A DNA stretch of 64,000 bases from Amycolatopsis methanolica 239 (GTDB lineage Bacteria; Actinomycetota; Actinomycetes; Mycobacteriales; Pseudonocardiaceae), in contig NZ_CP009110.1 in NCBI RefSeq assembly GCF_000739085.1, positions 2,852,001 through 2,916,000 on the forward strand, written 5' to 3'. Positions 1-64,000 of this stretch are shown piece by piece. Position numbers and translations under genes: made by a program. The notes below the pieces were generated by a model. The model had not been told where the DNA came from and made no database searches. It saw only the letters and a program-made list of their open reading frames with translations. Within the stretch, counting starts at the first letter, position 1. Each line of letters begins with the position of its first letter.

Positions 1-326
1 TCCCGCAGTTTCCGCAGCGCGCGCGGCCCGAGGATGCCGGACAGGACCCGGCGCGGGGCGTCGTGGCGGGGCGGGTCCGCCTCGAGCAGCAGGCTCGGCG
101 GCCGCCACGGCTCCTCGACGTGGAAGTTGGCCAGCCCGACCCCGGCGGCGGAGGAGAAGTCCTGCCAGTTCACCAGCGCGGCGTGCACGTGCTCGTAGCG
201 GGCGAGGGCGTAGACGTCGTAGCGGATCAGGTGCACGACCGGGCCGGCGTCGCGCAGCTTGGCATGCAGGGGTTCCGGTTCGGCCAGGACCTCGGGCGCG
301 AACGGGTCGGTGTCGTCGGTGATCAC
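1..326 (-). CDS. Cytochrome P450, CYP199-like (N-terminal part, cut by window edge)
   Basis: Only the first ~108 residues are present; the gene runs off the left edge. It starts at a GTG at 326 preceded by GAGGAG. The visible stretch resembles the CYP199A family (para-substituted benzoate oxidases/demethylases, from memory of CYP199A4): a LRDAGPVV segment near residue 25, RYDVYALARYE near 40, then GVGLANF, EPWRPPSLLLEADPPRH and RRVLSGILGPRAL near 65-100, the typical P450 region before helix C. The heme-binding cysteine loop lies outside the window. The gene is 15 bp downstream of a flavin/2Fe-2S reductase, its probable electron donor. A benzoate-type substrate is inferred from family resemblance only. 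Confidence 0.82.
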   Translation of the reverse strand, partial: MITDDTDPFAPEVLAEPEPLHAKLRDAGPVVHLIRYDVYALARYEHVHAALVNWQDFSSAAGVGLANFHVEEPWRPPSLLLEADPPRHDAPRRVLSGILGPRALRKLR

Positions 327-341
327 GGGAGTCTCCTCAGG

Positions 342-1283
342 TCACAGGTCGAGGACGAGGCGGTCGGTGCACGCGCGGGACACGCACACGAACATGACCT
401 CGCCCGCGGCGCGCTCGTGGTCGGCGAGGATCGAGTCGCGGTGGTCCGGAACGCCGGCCAGGACACCGGTTTCGCAGGTGCCGCAGGTGCCCTGCCGGCA
501 CGACGACAGCACGTCCACGCCTGCGCCGCGCACCGCTTCCAGCACCGAGATCCCCGGCGTGACGGTGACGGTCGCCCCGGTCCGCCGCAGCTCGACCTCG
601 AACGGCTCGTCCCGCACCGGCGCCTGCTCACGTGCCGTGAAGCGCTCGACGTGCAGCGAAAACGGCGGCCACGCGCGGCAGGCGGATTCGACGGCGGCCA
701 GCAGGGGAGCGGGCCCGCAGCAGTAGACCTTCGTGCCCGGGCGCGGGGTGCCGAGCCAGGACGCCAGGTCGAGCAGGCCGTGTTCGTCCTCGGGCACCAG
801 GTGGACGCGGTCGCCGTACCCGGCGAGCTCGTCGGTGAAGGCCATCGACGCGCGGCGGCGGCCGCCGTAGAGCAGGGTCCAGTCGGCGCCGAGCAGGTCG
901 GCCTGGTGGATCATCGGCAGCAGCGGGGTGATGCCGATGCCGCCCGCGACGAACAGGTAGCGCCCGGACGGCACGAGCGGGAAGTTGTTGCTCGGCCCGC
1001 CGACGCCGACGCGGTCGCCGGGCCGCAGCCGGTCGTGCACGTAGGCCGAGCCGCCGCGACCCGCGGGCTCGCGCAGCACGCCGATGCGGTAGCTGTGCGC
1101 GTCCCACCGGTCGCCGCACAGCGAGTACTGCCGGGTCAGCCCGTTCGGCAGCACGAGGTCGATGTGCGCGCCGGGGGTCCAGTCCGGCAGCCGGCCGCCG
1201 TCCGGACGGGACAGGGTCAGCGCCAGCACCCCCTCGGCGCGTTCTTCGCGGGCGGTGACCTCCAGGGTCACGACTTGGCTCAC
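342..1283 (-). CDS. PDR/VanB-type oxidoreductase (flavin + C-terminal 2Fe-2S), P450 partner
   Basis: A 313-residue electron-transfer reductase, the usual length for the phthalate dioxygenase reductase/VanB family. Domains in order: a flavin-binding barrel with RQYSLCGD (about residues 53-60), an NAD(P)H-binding domain with VAGGIGITPLLPM (about 113-125) and CCGPAPLL, and a plant-type 2Fe-2S domain with SCRQGTCGTCETG plus a distal cysteine in FVCVSRA. The GTG start at 1283 has AGGAGG upstream. Such reductases normally serve Rieske oxygenases; here the next gene is a P450, so a one-protein NADH-to-P450 electron chain is inferred. The upstream IclR gene probably regulates the pair. Confidence 0.9.
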   Translation of the reverse strand: MSQVVTLEVTAREERAEGVLALTLSRPDGGRLPDWTPGAHIDLVLPNGLTRQYSLCGDRWDAHSYRIGVLREPAGRGGSAYVHDRLRPGDRVGVGGPSNNFPLVPSGRYLFVAGGIGITPLLPMIHQADLLGADWTLLYGGRRRASMAFTDELAGYGDRVHLVPEDEHGLLDLASWLGTPRPGTKVYCCGPAPLLAAVESACRAWPPFSLHVERFTAREQAPVRDEPFEVELRRTGATVTVTPGISVLEAVRGAGVDVLSSCRQGTCGTCETGVLAGVPDHRDSILADHERAAGEVMFVCVSRACTDRLVLDL

Positions 1284-1354
1284 CGGACGCCTCCTTGCGC
1301 TGGGTTGCTGGCACGCAGGATGCGGTTCCGCGGTGACGGGCGGCGACCGGGTTC

Positions 1355-2116
1355 TCAATGAGTGAGAGGCGAGGGCGGCAGTGAGCGGGTGATGCCCCGC
1401 GCGGCAGCCATCAGGATGCCGGTGACGCCCCTGCTCTCGGCCGTGTTCGGCACGATGACCGACAGTGCCGCGACGATGCCGCCGCGGGCGTCCTTGACCG
1501 GCACCGCGACGCCGAGCGCTTCCTCGTGGATGTGGCCCGGGCACCAGGCGAAACCCTGCTTGCGGATGTCGGCGAGCGTGCTCCGCAGGCGGTCCGGGGT
1601 GGTGATCGTGTTCGCGGTGTAGGCCCGTAGCGGCCCGGCGAGCACGCGATCGCGCAGGTCGGCGGGCCCGTGGGCGAGCAGGACGAGCCCGGAGGAGGAC
1701 GCGTGCATCGGCAGCCGCCCGGCGATGCGGGTGTAGTTGATGACCGCCTTCGGCGCGGACAGGCGCTCCAGGAAGATCACCTCGTCGCCGTCGCGGACCC
1801 CGAGCTGCACGTGGTGCCCGACGACCGCGTGGACGTCCTCCATGAACGGCATCGCGGCGTCGCGGAGCGTGGCCGTGGGCGAGGCACGCAGGGCCAGCTC
1901 CCACATCCGCACGCCGATCCGCACCCGGCGGTCGTCGTCGCGGGTGAGCAGGCCGTGGCCGGTGAGCTCGGCGACCAGGCGGGACGCGGTCGCCAGGTGC
2001 AGCCCGGTCCGGCGGGCGATCTCGGAGACCTGCAGCACCGGCTCCTCCGGCGTGAAGGCCTCGAAGATCCGCACCGCGCGGGATAGGACGGATTCACCGG
2101 TCGGCTGCCTGGCCAC
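1355..2116 (-). CDS. IclR-family transcriptional regulator
   Basis: A 253-residue regulator with an N-terminal winged helix-turn-helix (VSEIARRTGLHLATASRLVAEL, about residues 30-50, here split: VSEIARRTGLHL then ATASRLVAEL) and a C-terminal IclR effector domain (GHHVQLGVRDGDEVIFLERL; later EEALGVAVPV and ALSVIVPN). IclR proteins control aromatic-acid and small-carbon catabolism, which fits its place directly upstream of the reductase/P450 pair on the same strand. I chose the GTG at 2116, which begins VARQPTGESVLSRAVRIFEAF and matches the normal IclR N-terminus; an in-frame TTG at 2146 would add ten residues. Neither start has a convincing ribosome binding site, so a leaderless message is possible. 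Confidence 0.85.
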   Translation of the reverse strand: MARQPTGESVLSRAVRIFEAFTPEEPVLQVSEIARRTGLHLATASRLVAELTGHGLLTRDDDRRVRIGVRMWELALRASPTATLRDAAMPFMEDVHAVVGHHVQLGVRDGDEVIFLERLSAPKAVINYTRIAGRLPMHASSSGLVLLAHGPADLRDRVLAGPLRAYTANTITTPDRLRSTLADIRKQGFAWCPGHIHEEALGVAVPVKDARGGIVAALSVIVPNTAESRGVTGILMAAARGITRSLPPSPLTH

Positions 2117-2205
2117 GGCCCGAGTGTGCCACGGATCCGCGGACAACCCGGCCCACCTGCCGGGACGCGATTGACCGGCCCGCGCCGGCGTGGCTTGCTG
2201 GGATC

Positions 2206-2622
2206 ATGACGCAGTCCCTCACCCGGGTCGACCGGCCGGACGGCGCGGTCGAGCTGCACATCGTGGTCCACGGCGATCCGGACCGCGTCGGCGCGGCGAT
2301 CGGCGAAGCGCTCGGCGCGCTGGAACCCGAGCCGGAACCGGCACTGCGCATCGACACCACGTCGCGCCGCGTCCGCTCGCACGGCGCCGAGGTCGAGCTG
2401 ACCCGGCTCGAATACGAGCTGCTGCTGTTCCTGGCGCGCCACCCCGGCCGGGTCTTCGACCGCGCGGCCCTCACCGAGCACGTGTGGCGACTGCCCGGAC
2501 CGAGCCGCGGCCGCACGATCGACGTGCACGTCCGCAAGCTGCGCAGCAAGATCGACCGGTTTTCGATCACCACCGTGCGCGGTGTCGGCTACCGGTTCGA
2601 CGGCCGCGCCGACATCACCTGA
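2206..2622 (+). CDS. Stand-alone winged-helix DNA-binding protein (OmpR/PhoB-type output domain)
   Basis: A 138-residue protein. Residues 45-135 form a trans_reg_C winged helix: LTRLEYELLLFLARHPGRVF, then AALTEHVW, RTIDVHVRKLRSKI and TTVRGVGYRF. No receiver (phosphoacceptor) domain precedes it. The first 45 residues are an acidic, Pro/Glu-rich segment (ELHIVVHGDPDRVGAAI, PEPEPA). It is therefore an orphan response-regulator-like DNA binder whose signal input is unknown. It is divergent from the IclR gene and converges on the cupin gene, overlapping its stop by 8 nt. It could act like other orphan actinobacterial OmpR-type proteins, but its target is not visible here. Confidence 0.85.
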   Translation: MTQSLTRVDRPDGAVELHIVVHGDPDRVGAAIGEALGALEPEPEPALRIDTTSRRVRSHGAEVELTRLEYELLLFLARHPGRVFDRAALTEHVWRLPGPSRGRTIDVHVRKLRSKIDRFSITTVRGVGYRFDGRADIT

Positions 2623-2977
2623 GGACGCGCCCCACCTCCGGCGGCGGCGCCTTGAACTCCAGCCACCGGCTGTCCGTCACCGCCGCGACCGTGTGCCGCG
2701 CCCCGCGCGGGTGCACGAGCGTGTCCCCGGCGCCGAGCCGCGCAGGCTGTCCGTCCACCGAGCCGGTCACCTCACCGGACAGCACGTAGATGAAGCTGTC
2801 GTGGTCGTGGGAGTGCTCGGGCGAAGCCACCCCGGCGGGGTACTCCAGTTCGAGCAGCAGCCCGCGCTCGGTGTTCTGCAGGACGCGGAAGCGGCCGGAA
2901 CCGCCGAGGAGCGGGAGACCCTCGACGGAGGTCAGTGGCTGGAAGTCGGTCACCGGGGCAGCCTGACCGGCGATCAC
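2615..2977 (-). CDS. Cupin-domain protein
   Basis: A small single-domain cupin of about 120 residues. Motif 1 is visible as PEHSHDHDSFIYVLSGEV (His, His and Glu-equivalent metal ligands) and motif 2 as GDTLVHPRGARHTV. The fold binds a metal and is used by small dioxygenases, isomerases and sensors; no substrate can be assigned. I start at the GTG at 2977 (VIAGQAAPV), which has AGGACGG just upstream. A longer form beginning at an upstream GTG (VPLSRPEFLSRL) is possible. The gene is divergent from the ssu operon across a ~140-bp spacer with strong inverted repeats, so the two may be co-regulated. Confidence 0.75.
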   Translation of the reverse strand: MIAGQAAPVTDFQPLTSVEGLPLLGGSGRFRVLQNTERGLLLELEYPAGVASPEHSHDHDSFIYVLSGEVTGSVDGQPARLGAGDTLVHPRGARHTVAAVTDSRWLEFKAPPPEVGRVLR

Positions 2978-2984
2978 CCGTCCT

Positions 2985-3062
2985 GTCAACGTTTCCCGAA
3001 GTCGTGAAAGAAACTCCGGCCTGCTCAGCGGAACCGGTTCCGCGATCCGGGAGCACGTTGAC
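2985..3062. promoter_or_regulatory. Nested inverted repeats between cupin and ssu operon (candidate operator)
   Basis: Two elements are read directly. A perfect 16-bp palindrome GCGGAACCGGTTCCGC lies at 3028-3043; its core GGAACCGGTTCC has the CG-centred symmetry of LacI-family operators. Around it, GTCAACGT (2985-2992) and its exact complement ACGTTGAC (3055-3062) form outer arms 62 bp apart. The whole element sits between divergent starts. No known sulfur riboswitch consensus was recognised. Regulation of ssu and/or the cupin is inferred. Confidence 0.5.
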
Positions 3063-3120
3063 CCACCCGATCGTGGGAGGAAGCATTTCGGTGAAACCCC
3101 CGAAAAATGGGAGAAGATCC

Positions 3121-3945
3121 GTGTCGCTTTCCGCAACGGACGTTCTCGCGTGCCCGGAGGAGGCAACCGGGACGCGGCCCCGTCCGGCCCGGAGACGCCG
3201 CCTGCCCGACCTGCGCCGCTGGATCAGTCCACTCGCGCTGCTTGCCCTGTGGCAGCTCGCGTCCTCGACGGGCGTGCTGTCCCCGGACAAACTGAGTTCA
3301 CCGTGGACGGTCCTGCAGGCCGGTGTCGAGACCGCGCGATCCGGCGAGCTGGGCGAGGCGTTCGCCGTGTCGATCGTGCGCGTCGGCCTCGGCTTCGCGT
3401 TCGGCGCGGGCGTCGCACTGGTGCTGGGCGTGGTCGCGGGCCTGTCCCGCTGGGGCGGGGTGCTCATCGACCCGCCGGTGCAGATGCTGCGCACCCTGCC
3501 GTTCCTCGGCCTGATCCCGCTGTTCATCCTGTGGTTCGGCATCGGCGAGGAGCCGAAGATCGTCCTGGTCGCGCTGGGTGTCGCTTTTCCGCTCTACCTC
3601 AACATCTACTCCGGCATCCGCAACGTCGACGACCACCTCGTCGAGGCCACCACCGCGCTCGGCTACACCCGCTGGGAACGGCTGGTCCACGTGGTGCTGC
3701 CGTCCGCGGTGCCGCAGACGCTGGTGGGGCTGCGGCAGGCGCTCGGCGTCGCGTGGCTCGCGCTGATCGTCGGTGAGACCGTGAACGCCGACGCGGGCCT
3801 GGGCTACCTCATCAACAACGCGCGCGAGTTCCTGCGCACCGACGTGATCGTGGTCGGCCTGATCGTCTACGCGGCGCTCGGTCTGATCACCGACGCGCTG
3901 GTCCGCCTGATCGAACGGAGGGCGCTGCGGTGGCGCGGGAACTGA
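3121..3945 (+). CDS. ssuC: Sulfonate ABC transporter permease SsuC
   Basis: About 274 residues, an inner-membrane permease of the nitrate/sulfonate/taurine ABC family. About six hydrophobic segments are visible, and the inner loop that contacts the ATPase reads EATTALGYTRWERLVHVVLP (EAA motif, about residues 180-199). The C-terminus keeps the conserved GETVNADAGLGYLINNAREF segment. The start is placed at the GTG at 3121, preceded by GGAGA six bases upstream; a GTG at 3091 with GGGAGG is an alternative that adds ten residues. It overlaps ssuB by 16 nt and heads the operon ssuC-ssuB-ssuA-ssuD, which takes up alkanesulfonates as sulfur sources. Confidence 0.9.
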   Translation: MSLSATDVLACPEEATGTRPRPARRRRLPDLRRWISPLALLALWQLASSTGVLSPDKLSSPWTVLQAGVETARSGELGEAFAVSIVRVGLGFAFGAGVALVLGVVAGLSRWGGVLIDPPVQMLRTLPFLGLIPLFILWFGIGEEPKIVLVALGVAFPLYLNIYSGIRNVDDHLVEATTALGYTRWERLVHVVLPSAVPQTLVGLRQALGVAWLALIVGETVNADAGLGYLINNAREFLRTDVIVVGLIVYAALGLITDALVRLIERRALRWRGN

Positions 3946-4640
3946 TCGCCAGGGTGCACGGCCTGACCAAGCGCTTCGGCGAGCGCGCCGTGCTGTCCGA
4001 TGTGGACCTCGAAATCGGGCGCGGCGAGTTCGTCGCCCTGCTTGGCCGCAGCGGGTCCGGCAAGTCGACGCTGCTGCGGATCCTCGCCGGTCTGGACACC
4101 GAAATCGAGGGCGAGGCCAGGGTCGAGGGCGCGGTGTCCGTGGCGTTCCAGCAACCGCGGCTGCTGCCGTGGCGGCGGGTGTGGCGCAACGTCGTCCTCG
4201 GCCTGCGCGACCGCGGCCGCGACCGGGCGCTGGCCGAGCGCGCGCTGGCCGAGGTGCGCCTCGCCGGCCACGCCGACGCCTGGCCGCGCACCCTCTCCGG
4301 CGGTGAGGCGCAACGGGTCTCGCTCGCCAGGGCACTGGTGCGGGAACCGGACCTGCTGTTGCTCGACGAGCCGTTCGGCGCGCTGGACGCGCTGACCAGG
4401 CTGGCGATGCACCGGCTCGTCGAGGACCTGTGGCGCGAGCACCGGCCGGGCGTGCTGCTCGTGACCCACGACGTGGACGAGGCGCTGCTGCTCGCCGACC
4501 GCGTCCTCGTGCTGGGGGAGGGGCGGATCATCGCCGAGCACCTCCTGGACCACCCGCGGCCCCGTGCCGTTTCCGACCACATCGACGTTCGCGCCAGGGT
4601 GCTGGCCGATCTGGGAGTGACCGACCATGCGATTGCCTAG
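3930..4640 (+). CDS. ssuB: Sulfonate ABC transporter ATPase SsuB
   Basis: A 236-residue cytoplasmic ATPase. Walker A GRSGSGKST (about residues 38-46), the signature LSGGEAQRVSLARAL, Walker B LLLLDEPFGALD and the switch histidine in LLVTHDVDEAL are all intact. The Q-loop region reads VAFQQPRLLPWRRV, typical of the SsuB/TauB subgroup. The GTG start overlaps the end of ssuC and has CGGAGGG upstream; the 3' end overlaps ssuA by 14 nt, implying translational coupling. It powers sulfonate import with SsuC and SsuA. Confidence 0.93.
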   Translation: MARELIARVHGLTKRFGERAVLSDVDLEIGRGEFVALLGRSGSGKSTLLRILAGLDTEIEGEARVEGAVSVAFQQPRLLPWRRVWRNVVLGLRDRGRDRALAERALAEVRLAGHADAWPRTLSGGEAQRVSLARALVREPDLLLLDEPFGALDALTRLAMHRLVEDLWREHRPGVLLVTHDVDEALLLADRVLVLGEGRIIAEHLLDHPRPRAVSDHIDVRARVLADLGVTDHAIA

Positions 4641-5637
4641 GATCCTCGCCGCCGTCACCGCGCTCGCGCTGACGCTGACCGCGTGCGGCGGGGCGAGCGA
4701 GCCGTCGTCGGGCCCGTCCGTGCCGCCGCCGGTGAGCGCGGCCGACCTGGCGAAGGTGACGTTGAAGGTGGGCGACCAGAAGGGCGGCTCGCAGGCCCTG
4801 CTCAAGTCCGCCGGCCTGCTGAACGACCTGCCGTACAAGATCGAGTGGTCCACCTTCACCTCCGGGCCGCCGCTGCTGGAGGCCGCCTCCGCCGGCGCGA
4901 TCGACATCGGCGGGGTCGGCAACACGCCGCCGATCTTCGCCGCCGCCGCGAAGGCGAAGATCTCGATCGTCAGCTCCGCGCAGGGCAACGTCGCCAGCGA
5001 CGCACTGCTGGTGACCCCCGACTCGCCCCTGCGGACCGTCGCCGACCTCAAGGGCAAGACCATCGGCGTGGCCAAGGGCAGCTCGGCGCACGGCCAGATC
5101 CTGCTGACCCTGGCCAAGAACGGACTGTCCACGAAGGACGTCAAGCTGTCCTTCCTGCAGCCCGCCGACGCCTACGGCGCGTTCACCCAGCACCAGATCG
5201 ACGCGTGGGCGGTCTGGGACCCCTACACTTCGCAGGCCAAGCTGGAGGCCAACGCCCGCGTGCTGGCCGACGGCACCGGCGTCGCCAACGGCTACACCTT
5301 CCAGGTCGCCGGGCACAACGCGCTGTCCGACGCGGGCAAGAACGCCGCGATCCGCGACTACGTCGTGCGGATCGCCAAGGCCCAGCAGTGGGCCGACACC
5401 CACCGCGAGCAGTGGGCCCAGGCCTGGTCCGCGGAGACCGGGCTGAAGCCGGAGGTCACGCTCGCGGCCGTGCAGAGCGGCCCGGATCTGCCCGTGCCGC
5501 TCGACGACAAGGTGATCGCCTCCGAGCAGGAGCTCGCCGACGCGTTCGCCGACGACAAGGTGCTGCCCGGCAAGATCGATTTCGCGGACTTCACCGATAC
5601 CCGGTTCGCCGCCGACCTGGCCGCCGCGAGGGGATGA
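4627..5637 (+). CDS. ssuA: Sulfonate-binding lipoprotein SsuA
   Basis: A 336-residue extracytoplasmic solute-binding protein. A lipoprotein signal with lipobox LTAC (Cys at about residue 20) is followed by the substrate-binding fold of the SsuA/NMT1 family: FTSGPPLLEAASAGAIDIGG, GNTPPIFAAAAK and GKTIGVAKGSSAHGQILL. It would capture alkanesulfonates outside the membrane and hand them to SsuC. It overlaps ssuB upstream and ssuD downstream (ATGA), so it belongs to the same message. The ligand is inferred from operon context, mainly the SsuD monooxygenase next door. Confidence 0.92.
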   Translation: MRLPRILAAVTALALTLTACGGASEPSSGPSVPPPVSAADLAKVTLKVGDQKGGSQALLKSAGLLNDLPYKIEWSTFTSGPPLLEAASAGAIDIGGVGNTPPIFAAAAKAKISIVSSAQGNVASDALLVTPDSPLRTVADLKGKTIGVAKGSSAHGQILLTLAKNGLSTKDVKLSFLQPADAYGAFTQHQIDAWAVWDPYTSQAKLEANARVLADGTGVANGYTFQVAGHNALSDAGKNAAIRDYVVRIAKAQQWADTHREQWAQAWSAETGLKPEVTLAAVQSGPDLPVPLDDKVIASEQELADAFADDKVLPGKIDFADFTDTRFAADLAAARG

Positions 5638-6797
5638 CGATGACGATCACACCGCACTGGTTCCTGCCCACCACCGGCGATGGCCGGACCATCGTGGAAC
5701 GGTTCCACGCCAACCGGTCCCTCGGGCCGGTCGCGCAGCGCGAACCCACCATCGACTACCTGGCGCAGATCGCCCGCGCCGCCGAGCAGCTCGGCTTCGA
5801 GGGCGTGCTCACCCCGACCGGCACCTGGTGCGAGGACGCCTGGCTGACCACGGCGGCGCTGATCCGCGAGACCAAGCGGCTCAAGTACCTCGTCGCGTTC
5901 CGCCCCGGCGTCATCTCGCCGACCCTGGCCGCCCAGATGGCCGCCACCTACCAGCGGATCTCCGGCGGGCGGCTGCTGCTCAACATCGTCACCGGCGGCG
6001 ATTCGATCGAGCAGAAGCGGTTCGGCGACTTCCACGACCACGACCAGCGCTACGCCCGCACCGACGAGTTCCTCACCATCGCGCGCGGCGTGTGGAGCGG
6101 CGAGCCGTTCGACTTCACCGGTGAGCACCTCTCGGTCGAGGGCGCGACGGTGCTCGCCCCGCCGGACCCGGTGCCGCCGCTGTACTTCGGCGGCTCGTCC
6201 CCGGCCGCGCTGCCGGTCGCGGCCAGGCACGCCGACGTCTACCTGACCTGGGGCGAGCCGCCCGCCCAGGTCGCGGACAAGATCCGGCGCGTGCGGGAAC
6301 TGGCCGAGGCGCGGGGGCGGACGATCCGGTTCGGCATCCGGCTGCACACCCTGTCCCGGGACACCTCGGCCGAGGCGTGGGCGGAGGCGCAGAAGCTGCT
6401 CGACGCGCTGAGCCCGGAGCAGGTGGCGAAGGCGCAGGCGCAGCTGGCCGCCAGCGAGTCCGAGGGGCAGCGGCGGATGGTCGCCCTGCACGGCGGCGGC
6501 CTGGACCGCGGCGTGCGTGGGCTGGAGATCCACCCCAACCTGTGGGCCGGCATCGGCCTGGTCCGCGGCGGCGCGGGCACGGCGCTGGTGGGCAGCCACG
6601 GCGAGGTCGCCGACCTCATCGAGGAGTACCACTCGCTCGGCATCGAGGAGTTCGTGCTGTCCGGGTACCCGCACCTGGAGGAGGCGTACTGGTTCGCCGA
6701 GGGTGTGCTGCCCGAGCTGGCGCACCGCGGTCTGCTGCGCGGCACGCGCGACCAGCGAACCGCACTGCGCGAGGAGCGGCACGTCGCCGCTCAGTGA
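5634..6797 (+). CDS. ssuD: FMNH2-dependent alkanesulfonate monooxygenase SsuD
   Basis: A 387-residue bacterial-luciferase-like TIM-barrel flavoenzyme, the usual SsuD length. It cleaves C-S bonds of alkanesulfonates, releasing sulfite and an aldehyde. Family stretches include FHANRSLGPVAQREPTIDYL near residue 28, GVLTPTGTWCEDAW, RPGVISPTLAAQMAATYQ, LLLNIVTGGDSIEQKRFGD and LYFGGSSPAALPVAA. The ATG at 5634 overlaps the ssuA stop by 4 nt; a second ATG at 5640 is in frame. No flavin reductase (SsuE) gene follows, so reduced FMN must come from elsewhere in the genome. Confidence 0.93.
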   Translation: MTMTITPHWFLPTTGDGRTIVERFHANRSLGPVAQREPTIDYLAQIARAAEQLGFEGVLTPTGTWCEDAWLTTAALIRETKRLKYLVAFRPGVISPTLAAQMAATYQRISGGRLLLNIVTGGDSIEQKRFGDFHDHDQRYARTDEFLTIARGVWSGEPFDFTGEHLSVEGATVLAPPDPVPPLYFGGSSPAALPVAARHADVYLTWGEPPAQVADKIRRVRELAEARGRTIRFGIRLHTLSRDTSAEAWAEAQKLLDALSPEQVAKAQAQLAASESEGQRRMVALHGGGLDRGVRGLEIHPNLWAGIGLVRGGAGTALVGSHGEVADLIEEYHSLGIEEFVLSGYPHLEEAYWFAEGVLPELAHRGLLRGTRDQRTALREERHVAAQ

Positions 6798-6858
6798 ATG
6801 CAGGCCTGCGCAATAAAACCAGGTGAGCCGAGTCCCTCCACCCGGCAGGATGGTCCGG

Positions 6859-7827
6859 GTGGAGGGGATCGACGCGCTCGCGGCCGAGACCGGGTTCTCC
6901 GGCGTGGTCCGGGTGGACTCCGGTGGCCGCACGTTCGCCCGCGCCTACGGCTTCGCGCACCGCGGGCTTGAGGTGCCCAACACCGTCGGCACCCGGTTCG
7001 CCCTGGCCAGCGGCACCAAGGGGCTGACGGCGCTGACCGTCGCCGCGCTGGCTGAGCGCGGCGTGCTCGGCCTGGACACCACCGCCAGGTCGCTGCTCGG
7101 CGACGACCTGCCGTTGATCGGCGACGAGGTCACCGTCGAACACCTCCTCGCCCACCGCTCGGGCATCGGCGACTACTGCGACGAGGACGTCGACCGGCCC
7201 ATCACCGACCACATCCTGCCCGTGCCGGTGCACGAGCTGGCCGCCACCGAGGACTACCTGCGCGTCCTGGACGGGCATCCGCCGAAGTTCCCGCCGGGGG
7301 AGCGGTTCTCCTACTGCAACAGCGGTTACGTGGTGCTCGCCCTCCTCGCGGAGCGGACCGCGGGCCGCCCGTTCGCCCGCCTGGTGCACGACCTGGTGTG
7401 CGTGCCCGCCGGCATGACGGACACGGCGTTCCTCCGCTCCGACGAGCCCGCGGCCGGGGTCGCCCTCGGCTACGTCGGCGAGCGGCGGACCAACGTGTTC
7501 CACCTGCCCGTGCTCGGCAGCGGCGACGGCGGGATCTACTCCACCGCCGCCGACGTCCACGCGTTCTGGACGGCGTTGTTCACGGGGCGGATCGTGCCGC
7601 TGTCGCGGATGCGCCAGATGACCGCGCCCCGCAGCGACGTCCCGGCGGAGGGCATGCGGTACGGGCTCGGGTTCTGGCTCGACGGCGACGCGGTCCGCCT
7701 GGAGGGCTACGACGCCGGCGTGTCGTTCCGGACCGTCCACAGTGGCACGACAACCTGGACGGTGCTGTCCAACACCTCCGACGGCGCGTGGCCGCTCGCC
7801 CGCCGGATCGCCGAGCTCACCGCGTGA
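6859..7827 (+). CDS. Serine hydrolase of the class C beta-lactamase/DD-peptidase family
   Basis: About 323 residues. The catalytic Ser-x-x-Lys is in ALASGTKGLTAL (about residue 45) and the second motif Tyr-x-Asn is in RFSYCNSGYVVLALL. Further family stretches are EHLLAHRSGIGDY and GDGGIYSTAADVHAFW. No signal peptide is evident, so it is probably cytoplasmic and an esterase/peptidase of unknown substrate rather than a secreted beta-lactamase. I place the start at the GTG at 6859, which follows AGGA by 8 nt; a GTG at 6823 and an ATG at 6850 are in frame. Its 3' end overlaps the convergent proline dehydrogenase by 11 nt. Confidence 0.85.
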   Translation: MEGIDALAAETGFSGVVRVDSGGRTFARAYGFAHRGLEVPNTVGTRFALASGTKGLTALTVAALAERGVLGLDTTARSLLGDDLPLIGDEVTVEHLLAHRSGIGDYCDEDVDRPITDHILPVPVHELAATEDYLRVLDGHPPKFPPGERFSYCNSGYVVLALLAERTAGRPFARLVHDLVCVPAGMTDTAFLRSDEPAAGVALGYVGERRTNVFHLPVLGSGDGGIYSTAADVHAFWTALFTGRIVPLSRMRQMTAPRSDVPAEGMRYGLGFWLDGDAVRLEGYDAGVSFRTVHSGTTTWTVLSNTSDGAWPLARRIAELTA

Positions 7828-8725
7828 CCAGCGCCCGGAGGAAGAACGCCAGGTTCGCTGGGCGCTCTGCCAGGCGGCGCACGAAGTAGCCGTACCACTC
7901 GTCGCCGTAGGGCAGGTAGACCCGCACCGCGTGGTCGCGCGCGAGCCGCCGCTGCTCGGCGTCCCGGACGCCGTACAGCATCTGGAACTCCCAGTCCGGC
8001 CGGTCCTTCCCGAGTTCCGCGGCGATCGCGATCATCCGCGGGTCATGGGTGGCGACCATCGGGTGCCCGGCGCCGTCCATGAGCACCCGCAGGCAGCGTA
8101 CGTAGGACCGGTCCACGTCGGACTTGTCCTGGTAAGCCACAGAGGCTGGCTCGGCGTACGCGCCCTTGCACAACCGGACCCGCGAGCCCGCGTACGCCAG
8201 GTCCCGGCAGTCCTGCTCGGTGCGCCGTAGGTAGGCCTGCAGGACCGCGCCGACCCACGGGAAGTCCGCGCGCAGTTCCCGCAGCACGCCGAGGGTGGCG
8301 TCGGTCGTGGTGTGGTCCTCCATGTCCAGCGTGACCGTGGTGCCCGCGGCGGCCGCGGCCGCGCAGATGCGGCGCGCGTTGTCCAGGGCGACGCGGTCCC
8401 CGTCGGGCAGGCGCAGTCCGACGGCGGACAGCTTCACCGACACCTCGGCGTCCGCCGCGAGACCGTGCTCGGCCAGCAATGTCAGCAGCTCGGCGTAGGC
8501 CTTCACCGTCGCGGCGGCCATCGACGGGTCGGTGGTGTCCTCGCCGAGGTGGTCGAGCGTGACCGCCCGGCCGCTGCCGATCAGGTTCGCGGTCACGGCC
8601 AGCGCGTCGTCCACAGTGGATCCGGCGACGAACCGGCGGACCACGGGGCGGGTCAGCGGGGTTTGCTCGACAAGGGAACGGCAGCCCGGCGACCCGGCCG
8701 CGGCGAGCAAAGCGGTGCGCAGCAC
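7817..8725 (-). CDS. pruB: Proline dehydrogenase (monofunctional, FAD)
   Basis: A 302-residue single-domain proline dehydrogenase that oxidises L-proline to pyrroline-5-carboxylate and passes electrons to the respiratory chain. Family blocks are visible: VTLDHLGEDT, VSVKLSAVGL, VTLDMEDHTTTD, VLQAYLRRTEQD, RLCKGAYAEP, VATHDPRM, EFQMLYGVR and the proline-carboxylate-binding pair in YFVRRLAE near the C-terminus. The GTG start at 8725 has AGGAGGA immediately upstream, only 11 nt after the pruA stop, so the two genes form a pruA-pruB operon. The symbol follows the mycobacterial name. Confidence 0.94.
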   Translation of the reverse strand: MLRTALLAAAGSPGCRSLVEQTPLTRPVVRRFVAGSTVDDALAVTANLIGSGRAVTLDHLGEDTTDPSMAAATVKAYAELLTLLAEHGLAADAEVSVKLSAVGLRLPDGDRVALDNARRICAAAAAAGTTVTLDMEDHTTTDATLGVLRELRADFPWVGAVLQAYLRRTEQDCRDLAYAGSRVRLCKGAYAEPASVAYQDKSDVDRSYVRCLRVLMDGAGHPMVATHDPRMIAIAAELGKDRPDWEFQMLYGVRDAEQRRLARDHAVRVYLPYGDEWYGYFVRRLAERPANLAFFLRALVTR

Positions 8726-8736
8726 GGCGGTCCTCC

Positions 8737-10362
8737 TCAGCCCTGGTGCGGGTAGCCGGCGGTGGTTGGCGGCACGAAGGTCTCCTTGATGGAGCGCGGG
8801 CTCACCCAGCGGAGCAGGTTGTGGATCGACCCGGCCTTGTCGTTGGTGCCTGACGCCCGTCCGCCGCCGAAGGGCTGCTGCCCGACGACCGCGCCGGTCG
8901 GCTTGTCGTTGACGTAGAAGTTGCCCGCGGCGAACCGCAGTTCCTCGGTGGCGTGGGCGATCGCGGCCCGGTCGGTCGCGATGATCGACCCGGTCAGCCC
9001 GTACGGCGCGACGCTCTCCAGCTGGCGCAGCACGGTGCCGTAGGAGGCGTCGTCGTAGACGTGCACGGCGAGCACCGGCCCGAAGTACTCGGTGGTGAAC
9101 ACCTCGTGCTCCGGGTGATCCGAGGCGAGCACGGTCGGGCGCACGAAAAAGCCCTCGCTGTCGTCGGCGGTGCCGCCGGCGAGGACCTCCAGCCGGTCGT
9201 CGGCGCGGGCGCGGTCCAGCACCCCGGACAGCCGGTCGAAGGCGCGCCGGTCGATCACCGCGCCGAGGAAGTTGCGCAGGTCGGTCACGTCGCCCATGGG
9301 CAGCGACTCGACCTCGGACAGGAAGTCGTCCCGCATCCGCGTCCACAGCGAGCGCGGGACGTAGGCCCGTGAGGCGGCGGAGCACTTCTGGCCCTGGTAC
9401 TCGAACGCGCCGCGGACGAGCGCGGTGCGCAGCACGTCGGCGTCGGCGGACGGGTGGGCGAGCACGAAGTCCTTGCCGCCGGTCTCGCCCACGATCCGCG
9501 GGTAGGTGCGGTAGTTCGCGATGTTCGCGCCGACCTGCGACCACAGGTGCCGGAAGGTCCGGGTGGAACCGGTGAAGTGGATGCCGGCCAGGTCGGGCGC
9601 GGCCAGTGCGACCTCGGAGACGGCCAGGCCGTCACCGGGCAGCAGGTTGATCACACCCGGCGGCAGGCCGGCTTCTTCGAGCAGCCGCATCGTCAGGTGC
9701 GCGGCGAAGCTCTGCGTGGGGGAGGGCTTCCACAGCACGACGTTGCCCATCAGCGCGGGCGCGGTCGGCAGGTTGCCCGCGATCGCGGTGAAGTTGAACG
9801 GGGTGATCGCGTAGACGAACCCCTCCAGCGGCCGGTGGTCGGTGCGGTTCCAGACGCCGGGGGAGCTGGCGGGCTGCTCGGCCAGCAGGCGGTGGGCGAA
9901 GGCCACGTTGAAGCGCCAGAAATCGGCCAGCTCGCAGGCGGCGTCGATCTCGGCCTGGTGCACGGTCTTGGACTGGCCGAGCATGGTGGCGGCGTTCAGC
10001 TTCGCGCGCCAGGGACCGGTGAGCAGGTCGGCCGCGCGGAGCAGGATCGCGGCTCGGTCGTCGAAGGACAGCTTCCGCCACGCCGCGGCGGCCTCGCGGG
10101 CGGCGGCCAGCGCGTCACGGGTGTCCTGCTGGGTCGCGGAACCGAGGACGCCCAGCACGGCGCGGTGGTTGTGCGGCTGGACGACGTCGATCCGCGGGCC
10201 GCCGCCCATCCGCTGCTCGCCGCCGATCGTCGCGGTCAGCTCGAGCGGCTCCTTCGTCAGCTCGGCGAGCGCGGCCTGCACCTCTGCGCGCTCCGGGCTG
10301 CCCGGCGCGTACTGCAGGACCGGCTCGTTGGCCGGGGTGGGCACGGTTGTCACGGCATCCAC
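8737..10362 (-). CDS. pruA: L-glutamate gamma-semialdehyde (P5C) dehydrogenase
   Basis: A 541-residue aldehyde dehydrogenase completing proline breakdown to glutamate. The full-length fold is present: EGFVYAITPFNFTAIAGNLP, LWKPSPTQ, FTGSTRTFRHL (NAD-binding turn), the general-base glutamate in VGETGGKDFVL and the catalytic cysteine in EYQGQKCSAASRAY. The C-terminus carries GQQPFGGGRASGTNDKAG, characteristic of the PruA branch. Upstream of the ATG is AGGAGGAGCTGCC. It is the first gene of the proline operon and is divergent from a PucR-type regulator that most likely senses proline or P5C. Confidence 0.95.
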   Translation of the reverse strand: MDAVTTVPTPANEPVLQYAPGSPERAEVQAALAELTKEPLELTATIGGEQRMGGGPRIDVVQPHNHRAVLGVLGSATQQDTRDALAAAREAAAAWRKLSFDDRAAILLRAADLLTGPWRAKLNAATMLGQSKTVHQAEIDAACELADFWRFNVAFAHRLLAEQPASSPGVWNRTDHRPLEGFVYAITPFNFTAIAGNLPTAPALMGNVVLWKPSPTQSFAAHLTMRLLEEAGLPPGVINLLPGDGLAVSEVALAAPDLAGIHFTGSTRTFRHLWSQVGANIANYRTYPRIVGETGGKDFVLAHPSADADVLRTALVRGAFEYQGQKCSAASRAYVPRSLWTRMRDDFLSEVESLPMGDVTDLRNFLGAVIDRRAFDRLSGVLDRARADDRLEVLAGGTADDSEGFFVRPTVLASDHPEHEVFTTEYFGPVLAVHVYDDASYGTVLRQLESVAPYGLTGSIIATDRAAIAHATEELRFAAGNFYVNDKPTGAVVGQQPFGGGRASGTNDKAGSIHNLLRWVSPRSIKETFVPPTTAGYPHQG

Positions 10363-10459
10363 GGCAGCTCCTCCTCGGTGTCGGATGTCTCAACGGTAGG
10401 AACGCCGTGGTCTTTGGAAGGTTGTGAGTTCGGCCAGTTTCGCGACTACTGTTTGTCCG

Positions 10460-12016
10460 GTGGCACAACTGCGGCAGGTCCTGATCGCGCTCGGCGATCC
10501 GCTCGTCGAGGTGGAGGTCGCGCCGGACGGCCTGGACGGCGAGGTCGGCGACGTCGTGGTGCTGGAACCCGATGACGACCCGGAGTTGCGGCGCGGCGAC
10601 CTGGCGCTGGTGATCGGGGCGCGCGGGCGGGCGGCGGTGCCGTTGATCCGGGCCGCCGGCCGCCGGGGCGCGGCGGCGGTGGCGGTCAAGGTGGAGTCCG
10701 ATTCGGCGTTGCCGCTGCTGCGGTCCGCGGCGACCGACGCCGGGGTCGCGTTGCTGGCGGTCGCGGCCGACGTGCGGTGGGAGCAGCTCGCGACGCTGGT
10801 GCGCGGGGTGCTGGAGGCCGCCCGCGGCGCCGCGGACGAGGACGCGGGGGAGACGCTCGGCGACCTGTTCTCGCTGGCCCAGACGATCGCGGCGCTGACA
10901 GGCGGGATCGTCAGCATCGAGGACACCGCGAGCCGGGTGCTGGCGTACTCGCGGTCCGACGACGAGGTGGACGAGCTGCGGCGGCTGTCGATCCTGGGCA
11001 GGCAGGGGCCGGCGCCGTACCTGAAGATGCTGCACGAGTGGGGCGTCTACCAGCGGTTGCGGGCGACGGAGGAGGTCGTGCGCATCGAGGAGCGGCCGGA
11101 CCTGGGCATCCGCACGCGGCTGGCGATCGGGGTGCACGCGGGCGGGCGGCCGCTCGGGTCGATCTGGGTGCAGGAGGGCGCCGCGCCCCTGCCCGCCCGG
11201 GCGGAGCAGGCCCTGATCGGCGCGGCGCGGGTGGCGGCGCTGCACCTGGTCCGGCGGCGCAGCACGGCGGGCACCCGGTTCCGGGAGAACCTGCTGGCCG
11301 GGATGCTCGACGGGCGCAGTGATCCGGTGTCGGTGGCCCGGCAGATTGGGGCCGACCCGGCGAAGCCGGCCGCCGTGGTCGCCTTCGCGCCGCGGGAGGC
11401 CGAGCCGGTGGACCGGTCGGAACTGGAGCTGCGGCGGTCCGCGCTGGCCGCGGTGATCTCGGTGCACGCCGCGGCGTACCGGCGCAGCGCGATGGTGACC
11501 CAGCTCGGTGACCGGACGTACGCGTTCCTGCCCGACCTGCCCGCGGGGGTGTCGTTGCTGGACCTGACGCGGGAAATGGTGGCGTCGGCGGAGATGCCGG
11601 TGCGGGCGGCGGTCGGCCGGGTGGTGGCGGTGGCGGACGTGGGGGTGTCGCGGCAGGAGGCGGACCGGGTGCTGGACGCGATGGCGCGTGGCCTGGACCT
11701 GGAGGTGGCGACGCTGGCGGACGTCCGGTCGCAGGTCCTGGTCAGCGAGACGCTCGCGATGCTGGCCGAGCAGCCGCGCCTGCGCGACCCGAGGCTGACG
11801 GCGTTGCGCGCGGAGCACCCGGACCTGGCGTCCTCGCTGCTGGCGTACCTGGACACGCTGGGCGACGTGCGCTCCGCGGCGCGCGCACTGAACGTGCACC
11901 CGAACACGGTGCGCTACCGCGTCCGCCGCGCGGCGGAGGTCGCCGGGATCGACCTGGCGGACCCGCTGGAGCGGCTGTTCGCGTCGCTGCAGCTGAGGCT
12001 CCCACCCGGCGCCTGA
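10460..12016 (+). CDS. PucR-family transcriptional regulator of proline utilisation
   Basis: About 518 residues with the PucR layout: an N-terminal ligand-binding region (residues 1-130, VLIALGDPLVEVEV, LPLIRAAGRR), a central GGDEF-like/GAF-like region (FSLAQTIAALTGGIVSIED), and a C-terminal helix-turn-helix (LGDVRSAARALNVHPNTVRY near residue 480). The GTG at 10460 is preceded by no ribosome binding site, suggesting a leaderless message. It is divergent from pruA across ~100 bp, the same arrangement as PruC/PruR-type proline-responsive activators in other actinobacteria. Control of pruA-pruB is inferred from this arrangement. Confidence 0.88.
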   Translation: MAQLRQVLIALGDPLVEVEVAPDGLDGEVGDVVVLEPDDDPELRRGDLALVIGARGRAAVPLIRAAGRRGAAAVAVKVESDSALPLLRSAATDAGVALLAVAADVRWEQLATLVRGVLEAARGAADEDAGETLGDLFSLAQTIAALTGGIVSIEDTASRVLAYSRSDDEVDELRRLSILGRQGPAPYLKMLHEWGVYQRLRATEEVVRIEERPDLGIRTRLAIGVHAGGRPLGSIWVQEGAAPLPARAEQALIGAARVAALHLVRRRSTAGTRFRENLLAGMLDGRSDPVSVARQIGADPAKPAAVVAFAPREAEPVDRSELELRRSALAAVISVHAAAYRRSAMVTQLGDRTYAFLPDLPAGVSLLDLTREMVASAEMPVRAAVGRVVAVADVGVSRQEADRVLDAMARGLDLEVATLADVRSQVLVSETLAMLAEQPRLRDPRLTALRAEHPDLASSLLAYLDTLGDVRSAARALNVHPNTVRYRVRRAAEVAGIDLADPLERLFASLQLRLPPGA

Positions 12017-12377
12017 CCCGCCACCTGCCTGGAGCGAAAAACGCGGCTCCCGCCGCCACTCGCCGCTCCCGGGGTGGTTGTCCACCACTCCCGGCACCGC
12101 GCCTGCCACCGCAGCCACCGTCTCTGCCCACCCCGGGCGCTCCCGGGACCGTGTTTGCTGTTCCGGGTGCCGCGTTTGCGTTTCGGGGGTTGTGTTTGCC
12201 GCCGCGGGCGCCGTGTTTGCCGCCGCGGGCAGCCGGATTGCTCGAGGCGACGGATTCGCCTTCCGGCGGCGGGCGGTGCGATCCGGGCCGGGCGCGTCAG
12301 CGAGTCGGTGCCCACGAGTCAGTGCCCCACGTCAGCGGCTGGTGCACCACGGCCCGGGGCCGAACCGAGGCGCAGCG
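12017..12377. repeat. Intergenic spacer with a four-copy 20-21-nt tandem repeat (12151-12233)
   Basis: The spacer lies between convergent genes and holds no gene I can support. Near its middle, GTGTTTGC or GCGTTTGC recurs at 12151, 12172, 12192 and 12213, giving steps of 21, 20 and 21 nt. The last two copies share GTGTTTGCCGCCGCGGGC exactly. The stretch is G- and T-rich on the + strand. No hairpin long enough to call a terminator was seen. The unit sequence is unrelated to the 21-nt units at 13.8 kb and 37.9 kb although the pitch is the same. Confidence 0.7.
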
Positions 12378-12830
12378 TCAGCGGTAGCGGCCCGCCGAGC
12401 GGATGGCCGCCAGCACCGCCGTCAGGCTCGGCAGCCAGCGCTGCTGCGGGTCCGGCGGCACGATCCACCGCGCGAGGTCGGCGGGGCCGTGGGTGCCCGG
12501 CATCGGGATGGAGGTGCCCGCCGTCAGCACCCGCACGTCGCGGGGGAGGAACTCGGCGTCGCTGCCCAGGATGTCGGCCTCGACCAGGAAGATGACCACC
12601 GAACCGTGCTTGGTGGGCACGCTCAGCGCGGGCCCGCGGCAGCCCTGGCGCGCCAGGTTCTCCAGCACCTGCTCGGCACGGGCCCGCGGCACGGCGACCG
12701 CGCCGATGCCCGCCCCGATCACGAAGTTGAGGGTGCCGTTCCGCCAGTGGACCGGCCAGCCGAACGTGCGGCGGTAGTCCACGGGCGTGCTGGTCGGACG
12801 CTTGGTGCCCAGGTCGTGATCGACGCTCAT
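12378..12830 (-). CDS. Small protein of unknown function, divergent from TetR regulator
   Basis: A 150-residue protein I cannot assign. The ATG at 12830 follows AAGGGG, and codon usage is strongly GC3-biased, so it is a real gene. Visible features: DYRRTFGWPVHWRNGTLNFV near residues 18-37, a hydrophobic VIGAGIGAVAVP segment, SVVIFLVEADILG near the middle and a C-terminal DPQQRWLPSLTAVL. There is no signal peptide or membrane helix. Small actinobacterial proteins of this style occur next to TetR genes; a relation to primase-polymerase-like folds was considered but cannot be shown. The shared intergenic 27-bp dyad suggests TetR control. Confidence 0.7.
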   Translation of the reverse strand: MSVDHDLGTKRPTSTPVDYRRTFGWPVHWRNGTLNFVIGAGIGAVAVPRARAEQVLENLARQGCRGPALSVPTKHGSVVIFLVEADILGSDAEFLPRDVRVLTAGTSIPMPGTHGPADLARWIVPPDPQQRWLPSLTAVLAAIRSAGRYR

Positions 12831-12900
12831 GACGAGCCCCCTTCCCGGTGAGGCGGGGCACCAAAGCGGCAGTGCCCGGATCGGCGGTGGATGACTGTGA

Positions 12901-12927
12901 TGCTAATGGCACTGCGTGCCCTTAGCA
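12901..12927. promoter_or_regulatory. 27-bp dyad, probable TetR operator
   Basis: TGCTAATGGCAC and GTGCCCTTAGCA form near-perfect inverted arms around a 3-bp centre, with a single mismatched pair. The site begins 71 bp from the small unknown gene's start and ends 25 bp before the TetR gene's ATG, the classic position for a TetR protein that represses itself and its divergent neighbour. Confidence 0.75.
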
Positions 12928-12952
12928 AGCCCGGCCTGTTAGTTTCGTCCTC

Positions 12953-13693
12953 ATGTCCGACGAGTCCCGGTCCGCGCCGCGACCGCGGGTGGGCAGGACC
13001 ACCGCGGGGCGCAGGCGGCTGCGGCACGCCCTCACCGTGGCGGCGATCGAAAAGTTCTCCGAGCAGGGGTACGACGCCACCACGGTCGACGAGATCGCCT
13101 CGGCCGCCGGTGTCGGCCGGCGCACCTTCTTCCGGTACTTCCGGTCGAAGGAGGACGCGATCTTCCCGAACCACGAGGAGGTCCTCGGCCGCATCGAGCA
13201 GCTCTTCGCCACCGCGGACGAGCGGCAGAACCCCCTCGAGGTGGCGTGCGCGGGCGTCGGCCTGGTGCTCGACTCCTACCTCGCCGACCCGGACGTCTCG
13301 GTCAAGCGCTTCGCCCTCACCCGCACCGTGCCTTCGTTGCGGGACAAGGAGGTCGCGAGCGTCGACCGCTACCAGCGCGTGCTCGCCACCTTCCTGCGCG
13401 CGCGGTTCCAGGCGGCCGGCGACCCGCTGTGGGACCTACGCGGCTCGGTCGCCGCAGCGGCGGTCGCGGCGGCTCACAACCACGTCCTGCGCCGGTGGCT
13501 GCGCAGCGGCGGCGCCGAGGACGCCCACGCGCACGCGAAGGAGGCGTTCGCGCTGGTGATCGACGCCTTCGCCGACACTGCCGCCCCGCGCGGCGACCGC
13601 GACGACGAGTCGGTGGTCGCCGTGCTCAAGACCTCCGCCCCGCTGTCCGAGGTGGTCCGGCAGATCAGCCAGGCGCTGCGCTCCGCCGACTGA
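12953..13693 (+). CDS. TetR-family transcriptional regulator
   Basis: A 246-residue regulator. The N-terminal helix-turn-helix reads TTVDEIASAAGVGRRTFFRY (about residues 43-62), followed by FRSKEDAIF; the C-terminal ligand domain is variable and gives no substrate clue. A basic tail (RPRVGRTTAGRRRLR) precedes the HTH. It is divergent from the small unknown gene at 12378-12830, with a strong dyad in between that it probably binds. It is followed by a bidirectional terminator-like hairpin and then by the convergent glgB. Confidence 0.9.
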   Translation: MSDESRSAPRPRVGRTTAGRRRLRHALTVAAIEKFSEQGYDATTVDEIASAAGVGRRTFFRYFRSKEDAIFPNHEEVLGRIEQLFATADERQNPLEVACAGVGLVLDSYLADPDVSVKRFALTRTVPSLRDKEVASVDRYQRVLATFLRARFQAAGDPLWDLRGSVAAAAVAAAHNHVLRRWLRSGGAEDAHAHAKEAFALVIDAFADTAAPRGDRDDESVVAVLKTSAPLSEVVRQISQALRSAD

Positions 13694-13709
13694 AACAGCA
13701 CGGTGAAAC

Positions 13710-13749
13710 GGCACGGGGTGCCACTCCCGCAGGAGTGGCACCCCGTGCC
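13710..13749. terminator. Perfect 18-bp hairpin, bidirectional terminator candidate
   Basis: GGCACGGGGTGCCACTCC (13710-13727) is followed by a CGCA loop and its exact complement (13732-13749), then ATTAGTCC. It lies 17 nt after the TetR stop, between convergent genes. There is no U-tract, as is usual for high-GC actinobacteria, so termination is inferred from stem strength and position. Confidence 0.75.
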
Positions 13750-13799
13750 ATTAGTCCTGGTGGCGCCCCGCGCCCCAGCCGAGCGCAGACCCCACCCGC

Positions 13800-13880
13800 C
13801 CAACCGCAGAACTCGCGCGCGTGAGCGTGGGACTCGCGCCGTCGCGAGTCCCACCTTCCTGGGCGCGAGTTCTGCGCCGG

Positions 13881-13883
<3 letters not shown>
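13800..13883. repeat. 21-nt repeat array, 2 direct + 2 inverted units
   Basis: Four consecutive 21-nt blocks lie between TetR and glgB: 13800-13820 and 13821-13841 carry ACTCGCGC on the + strand; 13842-13862 and 13863-13883 carry the complement. The inner pair forms a perfect 12-bp stem (GTGGGACTCGCG, 13827-13838, with 13843-13854) and the outer pair a 14-bp stem (CGCAGAACTCGCGC, 13805-13818, with 13863-13876). The unit is the same family as the larger array at 37820-37987. The array overlaps the glgB stop codon by 3 nt. Confidence 0.8.
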
Positions 13884-16063
<2,180 letters not shown>

Positions 16064-16067
<4 letters not shown>

Positions 16068-17464
16068 GGTTGTTCGCCTCCTGCGGTGATCCGTGCGATG
16101 GATGCCAGCGGCACGGTCAGCCATTCCGGCCGGTTGGCGTGTTCGTAGGCCACCTCGTAGACGGCCTTGTCGAGCTCGAACGCGCGCAGCAGGTCGCCGT
16201 GCGCCCGCGGGTCGCCCACCGTCTCCGGCGCCGCCTTGGCGTAGCCGTCGCAGAAGGCCGACCGGTTGCGCCGCGCCCACTCCAGCGCCCGTTCGGTGAG
16301 CCGCGGATCGTCCTCGTCGTGGCCGATTAGCATCTGGTGCGCCGCGTAGTCGAACGAGCGCAGCATCCCGGCGACGTCCCGCAGCGGCGAGCGCAGTGCC
16401 ACCCGTTCGGCCGCCGGCGCGGCCGGCTCGCCCTCGAAGTCGATCAGCAGCCACCCGGTGACGCAGCGCAGCACCTGTCCCAGGTGCAGGTCACCGTGGA
16501 TGTACTGCATGGACACCGGTCCGTGCGCCTCGCGCAGCTTCTCGAAGGCGGCGCGCAGCGCCGGGGCGTGCTCGGCCAGTTGCGGCACCGCGCGGCTCAC
16601 GGTGTCCAGTCGGTCCCGCATCGCCTTGACCGTGCGGTCGAACTCGACTTCGTCGGCGATCTCGTCGCCGAGGGCCCGCCGCAGGTCGCTGTGCACGGAG
16701 GCGACAGCCTGGCCGAGCCGCTGCGCCTCCCCGGCGAAATCGCCGCCCACCTCGTCGGGGGGCAGCTCGGGATCGGCCATGAGGTCGCGGACGCTGGTGG
16801 TGGCCATGGCCCAGCCGTCCACCGCGTCGGACACGAACTTCTGCAGCATCCCGATCGTGACCGGCTCCCCGTCGAGTTCGCCGGTGATCGAGCCGAGCAG
16901 GTCGGCGATGTGCTTGCTTCCCACGTCGTGCAGCGCCCGGTGCAGGCGCAGGTCCGGGTTCTCGCCCGGGGTGAGCTTGCGGAACAGCTTCAGGATGTAG
17001 TGGTGACCGAAGACCAGCGAGGTGTTGCTCTGCTCCGCGCCCACCGGCCGGGCCCGCAGACCGCCGCGCAGCTCGGCGCCCGGTTCGCGCTCGAACCGCA
17101 GCGAGCCGATCCGCGCGTCCCCGGCGATCAGGTCGAGCAGCTTGCTCGTCAGGTCGGCGTCGCCGGTGGCCTCGTAGCAGGGCAGGCCCTTCTCGGTGCC
17201 GATCCAGTTCGACCCGAGGTACTCCGGCAGGTGGGCCTGGCTCCCGATCAGGAGCTGGTACGGCTCGCGCCGGTCGTCCTGCTTTACCTCGACCACGAGG
17301 TGGAGCAGGAGCGGGTCGCCCGCCATCAGGACCGTCGTGCTGAGCGGGCGCACCCCGGTGATCGGGCGGTCCTTCCCGGCGAACCACCGCTGCGTGGGCA
17401 GCCACTCCGGCAGTTCGGTCACCAGCGCGCCGACCAGCTCACGGGGATCGGTCAAGTCACTCAC
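16064..17464 (-). CDS. mak: Maltokinase (Mak/Pep2)
   Basis: A 466-residue kinase that phosphorylates maltose to maltose-1-phosphate, the donor for GlgE. The N-terminal cap contains [14 protein letters not shown] (about residues 22-35). The C-terminal aminoglycoside-phosphotransferase-like lobe carries the catalytic loop [13 protein letters not shown] and the metal-binding [31 protein letters not shown] is a further maltokinase hallmark. The GTG start at 17464 overlaps the treS stop by 8 nt and the 3' end overlaps glgB by 4 nt, so the three genes are translationally coupled. In some actinobacteria treS and mak are fused; here they are separate. Confidence 0.95.
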
Positions 17465-19268
17465 CTCGCCTCGCCTTCGCGTCCGCGTCCAGCAGCTGGA
17501 ACCAGTAGAAGCCGTGCCCAGGCAACGTCAGCAGATAAGGCAGTTCCCCGACGTCGGGGAACTGAACACCGCCGGTGAGCTCCAGGGGCGTGTAACCGTG
17601 ATGCTCCGACAGGTCCAGCTCGACCGGTTGCGGGAATCGCGACAGATTGTTCACACACAGGACGATGTCGAGCCGCCCGTCCGGCCGGATCCAGGTCCGT
17701 TTGTAGGCCAGCACGCTCGGGTTGGACCCGCCGAGCTCGACGAAGTCGCCTTCGGCGAACGCGTGGTGCTGCTTGCGGATCTCGATCATCCGCCGCGTCC
17801 AGTTGAGCAGCGACGACGCGCTGTCCCGCTGGGCCTCGACGTTGATCGCCTGGTACCCGTAGACCGGGTCCATGATGACCGGCAGGTAGATCCGGCCCGG
17901 GTCGCAACCCGAGAAACCGGCGTTGCGATCGGGCGTCCACTGCATGGGTGTGCGCACCGCGTCGCGGTCACCCAGCCAGATGTTGTCGCCCATTCCGATC
18001 TCGTCACCGTAGTACAGAACGGGTGACCCGGGCAGCGAAAGCAGCAAAGCCGTGAACAACTCGAGCTGGTTGCGGTCGTTCTCCAGCAACGGCGCGAGTC
18101 GGCGGCGGATGCCGATGTTCGCCTTCATCCGCGGATCCTTGGCGTACTCCGCGTACATGTAGTCGCGCTCTTCGTCGCTGACCATCTCCAGCGTCAGCTC
18201 GTCGTGGTTGCGCAGGAAGATGCCCCACTGCGCGCCGTCCGGGATCTTCGGCGTCTGCGCCAGGATCTCCGAGATCGGGAAGCGGGACTCCCGGCGCACG
18301 GCCATGAAGATGCGCGGCATCAGCGGGAAGTGGAACGCCATGTGGCACTCGTCGCCGCCGGTGGCCGGGTCGCCGAAGTACTCGACCACGTCGGAGGGCC
18401 ACTGGTTCGCCTCGGCCAGCAGGACCCGGCCCGGGTACTCGTCGTCGACGACCTTGCGGCAGCGCTTGAGGAACTCGTGCGTGCGCGGCAGGTTCTCGCA
18501 GTTGGTGCCCTCCTGTTCGAACAGGTAGGGGACCGCGTCCAGGCGGAAGCCGTCGATGCCCAGGTCCAGCCAGAACCGCAGGACGTCGAGCATGGCCTCC
18601 TGCACGTCCGGGTTCTCGTAGTTGAGGTCGGGCTGGTGGGAGAAGAAGCGGTGCCAGTAGAACTGGCCGCGCACCGGGTCGTACGTCCAGTTCGACGTTT
18701 CGGTGTCCACAAAGATGATGCGCGCGTCGGCGTAGCGCGAGTCGTCGTCGCTCCAGACGTAGTAGTCGCCGTAGGGCCCGTCGGGGTCGGACCGCGACTG
18801 CTGGAACCACGGGTGCACGTCCGAGGTGTGGTTGAGGACGAGGTCGGTGATCACGCGGATGCCGCGCTTGTGGGCCTCGTCGAGGAGGTAGACGAAGTCC
18901 TCGACCGTGCCGAACTCCGGCAGCACGGCGCGGAAGTCGCTGATGTCGTACCCGCCGTCGCGCAGCGGCGAGGCGTAGAAGGGCGGCAGCCAGAGGCAGT
19001 CGACGCCGAGCCACTCGACGTAGTCCAGCCGGTTCGCGAGCCCGCGCAGGTCGCCGGTGCCGTCGCCGTTGGAGTCGGCGAAGGCGCGCACCAGCACCTC
19101 GTAGAAGACCGCGGCCTTGTACCACTGCGGGTTGTCCGGCGCCTGTTTCGCGGACCTGAAGTCGTCGGCCTGCGGCTCGACGAGCATCCCGTCGGGGGTC
19201 ATCGCCTCACCGGTGTGCGGGATGCCCTCCAGACCGAGCGCCGCGTCGGGCCGGGCGTCTTCGTCCAT
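17457..19268 (-). CDS. treS: Trehalose synthase/maltose alpha-D-glucosyltransferase TreS
   Basis: A 603-residue GH13 enzyme that interconverts trehalose and maltose and feeds maltose to Mak. Early block [20 protein letters not shown], then [19 protein letters not shown]; nucleophile Asp in [10 protein letters not shown], acid/base Glu in [19 protein letters not shown] and third Asp in [13 protein letters not shown] start at the ATG at 19268 ([11 protein letters not shown]), which follows GGTGGAG; an ATG at 19292 would add eight residues. About 100 bp separate it from the glgE stop upstream, so the four genes glgE-treS-mak-glgB probably form one transcription unit. Confidence 0.95.
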
Positions 19269-19369
19269 GAACTCCACCTCTCCCCACCTCATCCGGGTGC
19301 GTTCGACTACCCCGGCGCCGGTCGGTGCGCGGGGTTCTCCGTGAAAACTGTGTTGTGTCGGGGCCGGAC

Positions 19370-21355
<1,986 letters not shown>

Positions 21356-21900
21356 CGCCAGCGCCCCTCTCACCGTTGTTGTCGAATATGCAGCCCCACC
21401 CGACGGCCCAGTGGGGACGTAGAGGGCTTCGGAAGGAGATACCCAGTTGCGAACGCGCGCAAACTACCGCCTCGGGTATCACTCTCCGTCGGCGGGCCAC
21501 GTGTGTCCAGTGTGGTCATCGACTGGTAACCCACGCGTCACGGCGTGGTTCGCTTCGGCGCCTTCCACCGCGCTGTCGACCCCTCAACGGCGTTCAGGCA
21601 AGTCGGGTAACACCAACGGGCGTCAGCTCGGAAGGGCTTGCCGCGCCTGGGATCGGGATGCCCTGTCGTACCTGCCGGTAACCCTCGGGGCGCTGGCTTG
21701 TTGCGGCGGAAGTGGCGGGGTTCGGGCGGTGTTCGATTGGCGGGGGAGGGGTTTGGATGGGGGTGGTCGGCGGTGGGTGCTGGGTGCCGGCGGCCGTCAC
21801 GCTCCGCTTCGGGTGGATGGTGGTCGCTGGGACCGGTGCTCCTTCGGGTGGAAGGTGTTCTCACTGTGGCCAGTGCCGCGCCCACCTGTTCTGCTCGTGC
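21356..21900. other. Long intergenic leader upstream of glgE
   Basis: About 0.5 kb without a supportable gene. The first ~300 bp next to glgE have ordinary composition and should hold the glgE promoter on the minus strand, but I see no convincing -35/-10 pair. From about 21690 the + strand becomes very G-rich (GGCGGGGG, GGGGTGGTCGGCGGTGGG), leading into the repeat block that follows. Confidence 0.6.
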
Positions 21901-21914
21901 AGCGCTGCGCGTGG

Positions 21915-22430
21915 CCGCGCTCTGTCCCGCTCCCGCTTCGCGGATGCCGCGCCGTTGCCGCCGCGCGCCTTGCCGGGTGGGGGTGCTTCCGCGGTGGAAG
22001 CGCTCTGCCGTTCGGTTGGCGTTGCTCCCGCTTTGCGGGCGCCGCGCCGGTTGCCGCCGGGCGTGTTGCCCGGCGGGGTGCTTCTGCTGCGCAGTGCACT
22101 CCCGCTGCGCAGTGCGCTCCAGCTTCGCGGACGCCGCGCCGTTGCCGCCGCGCCCATTGCCGGGCGGGGTGCTTCCGCAGGGGAACTGCTCTGCCGTTCG
22201 GTGGGCGTGGTTCTGCGTCGCGGGTACCGCGCCGGTTGCCGCCGGGTGGGCGTGCTCCGGCTGGGCAGTGCACGACGGCTGTTGGGTGCGCTCCCGCTTC
22301 GCGGGTGCCGTGCTGTTGCCGCTGGGCGGGTGTATACCGGCTGGGCAGTGCGCTACCGCTGTGCGGTGCGCTCCCGCTTCACCGGCACCGCCCCGGTTGC
22401 CGCCGGGCGCGGCGCTGCGTGGGGGCGTTT
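21915..22430. repeat. Six-copy degenerate 80-95-nt intergenic repeat
   Basis: A core of roughly 40 nt recurs six times between the glgX 3' end and the glgE leader. Reference points for the GCCG of each core are 21946, 22041, 22133, 22226, 22307 and 22387, spacings of 95, 92, 93, 81 and 80. Best-conserved pieces are CTCCCGCTTCGCGG, which folds as a small CCGC-TTC-GCGG hairpin, and GTTGCCGCCGGGCG. Between cores, GGGGTGCTTC and GGGCAGTGC recur. Long open frames across it have aberrant composition (Arg/Cys/Ala-rich) and no start signal, so I treat it as non-coding. Confidence 0.7.
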
Positions 22431-22468
22431 TCCGCAGCGCGCGGGCGGGCCCGGCCGCCGTGTGTGCT

Positions 22469-24604
<2,136 letters not shown>

Positions 24605-24632
24605 GCTCCGATTCTCCCAGCACCCACCGACA

Positions 24633-24809
24633 GTTTGGTCACCGCCGAACGGTGTTGATCAGGCCGGGGTATCGGGCGGGTGGTGACGGCGGGTGGCCGC
24701 GGCGGCGGCATGCGGGGTTGTTCGCGCTGGTCGGTGGCGTCTGCGCGGAGGGACGGGTGGCGAGTAGGTGGGGCTGGTCGCGGGGGTGGTGAGGGTTTGG
24801 TCACCGCCG
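24633..24809 (+). repeat. 15-bp direct repeat flanking a G-rich spacer upstream of glgX
   Basis: GTTTGGTCACCGCCG occurs at 24633-24647 and again, identically, at 24795-24809, 162 bp apart; GATCA follows each copy within about 25 bp. The ~250-bp gap between glgX and treZ is otherwise G-rich on the + strand and holds no gene. Confidence 0.6.
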
Positions 24810-24858
24810 CGCGGGGGCGATGGCGATCAAGCCCGCGGACAGCCGTGTCCTGGCGTGA

Positions 24859-26565
24859 TCAGCCGAGGGCATCGATCAGGACGAACGTGTCCGGGGGCAG
24901 GTGGGTGGCCGTGGCGCCGCCCCAGGAGAGCAGCACGTTGCCCGCCGGGTCGCCCAGGTCGGCCGCTTCGGGGCCGAAGTTGCACACCAACCGCAGGGCG
25001 CCGCGGTCGAGGACCAGGAGCGGGCCGTCCGCGCGCACCTCGAACCGGTCCAGCCACGGGTCCGCCAGCTCCGGCCGGGACCGGCGCAGCGCGATCAGCG
25101 ACCGGTACAGGCCGAGCATCTCGCGATGCCCCTCCTTGCCCGGCTCGGACCAGTCCAGCCGCGAGCGCTCCACGGTCGCCGGGTCCATCGGGTCCGGCAC
25201 CTCGGCCTCGCCCCAGCCGTGGCGGGCGAACTCGCGGCGGCGGCCCGTCCGCACGGCCTCGGCCAGCTCCGGGTCCGGGAACGACGCGAAGAACTGCCAC
25301 GGCGTGCGCGCCGCCCACTCCTCGCCCATGAACACCATCGGCGTGTACGGCGAGCAGAACACGATCGCCGCGCCGCAGGCCAGGCGTCCCGGCGACACCG
25401 AAGCGGACAACCGGTCGCCGGTCGCCCGGTTGCCGATCTGGTCGTGGTTCTGCAGGTAGATCAGGAACCGGTGCCCGGGCACCGTCCGCGTGTCGACCGG
25501 CCGCCCGTGCGTCCGCTCCCGGAACGACGACCACGTGCCGGCGTGGAAGAACGCCTGCCGCAGCGTCTTCGCCAGCGCCCCGGGCGCGCCGAAGTCGGCG
25601 TAGTACCCGCTGGTCTCCCCGGACAGCGTCACGTGCAGCGCGTGGTGCAGGTCGTCGCACCATTGGGCGTGCAGCCCGTACCCGCCGCCCTCGCGCGCGG
25701 TGACCAGCCGCGGATCGTTGAGATCCGACTCGGCGATCAGCGTCAGCGGCCGCCGCACCGCCGCCGACAGCGCCTCCACCTCCACCGCCAGCTCCTCCAG
25801 CAGGTGCGTGGCCCGCCGGTCGCTCAGCGCGTGCACCGCGTCCAGCCGCAGCGCGTCGACGTGGAAGTCCCGGAGCCAGCCGAGCGCGTTGTCCAGCACG
25901 TACCGGCGGACCTCGTCGGAACCCTCGCCGTCCAGATTGAGGCCGGGGCCCCAGTCGTTGCTGCCCGCGAAGTAGGGGCCGAACCGGTCCAGGTACGCCC
26001 CCGACGGCCCGAGGTGGTTGTAGACGACGTCGAGCACCACGGCCAGACCGCGCGCGTGGCAGGCGTCGACGAACCGCTTGAACCCGTCCGGCCCGCCGTA
26101 GGGCTCGTGCGCCGCGCCCCACAGCACCCCGTCGTAGCCCCAGCCGTCGGTGCCGTCGAACGAGTTGACCGGGAGCACCTCGACGAACGTGACGCCGAGG
26201 TCGACGAGGTGGTCGAGCCGCCCGATCGCCGCGTCGAAGGTGCCCTCCGGGGTGAACGTGCCGATGTGCAGCTCGTAGATCACGCCGCCGGGCAGCGCCC
26301 GCCCTGCCCACGACCCGTCGGTCCAGCCGAACGCGGAGTGGTCGTAGATCCGCGAGGGCCCATGCACGCCCTGGGGCTGCCACGACGACCGCGGATCGGG
26401 AAGCGCCTTCTCGTCGTCGTCGAGCACGAACGCGTAGTCGGCGCCCGGCGGCGCCGGCACGTCGGAGAACCACCAGCCGCCGCCACCGGCCGTCATCTCG
26501 TGCTCGGCGCCGCGGGTGCGCACGCGCACCCGCGAGACGGCGGGCGCCCACACCCGGAAGGTCAT
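24859..26565 (-). CDS. treZ: Malto-oligosyltrehalose trehalohydrolase TreZ
   Basis: A 568-residue GH13_10 enzyme that releases trehalose from the maltooligosyl-trehalose made by TreY. An N-terminal sandwich (MTFRVWAPAVSRVRVRTRG) precedes YELHIGTFTPEGTFDAAIGR, then VEVLPVNSFDGTDGWGYDGV, nucleophile Asp in ALRLDAVHALSD, acid/base Glu in LIAESDLNDPR and third Asp in YLQNHDQIGNRATGDR. The ATG overlaps the treY stop (ATGA). Operon order glgX2-treY-treZ is the classic actinobacterial TreX-TreY-TreZ arrangement for making trehalose from glycogen. Confidence 0.95.
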   Translation of the reverse strand: MTFRVWAPAVSRVRVRTRGAEHEMTAGGGGWWFSDVPAPPGADYAFVLDDDEKALPDPRSSWQPQGVHGPSRIYDHSAFGWTDGSWAGRALPGGVIYELHIGTFTPEGTFDAAIGRLDHLVDLGVTFVEVLPVNSFDGTDGWGYDGVLWGAAHEPYGGPDGFKRFVDACHARGLAVVLDVVYNHLGPSGAYLDRFGPYFAGSNDWGPGLNLDGEGSDEVRRYVLDNALGWLRDFHVDALRLDAVHALSDRRATHLLEELAVEVEALSAAVRRPLTLIAESDLNDPRLVTAREGGGYGLHAQWCDDLHHALHVTLSGETSGYYADFGAPGALAKTLRQAFFHAGTWSSFRERTHGRPVDTRTVPGHRFLIYLQNHDQIGNRATGDRLSASVSPGRLACGAAIVFCSPYTPMVFMGEEWAARTPWQFFASFPDPELAEAVRTGRRREFARHGWGEAEVPDPMDPATVERSRLDWSEPGKEGHREMLGLYRSLIALRRSRPELADPWLDRFEVRADGPLLVLDRGALRLVCNFGPEAADLGDPAGNVLLSWGGATATHLPPDTFVLIDALG

Positions 26566-28832
26566 GACTCTCCCCGCACCAGCAGCGCGACCGGATAACG
26601 CGCGAGCATCTCCGACAGCTCACCGGTGACCGCCGCGCCGGTGATCGCGTCCGTCCACTCACCGGCGGGCAGCGGCAGCACCGTGCCGCGCCAGCCGCCG
26701 CCCTCGGCCAGCCCCACCGGCAGCCGGGTGGCCACCGTGACCAGCCCGGTGCGCTCGAAGGCGACCGCGTGCGCGGCGGCCGGGCCCTCGGCGTGCAGGC
26801 GGCGGTAGCCGGTGAACAGCTCCGGGGAGTCGCGGCGCAGGGTCAGCGCCCGGTGCACGACGAGCAGCTTCGCCGCGCCGGAGGAGTCGACCGGCGGCAG
26901 CCACCCGCCCTCGATCTCCTCCAGCAGCGCGGCCCGCAGCGCGTAGTCGACCGGCCGCCGGTTGTCCGGATCGACCAGCGAGAAGTCCCACAGCTCGGTG
27001 CCCTGGTACACGTCCGGCACGCCGGGCGCGGTGAGCTGGATCAGCTTGTGCGCCAACGAGTTCGACCATCCCGGCTCGCGCACCCGCGCCACGAACGCCT
27101 CGACCTCGGCCGCCAGGTCCGCGTCGCCGAGGACCTCGTCCGGCCACGTCGCGACCGCCCGCTCGAACTCCTCGTCGTGGTCGGTCCAGGTGGTGCGGAG
27201 CTTGCTCTCCTTGGCCGCCTTGTCCAGGTAGCCCCGCAGCCGCTCCGGGGTGATCGGCCAGGCGCCCACCAGCGTCTGCCAGGCCAGCAGGTTCAGCGAC
27301 GGCTCGTCGATGCCGCGCAGGCCGGTCCACCGCCGGACCGCGCCGGCGAACTCGCCGGGCACCTCAGACAGCACCGCCAGCCGGGCCCGCACGTCCTCGG
27401 ACCGCTTGGTGTCGTGCGTGGTCAGCGTCGTCATCGCGCCGGGCCAGCCCGCCTCACGAGCGGCGGCCATCGAGTGGAAGGCGTCCACGGAGGCGCCGAA
27501 GTCGTTGGGGGAGCCGCCGACCTCGTTGAGCGCGGCGAACCGCGTGTAGCGGTAGAAGGTGGTGTCCTCGGTGCCTTTGGCCACCACCATCCCGGAGGTC
27601 TGCTGGATGCGGGTGGCCAGCTCGCCGTGCGGGTCCTCGCGCACCTGGAAGTCCAGGGCCTCGATGGCCTCGGCGAGATCGGGGCGCGCGGCGCGGGCGG
27701 CGGCGATCGCGGCCGCCCAGTGCGCCTCGCCCTCCGGCAGGTAGGACCGGTACACCGGGAACGCGACCATCGTCTCGGCCACCGCCCCCTGCGCCGCCTC
27801 CGGCTCGACGCCGCGCACCAGCGCGGCGATCCGGCGCACCTCGGCCACCAGGATCCGGTCGGTCACCAGCCGCCGGGCGCTGTCCTCGACCTCGTGGTAG
27901 TCCACCGGCTGGCCCAGCGACCGCGCCAGCTCGGTCAGCGGCGCCTCGCCGGCCGGGTCGACGAACAGCCCGGTGATCTCGCGCAGCGCGTCGTAGCCGG
28001 TGGTGCCGTCGACCGGCCAGCTCTGCGGCAGGTCCTCGCCCGGGTGCAGGATCTTCTCCACCACCAGCCACGCCTCCGGCGCGCCGGCACGCAGCATCCG
28101 CATGTAGCCGCCGGGGTCGGCCAGGCCGTCGGGGTGGTCCACGCGCAGGCCAGTGACGTCGCCCTCGGCGACCCAGCGCAGCACCTCGCCGTGGGTGGCG
28201 TGGAAGACGTCGGGCAGCTCGACCCGCACCGCGGCGAGCGTGGTGATGTCGAAGAAGCGGCGGTAGTTCAGCTCCGCGTTGCCCCGGCGCCAGCCCACCA
28301 GCTCGTAGTGCTGCCGCGCGTGCACCTCCTGCGGACTGCCCTCGCCGGTGCCCGGCGCGATCGGGAACCGGTGCTCGTAGTAGACCAGCTCGTCGCCGTC
28401 GACCCGCAGCTCCGCCACGTCGGCGTCGTCGCCGAGGACGGGCAGCAGAACCTTGCCGCGCCGCCAGTCGATGTCGAAGTAGTCGGCGTGCGCGGAGCCG
28501 GGGCCGTGCCGCAGCACGTCCCACCACCACGGGTTCGCCTTCGCGACCTCGACCGCCATGTGGTTGGGCACGATGTCCACGACGAACCCGAGCCCCGCGT
28601 CCCGCAGCCGCTTCGCCAGATCCCGCCGCGCGTCCTCGCCGCCCAGCTCCGGCCGCGCCCGCGTGGGGTCGACCACGTCGTAGCCGTGGGTGGACCCGGG
28701 CGTCGCGTCCAGCACCGGCGAGACGTACAGGGCGCCGACGCCGAGCCTGCGCAGGTACGGGATGCGCTCGGCGGCGTCGGCGAAGGTGAACTCCGGGCGC
28801 AGCTGCACCCGGTAGGTGGCGGACGGTCTCAT
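26562..28832 (-). CDS. treY: Maltooligosyltrehalose synthase TreY
   Basis: A 756-residue GH13_26 intramolecular transglycosylase that converts the reducing-end alpha-1,4 bond of a maltodextrin into an alpha,alpha-1,1 bond. Diagnostic blocks: TYRVQLRPEFTFADAAERIP at the start, SPVLDATPGSTHGYDVVD, nucleophile Asp in GLRVDHPDGLADP, Glu in AWLVVEKILHPGE, and TTHDTKRSEDVRARLAVLSE with the third Asp. GVPDVYQGTELWDFSLVDPDNRRPVDY near the C-terminus (split here by description only: GVPDVYQGTELW then SLVDPDNRRPVDY) is typical. Both ends overlap neighbours by 4 nt (glgX2 upstream, treZ downstream). Confidence 0.95.
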   Translation of the reverse strand: MRPSATYRVQLRPEFTFADAAERIPYLRRLGVGALYVSPVLDATPGSTHGYDVVDPTRARPELGGEDARRDLAKRLRDAGLGFVVDIVPNHMAVEVAKANPWWWDVLRHGPGSAHADYFDIDWRRGKVLLPVLGDDADVAELRVDGDELVYYEHRFPIAPGTGEGSPQEVHARQHYELVGWRRGNAELNYRRFFDITTLAAVRVELPDVFHATHGEVLRWVAEGDVTGLRVDHPDGLADPGGYMRMLRAGAPEAWLVVEKILHPGEDLPQSWPVDGTTGYDALREITGLFVDPAGEAPLTELARSLGQPVDYHEVEDSARRLVTDRILVAEVRRIAALVRGVEPEAAQGAVAETMVAFPVYRSYLPEGEAHWAAAIAAARAARPDLAEAIEALDFQVREDPHGELATRIQQTSGMVVAKGTEDTTFYRYTRFAALNEVGGSPNDFGASVDAFHSMAAAREAGWPGAMTTLTTHDTKRSEDVRARLAVLSEVPGEFAGAVRRWTGLRGIDEPSLNLLAWQTLVGAWPITPERLRGYLDKAAKESKLRTTWTDHDEEFERAVATWPDEVLGDADLAAEVEAFVARVREPGWSNSLAHKLIQLTAPGVPDVYQGTELWDFSLVDPDNRRPVDYALRAALLEEIEGGWLPPVDSSGAAKLLVVHRALTLRRDSPELFTGYRRLHAEGPAAAHAVAFERTGLVTVATRLPVGLAEGGGWRGTVLPLPAGEWTDAITGAAVTGELSEMLARYPVALLVRGES

Positions 28833-30946
28833 GCGTCCACCCGCTGCAGCACCACGAGGGAACGGGCAGGCAGGTTCATCGTGCCGCCCGCGGCCACGGG
28901 CTCACCCGGCTCCTCCGCGACGGTCCCGGCCTCGGTGTCCACCACCACCGCCCAGCCCGCGCCGTAGTCGGCGTTCGGCAGGGTCAGCTCGATGTCCTCG
29001 TAGTGCGCGTTGAACGCCAGCAGGAACGAGTCGTCGGTGACCTTCATGCCGCGCGGGTCGAGGTCGTTGATACCCTCGCCGTTGAGGAACGCGACGATGG
29101 CCTTACCGAAGCCGTCGTCCCAGTTCTGCTCCTTCATCTCCTCGCCGGAGGGGGTGAACCAGGCGATGTCCCGCAGCTCCTCGCCCTTGCCGATCGGTTT
29201 GCCCGCGAAGAAACGGCGGCGCCGGAACACCGGGTGCTTCTTGCGGAACGCCGCGAGCGCGGCGGTGAACTCGACCTGGTCGGCGTTGGCCTTCGCGAGC
29301 GACCAGTCCATCCAGGAGATCTCGTTGTCCTGGCAGTAGACGTTGTTGTTGCCCCGCTGGGTGCGGCCCATCTCGTCGCCGTGCAGCAGCATCGGCACGC
29401 CCTGCGACAGCAGCAGGGTGGCGAGCATGTTGCGGCGCTGCTTGGCCCGCAGCGCCAGCACCCCCTCGTCGTCGGTCTCGCCCTCGACACCGCAGTTCCA
29501 CGAGCGGTTGTCGTCGGCGCCGTCCCGGCCGTCCTCGCCGTTGGCCTCGTTGTGCTTGTTGTTGTAGGACACCAGGTCCTGCAACGTGAAGCCGTCGTGC
29601 GCGGTGACGAAGTTGATCGAGGCGTACGGGCGGCGGCCGTCGTCCTGGTACAGGTCGGACGATCCGGTGAGCCGGGAGGCGAACTCGCCGAGCGTGGCGG
29701 GCTCGCCGCGCCAGAAGTCTCGCACGGTGTCCCGGAACTGGCCGTTCCACTCCGTCCACAGTGGAGGGAAGTTGCCGACCTGGTAGCCGCCCGGCCCGAC
29801 GTCCCACGGCTCGGCGATCAGCTTGACCCGGCTCACCGTCGGGTCCTGCTGCACCAGGTCGAAGAACGTGGACAGCCGGTCGACGTCGTAGAACTCGCGG
29901 GCCAGCGTGGCGGCGAGGTCGAAGCGGAACCCGTCGACGTGCATCTCGGTGACCCAGTACCGCAGCGAGTCCATGATGAGCTGCAGCGTGTGCGGGTTGC
30001 GCACGTTCAGCGAGTTGCCGGTGCCGGTGTAGTCCATGTAGTACTGCGGCTCGTCCTCGACCAGCCGGTAGTAGGCCTGGTTGTCGATGCCGCGCATGGA
30101 CAGCGTCGGGCCGAGGTGGTTGCCCTCGGCGGTGTGGTTGTAGACGACGTCGAGGATGACCTCGATGCCTGCTTCGTGCAGGGCTTTGACCATGCCCTTG
30201 AACTCCTGCACCTGGCCGGCCTGCTCGGGCAGCGCCGCGTAGCCCTCGTGCGGGGCGAAGAAGCCGATCGTGTTGTAGCCCCAGTAGTTGCGCAGGCCCT
30301 TCTCGGCCAGGCCGTGGTCGGTGATGAACTGGTGCACCGGCATCAGCTCGATCGCCGTGACGCCGAGCTTGGTGAGATGGTCGATCACAGCCGGGTGCGC
30401 GAGCCCGGCGTAGGTGCCGCGCAGCCGCGGGGGCACCTCCGGGTGGTTCATCGTGAGGCCGCGGACGTGCGCCTCGTAGATCACCGTCTCGTTGTAGGGC
30501 GTGCGCGGCGGCCGGTCGTCACCCCAGTCGAAGAACGGGTTGACCACCACCGCGTGCGGCACGTGTGCCGCCGAGTCCGCGTCGTTGCGCTCGTCCGGTG
30601 AGCCGAACGGGTAGGCGAACAACGCCTCGTTCCAGTCGACGTGACCGGCGATCGCCTTGGCGTACGGGTCGATCAGCAGCTTGTTCGGGTTGCAGCGCAG
30701 GCCGCGCGACGGGTCGTACGCGCCGTGCACGCGGTAGCCGTAGCGCTGGCCGGGGCCGACGCCGAGCAGGTACCCGTGGTGGACGAACCCGTCGACCTCG
30801 GTCAGGCGGTGCCGCTCCTCGGTGCCGTCCTCGTTGATCAGGCACAGCTCGACGTGATCGGCGACCTCCGAGAAGACGGCGAAGTTGGTGCCCACACCGT
30901 CGTAGGTGGCACCCAGCGGGTAGGGCAATCCGGGCCAGGGCGGCAC
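28829..30946 (-). CDS. glgX: Glycogen debranching enzyme GlgX/TreX (second copy)
   Basis: A 705-residue GH13_11 isoamylase-type debrancher. It begins PPWPGLPYPLGATYDGVGTN, with nucleophile Asp in GFRFDLAATLARE, acid/base Glu in LIAEPWDVGPGGYQVGNFP and third Asp in FVTAHDGFTLQDLVSYNNKH. The GTG start has GAGGAGAACCT upstream. It is the first gene of the glgX2-treY-treZ operon, so it probably supplies linear maltodextrins to TreY, the role called TreX elsewhere. The 60-bp gap to the malQ stop upstream contains nothing I can assign. Confidence 0.95.
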   Translation of the reverse strand: MPPWPGLPYPLGATYDGVGTNFAVFSEVADHVELCLINEDGTEERHRLTEVDGFVHHGYLLGVGPGQRYGYRVHGAYDPSRGLRCNPNKLLIDPYAKAIAGHVDWNEALFAYPFGSPDERNDADSAAHVPHAVVVNPFFDWGDDRPPRTPYNETVIYEAHVRGLTMNHPEVPPRLRGTYAGLAHPAVIDHLTKLGVTAIELMPVHQFITDHGLAEKGLRNYWGYNTIGFFAPHEGYAALPEQAGQVQEFKGMVKALHEAGIEVILDVVYNHTAEGNHLGPTLSMRGIDNQAYYRLVEDEPQYYMDYTGTGNSLNVRNPHTLQLIMDSLRYWVTEMHVDGFRFDLAATLAREFYDVDRLSTFFDLVQQDPTVSRVKLIAEPWDVGPGGYQVGNFPPLWTEWNGQFRDTVRDFWRGEPATLGEFASRLTGSSDLYQDDGRRPYASINFVTAHDGFTLQDLVSYNNKHNEANGEDGRDGADDNRSWNCGVEGETDDEGVLALRAKQRRNMLATLLLSQGVPMLLHGDEMGRTQRGNNNVYCQDNEISWMDWSLAKANADQVEFTAALAAFRKKHPVFRRRRFFAGKPIGKGEELRDIAWFTPSGEEMKEQNWDDGFGKAIVAFLNGEGINDLDPRGMKVTDDSFLLAFNAHYEDIELTLPNADYGAGWAVVVDTEAGTVAEEPGEPVAAGGTMNLPARSLVVLQRVDA

Positions 30947-31004
30947 AGGTTCTCCTCTTTGCGTTCGCGAGCCGTGTTCCGACGTGTGCCCAATCTAGCG
31001 GTCT

Positions 31005-32945
31005 TCAAGCGCTTCGCCCGGTGAACGGGCGCGCGGCGCGCAATTCCTTCACGAAGTGGCGCAGTCGTGCGTCCGCGAAGAACTCCTCCACGGTGACGGG
31101 CAAGGGAATCCGCCAGTTCGGGTACTCGTCCGTCGTGCCGGGCAGGTTGGGCTGCCGCACCTCGCCGACCACGTCGGCGGGCGCGGTCAGCAGCAACCGC
31201 GACGCGGCGGACGCGAGCAGGGTGTGCAACGCCGCCACCGGATCGTCGTCCGGGATGCCCTGCGCCCGCGCGAACGCGAGCAGGTCGGCGCGCTCGGTCT
31301 CGGCGGCGGCCTGTTCCTCCTCGGGCGGCCCGTCGAGCAGTCCCAGTTCGGCCCGCACGCGCACGTGCTCGCCGGCGAGCCAGCCGGCGACGGTTGGCAG
31401 GTCGTGCGTGGTGATGCTCGCCATCGCGTCGGCGTCCCACTCCGCGGGCGGGACGAACGGGTGGCCGGGCGAGGCATAGTCGCGCTGGAACCACAGCACC
31501 GCCGAGCTGAGCACCCCGCGCTCGTGCAGCGTCTTGGTCACCGCGGCTTCGACCGTGCCCAGGTCCTCGCCCACGACGACCGCGCCCGCGCGGTGCGCCT
31601 CCAGCGCCAGGATCCCGAGCATCGCCTCGGCGTCGTAGTGCACGTAGGTGCCGCGCGACGGTGGCTCGCCCGGCGGGATCCACCACAGCCGCCACAACCC
31701 GGCGACGTGGTCGATCCGGATGCCGTCGGCGTGCCGCAGGACGCCGCGGATGACGTCGCGGAACGGCGCGTAGCCCAGTTCGGCGAGCCGGTCCGGGCGG
31801 AACGGCGGCAGGTTCCAGTCCTGGCCCTGCTGGCTGAAGGCGTCCGGCGGCGCGCCCACTGTCACGTGCGCGGCGAACGCGTCGCCCAGCGCCCAGGTGT
31901 CCGCGCCGCCCGGGTGCACGCCGACCGGCAGGTCGTGCACGATGCCCACCGGCATCGCGGCGGCCGCCTCGCGGGCGTGGCCGAGCTGGTCCTCGCACAG
32001 CTGCTGCAGCCAGCCGTGGAAGGCGATCCGGTCGGCCAGCTCGGCGCGGGCGGCGGCGACCTCCGGGCCGTGCGGGTCGCGCAGCGGCTCCGGCCACTCG
32101 CGCCAGTCCGGGCCGTGCCGTTCGGCCAGCGCGCAGAAGGTCGCGAAGTCGTGCACGGCGTCGTCCAGCGGCGCGGGCTCGTGCAGCGGCCACAGCAGTT
32201 CCAGCGCGGCGAGCTTGGCGCTCCAGACCGCGTCGTAGTCGATCAGGTCCGCGTTGTCCGGCCGCAGGGCCAGCACCCGGGCACGCAGGTCCTCGCCGGC
32301 GCGCGTGAACTCGGGCGTGTCGGTGATCCGGAGGTAGAGCGGGTTGGCGTAGCGGCGGCTGGCCGGCGAGTAGGGGGAGCGTTCGACCGGGTGAACGGGG
32401 CTGATCGCCTGCACCGGGTTGACCAGCAGCACGCCCGCGTCCAGCTCGCCGGCCGAGCGGCGCGCGAACTCCGCGAGGTCGCCGAAGTCCCCGGCGCCCC
32501 ACGACAGCTCCGACCGCAGCGCGTAGAGCTGCACCATCCAGCCCCAGGCCGGGGGCACCTCGGGCAGGCGGTGCGGCACGACGGCGAGCACCACGTCCTG
32601 CCCGGCGGTCTCGACGCGGTGCCAGCCCAGCGGCAGATCGGCGGGAAGCATCCGGCCGATCTCCCGGCGGGTGCCGTCCTCCAAATGCAGGACAGCGGGC
32701 CCGCCCGCGTCGTGTTCGGTACCTTCTCGCAGCACGAGCGTCGGGGGCAGCACCGTGGCCGCCCGGCGTTCGCGGACCGCGGCCAGCTCGCGGCGGATCG
32801 CGTCCGGCCCGGAGGCGTCCACCCCGAACTGGGCGAGAACGGCGATGACGACGTCCGGCTCGACCTCGACCTCGCGTTGCTCGGCGTTCTCGTACCGGGT
32901 GGCCACTCCGTAGGCGTGCGCGAGGGCGGTCAGGTCGGCTTCCAC
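31005..32945 (-). CDS. malQ: 4-alpha-glucanotransferase MalQ
   Basis: A 646-residue GH77 amylomaltase that disproportionates maltodextrins. Blocks seen: VQLYALRSELSWGAGDFGD, SPYSPASRRYANPLYL, nucleophile Asp in GIRIDHVAGLWRLWWIP, Glu in VVVGEDLGTVEAAV and third Asp in SITTHDLPTVAGWLAG. The N-terminus (LTALAHAYGVATRYENAEQR) matches the longer actinobacterial MalQ type. The GTG at 32945 has only a weak ribosome binding site. It is divergent from the small amylase-like gene over 57 bp, suggesting shared control of maltodextrin metabolism. Confidence 0.94.
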   Translation of the reverse strand: MEADLTALAHAYGVATRYENAEQREVEVEPDVVIAVLAQFGVDASGPDAIRRELAAVRERRAATVLPPTLVLREGTEHDAGGPAVLHLEDGTRREIGRMLPADLPLGWHRVETAGQDVVLAVVPHRLPEVPPAWGWMVQLYALRSELSWGAGDFGDLAEFARRSAGELDAGVLLVNPVQAISPVHPVERSPYSPASRRYANPLYLRITDTPEFTRAGEDLRARVLALRPDNADLIDYDAVWSAKLAALELLWPLHEPAPLDDAVHDFATFCALAERHGPDWREWPEPLRDPHGPEVAAARAELADRIAFHGWLQQLCEDQLGHAREAAAAMPVGIVHDLPVGVHPGGADTWALGDAFAAHVTVGAPPDAFSQQGQDWNLPPFRPDRLAELGYAPFRDVIRGVLRHADGIRIDHVAGLWRLWWIPPGEPPSRGTYVHYDAEAMLGILALEAHRAGAVVVGEDLGTVEAAVTKTLHERGVLSSAVLWFQRDYASPGHPFVPPAEWDADAMASITTHDLPTVAGWLAGEHVRVRAELGLLDGPPEEEQAAAETERADLLAFARAQGIPDDDPVAALHTLLASAASRLLLTAPADVVGEVRQPNLPGTTDEYPNWRIPLPVTVEEFFADARLRHFVKELRAARPFTGRSA

Positions 32946-33002
32946 CCGTTCAGGATCCCGGTCCCGGCCGGGGGCCGCCACACGACGAGAAGAGGAGAAC
33001 GC

Positions 33003-34268
33003 ATGGGGCGCTGGGCGGATCACGCGATCTGGTGGCACGTCTACCCGCTCGGTTTCACCGGCGCGCCTGCCAGGGCGCTCCCGGCCGGCAGCGAGCCGCA
33101 GCACCGGCTCCGGCGGCTGGAGAACTGGCTCGACTACGCCGTTGAACTGGGCTGTTCCGGTCTGATGCTGGGGCCGGTGTTCGCGTCCGAGACCCACGGC
33201 TACGACACGGTCGACCACTTCCGGATCGACCCGCGGCTGGGCGACGACGCCGATGTCGACCGCCTCGTCGCCGCCGCGCACAGGCGCGGACTGCGGATCG
33301 TGCTGGACGGTGTTTTCAACCACGTTTCGCGCGCTTTCGGGCATCCGGAGTGGTTCCGCCGCGACGGCGCCGACTACGCGGTGTTCGAGGGGCACGCCCA
33401 TCTGGTGGCGCTGGACCACGCCCAGCCGGCGGTCGCGGACTACGTGGGCCGGGTCCTGGACCACTGGCTCGGCCGCGGTGTGTCCGGGTGGCGGCTCGAC
33501 GCGGCGTACGCCGTGCGGCCGGAGTTCTGGGCGCGGGTGCTGCCCGGGGTGCGGCGGCGGCACCCGGACGCGTGGTTCGCCGGTGAAGTGCTGCACGGCG
33601 ACTACGCGTCCTACGTGGCACGCGGCGGGCTGGACACGGTGACGCAGTACGAGCTGTGGAAGGCGATCTGGAGCTCGCTGCACGACGGGAACTTCTTCGA
33701 GCTGTCCTGGGCGCTGAAGCGGCACGACGAGCTGATGGGGTCGTTCGTGCCGCAGACCTTCGTCGGCAACCACGATGTCACGCGGCTGGCGAGCCGCCTG
33801 ACCGACGAGCGGCACCTGGCGCACGCGCTGGCGGTGCTGTTCACGGTCGGCGGCGTGCCCAGCGTCTACTACGGCGACGAGCAGGCCTTCCGCGGCGTCA
33901 AGGAGGACCGGGAGGGCGGCGACGACGAGATCCGCCCGGAGTTCCCGGCCGACGCGGGGCAGCTCGCGCCCTGCGGCTGGCCGGTGTACCGCCTGCACCA
34001 GCGGCTGATCGGCCTGCGGCGGCGGAACGCGTGGCTGGTGCGGGCGCGGACGGAGGTCGAGCACCTGACGAACCGGGCGATGGCGTTCCGCTCCCGCTCC
34101 GGCGACGACGAGATCCTGACGCTGCTGAACACCAGCGACGACGCGTACCGGTTCCCGGTGGACATCGACGGGCTGCGGGTGCTGGACTCGTCGTCACCGG
34201 ACGGGAAGGCGCCGCTGCCCACGCTGCCGCCGCACGGGTGGGCGGTGCTGGGCCGGGCGTCTCAGTAG
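33003..34268 (+). CDS. GH13 alpha-amylase-family enzyme (short, cytoplasmic)
   Basis: A 421-residue GH13 protein, short for an amylase. All three catalytic acids are present: nucleophile Asp in GWRLDAAYAVRPEFW, Glu in WFAGEVLHGDYASY and Asp in FVGNHDVTRLASR. It starts RWADHAIWWHVYPLGFTGAP and has no signal peptide, so it acts inside the cell, perhaps as a maltodextrin glucosidase or glucanotransferase; the exact bond specificity cannot be read. AGGAGAACGC precedes the ATG. It is divergent from malQ and its stop overlaps the convergent SDR gene by 7 nt. It belongs functionally to the alpha-glucan locus. Confidence 0.9.
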   Translation: MGRWADHAIWWHVYPLGFTGAPARALPAGSEPQHRLRRLENWLDYAVELGCSGLMLGPVFASETHGYDTVDHFRIDPRLGDDADVDRLVAAAHRRGLRIVLDGVFNHVSRAFGHPEWFRRDGADYAVFEGHAHLVALDHAQPAVADYVGRVLDHWLGRGVSGWRLDAAYAVRPEFWARVLPGVRRRHPDAWFAGEVLHGDYASYVARGGLDTVTQYELWKAIWSSLHDGNFFELSWALKRHDELMGSFVPQTFVGNHDVTRLASRLTDERHLAHALAVLFTVGGVPSVYYGDEQAFRGVKEDREGGDDEIRPEFPADAGQLAPCGWPVYRLHQRLIGLRRRNAWLVRARTEVEHLTNRAMAFRSRSGDDEILTLLNTSDDAYRFPVDIDGLRVLDSSSPDGKAPLPTLPPHGWAVLGRASQ

Positions 34269-35050
34269 AAGATCGGGCCCGGCGTGCCGCCGCCGGCCGG
34301 GATCGCGTCGCCGGTGATCGCGGCGCTGCGCGGCGAGGCGAGGAACGTGACGACGTCGGCGACCTTGGCGGCGGTGAGCATCCGGCCGATCGTGCTGCCG
34401 CAGCCGAGCAGCGCCTCGGCCTCCGCTGCGGTGATGCCCCGGGCGCGCGCGACGCCCTCGACCATCGCCGGGGTGCGTTCGGTGACGGTCAGCCCGGGGT
34501 GCACGACCGTCACGTTGATCCCGTGCGGGCCGAGTTCGTCGGCGAGGTTCTTGGTCAGGGCGGCCACGCTCACGGTACGGATCGAGCCGAACGGGCTGCC
34601 GGTGCGGCGCGCGTTGAGGCCGGAGACGTTCACGATCCGTCCCCAGCCGCGCTCGGCCATGTGCGGCGCGACGGCGCGCGCGAACCGCAGGTAGCCGAGG
34701 ACCTTCGTCTCGATCTCGGTCCGCAGGTCGTCGTCCTCGAGAGCGGCGAGCGTGGTGGGTTTGGTGGGGTCGGCCGGTTGGGCCGCGGAGTTGACCAGGA
34801 TGTCCACCCCGCCGAACTCGTCCACGGTGCGCGCGACCGCGGCGCGCACGGCCTCGTCGTCGGTGACGTCCGCGGGGACGGAAAGCGTGTGCCCACCGAT
34901 CCGGGCGCGTGCTTCCGCGAGCGCCCGCGCGTCGCGGGCGACGATCGCCACGTCGGCGCCTTCGGCGGTCAGCGCCTGCGCGACCGCGAACCCGATGCCC
35001 CGGCTGCCGCCGGTGACGATGGCCTTCTTCCCGCCAAGCCGGAGATCCAT
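34262..35050 (-). CDS. Short-chain dehydrogenase/reductase-like protein with altered catalytic motif
   Basis: A 262-residue SDR. The cofactor loop is canonical (VTGGSRGIGFAVAQAL, TGxxxGxG, about residues 12-27) and VNSAAQP replaces the NAG motif. The active-site Ser block reads IVNVSGLNARRTGS, but where YxxxK is expected the sequence is FGSIRTVSVAALTKNLADEL: Phe replaces the catalytic Tyr and Arg the Lys. INVTVVHPGLTVTERTP closes the fold. NAD(P)H binding is likely; ordinary SDR catalysis is doubtful. The ATG at 35050 is the only good start. No neighbour suggests a substrate. Confidence 0.88.
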   Translation of the reverse strand: MDLRLGGKKAIVTGGSRGIGFAVAQALTAEGADVAIVARDARALAEARARIGGHTLSVPADVTDDEAVRAAVARTVDEFGGVDILVNSAAQPADPTKPTTLAALEDDDLRTEIETKVLGYLRFARAVAPHMAERGWGRIVNVSGLNARRTGSPFGSIRTVSVAALTKNLADELGPHGINVTVVHPGLTVTERTPAMVEGVARARGITAAEAEALLGCGSTIGRMLTAAKVADVVTFLASPRSAAITGDAIPAGGGTPGPIFY

Positions 35051-35244
35051 TCCGGGATTGAACCAGAGCCGCTGCCCGACCGAGCGTGGCGCGCGGCTGG
35101 GCGCGGCAGTCCGGTCGGGCGCGGCGTTGTCCGGTGGCCGCGCACACGGAGCCGCCAAGCGGAGCGCGGCCGCTTCCAGGGCACACGCCGGCTCGGCTGC
35201 GCTGCTGAGGGCGGCTCGCGGCGGGGGCTGTCCGGAAGGGGCGC

Positions 35245-35544
35245 TCAGGCGGTCTCCTCCGGGCGGCGCCGCTCGATCATGGTGTCCGGGGCCGACTCCG
35301 GCACCTCGGTGCGCAGGTCGGAGTCCCGCAGCACCTCGCGCGCCTGCGCCTCCGGGTCGGCGCTGCCGGCGTGTTCTTCTTCGGGCAGCAGGGTCGAGCG
35401 CGTCTCCGCGCGGTCGTCCACCGCGTTGCGCTCGTCGAACACCCGTGGCCGGTCGAGGTCGTGCTCGGCACGGACGCGGTTCTCCTCGGCGGGCGACATC
35501 TCGGTGGCGCCCAGATCCAGTGGTTCCTCGTTGCGCGGTGTCAC
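35245..35544 (-). CDS. Small acidic protein of unknown function
   Basis: A 99-residue, strongly charged and Glu/Asp-rich protein without hydrophobic segments, signal peptide or cysteine. Visible stretches include PLDLGATEMSPAEENRVRAE, RPRVFDERNAVDDRAET and SADPEAQAREVLRDSDL. It is probably disordered. Codon usage is GC3-biased in this frame and the GTG at 35544 is the only reasonable start, though the ribosome binding site is weak. Small proteins of this kind occur in related actinomycetes as far as I recall; no function is known to me. Confidence 0.65.
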   Translation of the reverse strand: MTPRNEEPLDLGATEMSPAEENRVRAEHDLDRPRVFDERNAVDDRAETRSTLLPEEEHAGSADPEAQAREVLRDSDLRTEVPESAPDTMIERRRPEETA

Positions 35545-35578
35545 GCGGGTCGGCTACCCGATCACCGGGGCCGCCACA

Positions 35579-35611
35579 CCCCGCGCGGCCCGGCGCGCGG
35601 GCCGCGCGGGG
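35579..35611. terminator. 14-bp GC hairpin, terminator candidate
   Basis: CCCCGCGCGGCCCG (35579-35592) pairs exactly with 35598-35611 around a 5-nt loop. It lies upstream of the small acidic gene and next to gene remnants, where a minus-strand message entering from the right would end. Confidence 0.6.
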
Positions 35612-35716
35612 TCGGGTCAGCGGATCCGCTGCTCGGTGGCGGCCTGCGCGGCCTCGGTGATCTGCGTGCTCGCCGAGGCGCCCGGCCCGCTGACCTGCGC
35701 GGCGGCCGTCGAGTAA

Positions 35717-35857
35717 GCCGTCGCGGACGGATACGGCCTGCGCGTGCGCGACGTGCACGTGGGCCTTCCGGGAAGCCTGCCGCGGACCATCGCGGGCAAA
35801 CCGGCGCGCCCCGCCTGCCGGAACGCGTATCTGGCGAGCGCGCCGGCCGTTTCCTAG
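35717..35857 (+). pseudogene. C-terminal remnant of an adenylate-forming (fatty acyl-AMP ligase-like) enzyme
   Basis: A 46-codon open stretch directly after an in-frame TAA reads as the extreme C-terminus of a class I adenylate-forming enzyme: DVHVGLPGSLPRTIAGKPAR followed by ACRNAYLAS and a TAG. LPRT-x2-GK is the A10 motif containing the catalytic lysine, and R-x3-CR-x2-YL is typical of the fatty acyl-AMP ligase branch. Nothing upstream matches the rest of such an enzyme, so the gene has lost nearly all of its length. Its stop codon shares the palindrome CTAG with the stop of the converging methyltransferase gene, as if two intact genes once met here. Confidence 0.6.
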
Positions 35858-36547
35858 GGCGCGGCCTCGAGGACGAAGAACAGGAACGCGGTCTTCGTAG
35901 ACAGCGATTCGAATCGCCGGGGAGAGTTCGCGGGCGGCCGAGTCGGGTTGTGGCTCGACGAGGGCGGCGAGGCGGAACCCGGCGTCGGTGAAGGCGCCGG
36001 TCATCGCGTGCAGCGGGCGCCGCCAGAACCGCATCGGAACGGTCTGGCCGCCGAACGTCCACTCGAAGGAATAACTGGTGGTCGCGAAGTAGTCGGGCCG
36101 GGGCTCCTGGATCGTGTAGGCGACGAACGGGTGGTCCACCGACGCGATCGGGCGGCCGCGGGGCCGGAGCACCCGCCGCAGCTCGGCCAGCGCCGGTTCC
36201 CAGTCCTCCAGGTAGTGCAGCACCAGGGAGGCGACCACGTCGTCGAACGCGCCGTCGGCGAACGGCAGGGGATCGTACAGGTCCGCCAGGCGGAGCGGCA
36301 CGTCGTCGCCGAGACGCCGCCTGGCCAGTGCGAGCATCCCGGCGCTGGCGTCGATGCCGGTGACCTCCGCGCCGCGGTCGCGCAGCGCGGCGGTGAGGGG
36401 CCCCGCGCCGCAGCCCGCGTCCAGGATCCGGCGGCCGGCCACGTCCCCGGCGAGGGCCAGCATCGCGGGCCGCTCGTAGTACGCGTTCAGCAGGCTGTTC
36501 TCGTTCTCGGCGACGTAGGCTTCGGCGACGCTGTCGTAGTCGTTCAC
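35854..36547 (-). pseudogene. Class I SAM-dependent methyltransferase, frameshifted near the C-terminus
   Basis: The first ~210 residues are a normal small-molecule methyltransferase: RRILDAGCGAGPLTAALRD (SAM motif I), VTGIDASAGMLALARRRL, FDDVVASLVLHYLEDW and LRRVLRPRGRPIAS. After ELSPAIR the frame runs on into nonsense, whereas one base later the expected family ending LSTKTAFLFFVLEAAP and a TAG appear. The interval is 694 nt, one base too many. The extra base lies at about 35905-35910, inside a perfect 14-bp palindrome GCGATTCGAATCGC (35904-35917). Either a real inactivating insertion or a sequencing error. The GTG start overlaps the stop of the PucR-like gene by 4 nt (GTGA). Confidence 0.75.
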
Positions 36548-37683
36548 CCGGCGGCGGGCGTCAGCAGTTCCGTCGCCCGCAGCGCGATTTCCAGCCGCAG
36601 CCGGTGTTCCGGGTCGTTCAGCCGCACGCCGAACAGTTCTTCGATCCGCCGCATCCGGTAGCGCACCGTCTGCGGGTGCACGCCCAGCCGCTCGGCCATC
36701 TCCGGCGCGCTTCCGCTGGACTGCAGCCAAGCCAGCAGCGTCTGCCCGAGCCGCGCGCGCTGCTTGTCCGCCAGCCCGTGCAGCGGCCCGAGGCACGCGT
36801 CCCGCAACTGTCCGATCAGGAACTCGTCCGCCAGCAGCCACAGCGTGGCCAGGTGGTCGTCGGCGTGCAGCACCGGCTCCCGCGGGAGGATGCGGCGCAC
36901 GCTCAGGTCCATCGTCCCGCGCGCCCAGCGCAGCGACACCGCCGCCTCCGCCAGTGGCACCCGCGGCCCGATCGCGACGCGCCAGCCGCGCAGCGCGGCC
37001 TCCAGGCCCTCCGGCGGTGCGGCCGCGAGCAGGCACGGCTGCGGGCTCTCCAGATCCAACAGCACCTCGGCGGGCAGCGCGGGCGGCGGCAGCCGGTGCT
37101 GGTCGCGCCGCGGCTCCAGCGCCATCGCGACCACCTTCTCCGGTACGTGCCACCCGGCGGCCGCCGCCAGCCCCTCGACCGCCTGCGGCGCTGGCGCGGG
37201 CTCGGACAGGACCAGGCCGAGCAGCTGCCTGCGCTGCCTGGCCCGGGTGCCGGCCGCGCGGGCCTGCGCGGCGCGGTAGCCCTGCACCGACAACGCGGAG
37301 ATCTCGTCCACATAGGCCAGCACCGCTTCGGCGCCGGTGTAGAGGAGATCGGAGGGCAGGCCCTTCGCCTGGCCGACCTTGCCGATGTAGCGCCACGCGG
37401 CCAGCCCGCTGACGCGGTAGGCGGTCTGGATCTGGTCCAGCGGACGCCCCTCGCTGTACTCGATGCGGCCGAGGTGCCGGAGCACGCCGATCCAGTTGTC
37501 CTGGGACACCGCGTGGTTGCCGAGGTTGTCCAGGCACTGCCCGACCGCCTCGCGCACCCCGCGCACGATGACCTCGCCGAACGGCCCCGCGAGCGGGCGG
37601 GCGTACTCCGGCACCGTCCGCTGGATCTCGGCCAGGATGACCCGCGTGAGCGCGTCCGCGTGCGGGCGGAACACCGCGGCCAC
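36544..37683 (-). CDS. PucR/CdaR-type helix-turn-helix regulator, start uncertain
   Basis: About 379 residues from the first usable GTG. The C-terminal HTH_30 domain is clear: MAERLGVHPQTVRYRMRRIE near residue 335, then LFGVRLNDPEHRLRLEIAL. The N-terminal RsbRD-like sensor region contains YARPLAGPFGEVIVRGVREA and LGRIEYSEGRPLDQIQTAYR. In-frame sequence upstream of the GTG still reads like protein (TLWASLPREVAAVFRP), a typical start for this family, but contains no ATG, GTG or TTG. The true N-terminus may use a non-standard codon or be broken by a frameshift. It is co-transcribed with the methyltransferase. Confidence 0.75.
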   Translation of the reverse strand: MAAVFRPHADALTRVILAEIQRTVPEYARPLAGPFGEVIVRGVREAVGQCLDNLGNHAVSQDNWIGVLRHLGRIEYSEGRPLDQIQTAYRVSGLAAWRYIGKVGQAKGLPSDLLYTGAEAVLAYVDEISALSVQGYRAAQARAAGTRARQRRQLLGLVLSEPAPAPQAVEGLAAAAGWHVPEKVVAMALEPRRDQHRLPPPALPAEVLLDLESPQPCLLAAAPPEGLEAALRGWRVAIGPRVPLAEAAVSLRWARGTMDLSVRRILPREPVLHADDHLATLWLLADEFLIGQLRDACLGPLHGLADKQRARLGQTLLAWLQSSGSAPEMAERLGVHPQTVRYRMRRIEELFGVRLNDPEHRLRLEIALRATELLTPAAG

Positions 37684-37819
37684 CTCGCGCGGCAGCGACG
37701 CCCACAGCGTGCTCGCGCGCCCCTGCGCCGGAGCCTCACCGGGCGGGCGGCGCGGTGCTCCCGGTCCGCAGCGACGAGGGAGAGCGCTTTCCCGCGGCCA
37801 GCCCCGAACCGGAACCCGC

Positions 37820-37987
37820 CTGAACGCAGAACTCGCACACCTGAGCGCGGAACTCGCGCGCCTGAACGTGGGACTCGCGTGGCTGAGCGTGGGATTCGCG
37901 CGCGGCGCGAGTTCTGCGTTCGCGGGTGCGAGTTCGACGCTGGCGGGCGAGAGTTCTGCGCTCGTGAGCTTGAGTTCTGCGCTCGCC
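37820..37987. repeat. Eight-unit 21-nt array: four direct then four inverted copies
   Basis: Eight blocks of exactly 21 nt: 37820, 37841, 37862 and 37883 begin CTGAACGC, CTGAGCGC, CTGAACGT and CTGAGCGT and carry G(A/G)(A/T)CTCGC-like cores; from 37904, 37925, 37946 and 37967 the complementary orientation follows (GCGAGTTCTGCG-type cores). The two halves could pair into a hairpin with ~84-nt arms. The array fills the spacer between the capA-like stop and the PucR-like gene. The same unit occurs as two plus two copies at 13800-13883. Open frames exist through it, but there is no start signal. Confidence 0.85.
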
Positions 37988-38007
37988 GGTCAGCCGCGTC
38001 AGCCTTG

Positions 38008-39120
38008 TCAGCCGCGGGTCAGGCCTTGCGCGGCGGCGCCGCGGCTGAGGACCACTTCGCCGGTCCGCGCGAGGGCTTCCGCGGCGCGCGCCCGGTCCAG
38101 GGCGGGGTCGTCGACGGTGCGCAACCGGATCGGCGGGCCGAGGTCGATCACCGTGGGGACGTACTCGGCCCGGTCCACCGTCCAGCCGTCGCCGGCGCGG
38201 GTGAAGTGGAACCGGCCGATCAGGCCCTCCTCGGTGGTGCCGCGCGGCTCCGAGTGCCTGGCGATCGAATTGCCCAGCCCGTAGGCGACCCACTTGCCGC
38301 CGATCTTCTCCATCGGCTGCACGACGTGCGCGTGGTGCCCGATGATCAGGTCCACCGCCGGGTCGGCCAGCACCCGTTGCGCGATCTGCCGCTGCGAGGC
38401 GGTCGGCTCGTGCTGGTACTCCGTGCCCCAGTGCAGGCTCGCGATCACCACCTGCGCCCCGGCCGCCCGCGTGGCCCGCGCTTCCGCCAGCACCGCGTCC
38501 GCGTCGAGGGTGTTCGACACCCACTGCTTGCCTCCGGGCAGCTTCTTGCCGTTGAACCCGAACGTGTAGGACACGTGCCCGACCTTCACGCCGCGCACGT
38601 CCAGCACCAGCGGCGTGCGGGCCTCCTGCTCGGTCCGGGCGGAGCCGGTGTGCCGGATGCCGGCCTCGTCCAGCTCGTCGAGCGTCCGATCCACGCCGTC
38701 GGTGCCGGTGTCGATCGTGTGGTTGGACGCCGTCGAGCAGTCGTCGTACCCGGTGTCGGCCAGCGCGTCGGCGATCTCCGGCGGCGCGCTGAACTCCGGG
38801 TAGCCCTGGAACGGGCCCGCCGCGGGGGCGAGCGGCGTCTCCAGGTGGCACACCGCCAGGTCCGCGGAGCTGATGTCGTCCCGGATCCCGGCCAGCAGCG
38901 GCCGGTAGTCGCGGGTCCCGCCGCCGTCCGCGACCGCCTGGTCGGTCAGCGCGGGGTGGATCAGCACGTCCCCGGTCGCCGCCACGGTGAACCCCGGGCC
39001 TGCGGACGGCGCCGCCGTGGGCGGAGCGTCCGGCTGCGGCGGGGCGTCTTCGTCCGGCGCGAAGCAGGCGGCGAGCAGCGCGCCCGCCGTCAAGCCCGCG
39101 AGAACCAGACGGATGCGCAT
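38008..39120 (-). CDS. CapA-family metallophosphatase-like lipoprotein
   Basis: A 370-residue exported lipoprotein with a signal ending in lipobox LAAC (Cys at about residue 19) and a Pro-rich linker. The PGA_cap/CapA domain follows: VAATGDVLIHPALTDQ, DLAVCHLETPLAP, TASNHTIDTGTDGVDRTLD, ASLHWGTEYQHEPTASQR and IIGHHAHVVQPMEKI, which together give the metal-binding Asp/His/Asn set of calcineurin-like enzymes. CapA proteins take part in poly-gamma-glutamate production in bacilli; in actinomycetes the role of these stand-alone homologues is unclear. The ATG at 39120 has AGGA upstream. It ends next to the eight-unit repeat. Confidence 0.9.
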   Translation of the reverse strand: MRIRLVLAGLTAGALLAACFAPDEDAPPQPDAPPTAAPSAGPGFTVAATGDVLIHPALTDQAVADGGGTRDYRPLLAGIRDDISSADLAVCHLETPLAPAAGPFQGYPEFSAPPEIADALADTGYDDCSTASNHTIDTGTDGVDRTLDELDEAGIRHTGSARTEQEARTPLVLDVRGVKVGHVSYTFGFNGKKLPGGKQWVSNTLDADAVLAEARATRAAGAQVVIASLHWGTEYQHEPTASQRQIAQRVLADPAVDLIIGHHAHVVQPMEKIGGKWVAYGLGNSIARHSEPRGTTEEGLIGRFHFTRAGDGWTVDRAEYVPTVIDLGPPIRLRTVDDPALDRARAAEALARTGEVVLSRGAAAQGLTRG

Positions 39121-39196
39121 GGTTCCCGATCCTGCCAGAGGCCCACTCCCGGTGCGGCTCGGCGCCGGGAGTGGCCCCAAGGTCACCCGGTCAGGC

Positions 39197-42100
39197 CTAC
39201 AGCGACCCCGACAGGGCGGTGGCGTCGCGACGGAGGGTCTCCGACGCGACCCGGTCCGGCACGTTCCACCGCTGGCCGGCGAGGACGCCGAACAGCCGCA
39301 GTGCCTCCTGCGCCGGCCGGACCCGGCCGGCCTTCGCGTGCGACTCGGCGAGGTCCAGGGTGCCGCGCAGCTGCATCGCACCCGCCTTGGTCACCCAGCC
39401 GGCGTCGCGGAACCGGTCGATCAGGGCGCGGATGTCACCGAACGACGTCCCGGTCGTCAAGTTCACGGCCTTGGTCGTGGTGAGCCCGGCCTGGTCGGTC
39501 AGGGTCACCGACAGCTGGTGCGCCCCGAGCGGCAGCCGCCACAGCTCCAGCGGCTTGCCCGGCGTGACCGGCTGACCGTCCACCGTGGCCTGGACCGCGG
39601 CGACCCCGGACGTGGCGTCGGTGGCGGTGACCACTGGTATCAGCGCCGCGGAGTCCCCGAAGGCCTGTCCCTCGGTCGCCCCGGCGACCGTCACCGCGGG
39701 CGCGGTCTTGTCGATCTTGACCGTGAGCGTGCCCGGTGCGGAGACGTTGCCGCCGTTGTCCGTCGCCCGGTACAGCACGGTCGTCGTGCCCTCGGCCGAC
39801 AACGTGACCGGGTTGGCCGCGTTCGCCCAGGTGACGCCGTTGTCCACGGAGTACTGCCGACTGGACACCGTGCCGTTGTCGGTCGCGGTCACGGCCGGCG
39901 TCACGTTGCCCGTGTACCAGCCGTTCGCCCCGGTCGGGGCCGACGGCGTCAGCGCGGCCGACACCACGGGCGGCGTCTTGTCCGCGACCCCGGCGCCCTG
40001 GAAGGTGAAGGCGTCGACGTCGACCCCGCCGCTGGAGGTGACGAACAGGTTGCCCGCGCCCGAGGGCAGCCCGGTCAGCTGCGTGGTCACCGTCTGCCAG
40101 CCGTCGCCCGCCGGGACGTCCACCGTGGCGAACGGCGCCGCGTCGGCGGCGTTCCACCGCAGCTGCAACTGGCCGGCGCCGTGCGCCTCGGTCTGCACAC
40201 CGGTGATGCCGCTGAAGTTGACCGGGGCGTAGCCCAGCCAGTCCCCGGCGTCGAAACCGGTGACCGAGCGCAGCCCGGACGCGGTCGCGTCGTCGGTGAT
40301 CGTCACGCCGCTGGTCTCGTCCGCGTGCTCGCCCTGCGTGAGCTTCGGGTTCAGCACGGCCTGCGCCTCACCGGTCGCGGGCGGCACGCCACCTGCGCCG
40401 TTGTCGGTGTAGGTCACGTTGAGCACGCCGAAGACGTTCTCGGTCTCACCGTGCCCGGCGTCGGTCGGTGTGGCCACAGCGCCGGTGCAGCCGGTGCCGC
40501 TGTTGACCGGGTGCCCGTGCTGGTTGTGGCCCAGACCGAGGGCCCACGCCACCCGGCTGCACACCGGGGTGGTGCCGTCCTCCGGATCGTTGACCGTCAC
40601 CGCGTAGGGGATCGCGTCGCCCCAGTCGAAGAACCCGCCGTGCACCGGGGCGGTCAGGCCCACCGTGGGCGCGGTGTTGCCGGTGGTGACCTGCTCCGAC
40701 GTCAGGCCGTGCTTGCCCGCCGGGTCGGTGACACGCAGCCGTGCCTCGACCTGGCCGTTCTCGGTGTAGGTGTGGGTGGCCTGCGGTCCGGTGGCGTCGA
40801 AGGTGCCGTCACCGTCGAAGTCCCACTCGTAGGTCAGCGCGCCGCCCTCGGGGTCGCTGGACGCGCTGCCGTCGAAGGCCACGGTCAGCGGCGCCTGCCC
40901 GGACGACGGGGTCGCCGTCATCCGCGCGGTTGGGGCCTTGTCGCCCGGCGCGAAGTCGATCCGGTACAGGCCGGCGTCCGGGTTCTGCCGGAAGAAGCCG
41001 TCGCCGTAGTCCAGGACGTAGAGCGAGCCGTCCGGACCGAACTCGAGGTCCATCGGGTTGTCCCAGATCGGCTGGCCCAGCGTGGACAACTCGGCGTTGG
41101 GCAGGAAGTTCTCCAGCTTCGTCACCGGGCCGTCCGGGCCCGACAATGTGAACGCCGCGACGTAGTCCTGCGAGAACTCGCCGAAGAACGCCTTGCCGTC
41201 CCAGTACTCCGGGAACTTTGTCGGCGACGGGTTGTTCGCGTCGTAGTGGTAGACCGGGCCGCCCATCGGCGCCTGGCCGGTGCTGGAGCGGAACGCGGTC
41301 AGCTCGGGCGACGGCTGGTCGCCGTCCTTGTCGCCGTACCAGAGCGTGGCCGGGGTGGGCGGCGGCAGCTCGCGCAGCCCGGTGTTCCAGCGCGAGTCGT
41401 TGACCGGCGCGGCGCAGTCGAAGGCGGGGCCCGGGGTGAGCGTGGCGAAGTCGAAGTCCCGGTAGGGCTGGGAGTTGTCGGCCGTGCAGAACGGCCAGCC
41501 CGAGTTCATCGCCTTCGTCGTGGTCTGCCACTCGACGTAGCCCATCGGGCCGCGGTTCGGGTCGGCGGTGCCGGCGTCGGGGCCGTAGTCGCCCCACGTC
41601 ACCGCGCCGGTCGCCTTGTCGACCGTCATCCGGAACGGGTTGCGCAGGCCCACCACGAAGATCTCCGGCCGCGTCGGCGGGGTGCCGGGGGTGAACAGGT
41701 TGCCCTCGGGGCTCATGTAGGAGCCGTCCTCGTTGACGTGGATGCGCAGGATCTTGCCGCGCAGGTCGTGGTGTTGCCCGAGCCGCGCCGCTCGTCGAGG
41801 CCGGGGTTGTAGCCGGGCGCGTCGTTGATCGGCGTGTAGCCGTTGACGTTCGGGCCCGAGGCGGGCGTGTTGCCGCCGGTCGACAGGTACAGGTTGCCCT
41901 GTGCGTCGAAGTCGACGTCACCGGCGACGTGGCAGCACTGGCCGCGGTTGGTCGTGATGCGGATGATCTCCTGCTCGGTGCTCAGGTCCAGCGACTCGCC
42001 GGTCCACTTGAACCGCGACAGGACGTCGTAGCCCTCCCACTGCTTCCAGTACGAGTCGTCCGTGCCCGCGGGCAGCGTGTCGGCGCGGAGCCGGCGGGGG

Positions 42101-42467
42101 TGTTCAGCTTGGGCGAGTAGTAGAGGTAGACCCAGTGGTTCTCGGCGAACCCGGGGTCCAGGGTCACCGTCTGCAGGCCCATTTCCGAGTTCTGGTAGAC
42201 GGGGATGGTGTTGACGACCTTCGTCACGCCGGTCTTCGGGTCGGTCAGCCGCACCTCGCCGCTGCGCGCGGTGTGCAGGACGCGGTTGTCCGGCAGCACG
42301 GCCAGGTCGATGGGCTCGCCCACGTTCTTGGTGAGCGTGATCTTCTCGTAGTTCTCCCAGTGCAGGGTGGCGTCTTCGTCGTGGGCCGCGGCGGGCACGG
42401 CGAGGCCGAGCACCGGCAGGGCCGTCACCGCGGCGGCGGTGATCAACCGTCTGAGGGCAGGATGCAT
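39197..42467 (-). pseudogene. Secreted glucose/sorbosone dehydrogenase-like multidomain protein, two frameshifts
   Basis: Three consecutive frames join into one ~1090-residue secreted protein. N-terminal signal (ITAAAVTALPVLGLAVPAAA), then a GSDH/PQQ-type beta-propeller (EPIDLAVLPDNRVLHTARSG, GLQTVTLDPGFAENHWVYLY, ITTNRGQCCHVAGDVDFDAQ, FVVGLRNPFRMTVDKATG), a PKD domain (VAFDGSASSDPEGGALTYEW), a CBM6-like domain (near GDWLGYAPVNFSGITGVQ), an OmpL47-type domain (GWYTGNVTPAVTATDNG) and a C-terminal FIMAH domain. The frame breaks at about 42081-42087 and 41766-41775; each fits loss of one base, and the total of 3271 nt is exactly two short of a multiple of three. Either a recent pseudogene or sequence errors. 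It lies 42 bp downstream of the Tat-exported TIM-barrel gene. Confidence 0.8.
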
Positions 42468-42509
42468 CGCGAGATCACTCCGGTGGGATTTCGACGGGGA
42501 GGGGAGGGG

Positions 42510-43469
42510 TCAGCCGCGCAGGTTCTCCAGCGCCTGGTAGCTGCGTAGCGCCGCGGCGAACGAGCCGGGCGGGTTGGGCAGCGTGCTGGGCGCGGTGTCC
42601 TGCTCCCAGATGCCGTGGTAGCGGCCGCGTCCGTTGACCCGCTTGAGGAACCGGCGGTAGGGCAGGTCGCCCGCGCCGAACTCGACGATGTCGTAGCCGT
42701 TCGGGTTTTCCGGGTTCTCGTCGCCGTCCTTGAGGTGCAGCAACGGGTAGCGGTGCGGGGCCCGGGTGATGTAGTCGGCGGGGTCGAAGCCGGGGAAGCG
42801 GTACTGGCCGACGTAGGCCCAGTACACGTCCATTTCGAGGTAGACCAGGCGCGGGTCGGTGTGCTCCAGGAAGACGTCGTAGAGACGGACCTCCGGCTGG
42901 TCGGTGGCGAAGGCGAACTCGCCCGCGTGGTTGTGCTGGTAGAACGTCAGGCCGCGGGCGCGTGCCGCGGCGCCGAAGGTGTTGAACTCCTCGGCCGCCG
43001 CCCGGTAACCGTCCACTGTGTCCACGTTGCTCGGGGCGTTGGCGGTGCCGATGTGCTTGAGCCCGAGGATTTCCGCGTTGTCGAGTTCGCCCTGCAGGTT
43101 GGTGCGGAAGTTGTTGAGGCCCACGTGGCTGCCGACCGCCTTGAGCCCGAAGTCCTTCAGCAGCTGGGCGATCTCCGGCACGGTGATCTGCCGCCCGAGG
43201 ATCGAGGTGCTCTGGGTGTAGCCCGCGAACTCGATCTCGCGGTAGCCGATGCGGGACAGCTCCTCGAACACGGCCCGCAACCCGAGCTGGGAGACCTTGT
43301 CACGGACGCTGTAGAGCTGGATGCCGATCTGGTTCTGCGGGACGAGGCGGCCGCCGCCCTGGCTGGCGACGGCGGGCAGCGATCCGGCGAGCGCCGCGGC
43401 GCTGACCGCGACGGTCGCCCCCGCCGCGGAGCGCAGGAAACCGCGGCGGTTGAACGACGAGTGGGACAC
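42510..43469 (-). CDS. Tat-exported sugar phosphate isomerase/epimerase-like TIM-barrel protein
   Basis: A 319-residue AP_endonuc_2-type TIM barrel with a twin-arginine signal at the N-terminus (NRRGFLRSAAGATVAVSAAA). Barrel segments: QNQIGIQLYSVRDKVSQLGL, IGYREIEFAGYTQS, GLKAVGSHVGLNN, TFYQHNHAGEF, VYLEMDVYWAYVGQ (metal-ligand Glu/Asp region) and LLHLKDGDENPENPNGYD. The GTG start has AAGGAGAAATCC upstream. Exported members of this family usually act on keto-sugars or glycosides at the cell surface. It is operonic with the downstream sugar-dehydrogenase-like gene and divergent from a ROK regulator, which suggests a sugar-oxidation function. Confidence 0.9.
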   Translation of the reverse strand: MSHSSFNRRGFLRSAAGATVAVSAAALAGSLPAVASQGGGRLVPQNQIGIQLYSVRDKVSQLGLRAVFEELSRIGYREIEFAGYTQSTSILGRQITVPEIAQLLKDFGLKAVGSHVGLNNFRTNLQGELDNAEILGLKHIGTANAPSNVDTVDGYRAAAEEFNTFGAAARARGLTFYQHNHAGEFAFATDQPEVRLYDVFLEHTDPRLVYLEMDVYWAYVGQYRFPGFDPADYITRAPHRYPLLHLKDGDENPENPNGYDIVEFGAGDLPYRRFLKRVNGRGRYHGIWEQDTAPSTLPNPPGSFAAALRSYQALENLRG

Positions 43470-43613
43470 GGATTTCTCCTTCAGCCGAGTGTGAACCGAC
43501 CCCTTGCCACGTGCGCCGGCCAACGTAGGCAACTTCCGCCGAAGGTTTCCAGAGTTTCGGATTTCGCGGAACAAAGTTCGGCCGCGTCTGCTCAAAAGGG
43601 GCGGCGGCGGGTC

Positions 43614-43619
43614 TACAGT
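43614..43619 (+). promoter_or_regulatory. Possible -10 element for the ROK gene
   Basis: TACAGT matches TANNNT and lies about 20 bp before AGGAGG, within the 187-bp spacer between the divergent TIM-barrel and ROK genes. No clear -35 is seen. The spacer is the most AT-rich stretch nearby (TTTCCAGAGTTTCGGATTTC). Confidence 0.3.
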
Positions 43620-43656
43620 CGGTGCACGCGCGAGCAGCGAGGAGGCTGGTGCCCCC

Positions 43657-44853
43657 ATGACCACCAGCGGTTTTCCCCCGTCGGCCGAGACCCGTGAGCA
43701 GGCCGGGCTGCTCGCCCTGGTGCGGGACGAGGGCCCAATGGCGCGGGTCGAACTGGGTGAACGGCTCGGCGTGCCACGGGCCCGGCTGGCCGCCGAGATC
43801 ACCCGGCTGGCCGAAGGCGGGCTCGTGGAATCCGGCGGTCCGGCGGCGAGCCGCGGCGGGCGCCGGTCGACGCTCGTGCGCCTGGCCGACGACTTGCGGT
43901 TCCTCGGCGTCGACGTCGGGGCGACCTCGGTCGGCGTCGCGGTGACCGACGGGCGGTGCGAGGTGCTGGCGCACGCGGTGGAGGAGTGCGACGTGCGCCG
44001 CGGGCCGGTGCCGGTGCTGGACCGGGTCGAGCAGCTGGCGGCGAAGGTGCTGCAGGACGCCCCCGGGCGGCTCGCGGGCGCCGGGATCGGGCTGCCCGGG
44101 CCGGTGAGTTTCCGCGACGGGATGCCGGTGGCGCCGCCGATCATGCCGGGCTGGGACCGCTTTCCCGTGCGTGACCGGCTCGCCGGGCACTGGGGCTGCG
44201 CGGTGACGGTCGACAACGACGTGAACGTGATGGCGCTGGGGGAGCGGCACGCGGGGGTGGCCAAGTCGCTCGACGACCTGATCTTCGTGAAGGTGGGGAC
44301 CGGCATCGGCGGCGGGATCGTCGTCGGCGGGCGCGTGTACCGCGGGGTGGCGGGCACGGCGGGCGACATCGGGCACATCAAGCTCGACGACTACGGTCCG
44401 GCGTGCGCCTGCGGGGAGGCGGGGTGCCTGGAGGCGTACTTCGGCGGGGCGGCGCTGGCGCGGGACGCGCTGACGCTGGCACGCAGCGGGCGGTCGCCGT
44501 ACCTGGCCGAGCTGCTGGCGGACCGGCCCGTGTTGACCGCGCGGGACGTGGCGGAGGCGGCCCAGGCCGGCGACTTCGCGGCGGTGACGCTGGTCCGCGA
44601 GGGCGGGCGGCGGCTGGGGCAGGTGATCGCGTCGCTGGTGAGCTTCCTGAACCCGGGGATGGTCGTGATCGGCGGCGGCGTGTCCCGGCTGGGGCATACG
44701 CTGCTGGCCGAGGTGCGGTCGTCGGTCTACCGGCGGTCGCTTCCCCTGGCGACCGGGAACCTGCCGATCGTGCTCTCGGAGCTCGGCGACCAGGCCGGCG
44801 TGATCGGGGCCGCCTGGCTGGCCTCCGACCACGCCTTCAGCGTGCCGGCCTGA
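43657..44853 (+). CDS. ROK-family transcriptional regulator
   Basis: A 398-residue ROK protein with an N-terminal winged helix (RVELGERLGVPRARLAAEIT, about residues 30-49) and a sugar-kinase-like body: FLGVDVGATSVGVAVTDGRC (phosphate-1 motif), VDNDVNVMALGE, KVGTGIGGGIVVGGRVYRG and the ROK zinc site CACGEAGCLEA. AGGAGG lies 12 nt before the ATG. It is divergent from the Tat-exported TIM-barrel gene and probably represses that operon in response to a sugar. A diverged 99-bp copy of its codons for residues ~269-301 lies 607 bp downstream. Confidence 0.92.
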   Translation: MTTSGFPPSAETREQAGLLALVRDEGPMARVELGERLGVPRARLAAEITRLAEGGLVESGGPAASRGGRRSTLVRLADDLRFLGVDVGATSVGVAVTDGRCEVLAHAVEECDVRRGPVPVLDRVEQLAAKVLQDAPGRLAGAGIGLPGPVSFRDGMPVAPPIMPGWDRFPVRDRLAGHWGCAVTVDNDVNVMALGERHAGVAKSLDDLIFVKVGTGIGGGIVVGGRVYRGVAGTAGDIGHIKLDDYGPACACGEAGCLEAYFGGAALARDALTLARSGRSPYLAELLADRPVLTARDVAEAAQAGDFAAVTLVREGGRRLGQVIASLVSFLNPGMVVIGGGVSRLGHTLLAEVRSSVYRRSLPLATGNLPIVLSELGDQAGVIGAAWLASDHAFSVPA

Positions 44854-45435
44854 ACTCGGTGCGGGTGGCTCGGCGTGGCGCGCAGTGGTGTGGGTGGCGG
44901 GGCCGCGGGTGCGCCGGATGACGCGATGGTGCGGGTTGATGTGGGGCGGTGGTGGCACTGGCCGCGCGGGGCTGTGGGTGGCTCGGGGAGCGCGAAGTCG
45001 TGCGGGTGGCGGGACAGCGCGGGTGCCGCGGGATGGTTCAGGGGGCGCGGGTGGTGCGGTGGCGGTGCGGGACGCGCTGACGCTGGCACGCAGCGGACGG
45101 TCGCCGCATCTGGCCGAGCTGCTGCCGGACCGGTCCGTGCTGCCCGCGCGGGACGTGGCGGAGGTGGCGCGGGGCGGCGGCCGCGAGGTGGCGTGGGTGG
45201 CTGGGCGTTTCGCGTGGCGGGGGCAGCTCGTGCGTGCGCGATGGCGCATCTCGGCCCGCGCGGGCCGCGTTCCCGGGTGATCGAGCACGGGTGATCGCTC
45301 GCACCCGCGCCGCTGTTCTGTTCGGTTTGCGCGTGTACGTCACGGTGCGGGCACGCTTCGCAGGCACGGTCTCGCGACTTTCACTGAACGGAAGCCTGAC
45401 ATCAATCGTGCACACTTTCGGCAGTGCGGTTCAAA
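44854..45435. other. Long G-rich intergenic region downstream of the ROK gene
   Basis: About 0.6 kb without an intact gene. The first 200 bp are very G-rich on the + strand with loose repeats of GCGGGTGGC and GTGGGTGGC. It encloses the ROK gene fragment at 45068-45166. The last ~150 bp have more normal composition and lead into the promoter region of the ABC/ebo unit. Confidence 0.6.
45068..45166 (+). pseudogene. Duplicated fragment of the upstream ROK gene
   Basis: These 99 bp align without gaps to 44461-44559 inside the ROK gene at a constant offset of 607; I count eight substitutions. Translated in the parental frame the copy reads RDALTLARSGRSPHLAELLP then DRSVLPARDVAEVA, against RDALTLARSGRSPYLAELLA and DRPVLTARDVAEAA in the parent. 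It has no start, no stop at the right place and no flanking ROK sequence. It is a gene fragment, probably from local duplication followed by decay. Confidence 0.85.
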
Positions 45436-45456
45436 AGTAACGATCTGACTGTTACT
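45436..45456. promoter_or_regulatory. AGTAAC-N9-GTTACT dyad upstream of the ABC/ebo unit
   Basis: AGTAAC (45436-45441) and GTTACT (45451-45456) are perfect inverted arms nine bases apart, flanked by CAAA on the left and CCTTTTG on the right, in an unusually AT-rich patch 117 bp before the second ROK gene. It is a candidate ROK operator or autoregulatory site; the assignment is inferred from position. Confidence 0.5.
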
Positions 45457-45572
45457 CCTTTTGCCGGATTGTGGCAGAAGTACCCCGCCAGTCAGAGTAG
45501 GCGGCGTACGCCAGAGCACTGAGACGGCAGCACTGAGACCGGCCAGTTTCCCAACGAAGTGGAGCGTCCGCG

Positions 45573-46799
45573 GTGCCCCAACCTTCCGACCGGCCGAACG
45601 ACCGTGCCGGTGTCCGCAGGGCGAACCTCGCCCTGCTCGTCCGGCTCCTGCGCCGCCACGGGGGGCTCTCCCGCGCGCAACTGGCGACCCTGAGCGGCCT
45701 CAGCAAGGCCACCGTCTCCGGCCTCGTCGCCGAGCTGGAGATCCGCGAGCTCGTCCAGGCGGGCGGCCGCCACGAGGGCGGCCAGGGCAGGCCCGGCCAG
45801 CTCGTCGAACTCCGGCCGCGCGGCCGCTGGGGCATCGGGCTCGAGGTGGACGAGGACCACGTCGGCGCGACGGTCCGCGATCTCGCCGGCACCGCCACCA
45901 CCCGCCGCCGCGCCGCGTGCGACGTGCGGGCCCTCGGTGCGGAGCGCACCCTCGACGAACTCGCTGCGCTCGTGCTCGCCGCGCGGTCCGAAGTGGACGA
46001 TGTCGCCGGTATCGCGGTGGCGGTGCCCGGCCTGGTCGACGCCGCGACCGGCGCCGTCCGCCTCGCGCCCGGCCTCCGGTGGCGCGGCCTCGCCCTCGCC
46101 GACGGGCTCGCCGCCCGCACCGAATTCCCCCTCGACCGCATCGTCGTCGGCAACGACGCCAACCTCGCCGCGCTCGCCGAAGCCGACGACGGCGCCGCCC
46201 GCGGCTGCTCCGACGTCGTGTTCCTGCACGGCGGCATGGGCGTCGGCGCCGGGCTGATCACCGGCGGCGGCCTGATCGGCGGCGCGGCGGGCGAGGTCGG
46301 GCACCTGTCACTGGAACCCACCGGCCGTCCCTGCGTCTGCGGCCGCCGCGGCTGCTGGCAGACCGCCGTCGGCATCGACCCGTTCCTGCACTCGCTGGCC
46401 GGCCCCGGCGACCTGGTCCACGACCCGTCCCTCGACCTGGCCCAGCGCACCGCGATCGTGCGGCGGCGCGCGCAGGACGGCGACCGACGCGTCCTCGACG
46501 CGCTCGTGCAGCTCGGCGCCGCCCTCGGCCACGGCGTCGCGGTCCTGGCCGACGTGCTCGGCCCGCGGATCGTGGTCCTCGGCGGCTACTTCGCGCCGCT
46601 GTGCGAGTGGCTCGCCGAGCCGGTCCGCGCCGAACTCGCCGCCCGCTCGGTGACCGCCGAGACCGGCGGCCCCCGCATCGTGGCGTCCCGGCTCGGGTTC
46701 ACCGCGGTCGGCACCGGCGCGGCGCAGGCCGCGATCCGGCCCCTGCTGGACGATCCGACGCTGGCCCCGGCCGGCGCCCCGGTGAGCGTGGAGGCGTGA
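45573..46799 (+). CDS. ROK-family regulator heading the sugar ABC/ebo operon
   Basis: A 408-residue ROK/XylR-type regulator. HTH near residues 35-60 (SRAQLATLSGLSKATVSGLV), then a ROK body with IAVAVPGLVDAATGAVRLAP, VGNDANLAALAEADDGAARG, LHGGMGVGAGLITGGGLIGG and a cysteine cluster CVCGRRGCWQTAVG. The GTG at 45573 follows GGAG. Its stop overlaps the ATG of the ABC ATPase (TGATG), so regulator and transporter are translated together. It presumably senses the sugar imported by the adjacent transporter and controls the whole downstream unit. Confidence 0.92.
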   Translation: MPQPSDRPNDRAGVRRANLALLVRLLRRHGGLSRAQLATLSGLSKATVSGLVAELEIRELVQAGGRHEGGQGRPGQLVELRPRGRWGIGLEVDEDHVGATVRDLAGTATTRRRAACDVRALGAERTLDELAALVLAARSEVDDVAGIAVAVPGLVDAATGAVRLAPGLRWRGLALADGLAARTEFPLDRIVVGNDANLAALAEADDGAARGCSDVVFLHGGMGVGAGLITGGGLIGGAAGEVGHLSLEPTGRPCVCGRRGCWQTAVGIDPFLHSLAGPGDLVHDPSLDLAQRTAIVRRRAQDGDRRVLDALVQLGAALGHGVAVLADVLGPRIVVLGGYFAPLCEWLAEPVRAELAARSVTAETGGPRIVASRLGFTAVGTGAAQAAIRPLLDDPTLAPAGAPVSVEA

Positions 46800-48307
46800 T
46801 GACCGAAGACCTGCTGTCCATGCGCGGCATCGTCAAGACGTTCCCGGGTGTCCGGGCGCTGGACGGTGTCGAGCTGTCGGTGCGGGCGGGGGAGGTGCAC
46901 TGCCTGCTCGGCCAGAACGGCGCGGGCAAGTCGACCCTGATCAAGGTCCTCGCCGGCGCCCACCAGCCGGACGCGGGCGAGATCCGCTGGCTCGGCCGGC
47001 CGGTCACGCTGTCCTCGCCGGTCGTGGCGCTGCACCGCGGCATCGCGACCATGTACCAGGAGCTCGACCTCGTCCCCGCGTTGTCGGTGTCGGACAACAT
47101 CTTCCTCGGCCACGAGCCGGCGCAGGCCGGCTTCACCCGCGACCGGCAGGCCCGCGTCAAGGCCGCCGAGCTGCTCGCGCGGCTCGGCCACCCGGAGATC
47201 CACCCCGACCGCGAGGTCGGCGACCTGTCCGCGGCCGGTCAGCAGCTCGTGTCGATGGCCCGCGCGCTGGCCCACGACGCCCGCCTGATCGTGATGGACG
47301 AACCGACCGCCGCGCTCGCCGCCGACGAGGTGGACAACCTGTTCCGCATCGTCGCCGAGCTGACCGCCGAGGGGGTCGCCGTCGTCTACATCTCGCACCG
47401 GCTGGAGGAGATCCGCCGCATCGGCAACCGCGTCACCGTGCTCAAGGACGGCGCCACCGTCGCCGCCGGGCTGGAGGTCGCCGACGTGACCACCGACCAC
47501 CTGGTGTCGCTGATGTCCGGCCGCCGCGTCGAAACCGTCTACCCGGAACGCCTGGAATCCACAGTGGACAGCTCAACCGAGCTGCTGCGCGTGGAGAACC
47601 TGACCCGCCGCGGCGAGTTCGAGGACGTCAGCTTCACCTTGCGGCGCGGGGAGATCCTCGGGGTGGCCGGACTAGTCGGCGCCGGCCGCAGCGAACTGCT
47701 GGAGACCATCTTCGGCGGCCGCAAACCGGATGCGGGCAAGGTCTTCGTCGAGGGCAAGCGCCTCAAGCCGGGCGACGTGCCCAGCGCGGTCAAGGCGGGG
47801 ATCGGCCTGGCGCCGGAGGAACGCAAGAGTCAGGCGCTGCTGCTGGAGATGTCGGTGGCGCACAACGTGACGCTGGCCAGCCTGCCCGCCTACAGCCGCT
47901 TCGGTTTCACCGACCGCGCCCGCGAAATCGGGGACTCGGCCGAACGCTTGCGGCAACTGGACCTGCGCCCGGCCGACCCGCGCCGCCCCGTGGGCACGCT
48001 CTCCGGCGGCAACCAGCAGAAGGCGGTCGTGGCGCGCTGGCTCGTGCGCGGCTGCTCGATCCTGCTGCTCGACGAGCCCACCCGCGGCGTCGACGTGGGC
48101 GCGCGGGCCGAGCTGTACCGGCTGATCCGCGAGCTGGCCGCCGGCGGCGTCGGGCTGGTGCTGGTCTCCAGCGAGATGCCTGAGGTGCTCGGGCTCGCCG
48201 ACCGCGTGCTCGTGATGCGGGAGGGTCACGTGGTCCGCGAGGCGCCCGCGAGCGAGCTGACCGAAGCAGACGTGCTGAATCTGGTGATGGAGGGAAGTGC
48301 GGCATGA
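46799..48307 (+). CDS. Sugar ABC transporter ATPase (RbsA/MglA type, double NBD)
   Basis: A 502-residue protein with two fused ATPase domains. The first has Walker A LLGQNGAGKSTLIKVLAG, signature-like LSAAGQQLVSMARAL and Walker B LIVMDEPTAAL; the second has the atypical VGAGRSELLETIFGG, a full signature LSGGNQQKAVVARWL and LLLDEPTRGVDVGA. This is the normal asymmetry of ribose/galactose/autoinducer-2 importers. The ATG overlaps the ROK stop and the stop overlaps the permease ATG. Substrate probably a monosaccharide or cyclitol; inositol is attractive given the downstream genes but not shown. Confidence 0.94.
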   Translation: MTEDLLSMRGIVKTFPGVRALDGVELSVRAGEVHCLLGQNGAGKSTLIKVLAGAHQPDAGEIRWLGRPVTLSSPVVALHRGIATMYQELDLVPALSVSDNIFLGHEPAQAGFTRDRQARVKAAELLARLGHPEIHPDREVGDLSAAGQQLVSMARALAHDARLIVMDEPTAALAADEVDNLFRIVAELTAEGVAVVYISHRLEEIRRIGNRVTVLKDGATVAAGLEVADVTTDHLVSLMSGRRVETVYPERLESTVDSSTELLRVENLTRRGEFEDVSFTLRRGEILGVAGLVGAGRSELLETIFGGRKPDAGKVFVEGKRLKPGDVPSAVKAGIGLAPEERKSQALLLEMSVAHNVTLASLPAYSRFGFTDRAREIGDSAERLRQLDLRPADPRRPVGTLSGGNQQKAVVARWLVRGCSILLLDEPTRGVDVGARAELYRLIRELAAGGVGLVLVSSEMPEVLGLADRVLVMREGHVVREAPASELTEADVLNLVMEGSAA

Positions 48308-49335
48308 CGAAGGACCCCTCGTCGGTGTTGCCCGAGGCCACGCAGGCCCCGCCACCCCGGGCCGCGCCGCCGGCCTCGAAGGCCGCGCGCGGCCGTTTCC
48401 GGGTGGACGTCCGGCTTGCCGGGCTGTTCGGGGTGTTCGTCCTGCTGTGCCTGGTGGGCTGGCTGACCCGGCCGGACGCGTTCTTCACCGAGGGTAACCT
48501 GTCCACCATCCTGCGGCTCGCGGCCGCGATCGGCGTGGTCAGCGTCGGCATGACGTTCGTGATCATCAGCGGCGGCATCGACCTGTCCGTCGGTTCGATC
48601 GTGGCGCTGTCCAGCGTGTGGGCGACGACGCTCGCGACGCAGGCCTACGGACCGGTGGTGATGGTGATCTGCGCGCTCGCGGTCGGTCTCGGCTGCGGGC
48701 TGATCAACGGCGTGCTGGTGTCCTACGGCAGAGTGGTGCCGTTCATCGCGACGCTCGCGATGTACGCCTCGGCACGCGGGCTCGCCGAGCGGATCAGCGG
48801 CCGGCAGACGCAGGTCGTGCGGGAGACCGGTTTCCTGAGCTTCTTCCGCGGCGACTTCCTCGGCATCCCGGTGCTGATCTGGATGTTCGCGCTGGTGTTC
48901 GTGGTCGGCTGGGTCCTGCTCAACCGCACCACGTTCGGCCGCCGCACGTTCGCCGTCGGCGGCAACACCGAGGCCGCGCGCCTGGCCGGCATCAACGTCA
49001 AGCGGCACACCGCGCTCGTCTACGGCGTGGCCGGGTTGTGCTGCGGCATCGCGGCGATCATGGTGGTCGCGCGCACCACCTCGGGCGCCTCCACCAACGG
49101 CCTCTACTACGAGCTGGACGCGATCGCCGCGGTCGTCATCGGCGGCACCCTGCTCACCGGCGGCCGCGGCACCCTGATCGGCACGCTCATCGGCGTCCTG
49201 ATCTTCACGGTGCTGGGCAACATCTTCACGCTCAACAACCTCGACACCGACATCCAGAACATCGCCAAGGGCGCGATCATCGTCCTGGCCGTCCTGCTGC
49301 AGTTCCGCACCAACCGCGCCCGCAAGTCCACTTAG
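48304..49335 (+). CDS. Sugar ABC transporter permease (RbsC type)
   Basis: A 343-residue membrane protein with about ten hydrophobic helices after a ~35-residue cytoplasmic tail rich in Pro/Ala. Conserved branch signatures: GMTFVIISGGIDLSVGSIVA near residue 82, INGVLVSYGRVVPFIATLAM, GGNTEAARLAGINVKRHT (cytoplasmic loop that contacts the ATPase) and VVIGGTLLTGGRGTLIGTLI. Overlaps the ATPase gene by 4 nt (ATGA) and is followed by the binding-protein gene after 46 bp. Confidence 0.94.
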   Translation: MTKDPSSVLPEATQAPPPRAAPPASKAARGRFRVDVRLAGLFGVFVLLCLVGWLTRPDAFFTEGNLSTILRLAAAIGVVSVGMTFVIISGGIDLSVGSIVALSSVWATTLATQAYGPVVMVICALAVGLGCGLINGVLVSYGRVVPFIATLAMYASARGLAERISGRQTQVVRETGFLSFFRGDFLGIPVLIWMFALVFVVGWVLLNRTTFGRRTFAVGGNTEAARLAGINVKRHTALVYGVAGLCCGIAAIMVVARTTSGASTNGLYYELDAIAAVVIGGTLLTGGRGTLIGTLIGVLIFTVLGNIFTLNNLDTDIQNIAKGAIIVLAVLLQFRTNRARKST

Positions 49336-49381
49336 GAAAGACGAACCCCGAAACTCCCGACGACGACCACTGGAGCTCGCC

Positions 49382-50437
49382 ATGTCCGGACCATCCTCCC
49401 TCGCCCGCCGCCGCTTCCTCACCGGTGGCGCGGCCGTCGGTGCAGGCGCCCTGCTGGCCGCCTGCACCTCCAACGAGTCGCCGCAGTCGGCCCCGCAGGC
49501 CGTCGCGGGCAACGCGGGCCAGAACTCCCAGCCCGGCCAGCACGTCACCATAGGCTTCTCCGCGCCTGCCGCCGACCACGGCTGGATGGCGGCGATGACC
49601 AAAAACGCCCGCGCGCAGGCCGGCCAGTTCTCCGACGTCACCTTCACCGCCACCGAGGGCACCAACGACGTCAACCAGCAGATCGCCCAGGTCGAGACGC
49701 TGATCAACCAGAAGGTCGGCGTCCTGGTGATCCTGCCCTTCGACGGCAAGGCGCTGACCCAGGTCGGCCAGCAGGCCATGGACGCCGGCATCCCGGTGGT
49801 CAACGTGGACCGGGTGTTCGACACGCCGCTGGCCTACCGCACCTGGATCGGCGGCGACAACTACCGGATGGGCGTCAACGCGGGCAACTACATCGCGGGC
49901 GAGCTGAAGAAGAAGGGCGTGGCCAGCCCGGTGATCGGCGAGGTCGCCGGCATCGACTCGCTGCCGCTGACCCAGGAGCGCAGCCAGGGCTTCCGCGACG
50001 CGCTGGCCAAGCACGGGTTCGCCGTCGGCCCGCGCGTGTCGGCGCAGTTCACACCGGAGAGCGGCGAGCAGATGACGTCGAACCTGCTGCAGTCGGCGCC
50101 GAAGCTGGACGCGCTGTGGAACCACGACGACGACCAGGGCATCGGGGTGCTCGCGGCGATCGACAACGCGCGCCGCAACGAGTTCTTCATGGTCGGCGGC
50201 GCGGGCTCGCGCAACATGATGGACCTGATCAAGGCCGACAGCAGCGTCATCAAGGCGACCGTGCTCTACAGCCCGTCGATGGCGTCCTCGGCGATCGCCC
50301 TGGCCCGGCTGCTCGGCCAGGACAAGGGCATCGGCGACCTCGCCGAGCACGAGATCCCCGCGAACGTCACGACCTACTCGGCCGTGGTGACCAAGGAGAA
50401 CGTCGATTCCTATGCCGATGTCGCCTTCGACTCCTGA
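49382..50437 (+). CDS. Sugar-binding lipoprotein of the ABC transporter (type I periplasmic fold)
   Basis: A 351-residue peripla_BP_4 protein. The signal combines a twin-arginine-like SLARRRFLTGGAAVGAGALL with lipobox LAAC (Cys at about residue 29), so it may be exported folded by Tat and lipidated. The body contains TIGFSAPAADHGWMAAMTKN, QVETLINQKVGVLVILPFDG, VVNVDRVFDT and ALWNHDDDQGIGVLAAIDNA, as in ribose/inositol-binding proteins. GGAGCTCGCC precedes the ATG. The 3' end overlaps the oxidoreductase gene by 26 nt. The ligand is not determinable from sequence alone. Confidence 0.93.
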   Translation: MSGPSSLARRRFLTGGAAVGAGALLAACTSNESPQSAPQAVAGNAGQNSQPGQHVTIGFSAPAADHGWMAAMTKNARAQAGQFSDVTFTATEGTNDVNQQIAQVETLINQKVGVLVILPFDGKALTQVGQQAMDAGIPVVNVDRVFDTPLAYRTWIGGDNYRMGVNAGNYIAGELKKKGVASPVIGEVAGIDSLPLTQERSQGFRDALAKHGFAVGPRVSAQFTPESGEQMTSNLLQSAPKLDALWNHDDDQGIGVLAAIDNARRNEFFMVGGAGSRNMMDLIKADSSVIKATVLYSPSMASSAIALARLLGQDKGIGDLAEHEIPANVTTYSAVVTKENVDSYADVAFDS

Positions 50438-51614
50438 CCCCGCGGGCGTCTCGATCGGGGTGGGCATGGTCGGGCACGCCTTCATGGGCGCCGTCCACGC
50501 CCACGCGTGGCGCTCGGTCCACCGGTTCTTCGACGTGCCACTGGTGCCGCGGCTGGCGGTCCTCGGCGGCCGCGACCCGGAGCGCACGAAGGCCGCCGCC
50601 GCCAAGCAGGGCTGGCCGGACGTCGAGACCGACTGGGCCACCCTGGTCGCGCGCGACGACGTCGGCATCGTCGACATCTGCACGCCGGGCGACTCGCACG
50701 CCGAGATCGCGCTGGCCGCGCTCGCCGCGGGCAAGCACGTGCTGTGCGAGAAACCGCTGGCCAACTCGGTCGCCGAGGCCGAGGAGATGGCCGCGGCCGC
50801 CGAGCGCGCCGCGGCCAACGGGCAGCGGGCGATGGTCGGGTTCAACTACCGGCGGGTGCCCGCGATCGCGCTGGCCCGCAAGATGGTCGCCGAGGGCAGG
50901 CTGGGCACCATCCGCCAGGTGCGGGCCGCCTACCTGCAGGACTGGCTGGCCGACCCGGCCACTCCGATGACCTGGCGGCTGCGGCGGGACAAGGCCGGGT
51001 CCGGCGCGCTGGGCGACATCGCCGCGCACGCGGTGGACACCGCCCAGTTCGTCCTCGGCGACCGGATCAGCGGCGTCTCGGCGATGACCGAGACGTTCGT
51101 GCGGGAGCGGCCGCTGTCCTGGGAGCCGGGAAGCGCGCTGGGCGAGGTCGACGTGGACGACTGCGCGGTGTTCCTGGCACGCTTCGCCGGCGGCGCGGTC
51201 GCCACGTTCGAGGCCACCCGGTTCGCGCTGGGCCGCAAGAACGCGCTGCGGCTGGAGATCAACGGGTCGCGGGGCAGCCTGGCCTTCGACTTCGAGTCGA
51301 TGAACGAGCTGTCCTTCTACGACGGGGACGACGACCCGGCCGAGGCGGGCTTCCGGCGGATCCTGGTGACCGAGCCGGACCACCCCTACGTCGGGGCGTG
51401 GTGGCCGCCGGGTCACCTGCTGGGTTACGAGCACACCTTCACCCACGAGATCGCCGACTTCCTCACCGCCATCGGCGAGCAGCGCGACCCCGAACCGGGG
51501 TTCGCCGACGGCCTGCAGGTCCAGCGGGTGCTGCACGCGGTGGAGGAGAGCGCGGGCAACGGAACGTCCTGGGTCGGCGTATCAATGTCGACCGAAAGGG
51601 TGATCGATGCCTGA
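50412..51614 (+). CDS. Gfo/Idh/MocA-family oxidoreductase
   Basis: A 400-residue NAD(P)-dependent sugar or cyclitol dehydrogenase. The Rossmann start reads GVGMVGHAFMGAVHAHAWRS (about residues 16-35), followed by DDVGIVDICTPGDSHAEIAL, the signature EKPLANSVAEAEEM with its lysine, and GALGDIAAHAVDTAQFVLGD with the catalytic Asp/His pair. The ATG at 50412 follows AAGGAG and overlaps the binding-protein gene; an in-frame ATG at 50418 is an alternative. Placed between the transporter and the inositol-phosphate-synthase-like gene, it probably oxidises the imported sugar or inositol. Confidence 0.93.
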   Translation: MPMSPSTPDPAGVSIGVGMVGHAFMGAVHAHAWRSVHRFFDVPLVPRLAVLGGRDPERTKAAAAKQGWPDVETDWATLVARDDVGIVDICTPGDSHAEIALAALAAGKHVLCEKPLANSVAEAEEMAAAAERAAANGQRAMVGFNYRRVPAIALARKMVAEGRLGTIRQVRAAYLQDWLADPATPMTWRLRRDKAGSGALGDIAAHAVDTAQFVLGDRISGVSAMTETFVRERPLSWEPGSALGEVDVDDCAVFLARFAGGAVATFEATRFALGRKNALRLEINGSRGSLAFDFESMNELSFYDGDDDPAEAGFRRILVTEPDHPYVGAWWPPGHLLGYEHTFTHEIADFLTAIGEQRDPEPGFADGLQVQRVLHAVEESAGNGTSWVGVSMSTERVIDA

Positions 51615-52758
51615 GAGAACTGGATTGTGGCTGGTCGGTGCGCGTGGCTCGGTGGCCACGACGGCGATCAGCGGGCTGCTCGCGATGCGGTCCGGCCTGG
51701 CCGGGCCGGACGGCTGTGTGACCGAGCGGCTGGACGTGGCCCCCGGCGTGCTGCCGGGCTGGGACGAGCTCGTCGTCGGCGGGCACGACCTGGTGGACAC
51801 GCCGCTGGAGAAGAAGGCGGAGCAGCTCACCGCGGGCGGGCTGCTCCCCGCCGGCCTGCTGCCGGCGATCCGCGACGGCCTGCGCGCCGTCGAGGCCGAC
51901 CTGCGCCCGGTGCCCAGCGGGCGCACGCAGGCCGAGGCCGCCGCGCGGATGGCCGACGACCTGCGCGAGTTCCGCACCCGGCACGGCCTGTCGGCCGTCG
52001 TGGTGATCAACGTCTCGTCCACGGAACCCCCAACCGCGGACGCGCCGGAGCACCACGACCTCGACGCGCTCGTGGCGGCGATGGACGAGCCCGGCCGCGA
52101 GGTGCTGCCCGGCAGTTCGCTGGCGGCGTTCGCGGCGGTGTCGGCGGGGTGCCCCTTCGTGGACTTCACGCCGTCGACGGGCATCCGGTTGCCCGCGCTC
52201 ACCGAATTCGCCCGGCGGCAGGGGCTGCCCTACGCCGGGTCGGACGGCAAGACCGGTGAGACGCTGCTCCGGTCGGTGCTGGCGCCGATGTTCGCGGCGC
52301 GGGCGCTGAAGGTGCGCTCGTGGTCGGGCACCAACCTGCTCGGTGGCGGCGACGGCGCCACCCTGGCCGACCCGGTGAAGGCGGCGGGCAAGCTGGAGTC
52401 CAAGGCCCGCGGGCTGGCGGCCCTGCTCGGCGACGACGTGGTGGCCCCGCTGCACATCGACCACGTGCCGGACCTCGGCGAGCAGAAGACGGCCTGGGAC
52501 CACGTGTCCTTCGAGGGCTTCCTGGGCGCGCGCATGACCCTGCAGTTCACCTGGACCGGCTACGACTCGGCCCTGGCCGCGCCGCTGGTGCTGGACCTGG
52601 CGCGGCTGACCGCGGCCGCGTACCGGGCAGGCGAGACCGGGCCGCTGGGGCAGCTCGCGTTCTTCTTCAAGGACCCGGTCGGCACCGGCGAGCACCGCTT
52701 CGCCGAGCAGGCGCGGGTCCTGGCCGAGTGGGCATCGTCGCTGGGACGGCAGAAGTGA
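51607..52758 (+). CDS. Inositol-1-phosphate synthase-like protein in the ebo cluster
   Basis: A 383-residue member of the myo-inositol-1-phosphate synthase superfamily. The NAD-binding start is LWLVGARGSVATTAISGLLA (residues 7-26); later blocks are VVVINVSSTEPPT, FVDFTPSTGI, GSDGKTGETLLRSVLAPMFA, WSGTNLLGGGDGATLADP (equivalent to the NHLGNxDG-type loop) and DLGEQKTAWDHVSFEGFLG, which contains a likely catalytic lysine. It is clearly divergent from housekeeping Ino1, so another cyclitol or keto-sugar phosphate may be its substrate. It overlaps the genes on both sides (8 and 4 nt). Classical ebo clusters have a dehydroquinate-synthase-like EboD here instead. Confidence 0.88.
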   Translation: MPERTGLWLVGARGSVATTAISGLLAMRSGLAGPDGCVTERLDVAPGVLPGWDELVVGGHDLVDTPLEKKAEQLTAGGLLPAGLLPAIRDGLRAVEADLRPVPSGRTQAEAAARMADDLREFRTRHGLSAVVVINVSSTEPPTADAPEHHDLDALVAAMDEPGREVLPGSSLAAFAAVSAGCPFVDFTPSTGIRLPALTEFARRQGLPYAGSDGKTGETLLRSVLAPMFAARALKVRSWSGTNLLGGGDGATLADPVKAAGKLESKARGLAALLGDDVVAPLHIDHVPDLGEQKTAWDHVSFEGFLGARMTLQFTWTGYDSALAAPLVLDLARLTAAAYRAGETGPLGQLAFFFKDPVGTGEHRFAEQARVLAEWASSLGRQK

Positions 52759-53609
52759 ACCCGTACGTGCAGCTCGTGCGGGCACCGGCCGCGCTGAGCG
52801 TCCTCGGCGACACCGTCGCGGGCGCCGCCGCGGCCGGTCGTCCGTTGCGGGGACGGCGGCTCGCGCTGCCGCTGGCCTCGGTGGCGATCTACTGGTCCGG
52901 CATGGCGCTCAACGACTGGTCCGACCGCGAACTGGACGCGGTCGAGCGCCCGGAGCGGCCGATCCCGTCCGGCCGGGTCAGCCCGCAGCGGGCGCTCGGC
53001 GTCGCGGGCGGGCTGACCGGTGCGGGCCTCGGGCTGGCCGCGGTCGCCGGTGGCCGCGACGCGCTCAAGGTCGCCGCGCCGCTGGCCGCGGCGGTGTGGG
53101 CCTACGACACCGTGCTCAAGCAGACCCCACTCGCGCCGGCCGCGATGGCGCTGTGCCGCTCGCTGGACGTGCTCCTCGGCGCGGGCCGATCGGGCGCGGC
53201 GAAGGCGCTGGTCCCGGCGGCGGTGCTCGGCGGGCACACGCTCGGGGTCACCGCGTTGTCGGCGGGCGAGGTGCACGGCGCGTCGCCCGCGCGGGCGGCG
53301 GGCGCGCTCGCGCTGACCTCGGCGTCGGCCGCCGCGGCGGTGTCCGGGCGCGGTGGCGCGGCCGGGCACCGGGTGGCGGCGCTGGCCGCGGCCGCCGGCT
53401 ACGGCGTGAGCGTCGGGTCGAAGCAGTACGCGGCGGTGCGCAAGCCGACCGCGGCCGTGGTCCGGACGGCGACGGCCGCGGGCATCCACGGCATGGTTCC
53501 GTTGCAGGCCGCGCTCGCGGCCCGGCGCGGCGGGGTGCTTGGCGCGGGCCTGGTCGCACTGGCGCTGCCGCTGGCCAAGCGGCTCGGCCGGAAGGTGAGC
53601 CCGACATGA
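52755..53609 (+). CDS. eboC: UbiA-family prenyltransferase, EboC-like
   Basis: A 284-residue integral membrane prenyltransferase. The first aspartate-rich motif is NDWSDRELDAVERPERPIPS (about residues 54-73) and the second region is WAYDTVLKQTPLAPAAMALC, with YDxxLK in place of a classic DxxxD; CRSLDVLLGAGR follows. Several Ala/Leu/Val-rich helices surround these. UbiA enzymes attach an isoprenoid chain to a polar acceptor; here the acceptor may be the product of the cyclitol-type enzymes in the operon. GTGA overlap with the preceding gene, ATGA with the next. EboC assignment rests on family plus context. Confidence 0.9.
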   Translation: MNPYVQLVRAPAALSVLGDTVAGAAAAGRPLRGRRLALPLASVAIYWSGMALNDWSDRELDAVERPERPIPSGRVSPQRALGVAGGLTGAGLGLAAVAGGRDALKVAAPLAAAVWAYDTVLKQTPLAPAAMALCRSLDVLLGAGRSGAAKALVPAAVLGGHTLGVTALSAGEVHGASPARAAGALALTSASAAAAVSGRGGAAGHRVAALAAAAGYGVSVGSKQYAAVRKPTAAVVRTATAAGIHGMVPLQAALAARRGGVLGAGLVALALPLAKRLGRKVSPT

Positions 53610-55018
53610 GCGGCTACCACCTCGGCTACGGCACCAACGGCTTCGCGGGCCACCGGCTGGACGACGCGCTGGCCATCATCGCCGGCCTCGGCTACACCTC
53701 GGTCGCGCTGACGCTGGACCACCAGCACCTCGACCCGTACGCCGACGACCTGTCCGCACGCGTGGACCGGGTCGCCGCGCGGCTGGACGAGCTGGGCCTG
53801 CGCTGCGTCGTGGAGACCGGCGCGCGGTTCCTGCTCGACCCGTGGCACAAGCACGAACCGACCCTGGTCAGCGAGAACGCGGACAAGAGGCTGGACTTCC
53901 TGGCGCGGGCGATCCGGGTCGCGGAAGGCCTGGGCGCCGACTGCGTGTCGTTCTGGTCCGGCGTGTCCACTGTGGACGAGGCGACCGCGTGGGAGCGGCT
54001 GCGGTCGCGGATGCCCGCGGTGCTGGCCGAGGCGGACCGGCGCGGTGTCCGCCTCGGCCTCGAACCGGAACCCGGGATGCTCGTCGAGACGCTGTCCGAC
54101 GCGCTGCGCCTGCGCGCCGAAACGGGTGATCCGGACTTGCTCGGGATCACCCTCGACGTCGGGCACTGCGTCGCCGTGGAGCCGCAGGACGCGGCCGCGT
54201 GCATCCGGCAGGCCAAGGGCCTGCTGGTCAACGTGCAGCTGGACGACATGCGGCCGGGGGTGCACGAGCACCTCGAGTTCGGCGACGGGCAGCTGGACCT
54301 GCCCGCCACGCTCACCGCGCTGGACGAGATCGGCTACACCGGGGTGGCCGCGGTCGAGCTGCCCCGGCACAGCCACGCCGCGCCGCAGGTCGCCCGCGCC
54401 GCGCTGACCGCGTTGCGGGCCGCGCGGCTCGACCAGTCCTGGCTGGGCGAGGCGCAACGGCGCATCGCCGGTGACCCCACGGCCGTGCGGACCCTGTTCC
54501 CGGCGGCCGGACGGCACGTCGGGCGGGGGCCGCTGCACCCGGGCTCCGATCCGGACGGCCTGGTCCACGGCACCGCGGACGACCTGGCCCGGACCCGGCT
54601 GCTGACCACGCTCGCCGCGGCACTGCCCGCCGGGGAGTTCGCGGCGGAACTGGCCGACCTCTACCGCTACGGCGACGGCGCCGAGCGGCGGGGCGTGCTG
54701 CGGGCGTTGTCCGCGGTGGGCGACAAGGCCGTCGCCACCGGCCTCGAACTGGTCCGCGACGCCCTGCGCAGCAACGACACCGGCCTGATCGCCGCCGCGC
54801 TCGGCCCGTTCGCCGCCCGCCACCTCGACCAGCACGGTTGGCGCCACGGCGTGCTGAAGTGCCTGTTCACCGGCATCCCGCTGGCCGCGGTCGCCGAGCT
54901 GGACCGGCGGGCCGACGACGAGCTGCGCCGCATGATCACCGACTACGCGGGGGAGCGCAGGGCGGCCGGCCGCGCCGTCCCCGCCGACGCACTCCGCTTC
55001 CTGGAAGAGGCACCCTGA
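53606..55018 (+). CDS. TIM-barrel (sugar phosphate isomerase-type) fused to EboA domain
   Basis: A 470-residue two-part protein. Residues 1-285 form an AP_endonuc_2 TIM barrel: YHLGYGTNGFAGHRLDDALA, LGLRCVVETGARFLLDPW, then metal-ligand positions in LGLEPEPGMLVETL (Glu), LGITLDVGHCVAVEP (Asp/His), NVQLDDMRPGVHEHLEFGDG and VAAVELPRHSH (Glu). Residues ~300-470 are an EboA domain: AELADLYRYGDGAERRGVLR, GLELVRDALRSNDTGLIAAA, HGVLKCLFTGIPLAAVAELD and MITDYAGERRAAGRAVPADA. EboA is normally free-standing in the clusters I know, so the fusion ties it directly to a sugar-converting enzyme. ATGA and TGATG overlaps at its ends. Confidence 0.88.
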   Translation: MSGYHLGYGTNGFAGHRLDDALAIIAGLGYTSVALTLDHQHLDPYADDLSARVDRVAARLDELGLRCVVETGARFLLDPWHKHEPTLVSENADKRLDFLARAIRVAEGLGADCVSFWSGVSTVDEATAWERLRSRMPAVLAEADRRGVRLGLEPEPGMLVETLSDALRLRAETGDPDLLGITLDVGHCVAVEPQDAAACIRQAKGLLVNVQLDDMRPGVHEHLEFGDGQLDLPATLTALDEIGYTGVAAVELPRHSHAAPQVARAALTALRAARLDQSWLGEAQRRIAGDPTAVRTLFPAAGRHVGRGPLHPGSDPDGLVHGTADDLARTRLLTTLAAALPAGEFAAELADLYRYGDGAERRGVLRALSAVGDKAVATGLELVRDALRSNDTGLIAAALGPFAARHLDQHGWRHGVLKCLFTGIPLAAVAELDRRADDELRRMITDYAGERRAAGRAVPADALRFLEEAP

Positions 55019-55893
55019 TGCGCCTGTTCGATCCGCACATCCACATGACCTCCCGCACCACCGACGACTACGAGGCCATGTACGCCGCCGGCGTGCGGGC
55101 ACTGGTCGAGCCGGCGTTCTGGCTCGGCCAGCCGCGCACCGGCGTGTCGTCGTTCACCGACTACTTCGACGGCCTGATCGGCTGGGAACGCTTCCGCGCC
55201 GCCCAGTTCGGCATCCGCCACCACTGCACCATCGCGCTGAACCCCAAGGAGGCCAACGACCCGCGCTGCACGCCGGTGCTGGACGTGCTGCCGCGTTACC
55301 TCGCCAAGGACGGCGTGGTCGCGGTCGGCGAGGTCGGCTACGACTCGATGACCCCGGCCGAGGACGACGCCTTCGCCCGCCAGCTGGAGATGGCGAAGGA
55401 GCACGACCTGCCGGTGCTGGTGCACACCCCGCACCGGGACAAGCTGGAAGGCACCAAGCGCACGCTCGCCGTGGTGGCCGAGTCCGGCATCGCGCCGGAG
55501 CGGGTCGTGGTCGACCACCTCAACGAGGTCACTGTCGGCCTGGTCAAGGAGTCCGGCTGCTGGATGGGCTTCTCCATCTACCCGGACACCAAGATGGACG
55601 AGCAGCGCATGGTCGCGATCCTGCGCGAGCACGGCACGGAGAAGATGCTGGTCAACTCCGCCGCCGATTGGGGCCGCTCGGACCCGCTGAAGGTGCACAA
55701 GACCGGGCTGGCGATGCTCCACGGGGGGTTCACGGAGTCCGATGTGGACACCGTGCTGTGGGACAACCCGGTCGCCTTCTACGGCCAGAGCGGGCGGCTG
55801 GTGCTCGACGAGCTGCCCGGCTTCAGCGCGGCCAAGGAGACCTTCGAGGGCAACTCCGTGCTGCGCGGCGGGCGGGACGAGGCGGTCGCGTGA
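55018..55893 (+). CDS. eboB: TatD-family metal-dependent hydrolase, EboB-like
   Basis: A 291-residue amidohydrolase-fold protein. The N-terminal metal site is FDPHIHMTSRTTDDYEAMYA (HxH), followed by VEPAFWLGQPRTGV, VVAVGEVGYDSM (bridging Glu), LPVLVHTPHRDK (His), VVVDHLNEVT (His) and MLVNSAADWGRSDPLKVHKT (Asp). This is the EboB/TatD-like group rather than the TatD DNase. It probably hydrolyses a small metabolite of the pathway. Start overlaps the TIM-EboA stop (TGATG) and its own stop overlaps eboE (GTGA). Confidence 0.9.
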   Translation: MRLFDPHIHMTSRTTDDYEAMYAAGVRALVEPAFWLGQPRTGVSSFTDYFDGLIGWERFRAAQFGIRHHCTIALNPKEANDPRCTPVLDVLPRYLAKDGVVAVGEVGYDSMTPAEDDAFARQLEMAKEHDLPVLVHTPHRDKLEGTKRTLAVVAESGIAPERVVVDHLNEVTVGLVKESGCWMGFSIYPDTKMDEQRMVAILREHGTEKMLVNSAADWGRSDPLKVHKTGLAMLHGGFTESDVDTVLWDNPVAFYGQSGRLVLDELPGFSAAKETFEGNSVLRGGRDEAVA

Positions 55894-56975
55894 CGCCCCT
55901 GTCCTACTGCACCAACGTCCATCCGGCCGAGGACCTGCTCGGGGTCCTCGGTCAGCTCGACTCCTACGCGCTGCCGGTGCGGGAGCGGCTGGGCGCCGAC
56001 CGGCTCGGGCTCGGGCTGTGGCTGGCCGCCGACGTGGCGTCCGCGCTGGCCGCCGATCCGGCCGAGCGCAAGCGGTTGCGCGCCGAGCTGGACGCCCGCG
56101 GGCTGGAAGTGGTGACGCTCAACGCGTTCCCGTACGGCGGGTTCCACGACCCGGTGGTCAAGCAGAAGGTCTACCGTCCACGGTGGACCGACCGGGCACG
56201 CGCGGAGTACACGCTGAACTGCGCGACCGTGCTGTCCGGGCTGCTGCCCGACGACGCCGCGTTCGGCAGCATCTCCACGCTGCCGCTGGGCTGGCGCGAG
56301 CCGTGGACGCCGGAGGACGACACGGCGGCCCAGCGGCTGCTCGACGAGGTGACCGCCGGGCTGCGCGCCCAGGACCGCACGATCCGGCTCGCCGTCGAGC
56401 CGGAACCCGGCTGCATCCTGGACACCGTGCACGACGCGGTGACCTGGCTGGCCGGGCGGGTCGATCCGGCGCACGTCGGGCTGTGCCTGGACACCTGCCA
56501 CCTGGCGGTGTCCTTCGCCGACCCGGCCGGCGCGGTCGCCGAGATCACCGCGGCCGGGCTGGACGTGGTCAAGGTCCAGATGTCGGTCGCCCTGCACGTC
56601 CCGGACCCGCGCGACCCGGCGGCCCGGGAGGCCCTGGCGGCGTTCGACGAGCCGCGGTACCTGCACCAGACCCGGGAATCGTCCGGCGGCGACGTCCGCA
56701 AGGCCGACGACCTGGGCGAGGCGTTCGCGGACCTGCCGGGGGAGGGGCCGTGGCGCGTGCACTTCCACGTGCCGCTGCACGCGACCCCGGCGGCGCCGCT
56801 GTCCTCGACCACCGGGGTGCTGTCGCAGGCCCTCGCCGCGCTGCCGCCGGAGCCGGCGCACCTGGAAGTGGAAACCTACACCTGGACGGTGCTGCCCGAG
56901 GCGCACCGGCAGGACCTCATCGGCGGGATCGCGGCGGAACTGTCCTTCGCCGCGGGATTGGTGGCACCGAAGTGA
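55890..56975 (+). CDS. eboE: EboE-type TIM-barrel metabolite traffic protein
   Basis: A 361-residue AP_endonuc_2-like TIM barrel of the EboE family. It begins PLSYCTNVHPAEDLLGVLGQ, a hallmark start, then VVTLNAFPYGGFHDPVVKQK, VYRPRWTDRARAEYTLNCA, Glu ligand in RLAVEPEPGCILDTVHDA, Asp/His in GLCLDTCHLAVSFADP, HFHVPLHATPAAPLSSTTG and Glu in HLEVETYTWTVLP. In cyanobacteria the ebo genes are needed to move a scytonemin precursor to the periplasm (from memory of published work). GTG start in a 4-nt overlap with eboB. Confidence 0.92.
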   Translation: MTPLSYCTNVHPAEDLLGVLGQLDSYALPVRERLGADRLGLGLWLAADVASALAADPAERKRLRAELDARGLEVVTLNAFPYGGFHDPVVKQKVYRPRWTDRARAEYTLNCATVLSGLLPDDAAFGSISTLPLGWREPWTPEDDTAAQRLLDEVTAGLRAQDRTIRLAVEPEPGCILDTVHDAVTWLAGRVDPAHVGLCLDTCHLAVSFADPAGAVAEITAAGLDVVKVQMSVALHVPDPRDPAAREALAAFDEPRYLHQTRESSGGDVRKADDLGEAFADLPGEGPWRVHFHVPLHATPAAPLSSTTGVLSQALAALPPEPAHLEVETYTWTVLPEAHRQDLIGGIAAELSFAAGLVAPK

Positions 56976-58366
56976 AACCGCTCCTGGTGCTCGACGTCGT
57001 GGGGATGACCCCGCGGCTGCTCAGGCACATGCCGAACGTGGCGAAGCTGGCGCAGCAGGGCTGGCAGGCGCAGCTGGACACGGTGCTGCCCGCGGTCACC
57101 TGCAGCGTCCAGTCCACGTTCCTGACCGGGCGCATGCCCAGCGAGCACGGCATCGTCGGCAACGGCTGGTACTTCCGTGAGCTCGGCGAGGTCTTCCTGT
57201 GGCGCCAGCACAACAAGCTGGTCGAGGGCGAGAAGCTGTGGGAGACCGCGCGGGCCGAGCACCCCGGCTACCGCGCCGCCAACGTGTGCTGGTGGTACGC
57301 GATGGGTGCGACCACCGACCTCACCGTCACGCCCCGGCCGATCTACTACGCCGACGGCAAGAAGGCGCCGGACTGCTACACCCGGCCGCCGCAGCTGCAC
57401 GACCGGCTCACCTCGCGGTTGGGCGAGTTCCCGCTGTTCCAGTACTGGGGCCCGACCGCCTCGATCGCCTCCACCGACTGGATTGTCGGGGCGACCTCGG
57501 CGATCCTGCGCGAGGACCGGCCGGACCTGACGCTGGCCTACCTGCCGCACCTGGACTACGACCTGCAGCGGTTCGGCCCGGACTCGCCGCAGGCCATCGC
57601 GGCCGCCCGCGCGGTGGACGCGTCCGTCGCGCCGCTGCTCGACCAGGCCAGGGCGGACGGCGTCGGGGTCGTGGCGCTGAGCGAGTACGGCCTCACCAAC
57701 GCGCACCGGCCGGTCGACGTCAACCGGCTGCTGCGCCGCGAGGGCCTGCTGGAGGTCTACACGCAGGACGGCATGGAGTACCTCGACCCGTGGACCTCGC
57801 GGGTGTTCGCCGTCGCCGACCACCAGGTGGCCCACGTCTACGTGGCCGACGAGGCGGACCTGCCGCGGGTGCGCGACCTGCTCACCCAACTGTCCGGTGT
57901 GGACGAGGTGCTGGACCGGGAAGCCCAGGCGCGGTACGGCATCGACCACCCGCGGGCGGGCGAGTTCGTGGTGACCGCGGAGCCGGACGCGTGGTTCACC
58001 TACTACTACTGGCTCGACGACCACCGCGCGCCGGACTTCGCGCGTGGCGTCGAGATCCACCGCAAGCCCGGGTACGACCCGGCCGAGCTGTTCTTCGACC
58101 CGGCCGATCCGCTGGTCAAGGCCAAGGCGGGGCTGAACCTGGTGCGCAAGAAGGCCGGCCTGCGGTACGCGATGAAGACCACGCCGCTGGACCCGGCGCC
58201 GGTGCGCGGCTCGCACGGACGGCTGCCCGACTCGCCGGACGACGGGCCGGTGCTGCTGTGCGGGGACGCGGGCGTGCCGGAGCGGGAGCGGCTGGCCGCC
58301 ACCGACGTCCGGGACCTGCTGCTGAGTGTGCAAGGACTGAAGGCGAGCGAAGGGAGCCGGCGATGA
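56972..58366 (+). CDS. eboF: Type I phosphodiesterase/nucleotide pyrophosphatase-like enzyme, EboF-like
   Basis: A 464-residue member of the alkaline phosphatase superfamily. The nucleophilic Thr is expected in [20 protein letters not shown] (about residues 39-58); further family blocks are [58 protein letters not shown] (second metal site, SEYG for the usual SDHG) and [10 protein letters not shown]. No signal peptide is visible, so it acts in the cytosol unless exported otherwise. It would hydrolyse a phosphodiester or pyrophosphate, for example after prenyl transfer. GTGA and ATGA overlaps with both neighbours. Confidence 0.9.
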
Positions 58367-59367
58367 GCCGTCCGGTCACGTTGTTCACCGGCCAGTGGGC
58401 CGATCTGCCGTTCGAGGAGGTGTGCCGGCTCGCGTCGCAGTGGGGCTACGACGGGCTGGAGATCGCGTGCAGCGGCGACCACTTCGAGGTCGACCGCGCG
58501 CTCGCCGAAGACGACTACGTGGCGGGACGGCACAAGATCCTGGCGTCCTACGGCCTCAACGTGTGGGCGATCTCGAACCACCTGGTCGGGCAGGCGGTGT
58601 GCGACGACCCGATCGACGAGCGGCACCGCAACATCCTGCCCGCCCGCGTCTGGGGCGACGGCGAGCCCGAAGGCGTGCGGCAGCGGGCCGCCGCGGAGAT
58701 GGCCGATAGCGCCCGTGCCGCGGCGAAGCTCGGCGTGGACACCGTCATCGGCTTCACCGGGTCGAAGATCTGGAAGTACGTGGCGATGTTCCCGCCGGTG
58801 TCGCAGGAAGTCATCGACGACGGGTACGCCGACTTCGCCGCACGCTGGAACCCGATCCTCGACGTGTTCGACGAGGTCGGGGTGCGGTTCGCGCACGAGG
58901 TGCACCCGTCGGAGATCGCCTACGACTACTGGACGACCCGCCGGGCGCTGGACGCGGTCGGCAACCGCCCGGCGTTCGGGCTGAACTGGGACCCGTCGCA
59001 CTTCGTGTGGCAGGACCTGGACCCGGTCGGGTTCATCCTGGACTTCGCCGACCGGATCTACCACGTCGACTGCAAGGACACGAAGAAGCGGTTCGACGGC
59101 CGCAACGGGCGGCTTGGCTCGCACCTGGCGTGGGCGGACGCGCGCCGCGGCTGGGACTTCGTGTCCACCGGCCACGGCGACGTGCCGTGGGAGGAGTGCT
59201 TCCGCGCCCTCAACTCGATCGGCTACCGCGGGCCGATCTCGGTGGAGTGGGAGGACGCCGGCATGGACCGCCTGCGCGGGGCGGAGGAAGCGGTCGGCTT
59301 CATCCGCAACCTGCTGTGGGACAAGCCGTCGGCGGCCTTCGACGCCGCCTTCAGCACCGAGAAGTGA
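58363..59367 (+). CDS. Sugar phosphate isomerase/epimerase-type TIM barrel, last gene of ebo unit
   Basis: A 334-residue xylose-isomerase-like TIM barrel, the third of this superfamily in the operon. It begins [20 protein letters not shown] and shows the expected metal set: Glu in [16 protein letters not shown], Asp/His in [13 protein letters not shown], His/Asp in [15 protein letters not shown] and Glu in [29 protein letters not shown] is another conserved stretch. Members of this family isomerise or epimerise free or phosphorylated keto-sugars and inosose. ATGA overlap with eboF. A strong hairpin 3 bp after the stop ends the unit. Confidence 0.92.
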
Positions 59368-59370
59368 GGG

Positions 59371-59402
59371 GAGGGCGCCCGGCCGCGTCGCCGGGCGCCC
59401 TC
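59371..59402. terminator. Bidirectional 13-bp hairpin terminator
   Basis: GAGGGCGCCCGGC (59371-59383) and its exact complement (59390-59402) are separated by CGCGTC. It sits between the convergent stops of the last ebo-unit gene and the ACC deaminase gene, so it could end both messages. No U-tract. Confidence 0.8.
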
Positions 59403-59406
59403 GCCG

Positions 59407-60411
59407 TCAGCTGAACAGCGCGCTGTAGCCGTTGAGCGCGGGCTGGCCGCCGAGGTGCGCGTACAGCACGGTCGAGCCGGCCGGGATTTCCTTGCGCGAC
59501 ACCAGGTCGATGAGCCCGGCCATGGACTTGCCCTCGTACACGGGGTCGGTGACCATGCCCTCGGTGCGGGCGGCGAGTTTCATCGCGTCCAGGGTCTGCT
59601 CGTCGGGGATGCCGTAGATGCCGGCGTGGTAGCGCTCGTCCAGCTCGACGTCCAGCTCCGGCTCGACGCCGAGCAGCGACGCGGTGTTCCGCGCGATCCG
59701 GGCGATCTGGTCGCGGGTCACCTTCGGCTTGGCGGAGCCGTCGATGCCCAGGATGCGGCGCGGCCGGTCCTCGTCCAGCGCGGCGAACCCGGCGATCATG
59801 CCGGCTTGCGTGGAGCCGGTGACCGAGCAGACGATGATGGTGTCGAAGTGGACGCCCAGCTCGCGCTCCTGCTCGGCGACCTCGGCGGCCCACCGGGCGA
59901 AGCCGAGCCCGCCGAGCCGGTGGTCGGAGGCGCCGGCCGGGATCGCGTACGGCTTGCCGCCGCGCTCGCGGATCTCGTCGAGGGCCTGCTCCCAGCTCTC
60001 CTTGAACCCGATGCCGAACCCGGCCTTGACCAGCCGCACCTCGGCGCCTGCCAGGCGGCTGATCAGGATGTTGCCGACCTTGTCGTAGACGGCGTCCGGC
60101 CAGTCGACCCAGCTCTCCTGCACCAGCACGCACTTGAGCCCGGCCCGCGCCGCGACGGCCGCGACCTGGCGGGTGTGGTTCGACTGGACGCCGCCGATGG
60201 ACACCAGGGTGTCGCACCCCTGGGCGATCGCGTCCGCGACGAGGTACTCGAGCTTGCGGGTCTTGTTGCCGCCGAAGGCGATGCCGGAGTTGCAGTCCTC
60301 GCGCTTGGCCCACACGGCGGCGCCGCCGAGGTGGGCGGTCAGCCGGTCCAGCCGGTGCACCGGCGAGGGGCCGAAGAGCAGCGGATACCGCTCGAAGTCG
60401 TCCAGGGACAT
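59407..60411 (-). CDS. acdS: 1-aminocyclopropane-1-carboxylate (ACC) deaminase
   Basis: A 334-residue PLP enzyme of fold type II that splits ACC, the ethylene precursor, into ammonia and 2-oxobutanoate. The PLP lysine is in [17 protein letters not shown], preceded by [10 protein letters not shown]. Further blocks: [30 protein letters not shown], and [14 protein letters not shown] plus [13 protein letters not shown]. The Glu after the active-site Tyr and the Leu in HLGG are the residues that separate true AcdS from D-cysteine desulfhydrases. Divergent distance to the GntR gene is about 480 bp on the same strand. Suggests a plant- or soil-associated lifestyle. Confidence 0.92.
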
Positions 60412-60895
60412 GGGGGCTCCAATTAGGGGTTTGGGGTCGGCAGGGCCACGGCTGCGTGCTTCGTGCGGCGTGGCCGGCCGGGGTCGTGGTGGGGGTGGGG
60501 CTCGGGTTCGGTCAGGGGATCGCGGCCGCCGGTGGCTGATTTCCGGGTTGGCGGGTGGTGCGGTGAGGGGCCGGGTGACAGCGGGTGCCGGGTTGGCGGG
60601 TGGCGTTGGGTTCGCGGTGCTGTGGGGTTGGTCGGTGTGCTGGGTTGTCGGTGCGGTCGGGTTGGTGGGCGGTGCTGGGGTTGCCGGTGCCGGTGCCGGT
60701 GCCGGTGGCGGTGGGCGCGTGGCGTTGGGGCGTCGGGTGGCGTCGACTTGGTAGTCGCGCCGGGCCGGCGGGTGGCGCTGCGCCGGGGATGGGCCTTGGC
60801 CCCGCCCGCGGCATGTGCTTCGTCCCGGGGCGTGGATGGGTGTGGTCTCGCGGGCGTCGGTGGCGCGTCCTGGGGCGCTCGGGTGATCCGGCGGG
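60412..60895. other. G-rich low-complexity spacer between GntR and acdS
   Basis: About 480 bp without a supportable gene. The + strand is G-rich (minus strand C-rich) with loose GGGTTGGCGGGTGG repeats and a perfect four-copy hexamer run GCCGGT x4 at 60683-60706. It lies upstream of acdS, so it must contain the acdS promoter or leader, but I see no convincing promoter. Same style as spacers at 21.7, 24.7 and 44.9 kb. Confidence 0.6.
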
Positions 60896-61537
60896 TCAGT
60901 CGGTGAGGTCCTCCAGCTCCCGCCAGATCTCGGTGGTCACCGCGGTGGCCGTGGCGGCGTCGCGGGCGCGGCAGGCCTCGATGAGCCGCTCGTGCAGCTC
61001 CACGGACTGGTGCCCGGCCCCCTCGCCGAACCGGATCCGCTCCAGGCGGCGGATCAGCGGCGTGTAGCGGTCGATCGTCGCGGCGACCGCGCGGTTTCCG
61101 CAGGCGCGCACCAGCACGTCGTGCAGTTCGTCGTCCGCGCGCAGGGCTCCGTCGACGTCCACGGCGCGGGCCGCGGCGGCGAAGCGGTCGTTGGCGGCCG
61201 CCATCGCGTCGCAGTCCGCGTCGCTCAGCCGCGGAACCGCGGTGCGCGCCGCCAGTTCGTGCATCGCCCGCACCACCGCCGCCGCGTCGCGCACGTCCCG
61301 CGACAGCAGCGGCGTGACGCGCGTGTGGCTCTGCGGCTTGGTCTCGATCAGGCCCTCGTCGGCCAGCCGGGCCAGCGCGTCACGCACCGGCGCGCGTGAC
61401 AGGCCCAGCTCCTCGGCCAGGTCGGCGTCGCGCACCACGCTGCCCGGCGCGAGATCACCACGCACGATCGCATCCCGGATGACCTGGTGCGCGGTTTCCC
61501 GCAGCAACGTCCGCCGCACTCGTTCCACAACTGACAT
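60896..61537 (-). CDS. GntR-family regulator (FCD type), likely regulator of acdS
   Basis: About 213 residues. N-terminal winged helix ([40 protein letters not shown], about residues 24-65) and a C-terminal all-helical FCD effector domain ([54 protein letters not shown]) with the Asp/His positions that bind metal and carboxylate ligands. The ATG at 61537 lies inside a TGACAT-N5-ATGTCA dyad, suggesting autoregulation and a very short or absent leader; a TTG at 61549 would add four residues. The next gene on the same strand is acdS, a plausible target. Confidence 0.88.
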
Positions 61538-61548
61538 GTTAGATGTCA
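61532..61548. promoter_or_regulatory. TGACAT-N5-ATGTCA dyad at the GntR gene start
   Basis: TGACAT (61532-61537) and ATGTCA (61543-61548) are exact inverted arms separated by five bases and overlap the start codon of the GntR gene. Position and size fit a GntR/FCD operator for autorepression. A copy was not found upstream of acdS. Confidence 0.5.
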
Positions 61549-61623
61549 ATCACGGTCGAAGCCAGCCCTGTTTCACCACCCCGTTCCCGGGTTACTCGCC
61601 CAGCGTGGCGGCGTCACCGGCGG

Positions 61624-62775
61624 ATGCGGAGGGGGCCAGACGAACTGGTCGGCCAGCCCCGTGACGCCATCAGCGGCCCGGTCGCCGACGCCGAAGCCGT
61701 CGCCGAGCGCATCAGCAGCGAGGACCGCCCGCTGGGCCCGCCCGGCAAACCGATGAACAAACGCTCGCCGTTCTTCACGGGCATGGCCGCGGCCGCCGGG
61801 CGGCCCGTCACCGCGGGCGCCGTCTGGTTCCTGTTCATCGCCAGCGGCACGCTCGTGCTCATCGGCGTCGCCCTGTTCGCCGCGATCGGCCTGGAACCGG
61901 TCGCGTCCTGGCTCGTCCGGCGTGGCCTGCCGCGGCCGCTGGCGGTCACGGTGATCGTGGTCGGCGGGCTGGGGCCGGCCGCAGGGTCCTTCGCCGCGCT
62001 CATCCCGCCGCTGGTCGACCAGGCCGTCCGGTTCATCGACCAGACGCCGGAGTACCTGGCGCGGCTGGGCGACCGCAGTTCGTGGCTCGGCCAGGTCAGC
62101 GCGCGGTTCGACCTGCAGCGACGACTGCAGAGCACGTTCAGCGACCCCGACCCCGCCCTGGTCAACGGGCTTCTCGGCAGTGGCCGCACGGTGCTGGGCA
62201 CGCTCACCGACACCCTGATCGTGGTGGTCCTGACCATCTACTTCCTCGCCGACTTCCCGCGGCTGCACGCCACGATCTACCGCTTCGTCCCGCACACCCG
62301 GCGCCCGCGGGCGATCCTCATCGGCGACGTGATCTTCGCCAAGGGCGGCTCCTACGTGCTGGGCAACGTGGTCATCTCGATCATCGCCGGGGTGCTGGGG
62401 TTCATCTGGTTCACGATCTTCGGCATCCCGTACCCGGTGCTGCTGGCGCTGCTGCTCGCGGTGCTCGACCTGATCCCGGTGATCGGCGCGATCATCGCCG
62501 GGGTCGTCGTGAGCCTGGCCGCGCGGACCGTGTCCTGGCCGGTGTGCCTGGCCACCGTCGGGTTCTTCGTCGTCTACCGGTTCGTCGAGGACTACCTGCT
62601 GACCCCGAAGATCATCGGCCGGTTCGTCGACGTGCCCGCGCTGGTCACGGTCGTCGCGGTGGTGCTGGGCTGGGTGCTGCTGGGCATCGTCGGCGCGCTG
62701 GTCGCCATCCCGGTGGCCGCCGCGGTGCTGTTGTTCGTGCGGGAGATCGTGTTCCACCGCATGGATCACAGCTGA
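61624..62775 (+). CDS. AI-2E/PerM-family permease
   Basis: About 383 residues with roughly eight membrane segments. Typical blocks: LVLIGVALFAAIGLEPVASW, IVVVLTIYFLADFPRLHATI, GDVIFAKGGSYVLGNVVISI, GIPYPVLLALLLAVLDLIPV-type segment followed by IGAIIAGVVVSLAA, and FVEDYLLTPKIIGRFVDVPA. The family exports diverse small molecules or drives Na+/H+ exchange; the substrate cannot be predicted. Start is uncertain: I use the ATG at 61624 (RRGPDELVGQPRDAISG); an upstream ATG at 61543 and internal ATGs exist. It is divergent from the GntR gene, whose dyad operator lies nearby. Confidence 0.88.
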   Translation: MRRGPDELVGQPRDAISGPVADAEAVAERISSEDRPLGPPGKPMNKRSPFFTGMAAAAGRPVTAGAVWFLFIASGTLVLIGVALFAAIGLEPVASWLVRRGLPRPLAVTVIVVGGLGPAAGSFAALIPPLVDQAVRFIDQTPEYLARLGDRSSWLGQVSARFDLQRRLQSTFSDPDPALVNGLLGSGRTVLGTLTDTLIVVVLTIYFLADFPRLHATIYRFVPHTRRPRAILIGDVIFAKGGSYVLGNVVISIIAGVLGFIWFTIFGIPYPVLLALLLAVLDLIPVIGAIIAGVVVSLAARTVSWPVCLATVGFFVVYRFVEDYLLTPKIIGRFVDVPALVTVVAVVLGWVLLGIVGALVAIPVAAAVLLFVREIVFHRMDHS

Positions 62776-62826
62776 ATGTGACCTGCGTCTTTCCCTCCGC
62801 GGCGGAGCACGGGTTACCGTTCCCGC

Positions 62827-63396
62827 GTGTCCCGCCCCGTCCTTCCCGCAGGCGACCTCGCCCGCACCGTCGTCTTCGCCGCGTTCATCGCCGTGCTCGG
62901 GCTCTTCCCCGGCCTCTACGTCGGTGGTTCCGGCGTGCCGATCGTGCTGCAGAACGCCGGTCCGCTGCTGGCCGGCTGCGTGCTGGGGGCGCGCCGCGGC
63001 ACGGCCTCGGTCGTGTTGTTCCTGGCGCTCACCGCGATTGGCCTGCCGCTGCTGTCCGGCGGACGCGGCGGGATCGCGCCGTTCATCGGGCCCAGCGGCG
63101 GGTTCCTGATCGGCTGGATCTTCTCGGCGCTGGTGGTGGGGCTGATCGTGGCGCGGCTGAAGCGCCCCAACGTGCCGGTGCTGCTGCTCGCCGCCGCCGC
63201 CGGCGTGGTCGCCGACTACGTCTTCGGCATCACCTACCTCGGCATCTACACCGGTGACCTGGGCGCTGCCGCCGCGCAGTCGCTGGTGTTCCTGCCCGGC
63301 GACGCGGCCAAGGTCGTCGCGGTCGCCCTGATCGGCGCCGTCGTGCACCGCGCGCTGCCCGGCAAGCTCGTGGGATCGGCGTCGCGGAGCGAGTGA
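62827..63396 (+). CDS. bioY: Biotin transporter S component BioY
   Basis: A 189-residue membrane protein with about six helices, the substrate-capture subunit of an ECF biotin importer. Characteristic blocks: VPIVLQNAGPLLAGCVLGAR (residues 38-57), GIAPFIGPSGGFLIGWIFSA (about 79-98, the biotin-binding GPTGG-like motif) and LPGDAAKVVAVALIGAVVH. No EcfA/EcfT genes are in the window, so it may work alone or use a shared module elsewhere. The GTG at 62827 has no ribosome binding site but follows TTACCGT by a few bases, consistent with a leaderless message. Its stop overlaps the next gene (TGATG). Confidence 0.92.
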   Translation: MSRPVLPAGDLARTVVFAAFIAVLGLFPGLYVGGSGVPIVLQNAGPLLAGCVLGARRGTASVVLFLALTAIGLPLLSGGRGGIAPFIGPSGGFLIGWIFSALVVGLIVARLKRPNVPVLLLAAAAGVVADYVFGITYLGIYTGDLGAAAAQSLVFLPGDAAKVVAVALIGAVVHRALPGKLVGSASRSE

Positions 63397-64000
63397 TGGA
63401 CCCGGACGGCCGGGCGAACGGCGCGGCCCGGTGGCTCGCCGGCCGCGGGATCGGCGAAGGCGCGCGGGTCGCGCTCGACGTGCCCGACGTGCTGCCGTGG
63501 TTCCTGGGCACGGATCTGCTGGGTGCCGCGTCGCTGGTGATCGAGCCGGTCTGGACACCGGCCGAGCGGGCCGCCGTGCTCGCCGACGCTCGCCCGGACC
63601 TGGTGGTCACCGCTGCGGCCCCGCCGCCTGCCGAACCGGTCGAGCGGGCCGGTGACGGGGAGACGTTCTTCTACTTGCCGACGACCTCGGGCAGCAGCGG
63701 CAGCCCGAAGGTCCTGGTGCGCACGCGCGACTCGTGGCTGCGCAGCTTCGCCGCGCTCGGCCCGCTGCCTGGTCCGGTTCTGATCCCGGGGCCGCTGAGT
63801 TCGTCGTTGTTCCTGTTCGGCGCGCTGCACGCGCGGTGGTGCGCCCGTCCCGTGGTCACCCTGCCGCGCTGGGACGCCGAGGCCGCGGCCCGGACGGAGG
63901 CCGCCACCGTGCACCTGGTGCCGGCGATGCTGTCCGCGCTGCTCGCGGTGCTGGAACGGCGGGGCGGGCGGTGCGCGTTGCGGACGGTGGTGTGCGGCGG
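63396..64000 (+). CDS. Adenylate-forming ligase (AMP-binding), cut by window edge
   Basis: The first ~201 residues of an acyl-CoA synthetase-like enzyme; the gene continues beyond the window. The ATP-binding loop TTSGSSGSPKVLVRTRDSW (residues ~108-126) is intact. The N-terminus is unusually short before this loop (a normal acyl-CoA synthetase has ~170-190 residues), giving a compact MenE-like layout. Translational coupling to bioY (TGATG) suggests a role linked to biotin supply, for example activating a pimelate-type acid, but that is inference. Confidence 0.82.
   Translation, partial: MDPDGRANGAARWLAGRGIGEGARVALDVPDVLPWFLGTDLLGAASLVIEPVWTPAERAAVLADARPDLVVTAAAPPPAEPVERAGDGETFFYLPTTSGSSGSPKVLVRTRDSWLRSFAALGPLPGPVLIPGPLSSSLFLFGALHARWCARPVVTLPRWDAEAAARTEAATVHLVPAMLSALLAVLERRGGRCALRTVVCG

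Follow-up and report, generated by a model that had tools for sequence, protein, structure and literature searches.

An ebo-type operon of Amycolatopsis methanolica 239 carries a myo-inositol-1-phosphate synthase (MIPS) homologue in the slot of the cyclase EboD, and its ebo genes are nested among genes for sugar import and oxidation. The ebo genes were named in 2016, and the substrate of EboD has only been guessed since. The natural replacement of EboD by a family of known reaction class, the cyclisation of glucose 6-phosphate, narrows down the probable product of this widespread pathway and offers a testable entry to ebo chemistry. The operon comprises twelve plus-strand genes at positions 45573-59367 of the window, the 64,000-nucleotide stretch that was analysed. 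They form two modules, probably under one ROK-type control region: a sugar-use cassette (module A; g1-g5 and g12) and the ebo core (module B; g6-g11).

Continuous in-frame coding signal and profile matches confirmed the run of co-directional genes, from a ROK regulator through an importer to ebo genes, that a preliminary description of this DNA had set out. Its statement that nearly all neighbours overlap by 4 nt was overstated: 7 of the 11 junctions overlap by exactly 4 nt, and the others are overlaps of 1 nt and 8 nt, a 46-nt gap 5′ of the binding-protein gene and 26 nt before the dehydrogenase gene, where an alternative GTG start at 50460 would instead leave a 22-nt gap. The genes encode, in order, a ROK-family regulator with an N-terminal helix-turn-helix (g1, 45573..46799; PF00480, 5.4e-37, and MarR-type HTH matches), an RbsA/AraG-type sugar importer ATPase with two ABC domains (g2, 46796..48307; PF00005, 4e-54, in two stretches), a permease (g3, 48304..49335; PF02653, 2e-40), a Peripla_BP_4 substrate-binding protein (g4, 49382..50437; PF13407, 1.8e-41), a Gfo/Idh/MocA dehydrogenase (g5, 50412..51614), the MIPS homologue (g6, 51607..52758; PF07994, 4.2e-46, and PF01658, 7.7e-30), a UbiA-type prenyltransferase of the EboC/SCO3242 family (g7, 52755..53609), a fusion of a xylose-isomerase-like TIM barrel (PF01261, 3.1e-37) with an EboA domain (g8, 53606..55018), the TatD-like metal-dependent hydrolase EboB (g9, 55018..55893; PF01026, 6.6e-13), the TIM barrel EboE (g10, 55890..56975), EboF of the type I phosphodiesterase/alkaline-phosphatase superfamily (g11, 56972..58366; PF01663, 2.7e-65) and an IolE-like TIM barrel (g12, 58363..59367; PF01261, 7.3e-42). 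A perfect 13-bp stem with a 6-nt loop, seen by eye at 59371..59402 between g12 and the convergent gene, is a likely terminator; a terminator scan requiring a T run did not list it. The layout is beyond chance, as its parts recur in dozens of genomes, and none of the operon's families was found, at the identity thresholds used, in 40 control stretches.

The EboA and EboE families had been named beforehand as the test on which the ebo assignment would stand or fall, and both matched above their NCBIfam cut-offs: g10 scored 425 bits against NF035939 (cut-off 250), and residues about 325-465 of g8 scored 164 bits against NF035938 (cut-off 50). EboA is not a gene of its own, as had been supposed, but the C-terminal domain of the g8 fusion; it is predicted to be all-alpha (pLDDT 95.6). 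The prenyltransferase g7 scored 361 bits against the SCO3242-family model NF045897 (cut-off 260) and 140 bits, under the cut-off of 250, against the EboC equivalog NF035940, and its NDxxDxxxD motif is invariant across 11 aligned proteins. Of 8 plasmid loci, 7 have a TatD-family gene next to one annotated as eboE or EboA; in the eighth, L106, neither is annotated. In the EboD-type loci L102-L105, the TatD-family neighbours are 39-61% identical to g9 and the ebo-linked phosphodiesterases 48-52% identical to g11.

The inositol-type enzyme of the preliminary description is g6, which matches the MIPS structure 1u1i over residues 7-379 (E 2.6e-63) and so shares the fold over its full length. We compared eight positions that we take, partly as an assumption, to represent the catalytic site. 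D225, N255, D261, K274, K278, K306, D332 and K367 (A. fulgidus numbering) are identical in all 95 relatives that span 80% or more of g6, the window's own protein included, whereas D259 is Gly in all 95. N255, K278 and K367 are positions mutated in matching PDB entries, and the KxxxK pair is described as essential in rice MIPS in parts of PMC5614600. A g6-type MIPS (E <= 1e-70) occurs in 91 of 393 genomes of the class, all 91 of which have EboE above cut-off, and in 87 the two genes share a strand and are at most 6 kb apart; none was found in the 295 class genomes without EboE above cut-off. A few loci depart from this pattern: four Lentzea loci lack an adjacent MIPS and have a 66-69% homologue elsewhere in their genomes, no MIPS was seen in one core-like locus (G173/L161), and five Herbidospora loci have MIPS with EboC and EboF not detected.

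EboD itself is absent from the operon. A DHQS-like gene (E <= 1e-10, half coverage) was present in 0/120 ebo loci, compared with 2/40 controls, and the only PF01761 match in the A. methanolica genome lies about 1.4 Mb from the operon. Because that genome encodes a second PF01658 protein and g6 reached just 25 of 638 bits against the mycothiol-type Ino1 model, the housekeeping role probably falls to an enzyme other than g6. That two unrelated sugar-phosphate cyclases have been swapped supports a cyclitol-first pathway. MIPS uses glucose 6-phosphate, as stated in parts of PMC5614600, and EboD-type cyclases lose phosphate (PMC5133447 section 3.7); MIPS, unlike the EboD type, gives a reduced, phosphorylated cyclitol, and the two slots may thus differ in intermediate.

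In module A, g2-g4 constitute an RbsABC-type importer with double-domain ATPase, permease and Peripla_BP_4 binding protein. The ATPase scored 466-531 bits against the AraG, XylG and RbsA models and g4 scored 78 bits against RbsB, its PDB matches being ribose-binding proteins; none of the models listed for these two proteins was above cut-off, save a marginal Tat-signal domain model for g4. Cys28 of g4 is conserved in 12 relatives, and the protein is probably a lipoprotein. The dehydrogenase g5 matches PDB entries 4h3v (575 bits), 6a3f (292 bits) and the scyllo-inositol dehydrogenase 5ya8 (226 bits); against the levoglucosan dehydrogenase equivalog NF052479 it scored 356 bits for a cut-off of 650, and its substrate may therefore differ from levoglucosan. 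For g12, the matches are 2zds (584 bits) and 8ro4, a '2-hydroxy-3-keto-glucal hydratase' (E 2.9e-42, residues 18-327 of 334). To judge from their sequences, the two enzymes resemble levoglucosan dehydrogenase and this hydratase.

The importer is often linked to the ebo core yet separable from it. In 50/91 core genomes, from 8 of 12 families and in at least three layouts, MIPS has a g4 relative no more than 25 kb away; these counts are uncorrected for shared descent. The importer is real and, like the dehydrogenase, tied to the core, as first described. By contrast, loci were fetched from 16 of the 38 core-less genomes, and in each of them the cassette stands alone, free of ebo genes; 26/91 core genomes have no binding-protein relative (E <= 1e-85) and 13/91 no relative of the TIM gene (E <= 1e-140). 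The g12-type gene directly follows the dehydrogenase gene in 14 of the 16 stand-alone cassettes and comes one gene later in the fifteenth; it was not seen in the remaining one (L229). We conclude that g12 belongs to the importer cassette and is displaced downstream by the ebo core, which sits between the dehydrogenase and TIM genes.

With moderate confidence, we propose that a sugar-use cassette here accompanies a MIPS-type ebo core that makes a membrane-bound prenylated cyclitol-derived compound. As to substrates, reaction order, product, co-regulation and role, we infer the following. Module A would take up a sugar that is probably a glycoside or an anhydrosugar, oxidise it, probably at C3, and hydrate the keto-glycal so formed, much as in the levoglucosan pathway. 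In module B, with its MIPS-type cyclase in place of EboD, g6 would most likely cyclise a hexose 6-phosphate, giving an inositol phosphate or an inosose phosphate, EboF would remove or rearrange the phosphate, and the TIM barrels and EboB would modify the ring; EboC would then add a short prenyl chain, probably farnesyl, and the EboA domain may act as a scaffold. A prenylated cyclitol, as originally envisaged, is still the best guess for the product. Since the core is co-localised with sugar uptake and GSDH-type sugar dehydrogenases, we suggest that the compound is active at the membrane during extracellular carbohydrate use.

We compared the neighbourhoods of 40 genome and 80 genome_contigs ebo loci with the 40 controls. 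IPP isomerase genes (6/80 and 1/40, controls 0/40; p 0.18 and 1.0) and prenyl-diphosphate-synthase-like genes (11/80 and 5/40, controls 0/40; p 0.015 and 0.055) are weakly enriched, and the one IPP isomerase neighbour tested scored 255 bits (cut-off 127). The majority of ebo loci have no adjoining prenyl-supply gene; those of the minority point to a prenyl donor and support prenylation. Parts of PMC9235831 report farnesylation of quinoline acids by EboC proteins from Maribacter, Zobellia and Algoriphagus, and the EboC proteins assayed so far were shown to use aromatic acceptors, not cyclitols. Upstream of the operon lie a second ROK regulator (43657..44853, plus strand; PF00480, 1.4e-62), with relatives (>=50%) at 10/40 genome and 0/80 genome_contigs loci, a minus-strand TIM-barrel enzyme (42510..43469; PF01261), with relatives (>=40%) at 7/40 and 2/80, and minus-strand pieces of a GSDH-PKD-CBM6-FIMAH protein (39197..42446; PF07995, PF18911, PF03422, PF22888), whose interrupted reading frame is called as two ORFs, 39197-41716 and 41982-42446. 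Related GSDH proteins occur at 35/80 genome_contigs and 22/40 genome loci and at 0/40 controls. Blue-copper, multicopper and ScyD/E-type proteins lie beside some ebo loci.

The preliminary description had favoured one linear, obligatory pathway, in which the cell takes up a sugar or cyclitol, oxidises, isomerises and cyclises it and then prenylates it, so that the importer feeds the ebo product. Same-strand, mostly overlapping genes, the kinship of g5 with scyllo-inositol dehydrogenase and the co-occurrence of the cassette TIM gene with the core (78/91 core genomes versus 71/302 others) speak for it, but the separability of the importer from the core, seen in the 16 lone cassettes and in the core genomes without a binding-protein relative, leaves it unsupported, and glucose 6-phosphate, named as the MIPS substrate in parts of PMC5614600, is a central metabolite, for which no importer is required; we regard this pathway as improbable. 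We give a similarly low probability to a broader proposal, that ebo in bacteria and archaea makes a sugar-derived prenylated polyhydroxy ring, possibly a cyclitol-based hydroquinone-like redox lipid rather than a chorismate-derived one, with DHQS-type EboD and MIPS interchanged at the entry. Such a lipid would serve exported oxidoreductases, namely GSDH/PQQ-type sugar dehydrogenases and blue-copper, multicopper and ScyD/E-type proteins, and the TIM barrels would be inosose-dehydratase-like aromatising enzymes.

Somewhat less doubtful, though still unlikely, is a reading in which the ebo product acts as a lipid carrier, ferrying other small molecules across the membrane as proposed for the scytonemin monomer in Nostoc, and is supplied or regulated by the sugar cassette. 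In parts of PMC6282210, each ebo deletion studied in Nostoc (eboD not among them) confines the scytonemin monomer to the cytoplasm, and the frequent GSDH-family neighbours would fit a carrier; this evidence for export comes from one organism, however, no cargo-synthesis gene among the reference-set families named is common to the actinobacterial loci, and a carrier is compatible with the two-module model rather than separate from it. A core that, with the sugar cassette, degrades an inositol- or cyclitol-containing compound seems very unlikely: the TIM barrels weakly resemble inosose dehydratase, and an EboE relative lies among dehydrogenase-complex genes in two loci (G200/L137 and G412/L142), but MIPS and UbiA are biosynthetic families, and the IPP isomerase and prenyl synthase neighbours of some loci point to synthesis. 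Chance merging of two unrelated operons would explain why either module occurs without the other; it is already disfavoured by their linkage across families and layouts, even uncorrected for shared descent, and its absence from the controls, and we consider it very unlikely too.

Among known systems, the ebo operon eboABCDEF of Bacteroidetes, cyanobacteria, eustigmatophyte plastids and pseudomonads likewise clusters an EboA domain, EboB, an EboC-type UbiA protein, EboE and EboF. Here, by contrast, EboD is replaced by MIPS, EboA is fused to a TIM barrel, a fusion already reported for Actinobacteria (PMC5133447), and the whole is embedded in an operon for sugar import. EboD is present in the four proteobacterial and Deinococcus loci that were fetched, whereas haloarchaea and a gemmatimonad, too, have MIPS-type clusters. 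The generalisation that ebo clusters elsewhere lack a transporter does not hold: a DeoR regulator, deoC and a sugar ABC importer come after an Azospirillum cluster, and two haloarchaeal clusters include ABC importer genes. Module A recalls LgdA-LgdB1-LgdB2-LgdC of Bacillus smithii, where, according to parts of PMC7676230, a Gfo/Idh-type 3-dehydrogenase and a sugar ABC importer accompany TIM-type ('sugar phosphate isomerase') enzymes that are the eliminase and hydratase of the levoglucosan pathway; g5 differs in falling well under the levoglucosan dehydrogenase cut-off, and no LgdC-like gene was identified among the twelve. In the Streptomyces coelicolor CDA cluster, SCO3242, after which the NCBI family of g7 is named, is a 'putative transferase' beside the myo-inositol phosphate synthase SCO3243. 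The parts of PMC3610822 that describe this pair treat both as CDA genes and leave ebo unmentioned; by their description, rather than by S. coelicolor sequence, these genes counted in an antibiotic cluster may instead belong to an ebo-type system. A Natronococcus sp. CG52 plasmid (L208) carries EboB, EboC, MIPS, EboF and TIM barrels on one strand (EboA was not found by tblastn) and, after them, a TIM enzyme, a PQQ-type sugar dehydrogenase with a plastocyanin-type copper domain and ABC importer genes, the binding protein being of Bmp/PnrA type rather than the RbsB type seen here. A similar core is present in haloarchaea and in a large number of actinobacteria, frequently linked with sugar import and GSDH-type sugar oxidation, which extends the scope of ebo beyond pigment export and nematode repellence to the use of carbohydrates at the cell surface.

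The twelve genes at 45573–59367 (+) lie on one strand, with limits that we set from the reading frame and the GC3 signal. Seven of their eleven junctions are 4-nt overlaps; the others are junctions of 1 nt and 8 nt, a 46-nt gap and, depending on the start chosen, a 26-nt overlap or a 22-nt gap. A stem-loop with a perfect 13-bp stem follows the last gene, and a sigma-70 scan found no promoter. Families, assigned with Pfam and NCBIfam, run from ROK (g1), an RbsA-like ATPase (g2), a permease (g3), a binding protein (g4) and a Gfo/Idh dehydrogenase (g5) through a homologue of myo-inositol-1-phosphate synthase (MIPS; g6), a UbiA protein (g7), a fusion of a TIM barrel with an EboA domain (g8), a TatD-like EboB (g9), EboE (g10) and an EboF-type phosphodiesterase (g11) to an IolE-like TIM barrel (g12). 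With the EboA domain (164 against a cut-off of 50) and EboE (425 against 250) both above their NCBIfam cut-offs, the twelve-gene ebo-type operon of the preliminary description is borne out. Four of the six ebo components are present; EboC is represented only by a sister family (g7 scores 361 bits against the SCO3242 family cut-off of 260, and 140 against the EboC cut-off of 250), and EboD, which was searched for, is absent. The cluster is best called a MIPS-type ebo variant nested within a sugar-import operon. That actinobacterial EboA can be joined to a xylose-isomerase-like domain is already on record (PMC5133447, section 3.4), and SCO3242 and SCO3243 are counted among the CDA genes in the available part of PMC3610822. 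The host genome measures 7.24 Mb, and the closest named EboE locus is that of Amycolatopsis deserti (94%). Upstream, at 13881–30928 (-), lies a trehalose/alpha-glucan cluster whose Pfam domains indicate GlgB, maltokinase, GlgE and several alpha-amylase/CBM48 proteins.

EboD is a sugar phosphate cyclase of the DHQS superfamily, according to the available part of PMC5133447, and in the window its slot is occupied by an unrelated enzyme, g6. The nearest solved structure to g6 is the Archaeoglobus fulgidus MIPS, matched over the full length (E 2.6e-63). Equivalents of D225, N255, D261, K274, K278, K306, D332 and K367 are invariant in 95 of 95 sequences, and position 259, an Asp in A. fulgidus, is Gly in all of them. 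Residue 247 of g6 is Gly, against Asp in A. fulgidus. A genome-wide search found no EboD beside ebo in the host, and a DHQS-like gene was present in 0 of 120 ebo loci (80 + 40) versus 2 of 40 control stretches. That g6 is instead a housekeeping Ino1 is unlikely, because the genome holds a second PF01658 protein and the mycothiol-type model gives g6 a weak score. The main text of PMC5133447 contains no word beginning with "inositol", and in the part of the open-access literature covered we found no description of MIPS in ebo clusters.

The class-wide counts of EboE, MIPS, g4 and g12 come from 393 evenly sampled genomes. A match to the EboE model was found in 106, with 98 above the cut-off and 8 only below it, and these eight were excluded from the set of 98. 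Ebo-type MIPS (E <= 1e-70) was present in 91 genomes, all within the EboE set, and in 0 of the 295 others. The pair lies within 6 kb in 87 of the 91, and in 89 of 89 close copies MIPS stands 2.6–5.6 kb upstream of EboE on the same strand. Among the seven EboE genomes without MIPS, one (G173, locus L161) has ebo neighbours with no MIPS detected, and in the remaining six an EboE relative probably stands in other genetic surroundings. The loci of four of these six were fetched (L137–L139 and L142), and their EboE relatives, above the NCBIfam cut-off, do lie among other genes; the figure of 98 thus overcounts true ebo. An NCBIfam search of L137 and L142 found pyruvate-dehydrogenase-type genes adjoining the EboE relative, so the EboE model is not specific to ebo.

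Two above-cut-off EboE copies each occur in genomes G123, G418, G327 (family f4) and G263 (family f62); one of the two in G123, and likewise one in G418, lacks a neighbouring MIPS. Among the 80 genome_contigs loci closest to the window's EboE, 72 extend 6 kb or more upstream of EboE, and MIPS is present in all but four (68); the exceptions (L030, L031, L032 and L034), all Lentzea, have a 66–69% MIPS homologue elsewhere in the genome. Directly upstream of the ebo core, these Lentzea loci carry a different ABC importer with two permease genes. Five Herbidospora loci (L054, L059, L060, L062 and L071) retain MIPS, EboA, EboB and EboE, with EboC and EboF not detected, followed by a gene for a CopC-domain protein and by others that match no Pfam family.

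The importer block (g1–g5 and g12) is frequently linked to this ebo core (g6–g11). A g4 relative (E <= 1e-85) was found in 103 of 393 class genomes and in 65 of the 91 core genomes. In 50 of the 91, drawn from 8 of 12 families, it is no more than 25 kb from a MIPS copy, although in five of these 50 (G206, G259, G310, G336 and G426) the MIPS copy is off EboE's contig. A g12 relative (E <= 1e-140) was present in 78 of 91 core genomes versus 71 of 302 others. EboE and a g12 relative occur together in 79 of the 98 EboE genomes, at most 11 kb apart in at least 53 of them and on the same strand in 52. A phylum sample of 149 genomes, partly overlapping the class sample, had g12 relatives of at least 73% identity, a line set post hoc, in six genomes, all among the seven with EboE; at E <= 1e-60, g12 matches occurred in 16, ten of them without EboE. 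Fisher tests on co-occurrence and linkage were not corrected for shared descent. In family f4, which we take to be the streptomycetes, six loci picked for a linked TIM gene (L146–L151) show the importer block, then GSDH/ThuA and the ebo core (the ROK gene of L149 lies beyond the stretch, and EboC was not called in L150); L126, L143 and L144 are laid out differently. In Agromyces and Georgenia the block adjoins the core on other strands, and within the stretches read of three named Streptomyces plasmids it was not seen.

Chance adjacency of the two modules is disfavoured by 40 control stretches, taken at hand-picked positions in 29 of the 40 genomes behind L126–L165, which held no importer-block or ebo-core genes at the thresholds used. 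The 40 genome loci comprised 20 chosen for a linked TIM gene and 20 for an unlinked or absent one. The preliminary description had suggested one linear pathway, in which an imported sugar or cyclitol is oxidised, isomerised, cyclised and prenylated. In the window, the ebo core sits between the dehydrogenase and TIM genes of the importer block. In the class sample, 38 genomes have a g4 relative but no ebo-type MIPS, and in 16 of 16 such loci examined the two ABC genes, the binding-protein gene and the Gfo/Idh gene are together. A g12-type TIM gene is present in 15 of these stretches: in 14 it immediately follows the dehydrogenase gene, and in L228 one further gene intervenes. L229, where no such TIM gene was called, has divergent ABC genes. 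A ROK gene lies near 13 of the 16 cassettes, and MIPS, Ebo, GSDH and ThuA relatives near none; three of the 16 genomes (G272, G376 and G440) are among the eight with a below-cut-off EboE match. The importer block is separable from the ebo core. The interpretation is supported in part; a single linear route from import to product is weakened by the cassettes that occur alone.

For the importer block, matches to solved structures suggest a probable role in sugar oxidation and hydration. The best PDB match of g5 is an unspecified oxidoreductase (4h3v, 575 bits), followed by a "putative dehydrogenase" (6a3f, 292 bits), which we take to be levoglucosan dehydrogenase, and scyllo-inositol dehydrogenase (5ya8, 226 bits); the levoglucosan dehydrogenase model scores 356 bits, below its cut-off of 650. 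g12 matches 2zds (584 bits), an entry titled as a putative DNA-binding protein, and 8ro4, a "2-hydroxy-3-keto-glucal hydratase", at E 2.9e-42. In the available part of PMC7676230, the Bacillus smithii levoglucosan pathway proceeds by 3-oxidation, beta-elimination, hydration and reduction, and its genes lie near a sugar ABC importer. A word search of a levoglucosan survey (PMC10066097) gave no hit.

For the core, NDxxDxxxD and further invariant residues are common to 11 EboC-type proteins, whose sources span actinobacteria, haloarchaea and EboD-type bacteria. EboC of Maribacter, Zobellia and Algoriphagus is described as farnesylating 8-hydroxyquinoline-2-carboxylic acid and quinaldic acid (PMC9235831, in part). 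IPP-isomerase-like genes were found at 6 of 80 and 1 of 40 ebo loci versus 0 of 40 controls, a difference that is not significant, and prenyl-diphosphate-synthase-like genes at 11 of 80 and 5 of 40 versus 0 of 40, with marginal significance. One isomerase-like gene tested scored 255 bits against a cut-off of 127, and the better of two tested synthases 307 against the FPP/GPP synthase cut-off of 600. At the minority of loci that have them, these neighbours speak for a short prenyl donor. For the EboA domain, an alpha-helical repeat-like fold is confidently predicted (pLDDT 95.6); in a fold search no structure reached E <= 0.001, and the resemblances seen were to designed helical-repeat and alphaRep-like structures (TM ~0.6), which fits a scaffold. 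GSDH-family genes occur at 36 of 49 core loci with a cassette member versus 15 of 48 without; given their absence from the stand-alone cassettes, GSDH travels with ebo, not with the cassette. Because of this company and a plastocyanin-type domain in a haloarchaeal counterpart, one may speculate on a redox-lipid role for the ebo product. In the window, a GSDH-PKD-CBM6-FIMAH gene at 39197–42446 (-) is interrupted, its parts in different reading frames, which indicates either gene decay or an error in the sequence.

Outside the actinobacteria both cyclases occur. By record annotation, four loci (Ketogulonicigenium, Deinococcus, Azospirillum and Roseivivax) have "3-dehydroquinate synthase" amid ebo genes and no MIPS, whereas the three Streptomyces plasmids have "inositol-3-phosphate synthase" instead; EboE plasmids of further Ketogulonicigenium and Deinococcus, Mycetohabitans and Salipiger were left out. 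MIPS-type clusters were found in haloarchaea (Halobaculum L106, Natronococcus L208 and Halocatena L209) and in Gemmatirosa (L206), and Halomarina (L207 and L213) has MIPS without ebo neighbours. In an EboB+EboC+EboF tree of 31 taxa, Gemmatirosa groups with EboD-type Deinococcus (100%), and actinobacteria and haloarchaea fall together (93%). These groupings would need at least two cyclase swaps, a count based on a single small tree in which four taxa are EboD-type and the start of the Gemmatirosa EboC is uncertain. Three Methylobacterium/Roseomonas loci (L210–L212) hold MIPS (36–39%), Gfo/Idh and a TIM barrel (44–47% to the g8 N-terminus) together, with ebo genes not detected and, in L212, annotated YcaO, glycosyltransferase and PIG-L genes; this is a different inositol-type cluster. 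On one Streptomyces plasmid (L101), a "ScyD/ScyE family" gene (2990–4189) lies directly upstream of MIPS, an arrangement reminiscent of the scytonemin-linked ebo cluster.
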